Shown here: in pieces, positions 1 to 64,000 of the stretch | Layout: each line of letters opens with the position of its first letter | How positions within the stretch are numbered: the stretch's first letter is position 1 | Assembly (NCBI GenBank): GCA_021234155.1 | Contig: JAJEKV010000011.1 | Location: 16,072,441-16,136,440 of the forward strand | DNA length: 64,000 nucleotides | Direction of reading: 5' to 3' | Source: Isoetes taiwanensis | Lineage: Eukaryota > Streptophyta > Lycopodiopsida > Isoetales > Isoetaceae | Program-made: the position numbers and the translations under genes | The notes under the pieces: generated by a model | Database searches by the model: none | What the model saw: the letters and a program-made list of their open reading frames with translations, nothing else | What the model was told of the DNA's origin: nothing

Positions 1-1826
1 TATCGTTGAATCCTATACCTTATGCTTGATACCTTATGCTTGATTTCAACGTCTGCTTAGTGGAGAAGCATATAGTGATAAGAGACAGTGGTAATAAAGA
101 GGATAACACGCCTGAGTCACTAAGATAGTATGAACAAGGATGGAAATTTTCAGCAACTTAATGACTACAAATAACGCAAGAAGCAGGGACTCCCCCTGAG
201 CCCCTTGGTTCGGGAAATTTTTAACTAACTAAAGGAAAATTTCCTACATTTTTTTGGGGAACCTGGTAGCAAGTAAATGTTGCCTACAACTTCCTTTAAA
301 TTTATAAGATCAACCAGCAAGTTTCCCTCAAATTTAAAACTTGCCTACAATTTCCTGTAAGGTACATGTCAACAATCAAATTTCTAGAATCAGCGTGCCT
401 ATTTTGTTATAAAATAAGAAAGAGAAATAACAGGTTGGTATCTCAGAAAACAAAACAGTATTAGCTTGTAAAATGTTACCAGCTTCTATAACACAAACGC
501 GTCATCCCTGATTGAAAAGGCAGCAAGTTCAAATGATGATCACTCATTTTTAGTCACTTAAACCTCAACATCATGTATGGCTATGGTGTCAACCAGTAAT
601 GAAACACCACGGTCTGTTGTAACAGTCATGGCGGCCATGTCCACACTTATGTTAGATGCATAGTCTTAGCTTCCCCGGAACATACTAACTTAGGTATGCT
701 ATGTGATCCCCTGCTCACTCCCTTCATCTTGAGATCGTACTGGACTCTATAGCCAACTGCCTCTACAAGCTCTTGCTCTGTTCTTCGATACATTTCACAT
801 GTCTGACCACATTCCACATGTGTTTGCAACAGTGCATTTTTTTTGCTCCAGATTCACATCGTGTTGGAGATGGTGGACGAGTTTGCCCTGCAGAGATTAA
901 AATTGTAAGAAATAAAGCTAACAGGATAGATCTTTTAAATAATTTTGCTTTCCTGCTTTTATCAAATGAAAATACAATTGAAATATATACTAACCAACTT
1001 CAAGATATTCAGTTCAGGCTAAAAAATCCAGGGTAGTATTGTATTTCCAATGGGAGTATCATACCAGCAAAAACCGTGTTGTTCTTTTATTAAAAACAAC
1101 TAAGAAAGCAAAAAAAAGGTAAGGAAGCAATAACAAAGACAAAGAAACCCAATAACAAGCCTTACCTTAGTATGGGAGCCAGGTTAGAGATGTGCTTCTG
1201 TGCTGGAGTTGCATAAGCTAGAATAGAAAGGAAAAATATGAAGTGGAGGTATTGAGATAAAATGGATGACAACATGATTTATTAAGAGCAGCGCCCCCAA
1301 TAGCAATTAAACTTGTGATAGGAGATGCCTCTTGCCCAACGCTGTCATGTTCTTCACGAACATATTTTCTTCCACCACATCCGCTTAGTGATGCGATGCT
1401 GTTCTGCTCCATGCTGCTGCTGAAGATATATATGCTTTCTTCTGTTAAACACTGCCGACTGCCGCCTAAAACCCTAATAAGCCGTGATAAATATCCGGGA
1501 AAAAGAACAACACGTGATAAAATTTCCCCGTTTTTTTTGCCAGCCCATACTTTTTCCTGAAATGCTGCACGTTTTGCTCGATGGCAGAACCGGTCAATTT
1601 TTTTTTAACATGTTTTTCTTATTTTGTACGGTAGGTTTACCGTACATCTTCCACCCGCTGTTTACCTGTGCATGTCAGATTTACCTGCTGGGCGGAATGG
1701 ATGCCCCAACTTCCATTCGGCGTTATTGGCGAAGACACGTGGCGGCACATAAATGCACAATGATGACCAACTTCCATATAGTGGAGAATGCAGAATGCCT
1801 CAGTCCTCTCATAGATCAGTGACAGC
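1..1826. other. Left-edge intergenic DNA, no gene recognised
   Basis: AT-rich sequence with no recognisable domain on either strand. An uninterrupted plus-strand frame ends at a TAG near 1036 and could be an exon scrap, but I see no start, splice signal or family resemblance to support it. The last few hundred bases lie directly upstream of the first glycosyltransferase copy and would contain its promoter; I cannot point to a convincing TATA box. Confidence 0.4.
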
Positions 1827-3848
1827 ATGGGTTTCTTGGAGGAAAAAGAGGACGATCTCAAAATCCCTCTGTTGCAGAAGGAAGCAATCAGTTTCAAGGC
1901 TCTGTTCAAATACGTTATCGTCAGTTTCATGGTCTTGGCTCACATTCTTTCCTTTACTGCATATCTGGGTTTCAAAATCAGACTCTATATCAAGGAATAC
2001 AGAGAAGTTCTTGCCTCTCCGTGGGTCATAATCATCCCGGCCAGGTGAATGCGGCTATTATTTACACGGTTTCATGTACTGACCGAGCTTCCGATACCAC
2101 CATGGTTAAATCTCAAGCATCCATCTCACCGCCACGATGAGAAGGATTTTCCCCATCATATATATACTTACGCCTTGTTGCGCGAGAAGCTACTGATGTT
2201 CTGGTGGACACCATTCTGGCTTTATTAGCAATGGATTATCCCAAAGACAAGTTTAAGATTTTAGTGCTGGATGATGGAACGGATGATGAATTGAAGGTTT
2301 ATGTCGAATCCTTGACCATGGAGACCGGAGGAACAGAGATTACCTATCTGCGCAGGAAAAAGGTGCTTGCTTAATTTACGTTCCTTTTGTTTTTGTTTTT
2401 GTTTTTGTTTTTGTTTTTGTTTTTGTTTTTGTTTTTGTTTTTGTTTTTGTTTTTGTTTTTGTTTTTGTTTTTGTTTTTGTGGCATTAGGTTTCTAATAGA
2501 TTTCTTTCATATTTAGATTCCTGGAGTCCCTCACCACTACAAATCGGGGAATCTTAACTACGGCCTTGCCCACTCGAATGCTGAATATGTGGCAATGGTA
2601 GATGCTGATATGATAATGCACCCCTCCTTTTTGCGCATACTTCTTCCCCATCTCATTCACTCTCCAAATATAGCATTTGTTCAAGTTCCTCAGACCTTTT
2701 ACAACCTTCCTGCTGGAGACCCACTCAATGATGCAAATGCATTGTTCTACGAGAAGATATTGCTCCAACGTCACCTATGGGGTTGCCCTACATGTGTGGG
2801 CACAGGTGCTATATTTAGACGTAAGCACCTCGATTCAGTTGGTGGATATTGCCATGAGTCCATAACTGAAGATTGCATAACATCATATGTGTTGCTTGGA
2901 GCAGGCTATAGAACTGTGTATTTAAATAACAGGCTTCAAATGGGATTGGCCCCTTGGTCATTAGATAGATACCTTAAGCAGCGTGAGCGATGGTGTATGG
3001 GGGCCCTTCAACAGTTTTTCAATAAACGTAAGAGCTTATTCGGTAAGGAAAGCAAACTTAACTTCCTAGATAAAATCATATTCTTTTCCTACACATCCTA
3101 TTACTACCTATCCTTTCTGAACCTTATCATGTTAATAATCTTTATTTGTGCTCTTGCATTTCACCTCAAACTTTCTATAGGCGATCATCTAGAAATGAGA
3201 CAATTCTTTGCTTTCCTTGCCTCATACTTAGTTATATGGAGATTGACCTGGATTGTTGAATGGTGGGGAATTCCTCAACACATTGTAAGTAGAAACCGGG
3301 AAGAATCTCATTTCTGGTGGATGACACCTTTTTTCCTGGAAACAATACTACGTACAACTTTTCCATCTATATTTACCTACACTTACCTAACCACGGGCAG
3401 CACTAATACCCATGCCCAACCCAGAAGATCTGCTTGGGTAAACTATATAGCACAATTCAAGCCCCTTGCTTTTCACCTAGTTTATGTTTTTCTAGTTATC
3501 CCTCTAGTGTCATGGAGGTCCTATATGACTCATATACATGGAGGAATTCACAACTGCAAGGAACTCCTATTTGTTGGTGGCATTTCTTCCTTTCTCCTTG
3601 CCACATGTATTCATATGTTGGTGCCTATCATCTATCTAGTATGGCCTACAATCTGCCCTGAGCGCAGATCACTCTTTCAACGTGATGCAGATGGAGTGCC
3701 TCAATTTTCAGAGTCCAATTGTTCCGTAAAGTGGCATTGGCTTGTAATCTTCTATGAGATTATGTCATATTGCATCATTGCAATTTGGGGTGGTGTGTTG
3801 TATATCTATTTATCAGAAGCTGGTAAAAAGTGGTGTAAATGGGAATGA
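1827..3848 (+). pseudogene. GT2 processive glycosyltransferase (cellulose-synthase superfamily), copy 1, frameshifted first exon
   Basis: This is a membrane beta-glycosyltransferase of family GT2, which would polymerise a polysaccharide from a nucleotide sugar. Exon 1 is 1827-2362, the GT-AG intron 2363-2516, and exon 2 2517-3848. Exon 1 starts with a soluble head and a hydrophobic segment (about residues 25-48), and near its end carries the LDDG motif (2267-2278). Exon 2 carries DAD (2601-2609), TED (2864-2872) and QRERW (2979-2993), the complete D, D, D, QxxRW signature, followed by several membrane helices to the stop. The QRERW form is closer to bacterial BcsA and fungal GT2 enzymes than to plant CESA, and no zinc finger is visible. 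Exon 1 reads from the ATG only to a TGA near 2047. Alignment with copy 2 shows small indels of +1, -1, -3 and +2 between about 2036 and 2180. An unrecognised intron there is the alternative to pseudogenisation. Confidence 0.75.
2385..2480. repeat. Hexanucleotide (GTTTTT)n microsatellite in the GT2 intron
   Basis: About 16 uninterrupted GTTTTT units fill most of the copy-1 intron. The same intron in copy 2 has only about four units (around 5787-5810), so the array expanded or contracted after the duplication. Confidence 0.95.
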
Positions 3849-3869
3849 TATGAAGATTCATTTTAGGCA

Positions 3870-4605
3870 GAAATTTTACTGTCTAACAGCATGATTTGTA
3901 TGGTTCCCATGACCTATTGGTCTCCGTGGACGTTAAAAAGACTATTCTATTCTATTCTATTCTATAGATTGATTTGGCCTCAATGGACGTAGAGATGAAA
4001 TTCAATTCAATTGAACTCTTATATCTTTTCTTTAACGTGATGTTTTTATTTGTTTTTTACTTTTCACTCTCTTCATTTTTTACCTTCTAAAAGGAAAGTT
4101 CTTTTTGATAAGATACCTACGTCTTTTTTTCCTTGAAGGATATTTTTATTTGTATTCAAAAGCACTCAATCGATATTTTAACTATAATTACTTGATCATA
4201 GAAAATATTAGATCATAAAGTAATGGTTTTACACGCACTATATGATTTATTGACCTAAGGTTTTAGAGGAAACTTTAGGGTTTGGTAAAAGAGTATTATT
4301 ATCTAAGAGTTCATCATTTCTCTAGTTTTATCACTCTATGTCACTATCATCAGTAACTTCCCCAGCACAAGATCAAACATTCTATTAGTTGGAAATTTAA
4401 GAGTACAATTATTGTCAATAGAAAGTTCATCAATAGAAGGTACTTGCCTGAGAGAAGAATCTATCAAGTTGCTCTCATTTGATTCCAATGCATGTTGCGC
4501 AATGGAAGTCTTGTTGTTGATGCTCATAATTTGTTCTTCTGTAATCCCATGATCTATACATACCAAAGGAGGTACACCTTGGACTACCTTAGTCGTCGGA
4601 TCTGT
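3870..4605. repeat. GT2 3'-flank repeat, copy a
   Basis: About 740 bases downstream of GT2 copy 1 that recur at 4606-5426 (copy b) and, truncated, at 7200-7579 (copy c). Shared landmarks are the block around ctgtctaacagcatgattt, the line with ggcctcaatggacgtagag, the run ctttaacgtgatgtttt, and the end with gtcactatcatcagtaac. Copy a contains a 5'-truncated SINE-like insertion (3893-3962) that b and c lack. The minus strand at 4336-4650 is an uninterrupted frame with a close counterpart in copy b. Confidence 0.85.
3893..3962 (+). mobile_element. 5'-truncated SINE-like insertion with (TATTC)n tail
   Basis: Copies b and c of the surrounding repeat read gatttgtcctatagattg without interruption. 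Copy a has about 65 extra bases after gatttgt, carrying the block cctattggtctccgtggacg, a short A run and four TATTC-type units. It matches the 3' half of the insertion at about 4808-4965 and, reversed, the one at 10052-10189. This is direct empty-site evidence for an insertion. Confidence 0.75.
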
Positions 4606-5426
4606 ACTGTCTAACAGCATGATTTGTCCTATAGATTGATTTGGCCTCAATGGACGTAGAGATATAATTCAGTTCGATTCAATTCAATGCAACTCTTATA
4701 TCTTTTCTTTAACGTGATGTTTTTATTTGTTTTTTACTTTTCTCTCTCTTCATTTTTTACCTTCTAAAAGGAAGGTTCTTTTCCATAAGATACCTAAGTC
4801 TTTTTTTCTAGTATCATCATTACTGCAAAGGTTTTCCCTTGAAAACCTTTCGAGGCAGGGGTTTTTTAATCCTAGTAGTAATGATTGTACTAGCCCATTG
4901 TATGGGTCCCATGACCTATTGGTCTCCATGGACGTTAAAAAACCTATTCTATTCTATTCTATTCCTTGAAGGATATTTTTATTTGTATTCAAAAGCACTC
5001 AATCGATATTTTAACTATAATTACTTGATCGTAGAAAATATTAGATTACAAAGTAATGGTTTTACACGCACTATATAATTTATTGACCTAAGGTTTTAGA
5101 GGAAACTTTAGGGTTTGGTAAAAGAGTATTATTATCTAAGAGTTCATCCTTTCTCTAGTTTTTTTTATCACTCTATGTCACTATCATCAGTAACTTCCCC
5201 AGCACAAGATCAAACATTCTATTAGTTGGAAATTTAAGAGTACAATTATTGTCAATAGAAAGTTCATCAATAGAAGGTACTTGCCTGAGAGAAGAATCTA
5301 CCAAGTTGCTCTCATTTGATTCCAATGCATGTTGCACAATGGAAGTCTTGTTATTGATGCTCATAATTTGTTCATTTTCTGTAATCCCATGATCTATACA
5401 TACCAAAGGAAGTACATACCAAAGGA
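4606..5426. repeat. GT2 3'-flank repeat, copy b
   Basis: Second copy of the flank unit, lying between the two GT2 copies. It carries a full-length SINE-like insertion (about 4808-4965) that copies a and c lack, and it preserves the minus-strand frame (5173-5406) seen in copy a. It ends at the duplication junction near 5427, where a fragment of the catacataccaaagga line abuts GT2 exon sequence. Confidence 0.8.
4808..4965 (+). mobile_element. SINE-like short retroposon with hairpin head and (TATTC)n tail
   Basis: The insertion interrupts a line that reads gtctttttttccttgaagg in copies a and c. It begins with an inverted pair (cattactgc and tagtaatg) enclosing a G/T-rich stem, continues through tgggtcccatgacctattgg and ctccatggacgttaaaaaa, and ends in four ATTCT-type units. 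The same order, on the opposite strand, is present at 10052-10189. There is no clear pol III A/B box pair, so 'SINE-like' is inferred from size, tail and insertion behaviour. The exact target duplication is not clear here. Confidence 0.65.
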
Positions 5427-7181
5427 CGTTCTTGCCTCTCCGTGAGTCATAATCATCCTGCTGTGTGAATGCGGCTATTATTTACACGGTTTCATATACA
5501 GCACAGAGCTTCTGATACCGCCATGGTTAAATCTCAAGTGTCCATCTCAGCTGCCACAGGATGAGAAGGATTTTCCCACCGTAGATATATTGCTGCCTTG
5601 CTGCAGAGAAGCTACTGATGTTCTGGTGGACACCATTCTGGCATTATCCCAAAGACAAGTTTAAAATCTTAGTGTTGGATGATGGAACGGATGATGATTT
5701 GAAGGTTTATGTCGAATCCTTGACCATGGAGACCGGAGGAACAGAGATTACCTATCTGCGCAGGAAAAAGGTACTTGCTTAATTTATGTTTTGTTTTTGT
5801 TTTTGTTTTTTTCCACATTAGGTTTCTAATAGATTTCTTTCATATTTAGATTCCTGGAGTCCCTCACCACTACAAATCGGGGAATCTTAACTACGGCCTT
5901 GCCCACTCGAATGCTGAATACGTGGCAATGGTAGATGTTGATATGATAATGCACCCCTCCTTTTTGCGCATACTTCTTCCCCATCTCATTCACTCTCCAA
6001 ATATAACATTTGTTCAAGTTCCTCAGACCTTTTACAACCTTCCTGCTGGAGACCCACTCAATGATGCAAATGCATTGTTCTACGAGAAGATATTGCTCCA
6101 ACGTCACCTATGGGGTTGCCCTACATGTGTGGGCACTGGTGCTATATTTAGACGTAAACACCTCGATTCAGTTGGTGGATATTGCCATGAGTCCATAACT
6201 GAAGATTGCATAACATCATATGTGTTGCTTGGAGCAGGCTATAGAGCTGTGTATTTAAATAACAGGCTTCAAATGGGATTGGCCCCTTGGTCATTAGATA
6301 GATACCTTAAGCAGCGTGAGCAATGGTGTATGGGGGCCCTTCAACAGTTTTTCAAGAAACGTAAGAGCTTGTTCGGTAAGGAAAGCAAACTTAACTTCCT
6401 AGATAAAATCATATTCTTTTCCTACACATCCTATTACTACCTATCCTTTCTGAACCTTATCATGTTATTAGTCTTTATTTGCGCTCTTGCATTTCACCTC
6501 AAGCTTTCTATAGGCGATCATTTAGAAATGAGACAATTCTTTGCTTACCTTGCCTCATACTTAGTTATATGGAGATTGACCTGGATTGTTGAATGGTGGG
6601 GAATTCCTCAGCATATTGTAAGTAGAAACCGGGAAGAATCTCACTTCTGGTGGATGACACCTTTTTTCCTGGAAACAATACTACGTACAACTTTTCCATC
6701 TATATTTACCTACACCTACCTAACCACGGACAACACTAGTACCCATGCCCAACCCAAAAGATCTGCTTGGTTAAAATATATAGCACAATTCAAGCCCCTT
6801 GCTTTTCACTTAGTTTATGTTTTTCTAGTTATCCCTCTAGTGTCATAGAGGTCCTATATGACTCATATACATGGAGGAATTCACAACTGCAAGGAACTCC
6901 TATTTGTTGGTGGCATTTCTTCCTTTCTCCTTGCCACATGTATTCATATGTTGGTGCCTATCATCTATGTAGTATGGCCTACAATCCCCCCTAAGCGCAG
7001 ATCACTCTTTCAACGTGATGCAGATGGAGTGCCTCAATTTTCAGAGTCCAATTGTTCCGTAAAGTGGCATTGGCTTGTAATCTTATATGAGATTATGTCA
7101 TATTGCATCATTGCAATTTGGGGTGGTGTGTTGTATATCTATTTATCAGAAGCTGATAAAAAGTGGTGTAAATGGGAATGA
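5427..7181 (+). pseudogene. GT2 processive glycosyltransferase, copy 2, multiply disabled
   Basis: Tandem duplicate of copy 1, lacking the N-terminal part of exon 1. Exon 1 remnant is about 5430-5770, the intron 5771-5849, and exon 2 5850-7181, the same length as in copy 1. Lesions seen directly: TGG to TGA at 5443-5445; a 13-base deletion near 5640 relative to copy 1, which shifts the frame; and TGG to TAG at 6846-6848, which would remove the last 110 or so residues. The catalytic QxxRW motif reads QREQW here, so the conserved arginine is lost, and the middle aspartate motif is DVD rather than DAD. This copy retains a readable exon-1 frame in the region where copy 1 is scrambled, including a stretch reading FPTVDILLPCCREATDV. 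Neither copy can encode the full enzyme. Confidence 0.8.
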
Positions 7182-7199
7182 TATGAAGATTTTTTTTAG

Positions 7200-7579
7200 G
7201 CAGAAAATTTACTGTTTAACAGCATGATTTGTCCTATAGATTGATCTGGCCTCAATGGACGTAGAGATGAAATTCATTTGATTCAGTTCAATTCAACTCT
7301 TATATCTTTTCTTTAACGTGATGTTTTTATTTGTTTTTTTACTTTTCTTTTTCTATTCTCTTTTCAATTTTTACCTTCTAAAAGGAAAGTTCTTTTCGAT
7401 AAGATACCTACTTTTTTTTCCTTGAAGGATGTTTTTATTTGTATTCAAAAGCACTCAATCGATATTTTAACTGCAATTACTTGATCGCAGAAAATACAAA
7501 GTAATGGTTTTACAAGCACTATATAATTTCTTGACCTAAGGTTTTAGAGAAAACTTTAGGGTTAGGTAATAAAGTATTA
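7200..7579. repeat. GT2 3'-flank repeat, copy c, cut by a Helitron
   Basis: Third copy of the flank unit, following GT2 copy 2. It matches copies a and b until gtatta, where they continue ttatctaagagttc but this copy switches to a Helitron 3' terminus. This fixes the insertion point between A and T at 7579/7580. Confidence 0.8.
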
Positions 7580-7610
7580 CTAGTAACATTGCCCGGCGTT
7601 GCCAGGCTTT
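7580..7610 (-). mobile_element. Helitron 3' terminus
   Basis: On the minus strand the sequence has a GC-rich stem-loop (7591-7607, GCCTGGCAACGCCGGGC), a short spacer, and ends CTAG at 7580-7583, followed by host T. That is the Helitron 3' signature (hairpin, CTRR, insertion between A and T). The flanking copy-c repeat supplies the broken target. The body extends to higher coordinates, but I could not locate its 5' TC end. Confidence 0.8.
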
Positions 7611-10051
7611 AGCTACAACACATTGTGTAGCATGGATGTATAAATTCCAAACACAGCATTTGTTTCATCTGGTTTTGTGGAAGAGGTGATCATTAGATTT
7701 ACTCAATACAACATGGCAATGTGGATAAAATGTAACATTCATAGAGGGGCGCATGTGTATAATAAAGTTTCGATTTGAAATTGTTCTTTTGTTTTATGTT
7801 GTTATTGTTTGTTACTTGAACTGTAGAAGGACAATGAACGTTGTTCCTTGATAAATAGAATGTAATTATTTGAATTTGGAAGACCAAGGAAAAGAAGACA
7901 ACAGAGTACATCACACATTAGTGAGGCAGAACCAACGACGTGGATGCTATGCTACTCAAATGCATATATATATCATTATTATAGGAGCCCTGCAACTTCT
8001 ACATGGTATAATACATTGTGATAATGAATGTTTTGCAGCATCTCACTAAAAGGTTTTCAAACCTATCTCTATCCCTATAAATTGGAAAGGGTAATCAAAA
8101 GAATAGAATAGAATAGAACAGATGAAGGCTTGAAGCTGTAGACATTTTGAAAGAGAAAAGAAATCAATCTTGTTAATTTGGGAGTTTCCGGTTTGACAAA
8201 AAATGTTTTTGGAAATTTGTTTAAGCTGATTTCCCATGATTTTGATGGTTTTTGGTTGCCGGAAAGAATTTAAATCCTTGCATTTGTAGATGAAGTTGCC
8301 TCTTGTTGCACTTGGATAATTAGTTATTCCTTGTTTCAAGTGTCACATGGATTTTTTACCCTTACAAATGAGGGGCATTAATGAATACTTTATGTTGACA
8401 ATTGGACATGTACTTACAAATTTACCTCTTCTATGCAATATAGCCATGTTCTAACATGAACCTTGTGAACCATAATAATAGAAACATGAAGAAGGTACAT
8501 GTAGGATACTCTGTCAAATGCATAAATATATAAAATACAAATGTTAATAGAACATCTCCAACCTTCTTACAATGTACATGCACCACCATGATGGTTGTGT
8601 CCACCTTTATGTTCGATGTAGTTGTTCATTGTAATGACACCAATAGAAGTTGCAACACCATTGTTTTTTCGAGCTAAAGTATGCTTCTATGCCCAATTAT
8701 AATAAAATGTTGGATGAATGAGCGTGTATGCATTTAAGTTGGATTGAAGAGTATATATTGCTCGACTTCATAGACTTTAGAGTAGCTTTTATTAAGGTTC
8801 TTGCATTCTACACAAAGCTGCTTGAATCATACAACACCCTAAGAACTAACACTTGCAAATGGATCTCGATTTGCACAACATTTGCCTGCATTCAATGTGG
8901 CATTGATGTTTAATGCTAAACAGCTGGTATGGTGCTTGAATTATACAAAACCCTAAGAACTAACAATTACAAATTGAATGGCGCTTGAATTATACAACAC
9001 CATAAGAACTAACAATTGCAAATTGATGCACGTGTACAATGATCTCGAGTCACACAACATTTGCCTACAATGCTAAACAGATTCAATATGGCGTTAATGT
9101 TGAATGCTAAACATCTAGTATGCTTGATTAAAGGAAAAAGAAACATGCAAAATCTATTCATTGCATTTGATCAAAATAGCAGCTGCAACATTTATCATTC
9201 CATGCATCTCACTACTTGTGCAGGTGCTCGCTAGTGTCACTGGCCAAGTGATGGAAATACAATTTATCTTTGACAGTTACTCAAGGCTGCTACTGATGGA
9301 CTTCAGTTGTTAATAGTTTCTTTCACAAACTTAAGTTGTTGATAATCATTAGCATAGCTAATAAATTTAAAACGCTTTCTCAGAATTTTCATTGGCCTAC
9401 CGATCCTATACTTGGGATTTCAATGTAGAAGGAGATTGTATAATGGATTGACATTATCCTATTGCTGGCTGGAAGCTAAACATATTCTTGTATTGTCTAG
9501 ATGTGCGACTTCCTTTGAGATCTAAAGGAGAAATGTCCTTACCGACAAATATTTGATGTAGATTTATGAAGCCATAAGCCATTGAAGCCAGTCCCATAAA
9601 ACCATAAAGACAAAATAGAGTACCTAACAGAGAAAAGGTTCCTTCTGCCTGCAAATATAAGCTAGATTGGAACATCTCTAGCCACAAATGCCAAGCTGAG
9701 CCAAATTTAAACAATAGATTTAGATAAAACAAAATGCTGGTAGTAACAGATCCATTATTTTACCTTTAAAATGACTGATCACGATGAAACAGATTGGTTC
9801 CCCTAAGAAGTCATATGAATAACGCAGAACACATACTCGCTTTCAATAGAAAATAAGGAGGTGCAGAATGTGCTACAAAACATTAACATTTCTTAGGATG
9901 TATTACGCTCATGACTATGATAATAATAAAAATCCGTGTGCTTACAGACACCTTAATTACTCTTCTGAATATCTTCCGGATAGGAAATTGTGCATAGCAT
10001 ATCCATTCCATTTGGCCATGTCCCCCTATAATAATGATGATGTGCATAAGA
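7611..10051. other. Probable Helitron interior and unclassified DNA, no gene recognised
   Basis: This stretch contains short direct repeats such as tacaacaccctaagaactaaca around 8837, 8945 and 8996. It also holds a roughly 140-base block (8150-8290) present in inverted orientation at 44950-45085. A minus-strand frame at 9454-9732 reads as hydrophobic protein-like sequence after a possible acceptor near 9650, but I recognise no family. Part of this is likely the body of the Helitron ending at 7580. Confidence 0.35.
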
Positions 10052-10189
10052 ATGAGAATGAGAATGATTTTTTATCGTCCACTGAGGCCAATCGGCCTAT
10101 GGGACCCATAAGGAGCGCAGCAAACTTATTACTGTCCGGGTTAAAAAACCCCCGCGCCGAAGGGTTTTCGAGGGAAAAACCGTGGCAGT
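10052..10189 (-). mobile_element. Full-length SINE-like retroposon with target-site duplication
   Basis: On the minus strand it has the inverted pair (ttattactg and cagtaataa), the G/T-rich stem, the block cgattggcctcagtggacg, an A run and an (ATTCTC)n-type tail. The nonamer ATAAGAATG lies on both sides (about 10043-10051 and 10189-10198), a good target-site duplication. Together with the empty-site evidence at 3893 and 4808 this defines a small dispersed family of about 140 bases. I see no encoded protein. Confidence 0.75.
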
Positions 10190-10422
10190 AATAAGAATGC
10201 TGTCAAACTGTACAAATATACATCAATGTATATATACATGTCAAGTGTGTGCCCGAGGACATAGCTGATCTCGCATGTCCATAACCTCCTGAAAGTATGA
10301 TCCCAAAGACCCGTCACGGATCTTTGCTCTCAATGTCACATGTAACGGCTGGCGGGCCCGACCAACTCGGCATAAGCGCATCCGGAATTTGATCATATCT
10401 TTGGGCAACTTTGAAGGGTATG
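10190..10422. other. Spacer between the SINE-like insertion and LINE-A
   Basis: No gene seen. It may include LINE-A 3' UTR: the GC content matches the LINE, but I could not identify a poly(A) or simple tail marking the LINE end. Confidence 0.3.
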
Positions 10423-11584
10423 AGATTCATCCTCAATGACTCCCATTTGGCGGCGATTAACGAGCTTCGTCCCGGCGTGGCTCACCAATCCATCTGCCCG
10501 TCTCAATTCGAAGATGATGTGCCCCCTCGCGCGCGAATGGAGGCAATGAGTCTCAGCGCCTTTTCATGGGCAAGTGGGTACGCAGGTAGCATTGTGGGCC
10601 TCGTTTCAATGTGGGATTTATGTGGCGCTGGTAGTGTGCTGTCTTGACATGTTCAAGGGCATTAGCATCCCAAAGCTTGCTGAGGAAGCAAGCGTCAAGA
10701 TATTGCCTCAAGCTATGGCGATCTGCCTCTGTTTGCACATGTATGCACCTGTGCTCCTGCACATTCCATCTATCCAACCATTGAGCTCTCTTTTCCCTCC
10801 AGCAGGCCTTGAGGCGCTGCGGCCCCATTGCCATGATATAAGCTAGTTTAGGGAGACGAGCATCGTCCATATTGACCACCTTCTGAAAATAGACAATGTG
10901 GCGATCAAGGGCCGCCCTCTGAAGAGGCAAGAATCCTGTCTCCTGCAGTAGAATTTGATATGGGACTGTGGACTTCACCCCTAGTGCTCGTACTAAGAAG
11001 GCTAGATTCATCCTCAATGACTCCCATTTGGCAGCATTAACAGAGCCTGTCCTGACATGGCTCACCAATCCATCTGCCCGTCTCAATTCGAAGATGATGT
11101 GCCCCTGTGCGAATGGAGGCAATGAGTCTGCGCCTTTTCATGGGCAAGTGGGTACGCAGGTAGCATTGCGGGCCTCGTTCCAATGTGGGATTTATGTGGT
11201 GCTGGTAGTGTGCTGTCTTGACATGTTCAAGGGCATTGGCATCCCAAAGCTTGCTGAGGAAGCAAGCGTCAAGATATTGCCTCAAGCTATGGCGATCTGC
11301 CTCTGTTTGCACATGTATGCACCTGTGCTCCTGCACATTCCATCTATCCAACCATTGAGCTCTCTTTTCCCTCCAGCAGGCCTTGAGGCGCTGCGGCCCC
11401 ATTGCCATGATATAAGCTAGTTTAGGGAGACGAGCATCGTCCATATTGACCACCTTCTGAAAATAGACAATGTGGCGATCAAGGGCCGCCCTCTGAAGAG
11501 GCAAGAATCCTGTCTCCTGCAGTAGAATTTGATATGGGACTGTGGACTTCACCCCTAGTGCTCGTACTAAGAAGGCTTTCTGGA
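10423..11584 (-). repeat. Tandem duplication of the LINE-A 3' end (two units of about 580 bases)
   Basis: The unit at about 10423-11003 recurs at 11004-11584 with an offset of 581. The landmarks attcatcctcaatgactccc and ctgtcttgacatgttcaagg occur in both. The junction falls at gaaggct, where the right copy continues into intact ORF2 sequence and the left copy restarts. The left copy has extra mutations, including a small CG-rich insertion near 10530, so it has decayed further. Confidence 0.9.
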
Positions 11585-13150
11585 CCTGCTCCAAGTCATT
11601 CCAAGTAGCAAGTGATACTACTGGGCCCCATACTTCCACCCCATATAAAAGGACAGGCTCTACTAAGACCTTGAACAGGTGTGACTGATGGGCCCAATCA
11701 TACAACTCCGCTCTATGACTATTGTTTTGCATTGCATATAGTGCCTTCCAGCCTGCCGTCACTCGTGGCCGTATGGATGTGTCCCAGTGCATAGTAGAAG
11801 GAAACTCCACTCCCAAATACTTGTATGTGGATGCAACTTCCACATTCTGGCCTTGGTAACTGAAGGAGGGGACCCTCGACTGACGTGAAGATGATATGAA
11901 AACCACCTTACTCTTGGCCAGGTTGACGCGCATATCAGTCGCTTGGCAGAATGTGTCCAGGGCATCGAGATGTCGTTGCATGTCTGCTGGTGTGTAAGCT
12001 AGGAGGTCCACATCATCAGCATATATTAACTGTCTGATGATCTGATAGAGAAGGTGAGCTCCATCGCCCCCATTATCGCAAACCCGACTCTCAATTGATC
12101 AATGTAAAGCCCAAACAATGTTGGGGAGAGGGGGCATCCCTGACGAACCCCTCGATACTACTATCAAATGGTTGGCTTGTCTGCTGCAACCGACCGAGCA
12201 TCTTTCATATAGCACGCATTAATCGCATTACGCAAATCTACGGGAACCCCCAGTGCTGCGGTCTTGCCCATAGTTTTTCCCCAGGCCGCGGTGTCAAACG
12301 CCAGCGAAATCCACAAAGCAACAATATAGATCCCGGCGGCGGTTCTGTTGTCTTCAATCGAGTTACATAGCGTGAAGATGTGGTCAATGGTTGAGTGCTT
12401 GGGTCTGAATCCCGCCTGGGTGAGGGCCCGCACCTCTCTGCCTCTCCTCTGCCCGGCCCATCCACCTGCTGGCTGGAGAATCCCGCCAGCGGTTTACAAA
12501 CACCGAACTGACCATGATTGTTCGGTAATTGGCTGGGCAGTGTGGGTCACCTGCCTTATGGATGGGAGCAACTCTGCTGTTGGTCCACTGCAGCGGGAAG
12601 CCTTCCTGTAATGCCTTGTTGAACAATGCGGTCAGCACTAGTATTATGGGCGGCCCGCCCACTTAAGCAATTACGCACGCATACCATCCAAGTCCGGGGC
12701 TTTCCATTGGCAAGACGGCAGTAAGCCTTGTTCCACGTCCGAATCTGTGATTTCCAGCACTGGGCCTTCTTGCAAGGGTAATGCCGCATGTGCACCATGA
12801 GGGTCGTATAGCTGTTGCAAGTATTGCCTCCACTGCTCGGGAGTGATATTCCCTGTGGGTTGTACTGGCTTTCTAAGAATCCTTCGCCAGAAGGTCCTGG
12901 GATGACGTTCCAGGAGGTAAAACATTTCCCTTTGATGCGCTGCAATGTACCTGGCGTTCTTAGCTTTAAGGAAGATGCGGTACTGTCTGACTGCATGTGG
13001 GCGTAAAGCAGGGTCTGTGACTTGGCGGAGCCAGCATTTGTGTTCCTTGCACTCTGCATCAAACCATTGATTACGTGGGAAGGTTGTGTTCCTGGAGGTC
13101 TGTCGCGGGCGGCTTATCCCAAAGCACCTCTCTGCTGCAGTCCTAAGCAT
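11037..13150 (-). pseudogene. LINE-A ORF2, reverse transcriptase part
   Basis: Would encode the reverse transcriptase that primes on nicked chromosomal DNA. On the minus strand, frames covering about 13150-12556, 12662-12384, 12433-12164 and 12011-11037 read in order through the finger/palm blocks. Landmarks are a KAGDP/NYRTI block, GFRPKHSTID, a QGCPLSPTLFG-type block (about 12130-12100) and YADD at about 12013-12024, followed by the palm-distal helix and a C-terminal tail ending near the duplication. At least three frame changes separate these pieces, so it is a pseudogene. The segment at 11037-12011 alone is 324 codons without a stop. Confidence 0.8.
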
Positions 13151-13168
13151 ATCAGTCAGCCGGCCTGT

Positions 13169-14143
13169 CTATTGCTCTAGTATAGGATATTGCAAAATTT
13201 CTGCCAGGTCATCTATAAGCATCTGGGCATAAGCCCCTGCATGTTCATAATCCAGTCGCAGCTGAGGCATGTGAGGAGTTGTTGCACCGGGGGTTCGCAC
13301 AACCTGCCAAGTCAACTTCAAGTAAAGTGGTAAGTGGTCTGAGTCGATCTCTTCATCCCTATTAGTTGTTCCCACCTGAAAGTGCTTGATGACATGCATA
13401 TCCCTTTCGAGGCACCAACACATAGTCCACCACACTAGATCCGCCCCCACGGTTTTCCCCGCCTACAAGTGCTCTTGCGGGGTGGAAGGCCACTCGTGCC
13501 CGATCCATTGCGATTACGGTCAAAGATACCGCAGAGCGAAGCAACCGCCGACCATAGCGCTGCGTGACTGATTGTCATCGATGTCCGGTGGCCAAGCTCC
13601 TTCGCAGGGACGCAACCGCAATATATCATCGATCAAGGGATCAAATCTCATGGGTTGTTCTACCCCGGTCGCGGCGCATTGAAGTCTCCAAGGAGTATGA
13701 CACGCCTAACCGCTTATCTTCAGCCAGTATGTCATCATATAGATCGACATAGGGGTCCAGCCTATCCACATCCGAGTGGGTGTGATAGAAGTTGCTTTCT
13801 CGCATGTGGAAAGTAGCGGTCGCCACAAAGAGGGGTCTGCTCTCTGCGGTTTTACACACGCACCCATAGGTACCGGTTGTGCTTGTCCGTCTTGAACAAG
13901 GAGATTGACCGTGCTAAGGTTGTTCGGTAGTAGCGTGCAACCCCCATGCCCCCCGCTTTCCTCGCGTGCAATCATTGAAGATTGAGTAGTGCCGGTATCC
14001 CGCAAGTCGGGTATCCCGTGGTCCCCATGCTCCCACGCTTCCATGAGGAAGATGAGATCCATGTCTGCGGCAACCGAAGTTGAGACTATCTCCCTTACGC
14101 CATGGGAAGCTCCGGCAATTCCGTGAGACCATGCGAGGCACAA
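13169..14143 (-). pseudogene. LINE-A ORF2, apurinic endonuclease part
   Basis: The N-terminal part of ORF2 belongs to the exonuclease-endonuclease-phosphatase fold that nicks target DNA. The start near 14143 overlaps the end of ORF1. A segment reading DLIFLMEAWEHGD (about 14070-14030) corresponds to the first catalytic region, and SDHLPLYLKL (about 13345-13310) to the terminal catalytic histidine motif. Between them the frame changes several times (13706-14143, 13641-13859, 13362-13629, 13169-13450), so no full domain can be translated. The ancestral order is clear from comparison with LINE-C, whose endonuclease is intact. Confidence 0.7.
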
Positions 14144-14865
14144 TTCCTATTTGTTGGCAGGGGCAGCGGTGGGGATTCAAAGGCGACAACGTAAGGGGTG
14201 GCGTAGTGGAAGCGACCTAAGATGTGCGAAGCAATGTAAGGTGAGGCAACTTGAGCAGCCCGAGATGTCGCGAGCAAATGTAAGGTGAGGCAACTTGAGC
14301 AGGGGCACGCGGCTGTAGCAGCGGCGGCAGATGGCACGGCCAGTAGGTCGGGAGGGTTAGCAAGATTCGTAGAAGCATTCGGCGGCCTGAAAATTTGCAT
14401 CTTGCCCCGAATCAGTCCTGCAGCTCCTCCCTGTATGCGAATGCTTTTAACTTTGGCCAACTCGTGCCTGCGGTCTTCTTGTTGGACCGGGGTCAGGTCT
14501 CGATCAACATACAGGGCAATTCCCTTTAGCTGCCTACCCTGGCGCAGGATGGCTGCTTTCACTTGCGCATCTCGTACTGTGAACGTGATCACCCGTGGGC
14601 GGTCTGGGTGCTGGACGCCATGGCGTCTCGCCCTAATAATGTTTACCGGCATGGGGAATGTCATTCGAGCAAGAATCAATATTTGGAGCCGGTTAATGAG
14701 GTCCTCCCCTGCCTCTTCTGTCAGGCCACGTACCACCACATTGTGGCTTCTCCGTCTCAGCTCCTGGAGCTCTCTGACTGTTGGGTCAATCCTGCCCGGC
14801 CCAACAGGAGTTGTTTGCTGTCGGCGGGGCATAGGCTGTGGCCTACGTTGGGGCGGGGGTGGCAT
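14095..14865 (-). CDS. LINE-A ORF1, L1-ORF1-like RNA-binding domain
   Basis: A 256-codon frame whose central part (about residues 28-130) resembles the L1 ORF1p RRM/C-terminal module. It has a basic lead-in (RRRSHNVVVRGL), an ARRHG/RPRVITF strand region, a DLTPVQQEDRRHELAKVK helix and a GKMQIFRPP end. LINE-C ORF1 has the same order (SRANNFRISGL, VRLIKCA-like strand, NDDLTKTQFQQRREDL). The protein would coat LINE RNA in a ribonucleoprotein. It lies downstream of the coiled-coil frame at 15137-15922, and the two were probably one ORF1, now separated by a frameshift near 15000. Its end overlaps the ORF2 start by about 50 bases. Confidence 0.65.
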   Translation of the reverse strand: MPPPPQRRPQPMPRRQQTTPVGPGRIDPTVRELQELRRRSHNVVVRGLTEEAGEDLINRLQILILARMTFPMPVNIIRARRHGVQHPDRPRVITFTVRDAQVKAAILRQGRQLKGIALYVDRDLTPVQQEDRRHELAKVKSIRIQGGAAGLIRGKMQIFRPPNASTNLANPPDLLAVPSAAAATAACPCSSCLTLHLLATSRAAQVASPYIASHILGRFHYATPYVVAFESPPLPLPTNRNCASHGLTELPELPMA

Positions 14866-15136
14866 GGAGCAGCTTGGGGGTGCAATAGTAGACGGCCTTG
14901 GCTGACGCCTTGCAGACTCTTGGGCAGGTGGGACTGCCGTAGTAGGTATAGTGGTCTCTCCTTCCTGAAGCCGGGAGTTTAGCTCCTGGCTGAAATTGTT
15001 CTTTGCCTTGTCAATTCACGCATGCACCGCTGCAATTGCTCATGAGCGCCCAAGATTGAGGCTCTTGCCTTGTTCAAAGAATGGCTGCCCTCGGCTCTGC
15101 ATCTTCCGATCTTGGGCTCATGAGCTATGCTCCGGT

Positions 15137-15922
15137 TTACGCAGCGAGTATAGGGTTCATTGCAGATGAGGCCACTTCTTGTGTCTCAACCCTACTTTGA
15201 AGGGCTCTCAATTGTGACTGGCTCTCTTCAAAAGCGACCTGGACTTTTCGCATCACAGTAGCAGCCTCCTCAGCCTTTGATCGAAGGCGGGAGATGGTTA
15301 CCATTGTCTCCTGCTCAACGCGTCGTTTGTCCTGTGTCATGGTTTCCATGGCGGTGTACAAGGAATCTATGCGGGCCTGCATGTCAGCAAGACTCTTCTT
15401 ATCCTTCTGCCTTTCAGAGTGCACTAGGCGAAGGCCATCTTCCAGGTACTGTATGTGGGTCTCCATGCTGGAAACACGTTGTTTTTCAGTAGCCAGCTGC
15501 CTCTTGAGCAATTTGGGTGCGGAGGCCTGCATTTCCTCTGCCAAGCAAGCAATTCGAGCTTTGTTGTCCTCTGCCATTGCTTGAACTTGTTTCCAGTGCT
15601 CCTCAACTACCTGGTTTGGTGGTGGTGAAGCACGGATACGGCTTGCCGCTAGGCTAGAGTATCTGTCATATGCCTGCCGAGCTATGCTTGTTGCACGAGA
15701 CTTTGCCCGCGCTTCTCTTTTCAGTGTGCACCTGTCAATTTTGCCAGTGTCATCTGGCCTGCGATTGGGAATGGCATCTATGTACTCTCCCAGTAGAAGT
15801 TTTGCTGCCATGTCTGCGCTAGGTAGAGGGGACTGCGTATCAGCACCATCCACATGCATATCTGTGGGGTTGGATGAAGGGACGCAGGGCTCGTCCGGCT
15901 CTTCTATCACTGGAGTTGCCAT
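15137..15922 (-). CDS. LINE-A ORF1, N-terminal coiled-coil part
   Basis: A 261-codon frame starting at ATG 15922. The first 75 or so residues are acidic and proline-rich. From about residue 80 to the end there is long heptad-like, charged helical sequence, e.g. ARIACLAEEMQ and ISRLRSKAEEAATVMRKVQ, typical of a trimerising or oligomerising ORF1p N-terminus. It sits directly after the 5' repeat arrays and before the RNA-binding frame at 14095-14865. No catalytic motif is present. An unrelated coiled-coil gene is possible but unlikely given its position. Confidence 0.6.
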   Translation of the reverse strand: MATPVIEEPDEPCVPSSNPTDMHVDGADTQSPLPSADMAAKLLLGEYIDAIPNRRPDDTGKIDRCTLKREARAKSRATSIARQAYDRYSSLAASRIRASPPPNQVVEEHWKQVQAMAEDNKARIACLAEEMQASAPKLLKRQLATEKQRVSSMETHIQYLEDGLRLVHSERQKDKKSLADMQARIDSLYTAMETMTQDKRRVEQETMVTISRLRSKAEEAATVMRKVQVAFEESQSQLRALQSRVETQEVASSAMNPILAA

Positions 15923-15940
15923 GAATACGGTGCCACCCTA

Positions 15941-16218
15941 CAGACGCTTGTCTGAAAGCCTCCAAGCACTTTGATGACGCACAACCTCTGTCCTTTTACA
16001 GACGCCCGTCTGAAAGCTTCCACGTGTCAGAAGCAGGCGCAGGCTTCCAAGTGCAAGAAGCAAGTGCAGGCTCTTTCACCTTACAGACACCTGTCTGAAA
16101 GTGTTCAAGTGCATAAATCAAGCGCAGCCTCTAGTGCAACCTCTGCCACCTTACAGACGCTTGTCTGAAATGAAAATAAGCAATGGTTTTTCCCCCTTAC
16201 AGATGCCCGTCTGCAAGG
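15941..16218 (-). repeat. LINE-A 5' array of palindromic CAGACG-x-CGTCTG units
   Basis: Five copies of an imperfect palindrome of the form cagacgcttgtctgaaag start at 15941, 15999, 16084, 16154 and 16200. Each is preceded by a pyrimidine-rich ccttaca-type lead. Spacing is irregular (58, 85, 70 and 46 bases). The array lies immediately upstream of ORF1 in LINE orientation, where L1-type elements carry promoter monomers. A promoter function is inferred from position. Confidence 0.75.
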
Positions 16219-16289
16219 CTTCAGCATGTAAATGCTTTAAGCCATGGTGATTGGATAGTATCACACCCTCTGAATCCCGTCTTAAAATC

Positions 16290-17200
16290 GGGTTGCAAAA
16301 ACTTGTTGTTTTCTCCTCTCAGATCTTGAGCGAATGTGTACAAACCATATGTCTTTATAATCATCAACGAACAAGAATTCCAATGATATGCATTGCTCCC
16401 AAAACAGAGCTGCAGATCAATAGATATGAAGAAAAGTATATAGTGCTGAAAAATCGAACAATGGAAACCCTAAAGCCAGCACTGAAAATCTGTTGTTTTT
16501 GCTCTGAAATCCTGTCTAAACATTAGCAACATAAAATATCTTTGAAAGAACTCTGAGAGAGCTTTCCAAAGATATAAATTTCATGAGAAACCGAGTCACA
16601 GAGGAAGAGATATGAACAAAAATGTAATATGAACCACAAAGTGGTGGTGCAGGCTGTAAATCTGTGTTTTTGCTATGGAAACGCCATTCAAACACATGCA
16701 AATCACATACCTTCAGAAAGATCACAGAGGGAGCTTTCCAACGTGACAAATTTCAGCTGAAACGGAGTTAAAATCCGCCGGGTACGATAGAAAGTATGTG
16801 GACAATACCACGAGCACTTCAGGGTTTTTTTTTGCGCCCTCGATTTGCAGCCAGAAAGTTCGAGTTTTTGCAGAAGAAAAATTATTGAAAACATATACAA
16901 ATTAAATACCAATAAGAAGAAATCTGAGATGACTTTCCAACGCAATAAATTTCAGCAGAAACGGAGTTCTTGATCTCCAGATATGATCAAAAGTGTTTGG
17001 GCAGTACCAGCAGCACTTCAGGGTTTTTTGGGACCCCAATTTGCAGCCCGAAAATCTGTGTTTCTTATGTAAAATAACCAGTGAAACATATGCAAATCAC
17101 ATACCGATAGAAAGAACTCTGAGATGGCTTTTCAACGCAACAGATTTCGGTTGAAACGGACTTTCAGATCTCCAGGTATGATTGAAAACGTGTGACCGGC
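16290..17200 (-). repeat. About 198-base tandem repeats upstream of LINE-A
   Basis: Decayed tandem units. The motif agcacttcagggtttttt occurs near 16813 and 17012 (about 198 apart), tgcaaatcacatacc near 16697 and 17092 (two periods apart), and gaaacggag-type motifs recur near 16590, 16757, 16958 and 17153. At least four units are present. They may be further 5' UTR monomers of LINE-A or an independent satellite-like array it abuts. Confidence 0.75.
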
Positions 17201-17250
17201 TTTCAGAGCGCCTAGGGTTTCAGAGCGCCTAGGGTTTCAGAGCGCCAGGA
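17201..17250 (-). repeat. 17-base repeats carrying AAACCCTAG telobox-like motifs
   Basis: Three tandem units begin at 17201, 17218 and 17235 (tttcagagcgcctaggg). On the LINE strand each junction reads AAACCCTAG, matching the plant telobox AAACCCTA known from promoters of highly expressed genes. This is the outermost element of the LINE-A 5' region. Confidence 0.7.
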
Positions 17251-17777
17251 AGGAGTGATAGTCAAACAAAAACAATTCAAAAAATGATAACTTACCAGCA
17301 GATGTCTGAGGGTCAAACAGTGAGGTTGAAGAGCTTCCAAACACTGAGGTGGTTTCAAAAGTAGTACGGTTGACGACACTTAAAAGACACAGGTTAGACC
17401 AAATCAGGTTAGACCAAATGCAAGCTTGAACCCAAATGCATGCAGGAGTGGCACTTGAGGCAAAAGCCAAAACAAAAATGGTGGGGCTTTCAAATAAATC
17501 TGCCACGAGCAATAGATGCATGCACTTGGCTTTTGCAGTTGGCATGCAGTGGGCATTCCTAGTTTAATGCACAACTATAATCATCATGCAACAGATCTGA
17601 AAGTGCCATAGACATCAACTATAAACTAAAATACAGGCTCACTAAGGGAACTTGAGAATCAAAAGCAACAAATTTTTTTGCGAGGATAATCCAAACCTCA
17701 AGAATGCATGCAATGGTAATGGAGCCTGTGGCTAGCGCTCAGAGAAGAGACATCTCAGCTAACTTGTAAGCCATCCA
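17251..17777. other. Intergenic, no gene recognised
   Basis: Contains a short direct repeat (aggttagaccaaat near 17391 and 17405) and nothing that reads as a domain. It may be the 3' region of the exon-like remnants on the minus strand just above it. Confidence 0.3.
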
Positions 17778-18710
17778 TTACTTTAAACTGCTCATTGATA
17801 AGTTGAAAAGAACTAAGTTGTAAGAAAGTTTAGATTCAACCTCAGAAGTAGAGCACCATCTGTTCTCATATAATAGCATGGCTTCCCTCATGATGAAAAC
17901 TTGGGCTCTCTCTAAGAGTTCCATTTGGGACACATTTTGTTGTCGCAAAGCTACTGCTATCTGTAATGTGTACAGTGCATTAGATGCAACTAAAATTTAG
18001 TATAACTACATTGCCAGTGTCATGATTATATGCTTTATCGAAGCATTTACTTTAGGTATGACCTCATTAGAAGGAAAAATGTAGTAACACATTTCTTTCG
18101 AGATAAACAGATGATGGTAAGACTGGTGTTTATCCAGATAAACATATTATCAGGAATTACAGGACAATGTTTCTGCACGAAAGAATCATCCAGCACCTTG
18201 GTTCTATGAAGTCGGCGATTCTATCTTGGGCAGGAAATTCTTGCAGGCTGCTATCACACCACACACTTGGTTTTTGCATGAAGTCAATGCCTCTGCAAAA
18301 CAAAACTGAAAATATAAGAATTGAAATGATAATCATGGATAAATTGGTGCACATCAAAACCAAAATAATAGATGGATGAAAATGGACGAACCCCTTGAAC
18401 CTCAAAAAATTCTAAAATGCACACTTCAAAATGTAAAATGCCACCAGCAAGCCCACCTCTTCCAAAAACAATGTAGAGATAAGATCCCATGTTGTGTGAA
18501 TATGGACCTATAAAATGAGAACAAATATTTGTAATGAGGAAAATTATCCACGAATGTATCAAGAGTAATGCACATTAAAAGACTAAAACTTACAAAGGAG
18601 GACATGTGCCACTGTGAAGGAATAGCTACTGCTATGTCAAAATCATGTATAAGAAATTGTTTGGAACGTCGACCAAAATCGTATAGCAAATGCTACGGCA
18701 TTAAGAGGCA
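17778..18710 (-). CDS. Exon-like blocks of an unidentified minus-strand gene
   Basis: The best block is a terminal exon at 17960-17778. It has a good acceptor (acattacag before 17960), then 60 codons in the acceptor's phase 0, running IAVALRQQNVSQMELL, ERAQVFIMREAMLLYENRW and on to TAA. This reads as an amphipathic helical protein end. Upstream blocks with splice-like borders lie at 18292-18161 (ttttgcag acceptor, gtaatt donor), 18525-18470 (ttttatag acceptor) and about 18700-18590 (gtaagt donor, encoding FLIHDFDIAVAIPSQWHM). Phases between them do not all join, so either exons are missed or the gene is decayed. I do not recognise the family. Confidence 0.4.
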
Positions 18711-18818
18711 TATTCCTCATCTTCCACGGCCATCATCACAAAGTATTCAAATACTCACATAACATAGGCAGATAAAATAACTAAGAATTAAATCTAGGCT
18801 TGACCCATCATAGCAATA

Positions 18819-19276
18819 ACAAACAACACATAACTACCATTAATAGTAATTAATACAAACCATTGCATTTAACACATTTAAATTAAAATCCCCCTGAAAC
18901 CCCCTTTGGTTTGGGTGCATATTCACACGGGGGGTTTCTCCGGGCACCGAGAGCTGTTGGATGGCCATATATCCCCTTTATTCCTCGATCTGGACCGTAC
19001 ATAACGATCCTCATTTGTGGGGTATGCCTGTACAAGTTTTTGTACACTGTATATTGAGATTTGCAATATACTATAAGGTTTGAGGAAATGTACTTAATGG
19101 TGTTGATTTTGTACATGTATTATATGATTTTAGGGGCTCTCGCTGCCCTACGTCACCCCCCGTGTGAATATGCACCCAAACCAAAGGGGGTTTTATGGGG
19201 ATTTTAATTTAAATGTGTTAAATGCAATGGTTTGTATTAATTAATATTAATGGTAGTTATGTGTTGTTTGTTATGT
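18819..19276. mobile_element. Foldback / MITE-like element with arms of about 120 bases
   Basis: The left arm (18819-18940) starts TAACAAACAACACATAAC and runs through cccctttggtttgggtgcat to gggggg. The right arm (about 19155-19276) is its near-perfect reverse complement. The centre of about 215 bases is unrelated and contains a short palindromic run (tttttgtacactgtat). No ORF of note is present. A diverged relative lacking the left arm lies at about 34530-34850. Target duplication is not resolved. The structure fits a non-autonomous DNA transposon. Confidence 0.85.
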
Positions 19277-19748
19277 CAAAAAAAATTTTGGGCCCTTCGG
19301 GCCCTAACAAAGCAAACTCCCAAGAATGAAGCCTAGGCTAATCCAAAGACCAATGCACATTCGGCGTCTTAGAAAAGATATTGCATATAAACAGGTCGTT
19401 TAAATTATAATGATATTATAAAAGAAATTTAGAAATGAGCATATAATTAGCAGTGAGCTTATTTGAACCCATTATGTCTGCCCATATATATCTTTGCAAG
19501 CGTGTAAGATTGCAACATAAAGTACCAAAATGCTTTTGAAGAATATTAAATCTTATTACATACTACACTACCATAACAAGTATGCAAAGTAAACATTACC
19601 AACCATTTGAATATGAAGCACAAAAAAGGCGAGCAATGCAATAGTTTCACCAGATTTTACATTGCATACTAAGTTGATAGGTGGCCTTGTACCATGTTAG
19701 GAAAGTCTGTTGCATCACATAACTCCGTATGAGATGCATAAAGATTTG
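19277..19748. other. Intergenic, no gene recognised
   Basis: Only a perfect GC hairpin (gggcccttcgggccc near 19289-19303), immediately outside the foldback element, stands out. Confidence 0.3.
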
Positions 19749-20342
19749 CTAGCAATAGATTTGGAGAAGCATTGCATCACATAACTCCGTACTAGATGCA
19801 TAAAGATCTGCTGGTAATACATATGGAAAAGCATTGCCTGGATCTAATTGAAAGACAAACTCTGCAACATGTGCTGCACTGCACGCTCTAGACTTTCCAA
19901 GCAGGGTTCCCCATGATGTAACAGTAGGTTCAAAAGGTATGTTTGAAAGAAAAGCATGTGCTTTATCCAACCATATAGCCTATATGAGAAGATCGATTAT
20001 GCAATTGCAGTGCTCCAGCACTGGAATTATTCCATGGTCTTCCCACATGGTTATGAGATAGTAACAGCCTTCATCCACCATGTTAGGATGGAAAAAAACG
20101 CCAAGAATACTGCGAAATGTGATCTCATCAAACAACATCCCTCTCGACTGCATTTTTTGAATTAATTCCAGCACTTTGCTGCCATGACCATGCTGGGCAA
20201 ACGTCACAATCATTGCTGTCCAAGAAACCAAGTCATGCTGGTGAATGAAGTAAACTCTGGCAAAGCTACCATCGTGCATCTGGAATAACAATATATGGTT
20301 AACAATTGATGTAAATATGCAACTTAGCTTTAAAAAATACAC
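19749..20342 (-). pseudogene. PPR protein fragment (PLS subfamily, E-motif region)
   Basis: Pentatricopeptide-repeat proteins bind organellar RNA. Here the minus strand reads DLVSWTAMIVTFAQHGHGSK, then a FDEITFRSILG repeat, VDEGCYYLITMWEDHGI, LDKAHAFLSNIPFEPT, WGTLLGKSRA and FVFQLDPGNAFPYVLPADLYAS. This is the canonical order of the last PPR motifs and the E motif of a PLS-type editing factor. An in-frame TAG at about 19978-19980 interrupts the helix before LDKAHAF, and several consensus residues are degraded. No upstream motifs or DYW domain are visible, so it is a 5'- and 3'-truncated pseudogene fragment. Confidence 0.8.
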
Positions 20343-20412
20343 AACTTACTCTGGGCAAGTGCTTGGATGTTATTAACACAACCATAACCTGTGGCCCTAT
20401 CATAGCAGTAGA

Positions 20413-20690
20413 GTAGGTTCAAAAGGTATGTTTGAAAGAAAAGCATGTGCTTTATCCAACCATATAGCTTGTATGAGAAGATCAATTATGCAATTGCAGT
20501 GCAACAGCACTGGAATTATTCCATGGTCTTCCCACATGGTTATGAGATAGTAACAACCTTCATCCACCATGTTAGAATGGAAAAAACCACCAAGAATACT
20601 GCAACTTAGCTTTAAAAAATATGCAACTTACTCTGGGCAAGTGCTTGGATGCTATTAACACAACCATAACCTGCGACCCTGTCATCGATC
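20413..20690 (-). repeat. Partial duplicate of the PPR pseudogene with an internal deletion
   Basis: Sequence from 19924 to about 20114 recurs at 20413-20603 (offset 489), then joins directly to the equivalent of about 20320-20410, so roughly 200 bases are missing from the duplicate. The duplicate shares the TAG-region neighbourhood and adds its own substitutions. Confidence 0.85.
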
Positions 20691-20854
20691 CACAAATCAC
20701 AGGTCCGAGTTTTTTCTCTCCACCTTGGCTATAAAGAAGCTCAGAATATGCAGCCGGCCCTGTCCCTGCAGCCCCTGCCCTGCCCTGTAATCGCTAAAGC
20801 TGCAGGAACTGGAGCAAGAAGAGCTACCAAAATAGGTTCGGATCCATCTTGACC

Positions 20855-21121
20855 CTATAAAATGAATTCAGAACTAAAAAGGAAAAGGTTTTCTAGAAAG
20901 AAAAGGGGGTTACAGGAGAGATATGCAAGATGAACTTCCACACAGAGCTCCTCTGTAAGGCCCAAGATATGGCTAAGAACGTCCTCCTCTTCGAATGGAT
21001 CTCGCCATAGCTCCTCCACAGAATCCTCCACAGACCCTTCTTCGCTTTCTTCCTTCAAAATCGCCCCTTGAGACCCATCTGTGGCGCTCGAATCTGGACT
21101 ACAGCATTCTTCCGACCCCAT
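20855..21121 (-). CDS. Possible first exon of an unidentified acidic protein
   Basis: An ATG at 21121 opens a frame rich in Glu/Asp/Ser (SEEGSVEDSVEELWRDPFEE) followed by DVLSHILGLTEELCVEVHLA. The composition looks like a real intrinsically disordered N-terminus leading to a helix. The frame then becomes a hydrophobic tail that looks like intron read-through. No donor can be fixed with confidence. It may be the 5' exon of the minus-strand blocks at 17.8-18.7 kb, or an independent remnant. Confidence 0.3.
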   Translation of the reverse strand: MGSEECCSPDSSATDGSQGAILKEESEEGSVEDSVEELWRDPFEEEDVLSHILGLTEELCVEVHLAYLSCNPLFFLENLFLFSSEFIL

Positions 21122-21384
21122 AGCTTCTTCTGCAGATCACAGAGAAAAAAATGTGGAAACTCCCAGAACCTACTAGGCTGTACAATCCGGAATCCATCTA
21201 GTTGCACACAAAATCATGAGATGTGGCTCCTTTGCCTTTGCTTTCGCGAGCCCTGAAAGAAGAAAATGTCGAAACAAACTCCAAATAACCCTAAAATGTT
21301 CGATGCCTGCATGTTTGATTTTCAGATATGTAGAGAAATCATAGGTATGACCATTGAAAAATGCCACTAAATTTGGAGTGACAG

Positions 21385-23931
21385 TTTTTTTTTTTTTTGA
21401 AGGACGAAAGCCAAAAAGTTTATTAATCAGAGAAAAAGTACAAAATTTACATGTCTCGTCTAACTGTGTAAGCACACTGCCACAGGAGCATGAGCATGGA
21501 GCACAATGTACTTACTCCAGAATAGGAGACTAACGATAAGAATCAATTCGAAGATACTGAATCCAGATGCGTTCCACCAGTTCTGAGTCGAGGGAGGAAC
21601 ACTCGTAGGCTGTCAATATCTTTTTCTGGTCCACCGTAATAACATTGTGTGCAGATGAATAAATGCCCTGAAAGATGTGGTGTCTGCGACGCTCCCATAT
21701 CGACCATAGGAGCCAACCGGAACCAAGATGAAATGCCCTTTGTTTAGCTGGAGGCCATGCGTTGGGATAGGACGCCAAAAGGATGCATCGGCAGTCCAAT
21801 GTACTGTTAAACAAACCTTGTAGCCAGGACCACGCTGGTTGAACCTCAGGACAATGAAAGAGACAATGCTCGAGAGTCTCAACGTCCGAAAGACAGAGCG
21901 GGCATACTGCAGATATGCGAGGATCATAGTGATGTCGAAAGGCATTAACCCGTAGGCACCTGTGGATAACCTGCCACCACAGTACAGAGACTTTAGGGTG
22001 GAGCAACCTATCCCAAAGCCATCGCCATGTATGACACAAAGTGGGTTGTGGAACCTGTAGGTGCCACCCATTTGGCAACTGGGGGGGTTGTGGTGCTAAG
22101 AGAAGGCAATACACTGATCTGACAAATTGCTTGCCTTTGTGAATATTTTCATGACAGTCCCATGGCACCCTCTCAGCAACACCAACTTGCACTATAAGAG
22201 GCAAATTTTCTGCGACCTTCTCCCATAGAGATACATCCCAACGAGAGAGTAGGAACTTTGCCTGAAATTCAGGCCAAGACAGTAGGCGACCCTCCTCATA
22301 CCATGCTTGAATAGAGACAACACCTGCAAGAACCCATCGTCTCTGTGTAAGGGGATGAATTGAGGCTGCCAATGGAGGTGCTGAGGGGTCTGGAGGCAGT
22401 GGTGCCCACCACCATGGAGTCTCCAAAAGGATGTGGATAGAGGGGCATGGCCAGAAAAGATGTCTGACTGCCTCTCATGCAGCCAACAAGCCACGCAAAA
22501 ATGGAGAAGCACTTGGAAAAGGCTGCAGAGTCTGAAATAAAGCCCAAGGTAGGACTGGTTTGACAGTCTTCTTGCCTAGAGGGATACAGTGACCAAGAGC
22601 TTGTCTAAGAAGGCGTGAATCAGGAGAGTCATCCTCACCATTCAGAAGCCTCCAAATGAACTTTGAAATAAGCACTTTGCTCTGCAGTAAGAAGTCCATC
22701 ATACCCAGACCACCTGCCCATTTTGGAAGGATGCACTTCGACCAAACCACCTTAACCACAACAACTTCCTCAGTACCTGCCCAAATAAAGTTCCGAACTA
22801 TTGCAATGAGCTCACGCACTTTGATCTGTGGTGCTAGCAGTAAGGATGCCATATAAACATGGGTACTACTAAGGGCTGACTTGGCCACTGTAATGCGACC
22901 CGCAAGAGACAACTTAGCAGTGGACTACCAGAACAAGTGCTTCTCCAAACCCCTAATGATCTCCTCCCATGCAGCTCCCATAGTAACATGGATGCCAACT
23001 AGAATCCCAACAACTTGATGGCCTGTCCATGCGCAAGTAATTTCCATGGATAATCGTCAACACATGCCGGAGTCGGATTATCCAATGTCCACAAAGCTGT
23101 ACACTTCTGCCACCCCACAAGAACACCGGAAGCCAGTGAAAAAGTATCTAAAAGCATTTTGGCAGCAGCAAGATTCTCATCATTAGCGACTAGGAAGAGG
23201 AATGTGTCGTCTGCATATTGATTGCAAACCTCTTGTGTGCCGTCCTCCATTGCAAGATCATGGAGAAGTCCCTCTGTTGTTGCAATGGTGAATAACTGTG
23301 ACAAAGCCTCTGCAACAATTGTGAAAAGCAATGGTGCTAAAGGGCATCCCTGGCGAATACCATGACCGAGTGAAAAGGCATGTGATGGCACCATGGAACA
23401 GGACAGTCGCCCGAGCAGAGATATGCAGCTTTATAATATCTGATGTGAATTGTTCCTCAAATCCCAGTCTTAGCATACATCGGCGCATGAATTTCCAGCT
23501 GACACTGTCATAAGCTTTTGCAAAATCAAGCTTAAGGTATACAACTGGAAGGTTTTGCCTACGTGCCCAATAAATTCCCTCGTAAGCAGCAGCAACATTA
23601 TTCAAAATGCACCGTTTTGGAAGAAAACCTGACTGGGTAGTTGAGATGGACTCTGCCAAGATGTCCTTTACCCGCTCTGCAAAAGCCTTGGCGAAGATCT
23701 TATATACGGATGACAATAAGGTGATGGGCCGCCAATCTGAAATAGTCTGAGGATCCTTGACCTTGGGGATGAGTGAGATGGCACCTGTGTTTAGAATTCT
23801 ATCCAAAGCAGTGGACCGCCGAAAGTCACAGAAAGCATCATACACATCTGGCGCCAGCCATTCCCAATACTCCTGGAAGAACTCAATTGGCAAACCATCC
23901 AAACCTGGGCATTTGCCGCTGTCGAACCTAA
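21385..23931 (-). mobile_element. LINE-B, 3' part (reverse transcriptase, zinc-knuckle C-terminus, poly(A) tail)
   Basis: Minus-strand LINE split by the LTR element at 23932/40987. Frames in order are 23902-23258 (DGLPIEFFQEYW, ITLLSSVYKIFAKAFA, GFLPKRCILNN, LDFAKAYDSVSW), 23394-22999 (GIRQGCPLAPLLF and YADD), 22912-22475 (SLAGRITVAKSAL and the WAGTEE region) and 22426-21530 (zf-RVT-type domain with CPLCLSDVETLEHCLFHC). The poly(A) tail appears as a T run at 21385-21398. It has frameshifts and is inactive. The 12- to 13-base sequence next to the tail (21372-21384) recurs at 42496-42508 with one mismatch, giving the target duplication. Confidence 0.9.
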
Positions 23932-23936
23932 ATCAT
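23932..23936. repeat. Target-site duplication ATCAT, left side of the LTR element
   Basis: ATCAT immediately precedes the LTR start TGTGACG at 23937 and recurs at 40982-40986 right after the last LTR base. Removing the element rejoins LINE-B ORF2, which confirms the boundary. Confidence 0.95.
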
Positions 23937-24795
23937 TGTGACGTTCCACATATTTATACGCCTTTTTAAGTATAAATACGTGACACGTCACTATGAATAA
24001 TTAATGGTACATTAATTATTCATAAGCTAAGGTTAGCTATGTTAATAATTAATTATTAAAGTGGAAACCTAACCTTAAACCCTAATTCGAATTTAGGGCT
24101 TAACTTAATATTAAAAAGGGCTAAAATACCAAATTATCGAATATTAACCAATCTAGAGCTGCCACCTGGCCCAAATCGATTGGGCAAGGGAGAGTTACTA
24201 ATTTGGGACCCAAATTGGGGTTTTGTACCCCCATTTGCCCCAATTCGAATTGGGGGAGGTTGGAGGAGGAGGAGCTGCTGTTCCACCTTGTTCCAGCCAG
24301 AAGGATGGAGCACCCGAGCGATAGTGGACCTAGCTTGGATCCCGATTAGTACGTAGATAGCTTGGATTCCTAGATAGTCATAGGACTAACCATTGTATGC
24401 TCAGAAGGTAGGTAGGGTTAACCCTTGTATGAATAGATGCATGGTTAATCTCTACTTTATGTTCTATTCGAAGTATGGATGGATGGATGTATAAGGATAG
24501 CTTTCTTTCTGTTCCTCCTGTGTTGTGTGGGTAAAAGGGGGGTAGAGACCTAAAGGCCATCTAGAAGTAGAGATGCTCCTAGATAGAACCCTTAAAACCC
24601 AGTAAATGCGGCCTGTGCACAAGAGCCTACCTGCCTGTGGATGCTATGATGTGGTTCAGCACCAGACAACGAGTATGAAGGTGAATCGGGAGCGGGGTCC
24701 TGCCTAGCGCGGCTATACTCCTACAGTGTGCTAGGCTTATAGTCCGTCACCGTGTGTGGGCCGGGTATGGGTCTGACACTCTCTGGGTCGGAGGG

Positions 24796-26601
24796 TGTGA
24801 CGTCCCCTACTCGTATACGGTGCCCTCACCGTACACAAACAGGAGTTCATCCCCCATACCAGCTCCATGCTAATACAGGGCCCTCCACATGACACTGCAA
24901 CCGTGACGGGTTCCAGTGGGAAGAGTGGAAGGGTCATTGCACCCCGTCTCCCTCAGGGCCTACCTAGCTGCGGAAGCGTAAACATACATGTCAGTAGCAC
25001 ATACATCAACATCATATGACCATCACGAAGGATGGCCCTCCACATATCTGCATAGACAAAGATCAGCACATCCCATAGGGAATCCTACCCAAGGCTCGGA
25101 CTCAAGGGGATGACCGACGGCTTGGGTCTCCGTGAGTTCATTGCGGCATGTAATTCATGGCAATGGATTTGGGCTGGCATAAGAACATGGCTTAGGGTTG
25201 TCCACTCCATCCGCCCCTCCTGGCGTACACTTTGCGATAGGTTGAAGAACTTCGGGTTGGACCGTAGCTGCCGGGATCATAGCCAAAGGGGCTATAGCCA
25301 GGTTACATCTCCCCCGCACCGATGAGGCGGTGGGGAGGTTTCCCTCCCACCCGATGATCAATGCCATAGCAGGCGCACTAGAGGACACCAACCGTCCGCA
25401 CTCGACTTTAACCCACTTGAAGGGAGCTACCACCACGACCGGGGCCCCACCCCTGTGCCCGGCAAGACAACCACCGCACCACGTGGTCTCGGCTGAATCC
25501 CTCGGTGGCACCGCCGCCGCGGCTTCTTATCCCCAACGGTGTCGAACTCATACTCGGGTGCACGCAGGTCCACGAGTATTAAGCGCTTAGTCTGCGGTGC
25601 TCTCCCGTAGACTTTACATCCCGAGAGAGCAACCGCTATGGACACACGACCACCCTTATCAACCGGGTCGACCCCTAAGAACACAACACAAAGGGGCTAT
25701 TGCACGCAGCCATCTACAAGTGTGCTAGAGAGGCTACTCTAGGAGCATCAACTACAAAGCTTTAGGTCTCTACCCCCCTTCCCAATACAAGGAGTTCACA
25801 GAGATACATCATCCATGTACATCACAGAAGAACTAAAGAACAAGATCTAATCTATATCATAGAGTTAGGTTCTTTAGTTAGAATCTGCTATCTAGAGTTC
25901 TAGAGGGCTGCTATGGGCAACCTAATAGGCTAAACCTACTGATTCAATGACTAAAACAGGGTTTAGACTATCTAATTGGCCAAATACCTGATCCTTGAGA
26001 GACTCCTCCTGACCTGAGCTCGACCATCCTGCTGGAACGCTCGAATCTAGAGAAACTAAGGTTGCAATTCTCCCAGTCAGAGTCTGGGATGCGGTTTTGG
26101 CTGTTGAGGCAGCCAAAACAGAGTTCTGAAACCCTAAAATCGAAAATTAGGTTAGTTAGGGTTTCCAACCCTATATAGACAAGGGGGTGGCTAGGGTTTC
26201 CAATTATCCCCTTTTGGCATGTGGGATAATTGGTAATGGGCCCACTTGCCTTTAAGGGCTAGGTGGCCAAATGTGCCCACATGGAAATGTGTGCACCCAA
26301 ATGTGCTCACATGGAAATGTGTGCACATTAATGAATGTGTACATTGGAAAATGTGCACATTAATTACTCCTATGGGTATGGCCCACTTGGCATCAAGTGG
26401 CCACATGGAAATGTGTGCCCACATTAATGTGTACATTGGAAAATGTGCACATTAATACTAATGCACACTCTTAGCAAGTTGCCCCCTAGGGGCTACCCAC
26501 TTGGCTATACGTTGGCGTACACGTCAATCGGGGTGGCGTGTACGCGTGACGTGGCAGTACAATATACGTCCTGGGAGCGTATACTGTTCTGGAACGTCAC
26601 A
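24796..26601 (-). mobile_element. Solo LTR of a related element, inserted in reverse orientation
   Basis: 1806 bases with TGTGACG...CGTCACA ends, flanked by GAGGG on both sides (24791-24795 and 26602-26606). The 3' LTR of the host element has only one such site (gaagggcgtgag). The reverse complement shares the ends and several interior blocks with the host LTR, such as ggaggggcggatggagtgg, so it is a related but distinct family. No internal region or second LTR is present, so the partner LTR was lost by recombination. The region 26270-26460 holds short repeats of the type acatggaaatgtg, probably U3 repeats. Confidence 0.88.
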
Positions 26602-27059
26602 GAGGGCGTGAGTCATATGTGACCGTCCTGGGCTCGAACGGGTTGGTGAACTGACCTTTAGATTTAGGGGAGTAAGTCGGGTACGGGTGCGGGGGTCGCT
26701 GATGCAGTACGTGTTCTCTAGCACACCCAGGGATCCGTCATACTCGGGGAGGAGACGTCTCTCTGACCTGCCTCATCGGACCGGGGAGATGTAACCCGGA
26801 GTAGTCCTGAAGGGTGATTCCTTGGGATTGCGTCTCCGGAGGGCTACAAGCACGTTATAGCATGATTCAGCCTATCTGCAAAGTGTGCACAGGAGGGGCG
26901 GATGGAGTGGACAACCCTAGCCATTGTCTTATGCCAGCCAATGCCATGTTATACTTCCGTCTGTTGATATGTTGAGGCCCTGACCATCAGTCACCCCCAT
27001 AGAGTCTGAGCCCGGGGTAGAGCCCTTAATTATGGTGTATTTCCTTTGTTATGTTAGTA

Positions 27060-30000
27060 TCCTATTGTTTAAATTTGGTTTTTCCGAGGTTCCGAAATTT
27101 TTTTGGAATTTTTTTTAAGGTTAATTTTCTAAGGTTTCAAGGCTTTTAGTCGCCGAGAAAAAATTTCAGCATTCCAAAAATCAGGGTTGTGGCTCTTCCT
27201 AGGAAATTTGAATTTTGGGTTGATCGTCCCCAGCTGGCGGATTCCTCGGCATGTAGGCCACAGATGATCCTTCCAATCCTATATTGCATTTAATTTAATT
27301 TTTGGCAGAGATGATGGCGATGATTATAGCAGTTTGAAGTAGAGTTTTGTTTACTGTGATGTTTGCAAGGGCTTTCCGGCGTTCCCGTTAGTCCCGTGGA
27401 TTTATTATTACCAGATTCGTCATGTGGAAGGATTAGTTCTTCCATCATACTTAAGGATAGCATCCTCCGGCTTCTTCATGATAACAAGTTTCAGGTATTC
27501 TACAGATTTTTTCTTGAAGGACTATGTTGGGGAGTCTTCCTAATCATGGAAGGACATGAAATTTCTTGCTTAGAACATATTCACGGTGTGCATCCTATTT
27601 TGTGTCTGTTCTACTCTTCATAGGGTTTCAATCCAGCGTGAGAGTTGATGTTTCTATTTTTATTCTTACAGGTTCAGTTCATGTGGATGCAGAGCTTTAA
27701 TATCAATGCTTCACCACGGTGTCAAATCATAAGCTTTATCTAATCCTCTCACGATGGCAGAGAGCATGGATTTGGATCATTTGACCATTAGTATAGAGAG
27801 TTCAATTCCTAATTGATTCTGAAATAGCTATTGAGGTCTCATGCAAGAAACTATGTTTGTCTCAGATCTATCTTTTATGTGACTTCCAGGCAGATGCATC
27901 TACAGCAGCAAAAAAGTAAAATATTAATTTGGCAGATGCAAGATGCTCTTTTATTTATCATCTGTTACATGGACTTGAAAGGCCGTTCATAATAACCTCC
28001 AAGTTTGCAATTTTATGTGAGTATGTGTGGCAGTGATATTTATTCTGTTTAGATAGCGTATTTTGCAATGCTGCCTACGATTTTGATGCAGGATTAGTTA
28101 CAAGTACAAATGTTGCCATTCTAGCTATTTGTACATGCAAAGACTAAATATCTAAAACACCGAACATGTATGTTAGATTTGTGGTAAAGTTTAGTTCAGG
28201 CTATTCAAGTTGCAATGGCAGGACATGCTGAAAGAAGTATTTTTTTTCTATTTCATCTTCGAGGCAAGTTTTATGAAATTATTGTTACTGTTGATGCAGC
28301 GAGTGATGTAGAGAGTCATGCGAAGTTGTCTATTGTATGCAAGCTCAGGTAAATGGAACTATTATTATAGTTTTGTGGCTTAAAGCTTCAAAACATAGAT
28401 GCTTCTAGATTTTAGTTTGTAAAGCAATGCATCCACATGGTGTACAGACCCATTTGGAATATGACATAATGTACAATGTGCACATTTCTATGGAAATGGT
28501 AAAATCTATAATTTGGATATTTGTACATAAGCTTGCAGGTCTAGCGACGGGTATAGATGGCGTGAATTATCGTTAGCTTCTGCTACTGTCATCACATGCT
28601 AGGAATGAAACTTTGGATACTAGAATGTTATGCAGTTGGTCTTTGTCTATAAGGGGTATTCCTTGCAATATCTATGTAGTAGAAGATGCTGAAAGCTCTC
28701 GAACAGTGCCTTTGTATTGTTGCAAAGAAGGAATTTAATCTCTTATGAAACCTCCATCTATGTTTTGTACATTGCACAGAGTTCCATGTTTTATAGGATC
28801 ACTGCACTGCATATTTGCAGAATTGGGTAATTGTTTTTTGCAACACTTTTTTTCAAATTTATTACTTATTGAAATGTGTGCTCTTACCTGTTTCCTGTTT
28901 ACATATCCTCTTTATGTTAGTAGATAAGTATGTATGCAGATACTATGACAAAGGAAACAGATGCAGTTCGCGCTTCCTTTCACATGTAACAAATGCAACC
29001 TGCACTTGGAATGATGAGAGCAATCAATCTATCATGGCATCTGTTTTTATATAGCAGTTTTCTATCTTCTCACATCAAGGTTCAAAAATGTATTGCTCCA
29101 TGTAAGTCTCAAATTTGAGCAATCGATCTATCATGGCTGTTTTTATATAGTAGTTTTCTATCTTCTCACATCAAGGTTCAAAAATGTATTGCTCTATGTA
29201 AGTCTCGCGTACACCCTAATTCACATAACCACTGTAACCATAATTAGTGCAGTTGCATTCCAGTAAATGTGCAGATGCAGTCAATGCTTTAGAAGATGTA
29301 AAGGCCAGCCTCAGAAGTCTTTCTCCATCTTAAAGGCTGAATGCCATGTCGGGACTATAGAAGTTGCAGCATATCCTGTCAAAATGAGGAGTCTTCAAGT
29401 TTGTTCTTGATCATCTTCAACAAAGGCAGAATTTGTGTCCATCGGTTGCTTGCTCAAATCCACATTTGGATTATTCGAGAGGTATTGTAACTTAAGCAGA
29501 CGTTGCTTTAGTAAGACTTGCATCAGCTGTATTTTTTATGCTGGTTGCAGATTGCAGGCTATTAAATTGCAGGCCCAGGGACCCATGAATGTTTGAAAAG
29601 TCTTCCCTGCTTGAATTTTTCCAGTATTCAGTTTGTTTATGGCCCTTTGTACAAGGTGAGATGGAGAAGGCCTAGGCCTATATGTATGCATTCTTTGCTG
29701 GACCTTCTAGGTATATCTAGGATAGAAACCAAAATTGGAGACATAGTATTGACCTCATTCATCAAGTTGCACCCTTTTACAGAGGCAGTTAAACTCACAG
29801 TCTAGAACTGAGAAAAGAAGATACATGCAAGTAGTTTATCATTAAATTGGAATTAGGCTTGCAACTGCTGTGGGCAACAATGAATCTCTACATTCGCATT
29901 GTGAGTTTGCACAAATAAAAAACAAACAATTGGTCTTCATATTATGATAGTTTTTTTACTGTCTTCAAATTGTGCTTGGATTATCCAAGGCTGTCCAATT

Positions 30001-30878
30001 TGGAAGTTTTTAACACCATGAATGTTTTTTGCACACCAGGCACCCAAGCACCACTTCAAGAGCAAAAAGTGCCACACCAAATCCGCATTAAATATTTGAC
30101 TTTTCATGTGTATAATTTGTGCATGTCAAACTTTTCCCCTAGGGATAATCTGCCTCTTTGTGGTCAATGTTGTGAATTACAAAAATAGATAGATAGCAAA
30201 TGTGTTTAAGAGGATAGTCAAATGATGAACAATATCTATGGGTGACCTTTAGAGGTTTGCAAAGTCCAAGCTTTGTGAATAGAAAGCAACTTATTTTATG
30301 CACATGTTCAGGTAGATTTTGAGCGATGATCTGAACTTCTACAAATTCACGTTGACAACAATGATCACCTTCATACCCTGATTGTTTACAAAAATAAAAA
30401 AACATCTCAGCCTTCTCTTACAATTCCATTTGCAGGCTAGACATCAGCAAGCAGCAAGTCATCATTTAATAATTTAGATTTCATGATATCCTACACATAT
30501 GATGTCATAATGATGGATTTACATAGGCTTCAATCAAGGGATGGAGAGTGCTAGGGGCGTTCATTTCACTACTTCAGTCAAGACCTTCACTAAATGAATG
30601 AAGTATGCTAGACGTGTCGTACGGACATTTGTCATGCATTAATGCCCCTTATGCTATTGTTTCAGGCTAAAACCAACTCCTCTCCCCCCCACCCAAATAA
30701 GGAAAAGTTTACTGAATCATATACCACATCATTCAACGCATTGGCCAACTCCTTCTTAAGAATATACAACATACGAGGCTTTAGACAGCTCCTTGCTATG
30801 GATGCATAGATCTAACAGCTTCATATCTCTACAATACAACCGTATCTATGCCCGGCAACGCCGGGCACCCATTACTAG
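27060..30878 (+). mobile_element. Non-autonomous Helitron, 3819 bases, complete ends
   Basis: It begins TCCTATTG at 27060 and ends CTAG at 30875-30878. A stem-loop GCCCGGCAACGCCGGGC lies at 30850-30866, about 8 bases before the end. The host LTR reads ttagta before it and ttctgttg after it, and the 3' LTR has ttagtattctgttg uninterrupted, so it inserted between A and T without duplication, as Helitrons do. It encodes no Rep/helicase. Instead it contains exon-like pieces on the plus strand. Confidence 0.92.
27370..29333 (+). pseudogene. Exon-like gene fragments carried inside the Helitron
   Basis: Several short blocks have splice-like borders and protein-like composition, all on the plus strand. 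They are 27370-27494 (encoding SGVPVSPVDLLLPDSSCGR and on to KFQ, donor gtattc), a block after the acceptor cttacag at 27671, 28300-28348 (SDVESHAKLSIVCKL, donor gtaaat), 28940-28985 (TMTKETDAVRASFH), and 29275-29333 (NALEDVKASLRSLSPS then TAA). The order and strand suggest capture of parts of one gene, but phases do not all join and I do not recognise the parent. Capture of host exons is established for plant Helitrons. Confidence 0.45.
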
Positions 30879-31162
30879 TTCTGTTGTAGTTATATTGATG
30901 ATGATGGGCCACCCTTCGTGGTGGTATATTATTTATTAGAATTGTTGCTAGGTGCTAACATGTATGTACGCTTCCACTATATAGGATTCCCGTAGAAGGC
31001 GTGGGATGAATGACACCTCCGTGCCCTTCACCCGGACACTTGGCCATCACAAGTGGTCCGAGTCAGACGGAGGGCCTTTCCGTGGTGATGGATTCGCCAT
31101 GGGAGGGGAATTTCCTGTATTTATACGAGGGGAGCATCGTATGGATTCGGGGAGCGTCACAG

Positions 31163-31175
31163 TGGTATCCGAGCC
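31163..31175 (+). promoter_or_regulatory. Primer-binding site of the LTR element
   Basis: TGGTATCCGAGCC starts two bases after the 5' LTR. It matches the plant initiator-tRNA primer site TGGTATCAGAGCC except at one position. Confidence 0.85.
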
Positions 31176-31552
31176 ATGATTTTGGTGGACCAAAATTGTT
31201 GCACTGGCCATGTCTAACCCGTTAGACCGTTAGATAATAAAGGACCTCCAGTGCAGGAAAGTTACACCAAACCCATAAGTAGGATGAGTTTTAGCCTAAG
31301 TATGCGAGGATTGAGCTAGTTAAGAAGGGAAAAAATTCCAAATATTAAGATGAAGTTATGTTCTGTTTCGGCAGAATGCAGTCCCTTTCTTCCGGAGGCC
31401 ATAACTTGCTCTAGGTAACTCGGATTGAGGCGATTTTTGCTCCAGCGCGTGCAGCACGGTCCAAATACCCTAAAGGAGTCGTCATCCTGCTGAAAAAGAT
31501 CGAGAAAGGGCGCCAAAACCCAACAGCGGCGCTGCCCGGGTTTGGTCGCTCC

Positions 31553-31862
31553 AGAATTTCGAAATAAACGCGTATAACCGGAGCAGCGCCGCTCCGTATA
31601 AAACGTGTATTTCTGCCATATAAAAATTTTCATATTTTTTTTATATATACCTAATTCTCTGGCGCCTCAACCTAGATTTGAACCCATGACCTCTCAACTC
31701 CGCAACCAGAATTTCGAAATAAAAGCGTATAACCGAAGCAGCGCCGCTCCGTATAAAACGCGTATTTCCGCCATATAAAAATTTTCATATTTTTTTTATA
31801 TATACCTAATTCTTTGGCGCCTCAATCTAGATTTGAACCCATGACCTCTCAACTCCAAGCCT
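31553..31862. repeat. Direct tandem repeat, two units of 155 bases
   Basis: Unit 1 starts at 31553 and unit 2 at 31708, both with agaatttcgaaataaa. They share gcagcgccgctccgtataaa and catataaaaattttcatat. Each ends with a tRNA-like B box in reverse (gatttgaaccc). Confidence 0.9.
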
Positions 31863-31880
31863 AGGTGCTTACCACCACCC
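31830..31880 (-). repeat. tRNA-like sequence (pol III A and B boxes)
   Basis: On the minus strand TGGTAAGCACC (31864-31874) precedes GGTTCAAATC (31830-31839) at the spacing of internal pol III boxes. A similar pair lies at 31971-32016 (GGTTCAAAGC and TTGGTAAAGCA), and a lone B box at 31675-31684. No complete cloverleaf is evident, so these are SINE-like or decayed tRNA-derived sequences rather than tRNA genes. Confidence 0.5.
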
Positions 31881-34529
31881 CAAGCTCTCTTAAATGTAAT
31901 AATGTGTTTCACATATTTCTTATACACATATAGTACCCTATGCAACTTTTATATAAAAGTCTATTATGGGGCTTTGAACCCTTGACCTCCCAACACCCAG
32001 CCAAATGCTTTACCAACAACGTAAACCTTCTTTTAGTGATAACAATAGTCTTGTTTTATACTTAACCGATATTGAGGTGGCAACAACTCCGTCGGACTTG
32101 TGCAACCATGGTGAGCTAGAAATCACTTAGGAGTTATTATCATCATTGCGGAATGTCTCCACAACCATATCGACATAAGTTTACGCTGAGTGATGGAAGG
32201 AAATTCCTCGGAGTAGGATAGAAACTTCCAAGTTGGATTCTAATCCACTATTCACCTTGGATATTCTTTAGGCGACGATAATAATGTCCAGTTATCGACG
32301 TTCCTAGACCTATAACTTTCCTTTGGTGAATGCCTTAATAACAAAAGTTCTTCAGGCCTTGCCATGATTCAATCTATACTACATTCATATGCTTTATATT
32401 AGACCTTATTCGACGTTATATATTAAGGATTGAGTAATACCTTATAGACATAATTATAATTAACGTCTTGACTCGTTCTCATTCCCCCGAGAAAGGATCT
32501 CTTTATCGTCCAACCGACTAGGGACTGCCATGCAGCACCCCTCTAGACCATCGGTTTGGATTTCTTTGATCCTACCACCCTCCAATATTCCTTCTCATTG
32601 GCCGTGTTCCTTTTATGGATCACTTCCCCCAGACCATGATACATACTCTGTAATACGTTGTGAGTGCTTGTGTTAGAACCCCCACAACAATGTCAGCACT
32701 TTATTCTAATTAATCCCGGGTACAAACTCTAGTAGTATTTTGTGCCAAACTTCACCGCCTATATGGTTGTGATTAAACATCTGCGCCATACGCCTGTCAA
32801 AGTGACAACGGTCTACCCTCTTTTGGAGTTGTTCTCCCGTACATTCCAATGGCCTCCAACCATTGTTAACTACTCACCTCCTTCCAGGGCATCTAGATAT
32901 GGTCCGGAAAAAGTATTTACAACCATTATTTTAATGCCTCAACGTCCTTAAGTACCGCAAATGAACTTACATATTCCAAGGGATTATGTGAATATCCCAA
33001 AGGACAGTACCATCCAAAGACCTCTCAAGATAGGCCTCCCCTATTAAGAGCTCTTGTGTTCAAGTCTCTGGGGGTCCGTCATATGTCCTCATGGACGCTG
33101 CCAATGTGGCATAGATACTATCTATCTATCTATCCATTGAAAAGGTTCTTGGTGAATTCAACTCACCATGTTGTCCTAGGACATGGAAGTCTTCCTCCCT
33201 AAGCCATGCACCAAATCTTTAAAGAGCTTTTCATCTCTTGCTGCCTTTCAAGCTGCAAGTCTCTCTTTGCATGTTAGCAAAGACCACCCTTTATGTTAGG
33301 TAATAAACTTCCTATCCAAATTGCTAAATATCATTAATAAAGGTCCAAATGACGTGGCGTCTTCATATAAGCCATAGTCATGGCCTAAGAGCGAGTGATC
33401 CTTCGTATAAATCGTAGATTACCTGGAGTCATCAAGGTGCCTGCTGGGTATTTTGTGAGTCTCCCTACAATTGCCTATGTTTGATATGACTCGGACTTGT
33501 ATCAATGTTCGAGTCCTGTATATTCTAACTTGCACCTCCATGTAACCCATGGCGTTCACCTCTGCCTGATCCGGGTATGGATCATGTGGGAAAGCTAGTC
33601 TTAGGTGTCTATGCAAGACACATTCGCACTTCTAGCAGGTAGCTACTATTCGATACCTATCCTGGAATTGTACTATTGTACTATTCAACCCCATCATCCT
33701 AAATTTTATTCTATTCGCCGTTGACATTTATTTCAAGTGCCAACTACCACATCATACCTTAGCATGCAACAGATTGAATGTTGTTTGCACATTTCGAACA
33801 TATCTCCAGACCCTTCATCGGTAACTTTGGGGTACACTCGTTTTTCTCTCCTTGTGTCGCCACCTAGATTGCCTCTCCAAGATGTTTATCGTATGTGTAC
33901 ATAGTATGTACATAATAAACATATATCCACATCCCACAATCCTAGAGCTCTGCTCTAACTTAGCTAAAGTGTAACCTTATTGTGGTTGTGCCACCTACTT
34001 CCCAAATGGACAGGGGCCAACTCTATGTTGGACTTGTATATGCTGCCTATATTTTGATAGAGTCTCTAGCTATTTCAACCATTCCTTTAGTGCCTTGTGG
34101 TACTTTAACCTCGTACATAAACTATGATTTCCTCCACGAGATTATGCCATAATTCCGAAGGCCATTACCCCACATGAGGAGCTTTTCTAAAGGCTTCTTT
34201 TACTAAGGATCCTTTGTGTCCTCAATATCAACTATGCTTCATCAGAATTAACCTATTTTTCTTGAGTTATCTTGTGAACTTCAGTTTTTGATCAGCTTCA
34301 AGTGTTGTCGTCTTTGGCTCCCTTATAATAAAGCGGAGGCACTAAAACCCCTTGTCTCGTAATAGGAAAATCCAATGTTTCAATCTTCGTTCATAACCGC
34401 CATGTAGTTATCTGATTCCCTACCCTCTTAAGAATTCCAGAGTCATAATCTCTAAGGGGTCTATGCCTCAAGGCAACAGATCCTCCACTTTCTACTTCGG
34501 TATCTAGAATTGTTCCCCGCGAGTAAGGT

Positions 34530-34850
34530 AATTCACCCCTTATTCACCCCTTATTCCTTAATCTATACCGTACGTAAAGTTCCTCGTTTATGGGGTATGC
34601 AAGTACAAAATTTGCTATACTGTATAACAAGATTCGCAAAATACTATAAGATTTCAAGCGGAATACTATATGGTGTTGATTTCATACGTGCAAAATACAA
34701 TTATGAGGGCTCTCGCTGCCCTACCTCACCCCCCGTGTGAATATGCACCCAAATCAAAGGGGGTTTAAGGGGGATTTTAATTTAAATGTGTTGGACTCAA
34801 TGGTTGTGTTAATTAATGTCAATGGTCGTTATGTATTGGTTGTTAATGTC
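34530..34850. mobile_element. Diverged foldback element, one arm retained
   Basis: Shares its centre (gaatactatatggtgttgat, ggggctctcgctgccctac-like) and right arm (ccccgtgtgaatatgcaccc, gattttaatttaaatgtgtt) with the element at 18819-19276, in the same orientation. The left arm is missing or too decayed to see. It lies inside the LTR element, so it inserted after or together with it. Confidence 0.8.
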
Positions 34851-35587
34851 TACGAAATCAACACCATAAAAACCAGAAAAAAACTAGAATTCATTTGAGG
34901 CTTTCATCACCTGTAGCTTTTGAATTTGATCACAATAAAACAAATAGAACATAAGTAAAAGTTACCATAAAGATAGAGCAGATTGATCCCATTATTCTGA
35001 AAGTCATAAAGTTTGCAAAACAAAGAAAACCCTATGTCATTATGCTACATATTGTTACTTCCGCTACAACTATTTCTCTTTCACAATGACACCATTGTTT
35101 ATCAATTCACATGATTTTGGATGCTCCATCTCTAGCTTAAAGGTAATGCATGATTCACCTTATGGTTCAATTAAAGTTCCAAACCTACAATATAAATGCA
35201 TTCTTGTGGCCACTGTTTGACTGATCTGCGTGACATGGAAAAGGGCGTGGAATAATCCGCCTGTTGTGTGCATAAGAATCCGTTTGTTGATTGAAGTTAA
35301 AGGCTGGCTGCTATGAACAATCCGGCAGCCAGGAATATCCAAGAGTTGGAAGCAAACAGAGGACTAAACTCTAAATTCTTTTTGAATCTGCAACAAATCT
35401 TAGGAAGGAAACAAAAGGGGGTTTTGCAGCACTACATTGTAGAATCAGGAAACCAATTCCTTGTAAAAAAAAAACATTATGCTAACTGAAGAAACATTAA
35501 AAAACAAACACCTTTGTAAGTGTGAGCAAAAAATCCATCTCGTGGTAGTAAAATCCACTCCGGCAATAAGAATCCAAGAGGGCAAGT

Positions 35588-35770
35588 ACACATGCATATG
35601 CACACATGCACACACATGCACACATGCACATGCACTTGCACTTGCACTTGCACTTGCACATGCACAATACACATGCACATGGATATACATGAACATGCAC
35701 ATGTACACACATGCACATGCATGTGCACATGCACATGCATACACATGCGCAGTGTTCATGCACAAACACA
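35588..35770. repeat. CACATG / CACTTG minisatellite
   Basis: Runs of 6-base units (cacatg, cacttg) with scattered variants. Several frames on both strands stay open here purely because the repeat lacks stop codons; they are not genes. Confidence 0.92.
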
Positions 35771-38700
35771 TGCAGAGAAAGACAACAACCCTCGGATTGT
35801 TCCAACCAACGAAAATCAACGGCCCATAAAGGGTGCACTCTAGAAATACTATTTAGTACACCTCAACGAATACAACAACGAAATCATAGAAAAACCATGT
35901 GAAAAAGCGTATAAAAATCTAAAACTAACCCCCTGTTATTGTGCTACATATTGGACTGACTACTGGTCTATATAATCACACCCCTTCTGATCTCTATACC
36001 TCGTCTTGATTCTTATCGGGACTTGGAATTGCTCTATATTGCCCTCTTCTCGGTTATCCATAAAGGTATAGTCACTAAAGTCGTCGTACTCCTTCTTTTA
36101 TTCCATCAGGGCGACGCGATATTTTATACGTCTTTTCATTCCCAGAACCGAATAGATGTTCTCGGCTTATAACGCTGAAATAATTCATTGATATCTAGAA
36201 CATTTGAGTAGTTAAGCTCTCGTTCTCGGTTATTCCAACACCGTTCCAATCACCCTCGGGATGCTTTTGAATGTAACATCACCGCATATGCTAGACTTAC
36301 TCTGGCTATTTTCACTGATTTCTTTCCATATTCCTTAGTACGATGAACCTAAGATAGGCAACTCCAACCATTGGGGTAACTTGAATGCTTATCTCTCCTG
36401 GATCATACTTAATCCAATATCTTGAGTATATGCCTATCATTATGCTTATTCTTTAAGCCTTCCTACGTAATATTTCACTCGCCTTATACGAATATTTTAC
36501 TATCTTTCAATATGATATACATCTAAATATCACAATCGACATCTTCGATAGTCGTACGACCCCATCAAGGGTTTCCAGATCGTTAACATCCTTCGCGATC
36601 ACGCTTTCGAACATTTACAGCCTACGCTCGGTCGCACTTGGAATTATTGAGATTATACTAAGCAGGCAGCCTTTGCTGATGCGAACGATCATCTCTCGCA
36701 AATATTTTATGCACTTTGAGATCTTTTTAATTTGTTCATCATCAGCCCTACTTTGAACTATCAGTATGTTATAATTCAGGCTTCGACTAGGTACACGTGT
36801 GAGCCAACTCTAAGTCTAGACTCATAGTGATTATTTGACATAGCCACCTAGCTATGTTCATACTTGCCACCAATTTATTTCTCTGCTACCATGGACATGT
36901 TGTGGTTTTGACACCACACCTTCTAGACTCTCTAGCCATAGTTGCCGTGGTCCTCAAGCTTGAGTCACAAATTCCACAGGGGCAAATGTCACCCTAAGTC
37001 CTACTGGACATGTTTAACGACTCGTATAGGGACTCTTATCTTCATTACTTCCGTATTCATATGGAATGTGAACTAAAAGTTCTATTATACACCCTTTCTT
37101 TTCTTCTTGTGTTTTACCATTAAATGGTCCTGGTACGCATATACCAATGCGGAGCTACTCCTCGGGATACACACACGATACCAAGTCCAGAGCACATTCT
37201 CCTTGGTGAGATGTTCAGTGGGCACCTACCTTGTTCATACTCCCGACTTTGGTCTATTCAAAGTATCCCTCCAAATTCTCTATATTTGAGACTTTGTTTA
37301 CAACAACTTTCAAGTACCTCTTGTCAAACACTGGCCTTGTGGGTGCATTACTTACCTCCCTAGTGTATCATTAGTGAAGGTCAACTTTCCTTCATAGTTT
37401 AGCTTCCGCAAAGCTCCAACATACTTTGTAGCTCTCAGACGGTTGCACCTTCTGCTACCAATTGCATCTTCCATTCTAGCCGTCTTACAGAATGCTTATT
37501 CATATCTTCGTTCAGTTCGACCTCGACTCTCTTGACCTTGTATGGAACCTACGTTCCACAATATTGCCCAGTCTTTTATTTGGCATCTCGATGCTCCCAA
37601 CAGACATAAGATGTGTCCATTTCCTTTAATTTATATCATGCATAATGGTCATGCATTTGACCAACGTCATTAAGCGTATCCACGTGACTATATGGTCATC
37701 TTAATCATGCACACATTTACATCGTTATTGCACACCTCAGGAACATCAATCTCCTGACGAAACGCAACGTATGCGTAATTTTATAATCCGTAGTTTATGA
37801 ATCCGCATCCTCACACAGCATTATTCTCTACCTTTCCGCGAATCATACCTCCATTCAAGTAGCAATAGCTATAAAATGTCGGGTCGACATTTTATGCCTG
37901 CACCATCATGGTCGAAACCTACACTTCTAAAGTGGTCTCCCTTTCAGGAGCTGGGTACTTATAATCCAGTTTCCACCTTAGTATAATACCTCTCTAACGT
38001 GGTCTATGGTAGATAATCATAAACCACTTCTCCATCGGATATATGGTGCTATATCCAGTCTCCTTCTATGTTGAATGGCAATATATATGCCGCATACTAA
38101 ATCAATCCTCCTAATTAGTAGGTCCAGTGTTTCCATCGAATAACAAACATCGTCCTACCAATTTTCTCGAGTATCCATCCAAAATAAGGATACCTTACCA
38201 CTCCTTATTCCCAACATCCAACACTTCTTCTTCAAGTACGAGGCCATCACCTGCTTAATCATCATTGTATAACAGCCTCAAGAAGCACCAGGCATGCTTC
38301 CGATGCTTCCGCCGTATCTGTGCGATGTCAATGTAACAATATCTAGATGTCTAATAAATGTATAGATATAACTAGTGAATTAATATGTGTGCTCGTGTGA
38401 GATAAAGCTCATTTTAGTATTAGTTCACCTCGAAATCCCCTTGTGTCAATTAACCTAAAGAACCATCTATTACTTTTGGAAAGAAATGTTTAATTTTACT
38501 TGAAGCTAACAATATAGCAATTGGAGTTTTACATCTTAGGACTTTATTTGAAATCAAACCAACATTTGAATCAACAATGTAGCCTCATTTTCTAAGGGTC
38601 TTTACCCTTTGCATATCAAGGTCAGGTTATCACTACAGCTAGGCGCAAACTATGGATCGAGAGTGTGAGTCTGGAAACATTAAAGATGGTCAAAAGAAGA

Positions 38701-39368
38701 AAGGTATCTAAACACATAATCAAATATAGTAGAATGAGATAAAATAGCAAGACTTACGTAAAAATATCAGATACAGTACAATATCTAATTGTATTAAAGG
38801 CTAAGTATAAATGTGAGGGGCATGTAAAACACTGAGGATAGGGACATATGAGTTCTTAAAACTGTACCAAAATATCAAAAAACAAAATTCAGATACAAAA
38901 TTAAATTAGGGCTGGCTGTAATTAAATGACATATACACAGAAGTTTATATGATTAGAATCACTTTCTACTAAACAGTGTGAGATTAATAACTCCGTATTA
39001 TAATATAAAACAAATAGAAGTTGCTTATATCTATACCTGTCTATATTATATAATCAATTACACGTGCGTATAGAAAGAATGAATTCAAAATTAGGTACTC
39101 TGAAAAAGTGAGACTTCCACACACCTTGATTGTTCACTTTTGACTGTCTTAAACGATGATCACGTCTGCCCTATACCCCTATCTTTTTATCCCAGAGTTA
39201 TAAATTGCACATTACAAGTCATTTCAAACTTAATCACTTTGAACACGACAAAGTCTGTGCGACTTATAATCTCACGCTATCTCTTTAAGGAGGGGAGACT
39301 TCCTTCCAATGTACGATATGCTGCCCTGCAACAAGAGTAGTCTTGATGCTGAGGACAGCGTCACTTTT

Positions 39369-39381
39369 AAGGTGGGGAGAA
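39369..39381 (+). promoter_or_regulatory. Polypurine tract of the LTR element
   Basis: AAGGTGGGGAGAA abuts the first base of the 3' LTR, the expected position for plus-strand priming. Confidence 0.85.
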
Positions 39382-40981
39382 TGTGACATTCCACATATTT
39401 ATACGCCTTTTTAAGTATAAATACGTGACACATCACTATGAATAATTAATGGCACATTAATTATTCATAAGCTAAGGTTAGCTATGTTAATAATTAATTA
39501 TTAAAGTGGAAACCTAACCTTAAACTCTAATTCGAATTTAGGGCTTAACTTAATATTAAAAAGGGCTAAAATACCAAATTAGCGAATATTAACCAATCTA
39601 GAGCTGCCACATGGCCCAAATCGATTGGGCAAGGGAGAGTTACTAATTTGGGACTCAAATTGGGGTTTTGTACCCCCATTTGCCCCAATTCGAATTGGGG
39701 GAGGTTGGAGGAGGAGGAACTGATGTTCCACCTTGTTCTAGCCAGAAGGATGGAGCACCCGAGCGATAGTGGACCTAGCTTGGATCCCGGTTAGTACGTA
39801 GATAGCTTGGATTCCTAGATAGCCATAGGACTAATCCTTGTATGCTCAGAAGGTAGCTAGGGTTAACCCTTGTATGAATAGATGCATGGTTAATCTCTAC
39901 TTTATGTTCTATTCGAAGTTATGGATGGATGGATGTATAAGGATAGCTTTCTTTCTGTTCCTCCTTTGTTGTGTGGGAAAAATGGGGGGTAGAGACCTAA
40001 AGGCCATCTAGAAGTAGAGATGCTCCTAGATAGAACCCTTAAAACCCAGTAAATGCGGCCTGTGCACAAGAGCCTACCTGGCCGTGGAGGCTATGATGTG
40101 GTTCAGCACCAGACAACGAGTATGAAGGTGAATCGGGGGCGGGGTACTACCTAGCGCGGCTACAGGACTCCTACAGTGTGCTAGGCTTATAGCCGGTCAC
40201 CATGTGTGGGCCGGGTATGGGTCTGACACTCTCTGGACCGAAGGGCGTGAGTCATATGTGACCATCCTGGGCTTGAACGGGTTGGTGAGCTGACCTTTAG
40301 ATTTAGGGGAGTAAGTCGGGTACGGGTGGGGGGGTCGCTGATGCGGCACGTGTTCTCTAGCACACCCAGGGATCCGTTATACTCGGGGAGGAGACGCCTC
40401 TCTGACCTGCCTCATCGGACTGGGGAGATGTAACCCGGAGTAGTCCTGAAGGGTGATTCCTTGGGATTGCATCTCCGGAGGGCTACAAGCACGTCATAGC
40501 ATGATTCAGCCTATCTGCAAAGTGTGCACAGGAGGGGCAGATGGAGTGGACAACTCTAGCCATTGTCTTATGCCAGCCAACGCCATGTTATACTTTCGTC
40601 TGTTGATATGTTGAGGCCCTGACCATCAGTCACCCCCATGGAGTCTGAGCCCCGGGTAGAGCCCTTAGTTATGGTGTATTTCCTTTGTTATATTAGTATT
40701 CTGTTGTAGTTATATTGATGATGATGGGCCACCCTTCGTGGTGGTATATTATTTATTAGTATTGTTGCTAGGTGCTAACATGTATGTACGCTTCCGCTAT
40801 ATAGGATTCCCATAGAAGGCGTGGAACGAATGACACCTCCGTGCCCTTCACCCGGACACTTGGCCATTACAAGTGGTCCGAGTCAGACGTAGGGCCTTTC
40901 CGTGGTGATGGATTCGCCATGGGAGGGGAATTTCCCTTATTTATACGAGGGGAGCATCGTATGGATTCGGGGAGCGTCACA
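39382..40981 (+). repeat. 3' LTR, 1600 bases, uninterrupted
   Basis: TGTGACATTCC...GAGCGTCACA. It provides the empty-site reference for both inserts in the 5' LTR and is followed by the ATCAT duplication at 40982-40986. Confidence 0.95.
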
Positions 40982-40986
40982 ATCAT

Positions 40987-42495
40987 CAGCTGTCATCGCC
41001 GCCTCTATTGACTCGCGCTGCTCACCAGAGATGATGGGGAAAATCCTAGATAAAACAGCATGTTGCATTTCTGATTGAAAGGGAAGATGTTTCTCAGCAA
41101 AAAACATCTGGAAGTGGTTATGCAGATGCTGCTTGAGTTCAATCGGCTCTGTTAGCACCAAACTATTCGGCAAAAGCAATGAAGACATGGTTGATGTCAT
41201 GCGACGCCTCTTAGTTGCACGAAAAAAGAAGCCCGTACAACGGTCTCCATCACGAAACCACTGCAGACCTGCCTTCATCTTTGCTTGCTGAATTTGCTCC
41301 TCCTCCAATGCTTGGATCTGTGCCAAAATATCACGATCATGAACACCTGGAAGACGTCCCTGTCGAGAATGGAGCAGGTCCTGATACAAGGTGTCCAGTA
41401 AAGCATGACCTGCTGCAGCAGACTCTCGACCCCACTCTTTGGCAAAACCCTTGACTGCCGCAATTGCATCCACTATGCCAGTCATACCTCGATGTCGGTT
41501 GAAGGCAGTTGTCCAAGTATTCTTGCAACCTTCTTGAAAGTCAGCATCCTTTAAGAACTTCACGTTCAAGCGAAAACACGTCCTTCCACAATAATTGTGT
41601 GAGTATGCATTCCAATAAGCTCTGCATTTCAATAAGCTCTATCCAACCGAGAGCTTGCGCGACCACCACCAACTTGACCATTGCACCAAGTGAAGGCACC
41701 TTCACCATCAATCTCCGAGAGGTTGCAGTCATGGAGTAGACGGAGCCACTGCTGGCGTTCAAAACCAGACTCCACTGTAGAGGTCGCCCCCAACCGATCA
41801 GACTCCACTTCCACCATATTGAGATCCCCAACAAGAAGCCATGAAATGTGGCAGCCCAAGTTGAGTATCTTCCCTCACAAAGAGGCCCACGGTGAAGCTC
41901 TCTGATGAGGTCTATTGTGGGCGTAAACATTAATTAGACCATATTTAACCCCTTGTTTCGGCCATACAATTAGGGCCCAATGACCAAAGCGATCAGCCTG
42001 AGTAAAGATGACTGGCAAGGAAGGAAGCCATGCTATCACGACCCCTGCACTGGCAGAATCAGCTGCTGCGATAAGGACATTAAACCTGCGACCAATCATG
42101 TCTGCAAGCTTTGATACGTCTCCCTTACGACACTTATGCTCTTGAAGACATACAAACTGAGCATCCAATCTAGATAAGTAAAAAGAAATACGACTCCGCT
42201 TGAGGGGGGAGGAGGCTACCCCCTGAACATTCCATGAGACTAAGCGCATTGATCTTGTGATGGGGCCAATTCAGATGAGACCACTGGTGTCTCAAGGGAA
42301 TTTGAGGATGTTTCCTGGGCACCTGGCATGGCAGTAACCTCATCAACCAAATCAGCCCACTGAAGTGGATCAAAGCGACCACCATGGGATGCAATGGGAG
42401 GGGCAATGCTACCTGAAGCAGGAACTGAGGGCTGGGACGCAGAGGAATTAGATCCCTTAGCTGACTTTCGTGGTTGACGAAGAGCCGGTGGATGT
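40987..42495 (-). mobile_element. LINE-B, 5' part (ORF1 end, endonuclease, linker)
   Basis: Minus strand. The C-terminus of ORF1 (about 42490-42240) ends in a TAG that overlaps the ORF2 ATG in the ten bases ATGCGCTTAG. ORF2 starts MRLVSWNVQGVASSPLKRS, the classical plant LINE endonuclease opening. It continues through DAQFVCLQEHK, a broken middle with LLVGDLNMVEVESDR (about 41840-41795), and the linker to 40987, which joins the 3' half at 23931. ORF1 is 5'-truncated: the element begins at 42495, next to the target duplication at 42496-42508. Without the LTR element LINE-B would be about 4.06 kb. Confidence 0.9.
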
Positions 42496-42508
42496 TTTGG
42501 AATGACAG

Positions 42509-42900
42509 TATGTGCACTCTAGATATACCGATTAGTATGTCTCGCAAAATACAGCCATCAAATCATATAAACTATTGAAAAAAAAGTATAAAAATACAAA
42601 AGAAACCCCCTGTTATTATGCTACATATTTCAAGTCCTCACAGAAGCATATAAGATGACTAAGAATTAGATCTATCTTCTCCACCTGGGTAGGAAGGTGG
42701 AATAGATTGTGAAAGATTCCTCTCATCATATACAGTCATTTGCCTAGTGTTGAGTTCCATTGCCTAGTGTTGAGTGCCAGTAGAAACCTCTCTTCATGGT
42801 CTAGCTTCTTCTCTAAAAAAACGGTAGAGAATAATAAATATCAAAACAAATATTCTAGAAACCAAACCCTTCATGAACTCCATTGACTTGTAATAGAATG
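42509..42900. other. Intergenic with a dispersed motif
   Basis: Contains the recurrent line accccctgttatt-tgctacatat near 42605, shared with about 35930 and several sites at 53.5-56.5 kb. No gene seen. Confidence 0.4.
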
Positions 42901-42959
42901 AGAATGGGAGGAGCATATTCAAAATATTCACCTTGTCAATCTGCTCACAACAAAATAAT

Positions 42960-44780
42960 CTTATCTTCCATTCTTGCTCCTCGGTTTAACATACCTTCTG
43001 AGGCATCCAATTGGATGAGAGGACAGCAGACAATGCATAAAAAAAAGATAATAAGATTCCTGACTTTGTGAATATGGGAGAGCAAGCTGACATAAAACTT
43101 CACATAAAGAGATAGGAATATAAGGCGCAAATGGTTCTGCTTCTATATCTAGGAAATGAAAAGCATAGTTAAAATGAGAAAGAGTATGCATATAGGTGTA
43201 TCTCATGGGCTTGCTTCCTAAAAGTTTGATAAACATTGAGGCCTTAAACCTAAGGGCATACTCTGTTAGCAATAACCATTGTAAGAATATAGAGCTAACC
43301 ATAGCTGGACATTAAAGCACCTCCAAAAAGTGATTTGCAGAGCAACAATAGTTTGATAAAAAGAACCATAAATATGCTCCAGACCTCAACATCAAGGTTT
43401 GACAACATTTGGAAGCTCGAGGCAAATGGAAGATAAAAGAAATGGTAAAGGCAGGGTCACTACGGTTCCAGACAATTTTGTAGCAGACAGAAAATTGTGG
43501 CAACTTCTATTGAGAAAATATATAGCTATCGATTTGGGGCAAATCTGGATGTTGCAGCCTATTGTGGGGCCAATTTTGAGACAATTAGAGTTACCATATT
43601 AAAAAAGCCTACAATAAAATTGATTCTGAAGACTGCCAAGCAACCCACTACCAAGAAGCATAGATCCAATATGGATATAGAAGTAACCTCCAAAAAGGAA
43701 AGATGCAAAAGCATAAAACCTGAAAAAGAAGCTCTTTAACACGATCTATGAATAATTTGACTGAAAGGCCTCGGCAAAATAAAAGCCCCTGCACAACAAT
43801 CTCCACCTACACCAAATTATAAATGCATGTCAAAAAAAGAAAACATAAAGTTGAATCTATTCATTAACCGTTTCTACACTGGAACATACCTGCACATATG
43901 GATATTACAATCTGCTTACATTCTGCAACAACATATGAAAGAATAACTCACTGGAACATACCTGCACAAATGGATATCACAATCTGCTTACATTCTGCAA
44001 CAACATATGAAAGAATAACTATGATAACAAACCTAAAAAAACTAATTTAGAGGGAGCACAATAAGTAATGTAACTACCTGCAAACATATTTTCGTTGACA
44101 GCAGTCATGATCTATATGTGCTCTTTATACAAAGATGCCTGAAAACTAAGGGGAGGTGCATCTTCTATTATTGCTCTTGCAATATCCTGTTCAGAAATTA
44201 TAAATGGATTTAAGTTGAATTGCAGATGAAATTCCTACCGAATACATGTGTTCAATCAGAACCAAAATGGAATAAATCAATAATGTATTTACTTGCAAAT
44301 AAAATGCTCAATAAGCTTGAAGATGTCAAAATGGATTTTCGATAAATACTTAAAAGCGTCTAAGCTATCCTGTTGAAATGGTCTCTGGTGAATTCCGTCA
44401 GAATAAGTTAATCCTCTAAAACAATTAATGGATACCCTATCTTCATCAAATGCACACATCCCGATGCAAATAAAAATCAAGAGGTATATATTGCAGCTCC
44501 AAATCTTACCATACATAGAGGACAAAACTCAAGGATTATGTCAAGAACACGAGAAATAATCCGAGCAATTTCTGAAATCAGAAGTCTTCAGCAGGGAAAA
44601 AAGTCGATGATGCAATACCAGTCATGGAATTTCTCAACAGAGCATTCAGGCTAAACCTCTGGTAACATGCTCTACCTCCTCGAATTGGAGCTTCTTCAGT
44701 CGCAATAATCGCAATCGGACCATCAGGGTAGTTAGAAGAAAACAATGATGGAAACATTTTCGTGCCAAAAGAACTGCTGC
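42960..44780 (-). CDS. Unidentified multi-exon gene or remnant, minus strand
   Basis: Two neighbouring exons join cleanly. 44780-44619 has acceptor ttcttttcag and encodes SSFGTKMFPSLFSSNYPDG, PIAIIATEEAPIRGGRACYQ and SLNALLRNSMT. 44571-44510 has acceptor gatttcag and donor gtaaga, and encodes EIARIISRVLDIILEFCPLCM in matching phase. A further block at about 44405-44290 encodes GLTYSDGIHQRPFQQDS and AFKYLSKIHFDIFKLIEHF, but its phase does not join. Another near 44190-44080 reads IARAIIEDAPPLSFQASLYK with an in-frame TAG. More hydrophobic frames follow to 42960. The composition looks genuinely coding, but I cannot name the family. The phase break and stop suggest a pseudogene, unless an exon is missed. 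Confidence 0.45.
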
Positions 44781-44949
44781 CTGAAAAGAAAAACTCTTAT
44801 TTTTTTCTTCCACGATACTCCAGACCTTCTATGAACGGCCCAACCATGATCTAAAAGCATGCCACCGAGATGCATGCATGCTCTTTGTGGCATCACACAG
44901 CATGCCCTTTCTACGGGATAATTCTAGAGCCAAAATCATACAATAAAAA

Positions 44950-45085
44950 ATTCTACGATTTTTGGTTAATCGAGAAGTCTTTTCGGCAGCCAAAAACCAT
45001 CAAAATCTTAGGAAATCAAGCTAAACAACTTTCCAAAAATATTTTTTGCCAAACCGAAAAATCCCAAATTAACAAGATTGATTAT
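44950..45085. repeat. Repeat block shared in inverted orientation with 8150-8290
   Basis: The line gcagccaaaaaccatcaaaa through aaattaacaagattgatt matches the reverse complement of 8290-8150 with scattered differences. In both copies the same strand stays open and translates to a similar peptide (FRQPKTIKI, then SKNIFCQT, then SQINKID). Confidence 0.8.
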
Positions 45086-45480
45086 CTATTATCTAAGAGT
45101 TCAACCTTTCTCCAGTTTTTTTATCACTCTATGTCACTAGCATTAGTAACTTACCCAGGCACAAGATCAAACTTTCTATTAATCAGAAATTTATGAGTAC
45201 AATTATTGTCAATAAAAAAGTCCATCAATAGAAGGTACTTGCCTGAGAGAGGACTCTGCCAAGTTGCTCTCATTTGGTTCCAATGCATGCTGCACAATGG
45301 AAGTCTTATTGTTGATACTCATAATTTGTTCATTTTCTGTAATCCCATGATCTATACATACCAAAGGAGGTACACTTTGGACTACCTTAGTCGTCAGATC
45401 TGTCCATCCTACGGCCCCGATCATATGTTAGGGCCTCGGGTGCCTCTTGTTTTGATTATGGTCATTTAAGACTGGGGGTG
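45086..45480. repeat. Copy of the GT2 3'-flank repeat, extended
   Basis: From tatctaagagttcaac to about 45400 it matches 4300-4600 and 5130-5410, including the minus-strand frame. It then continues into a block (gatcatatgttagggcctcg) that is found, tandemly repeated, at 53.85-54.22 kb. This shows the flank repeat is part of a longer dispersed family, not a GT2 UTR. Confidence 0.8.
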
Positions 45481-45579
45481 CCTATAATTTTGAAACATGG
45501 AGGTTCGGCTAAGGTTTTGGGATATGAAATATTGGGACTCCTCTCTATACAGGTTCACCTAAGATTTCAGATTTTGAGA

Positions 45580-45652
45580 TACAGAGATTCGAACCTCTAT
45601 CAAAATAATTCAATATCCTAATAAGAGTGCTTTAACCAATGCAACCAGCAAA
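45580..45652 (-). repeat. tRNA-like (SINE-type) sequence, copy 1
   Basis: On the minus strand an A box TGGTTAAAGCA (45629-45639) precedes a B box GGTTCGAATC (45586-45595), correctly ordered and about 35 bases apart. The same arrangement recurs at 53.4, 53.6 and 54.3 kb. The rest does not fold as a standard tRNA. Confidence 0.6.
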
Positions 45653-45904
45653 CTAACGTGCTTATTTTTTAAATTGAATCTATATTTTTTCTTTTTTCTT
45701 TTTGTTTTTTTTTTCAATAATAACCTATTTAATTGTTTTAGGAGTATGGTCTATGGTCTTAGGAAATAGCTACAAATTGGGGTGAAGTAGCTGAAAATAC
45801 AAATCTAGACTTTAAAGACTTAGCCCATTGATCCCATGTGAAGTTTTACGGTAAGAGAGAGTTTTTTTACATGCTCCTATTCATTTACACGTGATAGCAT
45901 TGCC

Positions 45905-46200
45905 TTTGCCCTACTTTAGATGTTCAATAGGTATTTGGTAATTAGAAGTTGCGCCTCTAATTTATGTAGCATTGTATTTAATTTTGAAATGATTCCAAAG
46001 CAGGAATTTATGCCAGAGTACTTAAAAGCATCAGAGAAAGGGGTAGCTTTGCCATTTGCCTTACTTTGGATGTTTGATAGGTACTTTGTAATTAGTAGCT
46101 GTATCTTCAATTGATGTAGTATCCTATTTAGTTTCGAAATGATTGCAAAACATGAATATATGCCAGAGCACTTAAAAGCATCAGAAAAAGCTGGTGCCAC
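45905..46200. repeat. Tandem dimer of about 142 bases
   Basis: Two diverged units share ttgcc(c/t)tacttt, the run atgccagag-acttaaaagca and tcaga-aaag. The minus strand is open through both, giving a two-fold internally repetitive peptide that is a by-product of the repeat. Confidence 0.8.
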
Positions 46201-47060
46201 AGATACTATTATTTTGAGACCATGGGGTTATTCTGTCTTTGCCAAGTTACTATAAGTAGTATCTAGACTTGCTAAGACTTGAGTGCCTGCTATACATGCA
46301 AAGAAACTATTACTGTTTTTGTAGACAAATTCTATAGCCCAGATCGGTATTGCGACAAGGTCTTCATAATAGTGGGCAGGGTTTTATTATGCCAGAAGTA
46401 CTTACCACTGCAATTTCATTATTTGGTGGATATGATGTAGGGTAAGTAGGATCTATCACAGAGAGTAGCAAGCTCTTAAAAGGAAGCTATTGAGCAATAT
46501 GATATCTTTGGTCTAGGACATTTGTTCCATGGTGGCCACATGCATTTGAAGATGGATCTATGTAAATCTATGCTTCTGCTTTTCAAGATGCTCAAATGGA
46601 GAAATGGATTTATAGTGGAGAGCTGCAACCTAAAGAAACCACATGGACTTCACTTCTGAGCTTTTCCTTCTCTACTCAATAGAAATTCTCCAAATAGGAC
46701 AATCCCAAGTCTTCTGCTTGATTTCCAACAAGCAGCTATATGTCCACATGGTTTCTCTAATATGATTTCCTTTCAGCAGCATGTCGTGCATGTGGTCATA
46801 ATGTTGAGACTATAGTCTATATACTATGGCTTCCTACAAGAGAAATAGTTTGCAGGTCATCAGCTGAGTTATCTTTGCCACCTTTTGTATTTACATTAGA
46901 ATAATGGGCATGATACTCAAGTGGATACCATGCAACATTTTTGTACGTATTTATGTAAAATATTTTTAAGATTTCATCTTTCAAATAGAAAAGCTTCCAA
47001 AAATAATTATTGCAATTATAGATACAATGCTTTTCAAAATTGGCATGAATGCCAATGTAG
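46201..47060. other. Intergenic, no gene recognised
   Basis: No domain, repeat or splice-bounded frame stands out on either strand. Confidence 0.3.
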
Positions 47061-47062
47061 GC

Positions 47063-47380
47063 GTGTGATCCTTTTACCTTGGATTGGAGGATCCTGGAGG
47101 TCTGAACCCCAAGGATCTCAAAGGATGGCATACCACTTTATTGCGCAGTAATGGTGTAGAAATTCTGCCCCTTATAGGGAAAATCAGAGTTTTTTTTGTA
47201 GTGGGTTTTCCTTCCCCGATCCTCCACGGAATTGGATGGGATTAGGGAATAGACTAGCTCAGAGGTGCAGCTAGGAGCAAAGGAAGAATCGAACCGAGCA
47301 CCGCTTGGACAGAAAGAGAGTTAACTGTGGAATCCATGAGAAGGGGATCTCCCGTCCAATCCAAGGTAAAGGATCCCACG
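47063..47380. mobile_element. MITE-like element with terminal inverted repeats
   Basis: The left end (about 47063-47092) reads gtgatccttttaccttgg, and the right end is its reverse complement with one-base differences (ccaaggtaaaggatcccac, about 47358-47380). The total is about 318 bases with no ORF. Target duplication is not resolved. Confidence 0.7.
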
Positions 47381-47598
47381 TTGTCAAACATATTTGTCAA
47401 TTGTATTCGAGACAATAATTATGATGTGTTACATTGAACCATGTATGATAAGCATTTCATAATTTCAATACTGCAATCAAAACAACTTGAACATATAATT
47501 TTGTTGCATTCTATAGGTGACATGTATAATGTTATTCTAGCCTTATGTAACTGGCCCAAATTAAAAGACATTGCAATATAATACAAACCCTTGCATAT

Positions 47599-47627
47599 GC
47601 CCGGCATTGCCGGGCACACGTTTCTAG
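47599..47627 (+). mobile_element. Helitron 3' terminus
   Basis: Hairpin GCCCGGCATTGCCGGGC (47599-47615), an 8-base spacer and CTAG (47624-47627), followed by T. The same design and nearly the same stem as the ends at 7580 and 30878, so one family. The body lies to the left; its 5' TC end was not found. Confidence 0.8.
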
Positions 47628-48172
47628 TTTATATGAAAATAAATGTGTGCACGCTAAAAGTTAGAACTATTTACATAGAATGCCTATGCATTGATTTCAA
47701 GGTAAATTATATAAGGACAGGGAAACAAAGCCAAAGAAATGCAAGAATCTCCCTTCTGGTAGCATGTATCTATGATGATTTGGTAGATGCGAGTATTACA
47801 TTGTTTTGATGGCCTGAGTTTATCATGAATCTCATATTACATTGTTTTGATGGCCTGAGTTTATAATGAATCTCATAGATAAAATGCATTCCCTCATGTT
47901 GATAAAAAGACCTTGATAACAAGGGTTAAGCATTTTAATGACTTACTACATAAATCAAATGTCTTTAACTTAACACAAAGGAAAAAGATTAGCCACCAGT
48001 CGCAGTCTAATGAGACTAAGCCTAAATAAAAACTTAAGGAGTCTTATCTTGCTAAAGCCTTCTGGTGTGCTTAGGTGTGCTTCTTGCTAGTTTTTTTTTT
48101 TAATGTAGCACCCCCTAGAGGTCATTTCTATCTAGGCATTTTTAGGGCAGCGGAATTTATCGATTTCCAGCG
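47628..48172. other. Upstream region of DSS1
   Basis: Contains a direct repeat (attacattgttttgatggcct at 47787 and 47838). The last 100 bases before the DSS1 ATG are probably 5' UTR, but I could not fix a TATA box or transcription start. Confidence 0.4.
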
Positions 48173-48862
48173 ATGGCCGCAACTGCTCCAGCTCCGACGA
48201 TGCCCGAACAACCCAAGGAGCCCGTCGAAGCACCTAAAATGGACCTTTTTGAAGACGACGATGAGTTTGAAGAATTCGAGAACGAAGGTATCTCCCTTGC
48301 TTATTCTCTGTAAGGTTTCGTAAAGGTTGCTTTCTTAGATAATCGTTTTTCAACATATGCTTTATGTTTGCTCGTAGTGTAATCATTAAGGAATTGCCAT
48401 GAAGTTTACATATTTGTACCCTCTCTGTTATGAAGTAAAGATTTACAGATTAGTTGAGCATTGTCAGACATAGAAATTATGAAAGAAGATACTTATTGTG
48501 GGATCTTATCTACGTACATTTTCTTACAAACATTTTTCACAAGCAGACATCCCAAGGACATAGAACGGGTTCTTGCTGATATGTTAATCTTCTTTGTATA
48601 TAGGGATTTTCTTAGAGATTTAGTTACACCTAAAAATACTATGGTCTTGCTGTTGTATTGATGATGAGTTTATTCAATTTATAAAGAGAATTGATATGCG
48701 TGAAGCCCATATTGATTAGGTTGCTTTCCTGTAGAATGGGACGATACTGAGGAAGATAAAGAGGCAATGCAACAATGGGAAGATGACTGGGACGATGATG
48801 ATGTCGGTGATGACTTCTCTCAGCAACTCAGGGCAGAGCTTCAGAAAAATTCAGAATCTTAA
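48173..48862 (+). CDS. DSS1: DSS1/SEM1, 26S proteasome lid subunit and BRCA2-binding acidic protein
   Basis: Small acidic protein that joins the 26S proteasome lid (Rpn15), stabilises BRCA2 in homologous recombination, and takes part in mRNA-export complexes. Exon 1 is 48173-48287, the intron (GTATCT...TGTAG) 48288-48734, and exon 2 48735-48862. The split codon GAA joins in frame and gives 80 residues. The N-terminus is Ala/Pro-rich. Around residues 24-44 comes the conserved acidic-hydrophobic box [20 protein letters not shown], then [18 protein letters not shown] and a short amphipathic C-terminal helix. Both signature acidic blocks with their Phe/Trp residues are present and the length is close to plant DSS1 proteins. 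No lesion is seen. This is the only confidently intact host gene in the window. Confidence 0.95.
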
Positions 48863-49646
48863 ACCTATATGGCTGAATAGTTGTAAATCAGTGGATGCTG
48901 GTGATGACTTAAGCAGAGATGAAAAAAACTTGTATGGCTCAGATGTTTTGTAATGAATGCCTTCTATAGCTTTTGCTCGAGATAGCGTTTGAATATGCAA
49001 TTTCTGCCTCTGTAATGTTAATGAAACAGGGTTTGCTTCTTCTACATTTCTACATTGATTTGAGATTTTGACATGGATATGCTGCAAGTATTTCAAAAGA
49101 CTAAATGGATTTAGCACCTTTTAAATTGGTATTGGAATCATTAAAAACTTTTCAGCTTCTAAGCTTTTATACAATTATATGGACTGAAGCTTGCTTATTA
49201 GGATCTTATCCGATGACTTTTGCATTGCAACATTGCTTTAGTACATGTCAAAAATATATATGATACATCTTGTATGCTTCTATATAATGCTGCTGGTACT
49301 GCTGGTACTACGAGCTATTACGCATCTTGAAACTGCTGCGGGCGCTCATCTATGTATGCACGCAAGAATAGCAGTGGCGATCAACATTTTGAATCTTAGC
49401 ATGCTAACGCGAATCACACCATGTGGTTGTGGCTTTTCATGGATGAAATGAATTAGTAACTTATCTACAAGATGATGTTTTCTGCTTAGCTTTCCAACTG
49501 CCCAACTTGTGCTTTGACACCAAAAAAGAATGTCCCATTTGATGAACAAAGTGCTTTTAACTCTAATGCTTCTTCATTTGTAGATCCTGCCAAAACATGA
49601 ACATTTCCAATTAGCATGAAGTTCTCTATCCAAAATTGTAGACTTA
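48863..49646. other. Convergent intergenic region
   Basis: 3' flank of DSS1 and of the minus-strand gene ending at 49647. It includes the 3' UTRs of both genes, but no obvious polyadenylation signal could be chosen. Confidence 0.35.
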
Positions 49647-51168
49647 TCAACCTTTTGACAGTTGTCTGATCCAGCTGATACCACCTTGAAATCGTCCTTG
49701 TAATCCTGCCGCGCAAATTGAGGAAAAGGTATCCTGTTCATTCACTTTATATACACCCTATAATAGAAAATGTGAGGATATAAATGAAAGGACGTGATAT
49801 GTCAGCAAATAGCCTTCCCTATGATCAATATACACACCTGCAAAATAAGTCTCTGTCCATTATGCTTTTCATTGTTATATCTCGAAAAAACAGTTAACCT
49901 TTTATTGAACCTGCATTCATTCATCTATAACATTATGAAAAGATCCCCACATGCTTTTCCCTAATCGTCAAGAAACTTACTTGTGTGTTGATGACAATCC
50001 CCAAGATGGCCTTGATAGAAAGTCGGAAGAAATGGCACTTGAAATGGAGTGTTTATCCCCTTCTGACCTGTAATATGACAGTTCATCAAATATGGCACAA
50101 ATAATCTTAGGCGTAATAGTGTTAAGATTTAAATCATGATGTTCTTTTACGTCATTTCACATAATGCTAATAAACTAGTGGTTTTCTGCACCCCATCATA
50201 CTCTCTAGCGTTACTCGATGGCGATGATGAAGATCTGTCATGGCTGTTAAGGCAAGTTGCCCAATCTGGACCCCATCTCTATCTTGATTCTGAAGGGAAA
50301 CAGGACAGTGCAGCAGCCTAACCCGGAGCTCCAATAGGTCGATATATGTTCCATCAATTGTTGTTTCCACTTGAGTCCTTGGATTCACCTACAAAATAAG
50401 GAAGAGAAGAAGGTTGCTTTTATGAGCTCAATAAGGTGACAACAAGTTCCATGCAGCTATGAAATTCCCTGCCCAAGGAGAATCAACAGGTACGAAGGCA
50501 CTGTTTCCTTGATAGTTTCCCAGTGTATAGGAAACATGGCATCATCACCATTATGATAGGATATTTTTAAATAACAAAGCAGAAACATAGAAATTCAATA
50601 AGTTACTATGCTGTGAAAAAACCACTAAGCTAAACAACTAATTTTTGAGGCATGTTCACTTGGCAATCCTATTAACAGTTCTCAATCAACATTCCTATCG
50701 GACGCACTTTGATGCTTCCTGTATATATTCAATTGACCAGGAAAACGGCTAGAATCTAAATATAACAACTACTTTGTAGCTTACCGAATGAACATTGTAA
50801 AGCCGAATTTCTCCCAAACTACTCTGGCTGGGACGCCCTTTACGAGTAACAGAAAATAAGTGACGTTTCTCCGTGCTCTTAGAATCACAAGTTTCCATGT
50901 CCATCCCAAGACGAAGGCTTGTACCCAGGGCCTTACTAATATGAGCTTCAAGATGTCCAGACTTGAAAAGAACCATAGCTCGCTCAACTTGCAAAGACAG
51001 AGATTGTGGTTCATGCAAGGAATGTTGCAGAACATTACGAGCTGCCCTTGTCAGGCGGGCAAGCAGCGAGTGACGGGCCAAGAGTCTGATTCCGCCCATT
51101 GAAGCTGCACCCATTAATCTGGATGGAGATGGTGTCATCCCTGGCTGCAGCTCCGGCTCCATAGCCAC
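49647..51168 (-). CDS. Unidentified four-exon gene, predicted 232 residues
   Basis: Exon 1 is 51168-50785 (128 codons, donor gtaagc), exon 2 50388-50215 (acceptor tttgtag, donor gtaacg), exon 3 50062-49981 (acceptor gtcag, donor gtaagt) and exon 4 49705-49647 (acceptor gcggcag, stop TGA). The phases join and give one open protein. The N-terminus has a basic amphipathic stretch (GIRLLARHSLLARLTRAARN) that could be an organellar transit peptide. The middle (LHEPQSLSLQVERAMVLFKS, LGEIRLYNVHS, TQVETTIDGTYIDLLELRVR) alternates hydrophobic and polar residues like beta strands, and the C-terminus reads LQGRFQGGISWIRQLSKG. I do not recognise the family. An alternative acceptor for exon 3 five bases upstream would give a stop, and exon 4 has other open frames, so the 3' half is uncertain. 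Confidence 0.5.
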
Positions 51169-51463
51169 TGCTTCCCAAGGGTTAAAAAAATATGGCTACA
51201 ACAAATGAGCGAGATTTCGTTAGGGCTTACACCCATGAATATGAATAGTCGTTATTTATAGGAAATTTATTTAACATTTGTTATCGCCATCACGTCTTCT
51301 TTGGGCTCGAATCAAGGGGTGTGGACTCCAAAATTCGACGGCATCCAACAATAAAGTCCTCGTTCTTCAAATACTGAGCATTCACTTTGAACACAGTCTT
51401 ACTAGGGACTCGATATAGGGAGTCTACTGAACCAATAATCCAAGGATGACGATCAGAAACAGT
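51169..51463. other. Upstream region of the four-exon gene
   Basis: Likely promoter and 5' UTR of the minus-strand gene. TTATTTATA-type sequence lies at about 51250-51262, but strand-specific core elements are not clear. Confidence 0.3.
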
Positions 51464-51830
51464 TTAGAGAACATAGTTCTTATTGTGCAGTCTAGGTAGC
51501 CATTGTCGTGCATGCATGTTGACATAGCACCTATCGTGGCTAGCTGCAGCACGAGCCTCCCCCTGAGCACCATTGGACCAAGTGAAGCCCTGGTCACCTA
51601 AGATCTCGAGAAAGCCATGTTTGAACAGCAACTTGTCCCACTGTTCCTTCTCAGAACTTGAAATGATCTCACCGCCACCGAGCATGTCATCAATGTCTTC
51701 AACCATGTTGAAGTCTCAAGAAGCAACCATGCAGTATTATACGTCCCCTCCAGTTTATTTCTCAAAGAAGCCCATATGGACACTCGTGTGCCTCTCACGT
51801 TTATTATTCCTTTCCATTTGATGGTTGGCC
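51464..51830 (-). pseudogene. LINE endonuclease fragment
   Basis: The minus strand reads a shifted GDFNMVEDIDDMLGGGE-like segment, then FLEILGDQGFTWSNG and a basic ARAAASHDRCYVN stretch. This is the central part of a plant LINE endonuclease (GDFN...FTWxN...LDR). Frames 51798-51598 and 51706-51464 must be joined. There are no neighbouring RT or ORF1 sequences, so it is an isolated scrap. It is closer in style to LINE-B than to LINE-A or LINE-C. Confidence 0.75.
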
Positions 51831-52690
51831 ACCTACCCCACTTATCCTTTGTTGTGAAAACTACTTTGGCATCGAAGGACTAGGATATGAAGTACCGCCC
51901 CGAGACTGGCCCAAAACACTCGCAAACCCAACATGTTGCCGCCCCATAAGTTAACAACCCACCAACAATATGCCTTACATTCTAGCTGACAAAGTTCATC
52001 CTGAAGGTAAAGCATCTAAGTTACCTTTTTCCTTTCTTCTCTTTCAACCTTTCTGAACCTGTTGGGGTAGGCCATTGTAGACCACCATTGCTAGCGGATC
52101 GACATATCTCATCTCTACATTCCCGCCCCAAGAGGCATCTGAGGCAGATCCTAGATCACCTTCATCAAATACATCCACAGTAGATGGAGCCACTCCATCA
52201 ACCTCGTATGCCAACTTAAGTATTGATTACGCTTATTTCTCCGTGATGTGACTACGGTCCACTCCTGGTCAGATTGGAATAGGTCGAGATGCAAGCACCA
52301 TTGGGACACTCAATGCCGATGGCGACTGAGGTGAATGCGCAATAGGTGCATGAGCCACTGATTGTCAAAGGAGTGAAGAAGTATGTGCAGCCACCATGGG
52401 CACCGGTGGTTGCATGGTAGGGTCTTTGCACACAAAGGTGGCTCTTTTTTTTTTGGTCCCCCATGTCCCCAAAAGGTTGTTAAAGTGGAGGCAATTTTGA
52501 CATACCTGTTAATAACAAGAAAACCAATTTCCTTCAATCTTGGATGTAATCGAAAACACCTGACGCATTGCTTATTGTCTTTCAGACGAAGGAGGAGATT
52601 GTTTAAGGCCTTCAAGCTCTCTTCCACATTTGCTTAGGTCGGTGGATAAATCTTTTTCTGTTGATTTAAATTTTAAGTTTGCTCTTTACA
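51831..52690. other. Intergenic, no gene recognised
   Basis: Contains a pyrimidine run (ctctttttttttttgg near 52442). Open frames here lack domain features. Confidence 0.3.
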
Positions 52691-52694
52691 GAGG

Positions 52695-53312
52695 AGGGAT
52701 GCAAGCATAGATGCAGAAAGAGAAGGAAATAAAAAAGATAGTACAGAGAATGGAGGTGCAAATGTGGATGCAGAAAAAAGAAGAAAGACCAGAGAGAGAA
52801 AGTTTAGGCAACATTACAGATGAAAGGAGGAAACAGCTCAATTGGTTTCTTCTATGAATATAGAAGAGTCAAATTTGATGTTACGGAGAAATTTGCAATA
52901 CACGGCACTTAAAATTGTAAGGCATTTTGTGAATGTCACCAAAGATTTGAGAATAGAACAGAATAGATTTTCTAACATCCATGGGGAATTGAGCAATGAG
53001 GATAAGAAAAAAGTGTGGGAGGTTATAAAATATAATAGATCTTTAGGAATATTACAGACAGATAGAGAGAGACAAGTTCACATTGAAATTGTATCCAATT
53101 GGAAGGATTCTGCGCAACTGGTGAAAACATCATGCAGCAATGACAAGCTTGCAGCAAAAAGGGCAGCACTGTCTGTGTTAATTAGGCAGATTAAGCATGG
53201 GAAGAAAAGGTATTATGCTAAGGCTCTAGGTATACATCCTAGAATTGTATCAATAGCTAGAAAGCATAAAATTTTAGTGGAGAAAGGAAAATGTAAATGG
53301 GCCTTGAAATGA
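52695..53312 (+). pseudogene. Unidentified basic protein, interrupted by one stop
   Basis: The frame reads from about 52700 (ASIDAEREGNKKDSTENGG, a charged linker), is interrupted by TGA at 52821-52823, then stays open for 163 codons to TGA at 53310. The second part has a helical segment (LQYTALKIVRHFVNVTKDL), a block EDKKKVWEVIKYNRSLGIL, a lysine-rich region (KLAAKRAALSVLIRQIKHG) and an end (KRYYAKALGIHPRIVSIARK) that resembles a helix-turn-helix. It is embedded between dispersed repeats, so a transposon-encoded protein is likely. I cannot assign it to a known transposase. There is an ATG at 52854 if the second part starts on its own. Confidence 0.5.
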
Positions 53313-53394
53313 TTGGAGGCGCCTATGATTTTGAAATATGATTTCGCGTAAGGTTTTGAGGGAATATCGAACCTCTATACGGCTTTGCCTAAGA

Positions 53395-53485
53395 TTTCAG
53401 AATATGAAATATGAGGGCTCGAACTTTTATCAAAATAACTCAATGTCCTAATAAGACTACTTTAACCAACATATCTAGTGAGCTA
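53395..53485 (-). repeat. tRNA-like (SINE-type) sequence, copy 2
   Basis: A box TGGTTAAAGTA (53458-53468) and B box AAGTTCGAGC (53417-53426) on the minus strand, within a repeat line shared with 53.6, 54.3 and 45.6 kb. Confidence 0.55.
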
Positions 53486-53599
53486 ATGTGATTACTTTTT
53501 TATCTTGAATCTTTGTTTTTTTTTTATAACAACCCGGGATATATGGTCTATTAGATCCCCTAGAACCCCTTGTTATTTTGCTACATATGGATGGAACCA

Positions 53600-53700
53600 G
53601 TTATTTAGAATATGAAATATGGGGGCTCGAACCTCTATCAAAATAACTCAATGTCCTAATAAGACTACTTTAACCAATATATCTAGTGAGCTAATGTGAT
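53600..53700 (-). repeat. tRNA-like (SINE-type) sequence, copy 3
   Basis: A box TGGTTAAAGTA (53666-53676) and B box AGGTTCGAGC (53625-53634) on the minus strand. Flanked by the same gatcccc...gctacatat line as copies 2 and 4. Confidence 0.55.
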
Positions 53701-53850
53701 TATTTTTTTATCTTGAACGTACATTTTTTTTCTTTATAACAACCCATTCAATTGTTTTAGGGATATATGGCCTATTGTTTCAGGAATTGTTTTTTTACGT
53801 CCTTATCAGATCCCCCAAAAACCCCTGTTATTTTGCTACATATTCTAAAC

Positions 53851-54225
53851 GAGGTGCACCTTGGACTACCACAGTCGTCGGATTCGTCGATCCTACGACC
53901 CAGATCATATGTTGTTGCCTCTAGTCACCTCTCGTTTCGCTTTAGTCATTTATGATTGGACCCTGTTATTTTGCTACATATTCTAAACGAGGTGCACCCT
54001 GGACTACCACAGTCGTCGGATTCGTCGATCCTACGACCCAGATCGTATGTTGTTGCCTCTAATCACCTCTCGTTTTGCTTTAGTCATTTATGATTGGAGG
54101 TGACGAGGTGCACCCTGGACTACCACAGTCGTCGGATTCGTCGATCCTACGACCCAGATCGTATGTTGTTGCCTCTAGTCACCTCTTGTTTCGCTTTAGT
54201 CGTTTATGATTGGAGGTGCCTATGA
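53851..54225. repeat. Tandem repeat, three units of about 115-138 bases
   Basis: Units start with gaggtgcacc at 53851, 53989 and 54105. They share ctaccacagtcgtcggattc, gatcctacgacccagatc and the tail gctttagtc-tttatgattgg. A single diverged copy follows the flank repeat at 45.37-45.46 kb. Confidence 0.9.
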
Positions 54226-54299
54226 TTTTGAAATATAAAATACAATTTTGCCTATACGACTCTATACGACTATACGACCTCTTTATGACTTTGCCTAAG

Positions 54300-54400
54300 A
54301 TTTTAGAATATGAAATATGGGGGCTCGAACCTCTATCAAAATAACTCAATGTCCTAATAAGACTACTTTAACCAATATATCTAGTGAGCTAATGTGATTA
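54300..54400 (-). repeat. tRNA-like (SINE-type) sequence, copy 4
   Basis: A box TGGTTAAAGTA (54364-54374) and B box AGGTTCGAGC (54323-54332) on the minus strand. Nearly identical to copy 3. Confidence 0.55.
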
Positions 54401-54545
54401 TTTTTTATTTTGAATCTATGTTTTTTTTTTTTTATAACAACCCATTCACTTCTTTTAGGGATATATGGTCTATGGTTTCAGGAATTGTTTTTTTTATATC
54501 CATATCAGATCCCCCTGGAACCCCCTGTTATTTTGCTACATATTC

Positions 54546-56500
54546 AGGTGAAGCATAGAATTCCTTTGCTATTATAGACATGGTTAGTGAGAAGTATTTA
54601 ATATTTAAATTTAGTTCATAGCATAGTTCATAGCATAGCCATGGTTACTTCCATCTCTAGCTCTTGCATTCTTTGTCTTGATTTATTTTAGCTTGCCTAG
54701 GTAGAACCCACAAGTTTGTGAGTATCATAATATAAAGCACAATTTCATTATTTTTTGACAAAGAGCTCTATTTCCTTGGTGGGCAACAATACCCTTTTTG
54801 CACAAGGGGATAGTTGGCTGGGTGGTTTTTTTGGCTAATTTGGTCCCTCGTTGGAGCCAATTTTTGGAAGTAGTTTTGGTAGAATCAAATGCCAGCATGG
54901 TTAGAATGCGAATGAAGGTAAATCTCAAACATTTTCTTTCTTTCTTTCATTAGGAAGCCCCATATCAACTGCCAATAGGAATATATTGAGACATCTGTGT
55001 AGCTGTTTTAACAACATTGCGCAACTAATTGAAGACTTAGTTCAGGTCTATAATTCAGTAAGTATTTTGCATCTAATTCAAGTTTAGGTATATAATTCTG
55101 TGATTATTTTGCATTTGATCTTTACATTCGCCTTGGTTTTTTTTATTTCTTGATAGCTTGCTAGCTCAACACAAGGCATCTGAAGACCATGCAAATTACA
55201 TAGGTTTTGGGCACCAAAAAGAAATATCATTTCATTCATTGATGTGGTTATGCTTTGATGTGTTATTAATGCTTTTTCTTAATGTATTATTAAGTCTTTC
55301 ATATGTTATTAAATCTTCACTCTTTCCTCTTTATTTACAAAATGCTAAGAGCTAAGAGCTCAAGCACCAAGAGTAAGAACGATTTGGCATGCTCGTCTTT
55401 TCTTTCACTTTCTATTCTTTCTTTGGTTATGCTCAGTTGCTCTTTTTGTACCAGTAGAAGTGGATCGAGCAGCTCAAAGAAACATTAGTAAGTGTTAATA
55501 TCATTTGCTCCTTTCATCAGTTCTTGGAGCTATGCAGAGGCTAGAGGATATGAAATGGATCAGATAAGGAAAATTGGGGAAAGAATTTATGTTCCCTGTG
55601 TTGGTGTTATGGCTCGCTGCCATCTACTACTCAATCTATGAGTTGAGTTTCCTACCTTTTGCTTTTGTGCCCCCTTAACTCTTTTCTACTAATGCATTCA
55701 TCTCAAGCAGGGGCATTTGTGCTGAGAGTTCCATTTAAATCTGAAGGATGTCAAGGAATCATAATTCCCTGTGGTAAAGTTCTATTCCTATACATTAATT
55801 CTTCAAGCAATAAAAACCTCTCTTTTTAAAAGCAAAATTATGGGTTTATGGACTGGATGTTGTCAGATTTGTGTTATTTCATCTCCCGACTTTGCTCCTA
55901 GGCTTTCAGTATTCTCTACTTTGTGCTTTTGGTAGGCAGTGTACACTTCTCATATTGAACGTAAATTTTCATGGATAAATTGAAAGAAAGTTTTTCTACA
56001 TGCTCTTCCTCATAAAGACTACAGATTACCAATTGACATTTGCATTTAAAGATACAATACATACAAAGCTCTTAGGATCTCAAGAAGTTCAGTCTGTGTG
56101 CCATATTTTGCACAAGGTTGTATTCCACTCTCCTTTCATTCAATTCCGTTTGCAGCTTTATGACTATCACTAGTGGAACTCTTCTGCCAAAGACGAAGTT
56201 ACAAGCAAGCCTATGCTAGCAAAAAGCTGCCATCAATATAGAACATGTCTACCCTGATCTATTTTCCCTCATTTGCTATAAATGCATTTAGCAGAGGTGT
56301 CAAAATCTGTGTCATTAATTTCATGTCATATCCAAAGTTTTGGGACTTTTGATTTGCTCTACTCCAATATATAGAAGCATCTTCAAGTGCTTATTCAAGG
56401 TAAGCAGGTGCAATTTCATGCATAAACGAGGTGCACCTCGTTATTTTGCTACATATACGAGTTGTATAACAGAAGTTGTTCATTTTATTCAGTTATCTTA
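54546..56500. other. Intergenic, no gene recognised
   Basis: AT-rich, with no domain or convincing exon. It ends at the LINE-C tail. A further copy of the ttattttgctacatat motif lies near 56447. Confidence 0.35.
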
Positions 56501-56567
56501 GAGAAATGAAATGAAATGAAATGAAATCTATTATTCCGTCTTCGAGACCATCAGGTCTATGAGACGT

Positions 56568-57128
56568 TTACAAGTTACATTCAAAATTATAAAACAAGTC
56601 ATCCAGTGTGTCTTCTGAGAGTAACACATTGGGCTCCTCTATCTCAATCTCTCGTACCTTCTGATTTTTCAAACAAGCATCTCTATGTTTAAGAATGTCA
56701 ACAATATATCCCCCAATGGATGCCCCTGGGTACCGAAAGAACTCCTCAAGAGAGGTAGCACTGATCCCATGTATGACTCTTAAGTCTGAATAAGCACGGC
56801 AACAAAGTAAGATATGAGCCTCATCCTCCACCACACCGTCACTACACAAGTTACAGTGTCTAAGATCATGAGCGATGTCTGCCCATCTCCCTACCTCCAC
56901 ACCAAGATGGTGCGAGCTTAACCGGATCCTCGCAATTGCTTGCCTATGCTTCAGAGATATGGGTTCACTAAGATACTGCACGCCTTCAATGTGGGATTCA
57001 TCCGAGTCCGATAGTACTCTTTCTTCACAAACGGGCGTGCTCCATGTCTTAGTGAGAACACTCTTTCCGAACCCATCCCTCAATATCTTCCTCGATTCAT
57101 CCGCAATTCGTGAATATCCATCCCCCAT
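56568..57128 (-). CDS. LINE-C ORF2, C-terminal domain
   Basis: A 186-codon open frame ending at TAA 56568. It contains LKHRQAIARIRLSSHHLGVE and a cysteine-histidine knuckle (CNLCSDGVVEDEAHILLCC). This matches the tail of LINE-A ORF2 (LIASIRTGAHHLRIETGRW), where the duplication has removed the knuckle. The domain likely helps bind LINE RNA or target DNA. It is separated from the RT core by stops. Confidence 0.75.
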   Translation of the reverse strand: MGDGYSRIADESRKILRDGFGKSVLTKTWSTPVCEERVLSDSDESHIEGVQYLSEPISLKHRQAIARIRLSSHHLGVEVGRWADIAHDLRHCNLCSDGVVEDEAHILLCCRAYSDLRVIHGISATSLEEFFRYPGASIGGYIVDILKHRDACLKNQKVREIEIEEPNVLLSEDTLDDLFYNFECNL

Positions 57129-57539
57129 TTCACCACCATCTACTAATATCCGATACCAACCTTTGTCACTACTCTCTCTGCTGCGGCAATTCTTGGCAAG
57201 CTATTCACGGGCATATCATATAAAACCTTATGCGGATAACGTAAGGTTTTGCAAAGAGCTTCAGCTTCAAGGGGTATCATCCCCAAGACTCTCCTAACAT
57301 CATATCATATGGCGTTTGCATTTTAGTGCCCAGCCCGGTGTGAAAAAATTTCTTTTGTATTTTTTCCACCTTTTTCCACCCATCATTAGCGAGGCTCGGC
57401 CCCGTGCTTCACAACCATCTGAAGATAACCGTTTGTACCAATACTTTAAAGAGCATGCGTTTCATTTCAAAGTTCCAAATGTCGGCATTCACACACCTTC
57501 TCTCGCATTGCATATAGTGCCTTTAAGCCCGCACTCACT

Positions 57540-58440
57540 CTATGTTCGACTTTGATTCCAATTCGGACTTTTGTCTACAGTCAAACCCAGATACTTATAG
57601 CTTTCAACGACCTCAACTTGCTTACCCTTGTAAAGTAGCCGCACATGATCTGTTTTATTTGCTCCAAAAACAACAGCCTTAGCCTTTTCCAGATTCACCT
57701 GCATACTTTTAGCATCACAAAAATCGGCAAGCACATCCAAATGTCTTTACATCCCCCTCAGATGCTCCGAGATAGCAACACAATATCATCGAAGATATAG
57801 CAAGAGCATAAGTACATACCCATTCAAGGATGTACCATCCCCTCCATGTGCTCTTATCCACCCCTCCAGCTGATCTATGAACAATCCAAAGAAGGTAGGC
57901 GACAAAGGACACCCCTGTTTAACTCCCATATTACTCTCTACTACATCATCACACATTCCAACAAAAGGGAAAGAGAGTTGCACGAGTACTTTTTATAAAG
58001 AACACTTACCGCATGCCTAAGCCCCATCGGGATGCCCAAATCTAACATCCTATGCCCGCAGTTTTGCCTATTCACCATCTCAAAGGCCTTGCTTGAAATC
58101 CACAAACACAAAGATACAAAGGTTTCCTTTTTCCCACCAATTGAATCCATCATAGCACGAAGGGTGACCAAATGGTCGGGTTGTAGACTTTTAGGTCTAA
58201 AGCCCGCTTGGCCTATTGCTCTAGCATTGTGATCCTCCCGCCCAGTTGCTTATCTTGCCCTCAAGTATAGAGGCATACAATTTTGCGTAAAGGTCGCCAA
58301 CCATAATGGTACCGGTAGTTACCCGGATCAGAGTCATCCCTTGACTTGTGCAATGGCACAACCCTATTAACCTCGCCAGGACCTAGGAAACCCATCCCTC
58401 AAAGCCATATTGAACATATCGACCAGCCTATTCAGAATCA
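57540..58440 (-). pseudogene. LINE-C ORF2, degenerate reverse transcriptase
   Basis: Frames 58171-57941, 57983-57786 and 57740-57540 read in order as MVTLRAMMDSIGGKKETF..., GVKQGCPLSPTFFGLFIDQL and MQVNLEKAKAVVFGAN...VESYKYLGL. These are RT blocks around the QGCPLSP and post-YADD regions. The catalytic YADD itself appears degraded (about 57800-57790 reads close to IFDD). Several frameshifts are present. Confidence 0.75.
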
Positions 58441-58500
58441 GCTTCTCCAAATTTATTTAAGCATTTCGCCTTAAGGCCACAAGCATCTGCCGCTTTGCCA

Positions 58501-59841
58501 TTAGCAAGTCTCTTGAGTCCCACCAACATCCTCCGTAAAGGTAAGCATATCATCCATCTCACATGTCTCTTCAGCCATCTTATCCTCAACTCCATGGACA
58601 TGGTATAAATTATGTACATGCTCCATTAGTGCCTCCGCTTGCGACACATTACCCCCATGCTTCAAGGGTTTAAGCCTATTCCAAAATTTCTTTGGATCAA
58701 CCAAATGATTCTTCCACCATTCGCCTATGTTTACGATGTAAATATGCCTTCTTCTTATTTTTGACCAGCTTGGTATACACTCTCCTTTCCGTACTTTTAG
58801 TCGCCTTTGTGCTGCTCTAAATTTTTGCCTCTCTTTGTTTACATTCCATGTCAAACCATCCATTACATGGCAGCCCCCTCCGCTTTGGGTGGGATACAAA
58901 ACATTCATCCGTGATTCAAGCAAAATCCTAGACAACGCCTCACTCATATCCCCTACTGATCTGGGCCATGCAAAAGATGTCATTTTCTGCTCGCATATCT
59001 CGCTATATTCATGAGCTTTATCATACTTGAGAGACATCCATTTACCTTTATATGTATCTTCTTGCTGCCTATGATGCCACTGTACATGAAGTTCAATGAG
59101 CAAAGGTACATGATCTGAGCTTTCATTCTCATCTCCAATGTGTAAGCTAATAACATGTTCTGCAAAAGTAGGTTTGGCAATAACATAATCCACCACACTA
59201 GCATTTTTACAAGTGCGCTTACCAGAGCCTGGGTACCTATCTGTGCCATTGAAGATCACCATCTCAAAACCGCTACACATATGTAAGACATGACGCCCAT
59301 GTGGTGTCAGCCATTTCACATTGTCTTCTGATGTTCTGTTCCATCCAATTGTCTTCAGCTCAGTATCATCCAGCATTTCCAACCATTCTGCTTCTCCATC
59401 TAGGCCCACCAAAGCTGCTTGATGGTTTCCCGTACGCCCATTAAAGTCTCCTAACAATAGCACTTCCCCTGCCAAACCCAAAGCTAGTATATCCTGCTCT
59501 AAGTGAAAGAATGGGTCATCCTTATCCAGATCTCCTTTGTTATACACAGATGATTCCCTTGGGGGGAAATAACAACCAGCTACATATATCTTGTTGCCCC
59601 TACCTGGCAATTCAATCCAAATGTATTGTGCAGTTGCCTTATGTGTCAAAACACACACTGCGTGCGCAATTTCATTGCGAGCATAGCATGCAATACCACC
59701 TGTACCTTTAAGATTCCAGCCCTTCTTATTCCATACTGAATGCAATAGCGTAAAACCAGAAATATCTGGAAGAGCCTTTTCCTCATGCTCACATGTTTCC
59801 AAAAAGAAAACTATGTCTACATTTGCTAGCAAGTCATCCAT
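58501..59841 (-). CDS. LINE-C ORF2, apurinic-like endonuclease domain, intact
   Basis: 446 codons without a stop. The fold is exonuclease-endonuclease-phosphatase, which nicks target DNA for reverse transcription. Motifs are DIVFFLETCEHEE (about residues 9-21), the strand with GTGGIACYARNEIAH (46-60), YVAGCYFPP (86-94), LLLGDFNGRTG (128-138), NASVVDYVIA (213-222) and SDHVPLLIEL (242-251). The first asparagine/glutamate segment lies upstream of this start, so the frame probably begins earlier (a slightly shifted region at 59850-59890). After residue 270 the sequence is the linker to the RT, ending at a frameshift near 58501. It is the best-preserved LINE domain in the window. Confidence 0.85.
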   Translation of the reverse strand: MDDLLANVDIVFFLETCEHEEKALPDISGFTLLHSVWNKKGWNLKGTGGIACYARNEIAHAVCVLTHKATAQYIWIELPGRGNKIYVAGCYFPPRESSVYNKGDLDKDDPFFHLEQDILALGLAGEVLLLGDFNGRTGNHQAALVGLDGEAEWLEMLDDTELKTIGWNRTSEDNVKWLTPHGRHVLHMCSGFEMVIFNGTDRYPGSGKRTCKNASVVDYVIAKPTFAEHVISLHIGDENESSDHVPLLIELHVQWHHRQQEDTYKGKWMSLKYDKAHEYSEICEQKMTSFAWPRSVGDMSEALSRILLESRMNVLYPTQSGGGCHVMDGLTWNVNKERQKFRAAQRRLKVRKGECIPSWSKIRRRHIYIVNIGEWWKNHLVDPKKFWNRLKPLKHGGNVSQAEALMEHVHNLYHVHGVEDKMAEETCEMDDMLTFTEDVGGTQETC

Positions 59842-59911
59842 AGCACAGATCTTACTACTTTTTAACGATTTTACATTCCGAAGAAACTAACCTTGGCGGT
59901 TAAGCTACTTC

Positions 59912-60382
59912 CTATGCATCCTCCACAATCACTTTTCTGCCTCTCCAGTAAGCACGTTGTCCAGCCGCTCTTGCCTTCTTCATCCTCTGAAGATCTTCTC
60001 TTCTCTGCTGAAATTGGGTCTTAGTTAAGTCGTCATTGACCCATATATATTTGCCCTTAAGCAATGTTCGCTTCTGCATAACCCGAGCCTTCGCTTCCTT
60101 GGATGCGCACTTCACCAACACATTCCGTGTTCCTTCCCCCTTCCTTCCAACCCGGTAAGCCTCCAAAATATCCACCTGCACCTGCATATTCTCTGCAAGA
60201 AATGTTTGAACAACCATGCTTGTGTCCTCATTCTCCTTTTCCGGTAGGCCAGAAATTCTGAAATTATTAGCCCTTGACTCCCTTTCATGCATATCAGTCA
60301 AGTGCTCACTCAATTTGTAATGTTCACTCAATTCTGTCTTAGTTAGATTATAGCATTTTTGGGCTTTGTTCTCTGATGTCAA
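59912..60382 (-). CDS. LINE-C ORF1, L1-ORF1-like RNA-binding protein
   Basis: 156 codons. A short helical N-terminus (YNLTKTELSEHYKLSEHLTD) is followed by SRANNFRISGLPEKENED, a strand region (EAYRVGRKGEGTRNVLVKCA), a helix (SKEAKARVMQKRTLLKGKYI) and NDDLTKTQFQQRREDLQRMK. This is the order of the L1 ORF1p RRM and C-terminal domain. LINE-A ORF1 has the same order, and LINE-B lacks such a domain in its visible part. The N-terminal coiled coil is short compared with LINE-A, so the 5' end may be truncated. Confidence 0.75.
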   Translation of the reverse strand: MTSENKAQKCYNLTKTELSEHYKLSEHLTDMHERESRANNFRISGLPEKENEDTSMVVQTFLAENMQVQVDILEAYRVGRKGEGTRNVLVKCASKEAKARVMQKRTLLKGKYIWVNDDLTKTQFQQRREDLQRMKKARAAGQRAYWRGRKVIVEDA

Positions 60383-61640
60383 TGTACAAGCATATTACAC
60401 CACTGTGATAGCTAGCAGATTAGCTCAACTCATGTGAGGCTTGATCACTTATTCCCTTGCTATTCCCAATGCAGGCATTGTATCCCTCTTGGAAGTTTTG
60501 GAAGTCTGGAAGTTATGGAAGCCACTATACAATTTTGTACATTGCAGGCCGTGCAAGCATAATTATCAAGGTATTTTGTGGTTTCTCCATCTCTGTTATT
60601 CAGAATTGCAAAAATGTAGCCGAATGTCCCATAGCAAATTATTAGCTTAGATATTTGACATGAGGTAGTTTCAAAATTGGTATTCCCATTATCCAATTTC
60701 GAACTCTCTATCGCTAATATTTGTAAGAATACACCTCAAAAGCGTAAAAAAATAAAAAAGAAAAAAGAAAAAAGAAAACACTGGAATGTACACCTTATCT
60801 TGAAATCAAAATCCTCAAAGCGTGATACAATAGAGTGATAGGTGCTGGACAATCCCAATTTCTATGATTCGGTTTTATCTCCCACCAACTATGAGGCCCT
60901 TTTCATGTATATACAAGGGTTTGAAAAAATAAAAGTATGTCTATTGGTAGGTATACCAACAAAAATCTCTTGAAAATGGCCCCCTCCATATCCATCATGC
61001 ACTTGCTTTTGGGGCAGCTTCTAAATGACACCCCCTTGCCATTTTTACGATTGTCAAAAAAATATATTGTGTGATTAGCAATCATGGCATTAGCTATAAC
61101 ATTAATAGCCATGCCAGTGACACATGACATGGCTATTTTACCATAAAGTATCCATATAAAAAAAAATATTTTACTAACCCGAGCTCATGCTTCATGCACT
61201 CTATAACATTAGAAATGCCATCTAAAATGTTCTTGGTTTGCTATTGGTGGAAGAAGGGAAAGATCCTTTTGTGAGGTTTCAGAGGAGAAAAGATCCGTAA
61301 CCTCGGCAAACTTGAATCTCAACTGTTGGATCTAGTAGAGTTATTAGTCGTAATGTTCTGCTCGCAATTCAATAAACAAGTAGCACAATTTGATAAACAG
61401 GCAGGCTGTAAGCAGATGCTAGCCCATTTCCATGAGTTTTGGGGGGGATTCGAATAGGGACAAAGGCTCCGGTAGATGGGCAGACTCTGAAGAAAAGGGC
61501 AAAGCAGGCTTTAAAGAAGAGGATGGCTGCTATATTTTGCTCCAGTCTGCTATATTTTGCTTGAAACTGTCGAAAAGAGGATTGATGCCTTGAATCTTTT
61601 GAAAATCTATTGAATTTGAAGTACAAATCTGCTTCGGACG
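60383..61640. other. Intergenic, no gene recognised
   Basis: Contains an A-rich run (aaaaaataaaaaagaaaaaag near 60748) and a short direct repeat (gctatattttgct at 61529 and 61548). No coding evidence. Confidence 0.35.
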
Positions 61641-61652
61641 GACCTCCGGTTA

Positions 61653-61748
61653 AAGGGGATAAACCCTTGGGCTCGCCCATTACGGCAAAAATAAATGGGC
61701 TCGTGTATTTATATGCCGTAATGGGCTCTCCTATGGGTTTAACCCCTT
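61653..61748. repeat. Inverted repeat, arms of about 35 bases
   Basis: The left arm (61653-61687) is aagggg(a)taaaccc...gcccattacggca, and the right arm (61713-61748) is its imperfect reverse complement. The centre contains tgtatttatatg. It could form a cruciform, or be the tip of a small foldback transposon. Confidence 0.75.
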
Positions 61749-62790
61749 CTTCTCGTAAGGTGTATTATATATACAACATGTGAATACATGCCAATGTGGC
61801 ATTTTCTACTCCAAGTTGGTGGTCATGCTAATGTGTAAATGTTAGATTATTATGATACACATTTTCCCCATACCATACATATCATATCGTGGATAAAGTA
61901 TATCCATATCCATAATATCGTATTTCACTTTACATAATAGGAACATCATATTACAGAAATCGTGATGTGAATTGAGGAAAAGTATCCCCATCCAAATGAA
62001 CTTTGGTTCCTCTAATTTGCCCATTCAACCCAATGGGCTACACACACAAAAGACTGTGTGTGTTCATTAATTATTTAGCCATGCTCGCACAACACGTAAA
62101 TATTCCGCAATGGCATCAGTATGTCCTTTTCAAGTCATATATTACGTAACAAAACAGAATTTATATAAAACCATGGACAACTAGTCCAAGGAGCATATTT
62201 GTGGTCAAAGAAATTCGAAGACCAGGCGAACAAACAGTTGGTCAGACATGTTGGTGGTCAATAGCAATGTCAAAGTGAACAGAAAGAAGTGCAATGCGGA
62301 TGCGGGGGATCGAGTGTAAGGCATTATCGCAGACATGGCAGATCGAACATAAGGAACTACTAAAAGCATGGTAGCAAGGTAGCAATTGGTAAGAGCAAGG
62401 GGTCACCCTTGTTAGGGTCGTGACACAATCATGACCGTTGGCTATTCTACAGGATGGAATCACCAACTGTAGGGATTGCGCCACATCAGGCTGACAAGGA
62501 TAACTCTATTTTCGCCCATAGGGAGGAGTAAAGAAATGGGGGTAGAGTTAAGGGGCTTAGAAAAGACATTGTAAATGGGGTGGAGTGAAAGGCATGTGAA
62601 AAGTTTAAAACTAAAAAAAAAAGCAATGGTTGCAACGGTAAGTATTTGGTCATGGGTTCCTTGTTGAGGTACACATTAATCCTCAGATGCCTCTCCTATG
62701 CTGCATTTTACATTTTCATTTTTTCCCATTTTCATTTTTATTTTGTTGCCTTTTCTTTTCCTTTAATATATATTGCTTTGTTTTTCCCGT
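61749..62790. other. Intergenic and promoter region of the right-end gene
   Basis: No coding evidence. The last few hundred bases before about 62800 turn pyrimidine-rich (gtctctctcccg), a common feature of plant leader regions. Confidence 0.35.
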
Positions 62791-63353
62791 TCCGTCTCTC
62801 TCCCGTTTGTAATAGACCCGCCGGACCTTGCCGCGAAGCTTTTGACCATTTTTTTCTTAGCCTGATTTCTCTACCAGTTCTTCAAATCTGGAGTATATTT
62901 TTACCCATTTCTCGATCAGCAGATTAGTTTTATGCTGGAATTCTTTTGTTGGTGATTAATTTAGCTCAAATTCATCAGAAAGTGGTTCCTCTGTCACTCT
63001 GTTCTGCGCTGAAACAGACCCAAAGTTCCATTTTTCCTCTTTCTCGCAGCTTTTTCCTTTTGGGTTTGTTTCTTTATCAGTCTTTTGAATTGTACAAACT
63101 GATTGCCGTTCTATTTAGCTTATTTCTGTGCTCAAACGGACCCAAGCTGTAATTCTTTTGTTTCCGCAACGCTTCGTGTTGCTATACTGTGCAGATTGAT
63201 CCTAAGTTTTATAGCCCAGTTTAAAATCTGTGCGAAATTCATCTTATCGTAAATACCCAAATTCAGTTTTCATTCTGTTCTAGATTTCTCACGTGTTTTC
63301 AATAATCTGAGCGGGCTCTTGAAGATTTTTGGTTCAGTTGATTATTTGAAGTA

Positions 63354-63425
63354 ATGCACAGAAATTTGGCTGCTATTACGGAGATTCTTCTGCGGAAGAT
63401 CATCGAATCAGGCGCTAAAGGTTAA
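63354..63425 (+). promoter_or_regulatory. Upstream ORF of 23 codons in the leader
   Basis: ATG at 63354, stop TAA at 63423-63425, encoding MHRNLAAITEILLRKIIESG and three more residues. It lies 53 bases before the main ATG. It could repress translation of the downstream ORF; alternatively it is the first coding exon with a donor at aaaggttaag, but then phase with the main frame is not obvious. Confidence 0.45.
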
Positions 63426-63478
63426 GTTATTAGTTTCTAGATTTGTTGTGGGATTGTATTTGGGCGAATTGTGTAGAA

Positions 63479-64000
63479 ATGGTATGCATGGTTGCAATGG
63501 ATCAGCCAAGCAACAGACAAGAGAATGTTTGCAGAGGCAAAGCATCGTCTTCATCAAATGAAGAACAGGGCGATGATCAGAAGCAAAATTTCGGTCAAAG
63601 AAAGAATTCGCCAGATCAGGAGGAGCGAAGGGAAGATCAAAAGCAGAAACTTTGCCAAGAAAAAGCTTCTGAATCTGCGAGTCCGACAGAACAAGAACAG
63701 GATCAGACGGCAGCAGAAATATCAAAGCATGTTACAGATCAAGTTTCGAAAGAAGAAGAAGAAGAAGAAGAGAAAATTTTAATCTCAGAGAAGCAGAATC
63801 AGGCTAAGAAAGAAAAGGGGGTGCAGATTTCGCCATCGTCGAGCAAAGAATCAAGCATATCATCAAGCGGATCGCCTGCCAATTCCGACCCAATTAAGCC
63901 GGAAATCTGTACTGATCAAAATGCTGTTAAATTAACAGGGGAGCCGAGCACTCCACAAGGCATAGAACATAAAACTCCTGCTCCTCTTTTTCCTCCCAAA
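63479..64000 (+). CDS. 5' end of an unidentified Gln/Glu/Ser-rich protein (runs out of the window)
   Basis: The ATG at 63479 is the first in a frame with an upstream in-frame TAG (63431-63433). It stays open for 174 codons to the edge. The composition is low-complexity and charged: DQPSNRQENVCRGKASSSS, EEQGDDQKQNFGQRKNSPDQ, an acidic run of seven Glu, then KKEKGVQISPSSSKESSISS and a proline end (EHKTPAPLFPPK). This resembles the disordered N-terminus of a plant nuclear regulator, but no DNA-binding domain has appeared yet. The competing plus-strand frame at 63492-63782 is a basic repeat-driven shadow. A leader of at least several hundred bases and a uORF precede it. Confidence 0.6.
   Translation, partial: MVCMVAMDQPSNRQENVCRGKASSSSNEEQGDDQKQNFGQRKNSPDQEERREDQKQKLCQEKASESASPTEQEQDQTAAEISKHVTDQVSKEEEEEEEKILISEKQNQAKKEKGVQISPSSSKESSISSSGSPANSDPIKPEICTDQNAVKLTGEPSTPQGIEHKTPAPLFPPK

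Follow-up and report, generated by a model that had tools for sequence, protein, structure and literature searches.

Where transposable elements lie nested within one another, the question arises of whether their order of insertion can be read rather than assumed. A locus in the quillwort Isoetes taiwanensis, located in the 64,000-nucleotide stretch analysed here (the window), allows this order to be tested joint by joint, since every host layer is also preserved in uninterrupted form at other places in the genome. These empty sites are paralogous copies within that genome, not orthologous sites of sister species. The nest comprises six elements with a true depth of four: X1 contains LINE-B, which contains an LTR element, which in turn holds a solo LTR, a Helitron and X2. 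The last three are siblings within the LTR element, and nesting gives no order among them. We consider it highly probable (roughly 0.93) that at least six independent transposition events are stacked here in the order proposed below. The following features, with their borders and target duplications, were observed:

18819..42629, plus strand: X1, the outermost multi-copy repeat, with paralogues uninterrupted across the LINE site and contig C971 joining its flanks without it; own sequence 18819-21371 and 42496-42629, the latter including one LINE target copy
18819-19277: left foldback module of X1; the left border of X1 is accurate to within a few bases
21372..21384: left copy of the LINE-B target-site duplication, TTTGGAGTGACAG
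21385..42495, minus strand: LINE-B, L1-like; own sequence 21385-23936 and 40987-42495, with the LTR target ATCAT counted once
23937..40981, plus strand: LTR retrotransposon, non-autonomous and probably of Ty3 ancestry, with paired LTRs and an ATCAT duplication; 5′ LTR 23937-31161 (interrupted), interior 31162-39381, 3′ LTR 39382-40981
24796..26601, minus strand: solo LTR in inverse orientation, belonging to a Ty3 chromovirus family, with a GAGGG duplication
27060..30878, plus strand: non-autonomous Helitron with TC at its 5′ end, a hairpin and CTAG at its 3′ end, and A and T as neighbouring bases
34535..35952, plus strand: X2, another copy of the X family, lying within the internal region of the LTR element, absent from siblings of that element and multi-copy
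42496..42508: right copy of the LINE-B target-site duplication, TTTGGAATGACAG

The initial annotation had named four of these elements, all with correct borders, and had missed X1 (18819-42629) and X2 (34535-35952). Its description of the nest as four-level does not fit the four elements it named, which make three levels only, and holds once X1 is added. The order it gave, from LINE to LTR element to solo LTR and Helitron, was right, and the paralogous empty sites lend it independent support.

The outermost layer emerged from a genome search with the joined LINE flanks as query, in which 36 of 47 rows spanned the junction. Since 34 of these 36 end at query positions 533-540, corresponding to window positions 42628-42635, the sequence hosting LINE-B is a dispersed repeat bounded on the right. 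This repeat, X1, ends on the right in CCCCCTGTTATTATGCTACATATT and contains a gene piece, a PPR fragment. On contig C971, sequence left of about 18819 is joined to sequence right of 42629, and the whole stack is absent; the two flanks match the window at 290/302 and 400/428 positions (5.5% difference), over the approximately 730 bases across which the match was read. The X1 joint is not a simple gap, with about 3 target bases missing. Precise loss of X1 at C971, as opposed to an original empty site, is a formal possibility.

Within X1, the two copies of the LINE-B target duplication, TTTGGAGTGACAG and TTTGGAATGACAG, are identical at 12 of 13 positions, as had been proposed for positions 21372 and 42496. 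Six paralogous empty sites were read, all contiguous at this point, with TTTGGAGTGACAG exact in four and one base off in two. LINE-B shows the features of an L1-like LINE: endonuclease (PF03372) and reverse transcriptase (PF00078) domains, present in pieces together with zf-RVT (PF13966), a poly-A tail that appears at the left end as a stretch of T, and a target duplication longer than those of the LTR elements. Its placement in the L1 clade is presumed from domain order, not from a tree. Other scored copies are 88-96% identical; the relatives were retrieved with 1500 flanking bases. Between the 5′ border and the start of the endonuclease ORF piece lie 225 bases.

The two halves of LINE-B rejoin, whereas a failure to do so had been named in the initial annotation as a refuting result. 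All five relatives read run uninterrupted through the joint; L057 and L061 among them carry the identical LTR-element target, GCTGATGATTTAGG. The window copy has a net 16-base shortening that lies beside the LTR-element joint and not at it. An apparent failure of the halves to meet cleanly, hinted at by relatives aligning only from position 17 or 20, was rejected once the five relatives had been read through the joint.

The host LTR element is flanked on both sides by ATCAT (23932-23936 and 40982-40986) and displays the hallmarks of an LTR retrotransposon, namely paired TG...CA LTRs, a 5-bp duplication, a primer site, which we take to be of the initiator-Met tRNA type, and a polypurine tract. 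Its 3′ LTR (39382-40981) aligned to three separate blocks of the 5′ LTR, 23937-24804 (95.8%), 26603-27068 (95.5%) and 30871-31161 (96.2%), and the 5′ LTR is therefore the 3′ LTR with two interruptions. This alignment of 23937-31161 against 39382-40981 upholds the claim that the 3′ LTR provides the empty site for both inner inserts. In the genome-wide search, the 3′ LTR and 39 other scored LTR copies run through both insertion sites, the remaining 7 of 47 rows being short pieces that do not span both. The 39/39 figure overstates the generality of the empty state, because the scoring prefers long unbroken matches, and the 40 copies scored do not include the interrupted 5′ LTR of the window itself.

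No Pfam domain scored above the cut-off in any of the 46 interior ORFs of at least 50 aa, and a gag-RT-RNaseH-integrase with chromodomain was absent from all 46. The earlier label of a Ty3-type LTR element thus holds as regards likely Ty3 descent and the ATCAT duplication, but not in the sense of a coding Ty3 element. It appears to be a non-autonomous element related to a coding Ty3 chromovirus, and the agreement of its primer-site region, polypurine tract and blocks of its LTRs with those of such an element suggests Ty3 ancestry. In its sibling on C930, only two ORFs reach at least 120 aa. A coding partner sharing the host LTR family was not found in the ORF list of that sibling.

Both interruptions of the 5′ LTR have the borders initially given for them. 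The inverted solo LTR is a single LTR with both termini (TGTGACG...CGTCACA), GAGGG at both flanks and no interior, from a family that also has full elements. At the corresponding target (40241-40245), the 3′ LTR reads AAGGG, one transition from GAGGG. The 12 distinct whole-length loci compared (15 rows, with three loci listed twice) match the solo LTR throughout, mostly with the lowest identity in one middle bin (82-90%). Matches over positions 1-891 only had hinted at a chimera of two LTR subfamilies; this was rejected by binned identity, which showed that both subfamilies share that part.

The Helitron reads TCCTATTG...hairpin...ACTAG between A (27059) and T (30879), and the 3′ LTR at the same site reads GTA|TTCTG, with the break after 40698. 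It combines the 5′ TC, the 3′ hairpin followed by CTRR and the insertion between A and T without target duplication that characterize Helitrons. The hairpin and CTAG followed by T recur in two of the five relatives examined (L065 and L066); L067 aligns to the last base but departs from the terminal pattern, and L063 and L064 stop short of the 3′ end. In the family search, besides the window's own copy, 11 of 89 rows start at query position 1 and 10 end at 3819. Because no Pfam match above the cut-off, and hence no Rep/helicase, was obtained in any of its 23 ORFs of at least 50 aa, the Helitron is classed as non-autonomous.

X2 is absent from all three full-length siblings of the host LTR element that were read, and 39 other places were scored as X2 copies. 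Its joint is not a simple gap, with about 10 target bases missing. A sister copy on C932 differs at 5 of 1406 sites (99.6% identical, K=0.0036), and for this reason X2 is probably the youngest of the three inserts in the LTR element. The right end of X-family copies is nearly constant, with CTACATAT in 13 of 14 ends read and T next in 12 of those 13; the left end is variable and consists of a foldback whose loop faces either way, depending on the copy. Copies with both ends read show no consistent target duplication, and small target deletions are a further feature of the family. Judged from sequence, X appears to be an unclassified, recently mobile repeat family, and it is improbable that it constitutes a transposon type not yet described. 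A microsatellite tail, considered because one copy ends in a TATTC run, was rejected, as the run flanks that copy at either end and was part of the target. No ribozyme or other RNA family reached gathering scores in the window; 43 sub-threshold RNA-model matches in 34400-36000 lie on a CA-rich repeat and were taken as chance, the best (E 1.5e-5, a microRNA model) being far below its gathering score.

Other histories of the locus were weighed against these joints. If LINE-B were outermost and X1 mere flanking sequence, the nest would have three levels and four elements; the elements it counts are right, as are their borders, but the reading is very doubtful given that the joined LINE flanks form one repeat in 36 of 47 rows, 34 of them ending at 42628-42635, and that C971 lacks X1, while X2 is an extra insert in any case. 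It is scarcely credible that the 5′ LTR interruptions are assembly chimeras or ectopic recombination products: the genome is repeat-rich and the joints are known here from the assembly alone, yet the solo LTR and the Helitron terminate at the ends typical of their families and show the expected target signatures (GAGGG; A|T), and the same termini occur in other copies of both families.

Filler DNA from break repair, as opposed to transposition, is an unlikely source of X1 and X2. Such an origin would be consistent with their lack of a clear target duplication, the loss of about 10 target bases at X2 and about 3 at X1, and the varying left ends. The nearly constant right end (13 of 14), the 39 other places scored as X2 copies, and the near-identity of X2 over 1406 sites to a copy on another contig speak against it, the last pointing to a replicating element.

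Under the preferred reading of successive transpositions, the joints suggest the following mechanisms and time scale. X1 would have entered a locus whose X1-free state survives on C971. An L1-like LINE would then have entered X1 by target-primed reverse transcription, leaving a 13-bp duplication and poly-A, and a non-autonomous Ty3-derived LTR element would have entered the LINE coding region just upstream of the reverse-transcriptase domain, with a 5-bp duplication. This element would in turn have received, in inverse orientation, an LTR element from a different chromovirus family, which would later have lost its interior through LTR-LTR recombination to leave the solo LTR; the Helitron and X2 would also have entered, X2 probably last of the three.

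Sequence distances do not contradict this nesting order. The host LTR pair differs at 58 of 1595 sites (K80 0.0374), LINE-B lies at K 0.0374 from the nearest of four sisters compared, and the solo LTR at K 0.0299 from the nearest of three copies compared; nearest-sister distances are upper bounds on insertion age that depend on the few copies compared, and the solo-LTR bound (0.0299) is within error of the LTR-pair distance (0.0374). These values also bracket the age of LINE-B: the LTR pair inside it (K=0.037) sets the lower limit, and the nearest of the four sisters compared (K=0.037) sets the upper one.

Nested transposons are common in plants, and the process is ordinary; the completeness of the record, which had been called unusual and is so, is what makes it useful, although this kind of object is already known. 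In the nested LTR-retrotransposon clusters of maize and wheat, elements lie within elements, and order is read from nesting, target duplications and LTR divergence. The same logic applies here, but in a quillwort; at least four kinds are represented among the six elements, and every joint has been set against paralogues that lack the interruption. The locus itself is not named in the titles or abstract openings from a literature search.

The host LTR element also resembles the large non-autonomous LTR elements of the LARD type in having LTRs, a primer-site region, a polypurine tract and a long interior that lacks gag-pol domains; with X2 subtracted, this interior measures about 6.8 kb. Its putative coding partner is proposed solely from the shared primer site and tract. 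The Ty3 chromovirus copy on C1044 (L016) has paired LTRs and a coding interior, and its LTR family is that of the solo LTR. It has terminal motifs, the primer-site region and the polypurine tract in common with the host LTR element, as well as LTR blocks of 37-109 bases, but codes for RT, RNase H, integrase and a chromodomain, of which the host LTR element shows none. The nest points to transposition by several kinds of element over a short period in a lycophyte, and it also revealed the unclassified X family with its very recent copy.

Comparison of the window with itself and with the rest of the genome confirmed the nested insertion described in the initial annotation and extended it by two copies of a dispersed repeat family, here called X. 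The proposed order of events (LINE-B, then the LTR element, then the solo LTR and the Helitron) holds; its extent fell short, since X1 and X2 had been missed, and the unqualified label "Ty3-type" proved too specific. Nested transposons are a known kind of object, and the layers of this stack, from outside to inside, are as follows.

About 18819-42629: X1, outermost layer
18819-19277: left module of X1, a foldback (18816-18954 inverted to 19136-19274)
Within X1: LINE-B, minus strand, with endonuclease, RT and zf-RVT domains in pieces
23937-40981: LTR element in LINE-B, target duplication ATCAT on both sides (5′ LTR 23937-31161, interrupted; interior 31162-39381; 3′ LTR 39382-40981)
24796-26601: solo LTR in the 5′ LTR, inverted, GAGGG on both sides
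27060-30878: Helitron in the 5′ LTR, between A and T
34535-35952: X2, an insert in the LTR element interior identified by sibling comparison

Alignment of 23937-31161 with 39382-40981 showed that the 3′ LTR matches three separate pieces of the 5′ LTR and runs uninterrupted through both insert positions, carrying AAGGG at 40241-40245 as the counterpart of the GAGGG site and remaining unbroken after 40698, the Helitron site. All joints re-read (ATCAT, GAGGG, the A/T pair) agreed with the coordinates originally assigned. The genome searched comprises 1,658,258,908 bases in 1110 contigs; the assembly paper gives 1658.30 Mb in 204 scaffolds plus 909 contigs (PMC8566536). A search with the 3′ LTR gave 10133 first-look candidates, of which the best 40 were scored, yielding 47 rows: 40 crossed both positions unbroken (39 plus the window's own 3′ LTR) and seven were short pieces; the scoring favours unbroken copies, and the window's own 5′ LTR was absent from the 40. 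Despite this bias, the 39 other uninterrupted copies support, in addition to the window's own 3′ LTR, an insertion order in which the LTR element precedes the solo LTR and the Helitron, the nesting giving no order between those two.

The LINE-B halves, whose failure to rejoin would have contradicted the nesting, are joined without the LTR element in all five loci read, from a search in which the best 40 of 5373 candidates were scored and copies other than the window's were 88-96% identical. The exact LTR target, GCTGATGATTTAGG, is present in two of them (L057 and L061), followed in L057 by the same eight bases. A poor fit of the halves was considered and rejected: the mismatch beside the joint reflects a distinct event that left the window copy a net 16 bases shorter, and a second shortening, of about 76 bases, lies in its 5′ half.

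Beyond LINE-B, its flanks resemble the ends of X2 (18973-19277 with 34547-34850; 42512-42629 with 35833-35952). When the outer flanks were joined as a query, 36 of 47 rows spanned the joint; the remaining 11 comprised the window's own two halves, one row on contig C971 and eight matching one side only. The LINE-B site was contiguous in 6/6 loci read, with exact TTTGGAGTGACAG in four and one difference in two. At the right, 34 of the 36 spanning rows end at query 533-540 (window 42628-42635), and on C971 the sequence left of about 18819 joins, within a few bases, the sequence beyond 42629 (identities 290/302 and 400/428, respectively). This shared stop and the C971 junction argue that X1 spans about 18819-42629 and that the paralogous C971 locus lacks the entire stack. 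An X copy on C1025 shares the left end of X1 within a few bases and its middle, as far as read, has no match to window 19318-20585; X copies thus seem to be mosaics. X1 also contains a PPR fragment (PF13041, PF01535), which looks like a captured gene fragment; a PPR-like piece occurs twice, at 19923-20113 and 20412-20602 (95% identical).

X2 appears as an extra stretch relative to siblings, other copies of the LTR element family. Its site is empty in all three full-length siblings read (C723, C930, C1042), which carry about 10 bases (TTAGGATATA) instead; the remaining sibling loci (C952, C1025) stop short of it. X2 belongs to a dispersed family (best 40 places scored of 4093 candidates, the window among them), in which the right end is nearly fixed, CTACATAT occurring in 13 of the 14 right ends examined (those of X1, X2 and 12 loci; exception L042) and being followed by T in 12 of those 13 (exception C1045). 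The left end varies, and the loop of its foldback occurs in either orientation, reversed in some copies (e.g., C907, C1034, C1018) as if able to flip. No consistent target duplication was found among X copies with two ends read; the C1045 copy may have one of 6-8 bases. At L042 (C963, about 985-1501), a second X copy of like orientation begins with its left module no more than about 16 bases after the deviating right end, suggesting a head-to-tail arrangement.

Divergence of the LTR pair, the clock originally proposed, is 58 differences in 1595 sites (K80 0.0374), equivalent to 1.4 My if 1.3e-8 substitutions per site and year are assumed and to 2.7 My if the rate is 7e-9; neither rate is calibrated for Isoetes. 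Nearest-sister distances, which are upper bounds, are 0.0374 for LINE-B (best of four compared) and 0.0299 for the solo LTR (best of three). Being necessarily older than the LTR element, LINE-B is bracketed close to it in age. The solo LTR bound is compatible with insertion after the LTR element and is no proof by itself, because the sampling error of these distances is about 0.004-0.005 (our estimate from the counts). X2 differs from its one compared sister, on C932, at 5 of 1406 sites (K80 0.0036, likewise an upper bound), making it the layer with the best evidence of recent insertion. The C971 flanks show 40 differences in 730 sites.

As a coding element, the "Ty3-type" assignment did not stand: the interior has 46 ORF pieces of at least 50 aa, and not one gave a Pfam match above cut-off; the best below it was DUF6526, which hit the CA-rich repeat of X2 with an E-value of 0.019. 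In sibling C930, the ORF list holds just two entries of at least 120 aa. What survives is the likeness to a chromovirus on C1044: the window element matches it in primer-site region and polypurine tract, and the two have LTR blocks of 37-109 bases in common. RT, RNase H, integrase and chromodomain are encoded by the chromovirus alone. The window element is best read as a large non-autonomous relative of a coding Ty3 chromovirus. Five-bp duplications flank all three full-length siblings read (CACCC, GCAAA, GCTGG). In the window element, a 151-base tandem duplication (31551-31701 / 31706-31856, 96%) lies close to where the interior begins.

For the Helitron, query position 1 starts 11 of 89 rows and position 3819 ends 10, the window's own aside, and two of five relatives examined share the hairpin, CTAG and following T; these common starts, ends and 3′ features mark both termini as family borders. 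No full-length match other than its own was found among the 40 places scored, so that its interior looks mosaic, and none of its 23 ORFs of at least 50 aa had a Pfam match above cut-off. Matches are 71-94% identical, figures uninformative on insertion date. The Helitron carries a near-tandem 90-base duplication (29018-29110 / 29117-29206). The genome query for the solo LTR started at 24797, one base inside its border.

Elsewhere in the window, self-comparison revealed a 1450-base direct repeat, 97% identical (2450-3899 / 5783-7232), which may represent an additional LTR pair or a nested cluster and has further repeats inside the interval (4129-4576 / 4962-5416). Two copies of about 580 bases directly adjoin each other (10423-11003 / 11004-11577; 96.7% identical), and clustered, related direct repeats are common to 53362-54545 and 45355-45697.
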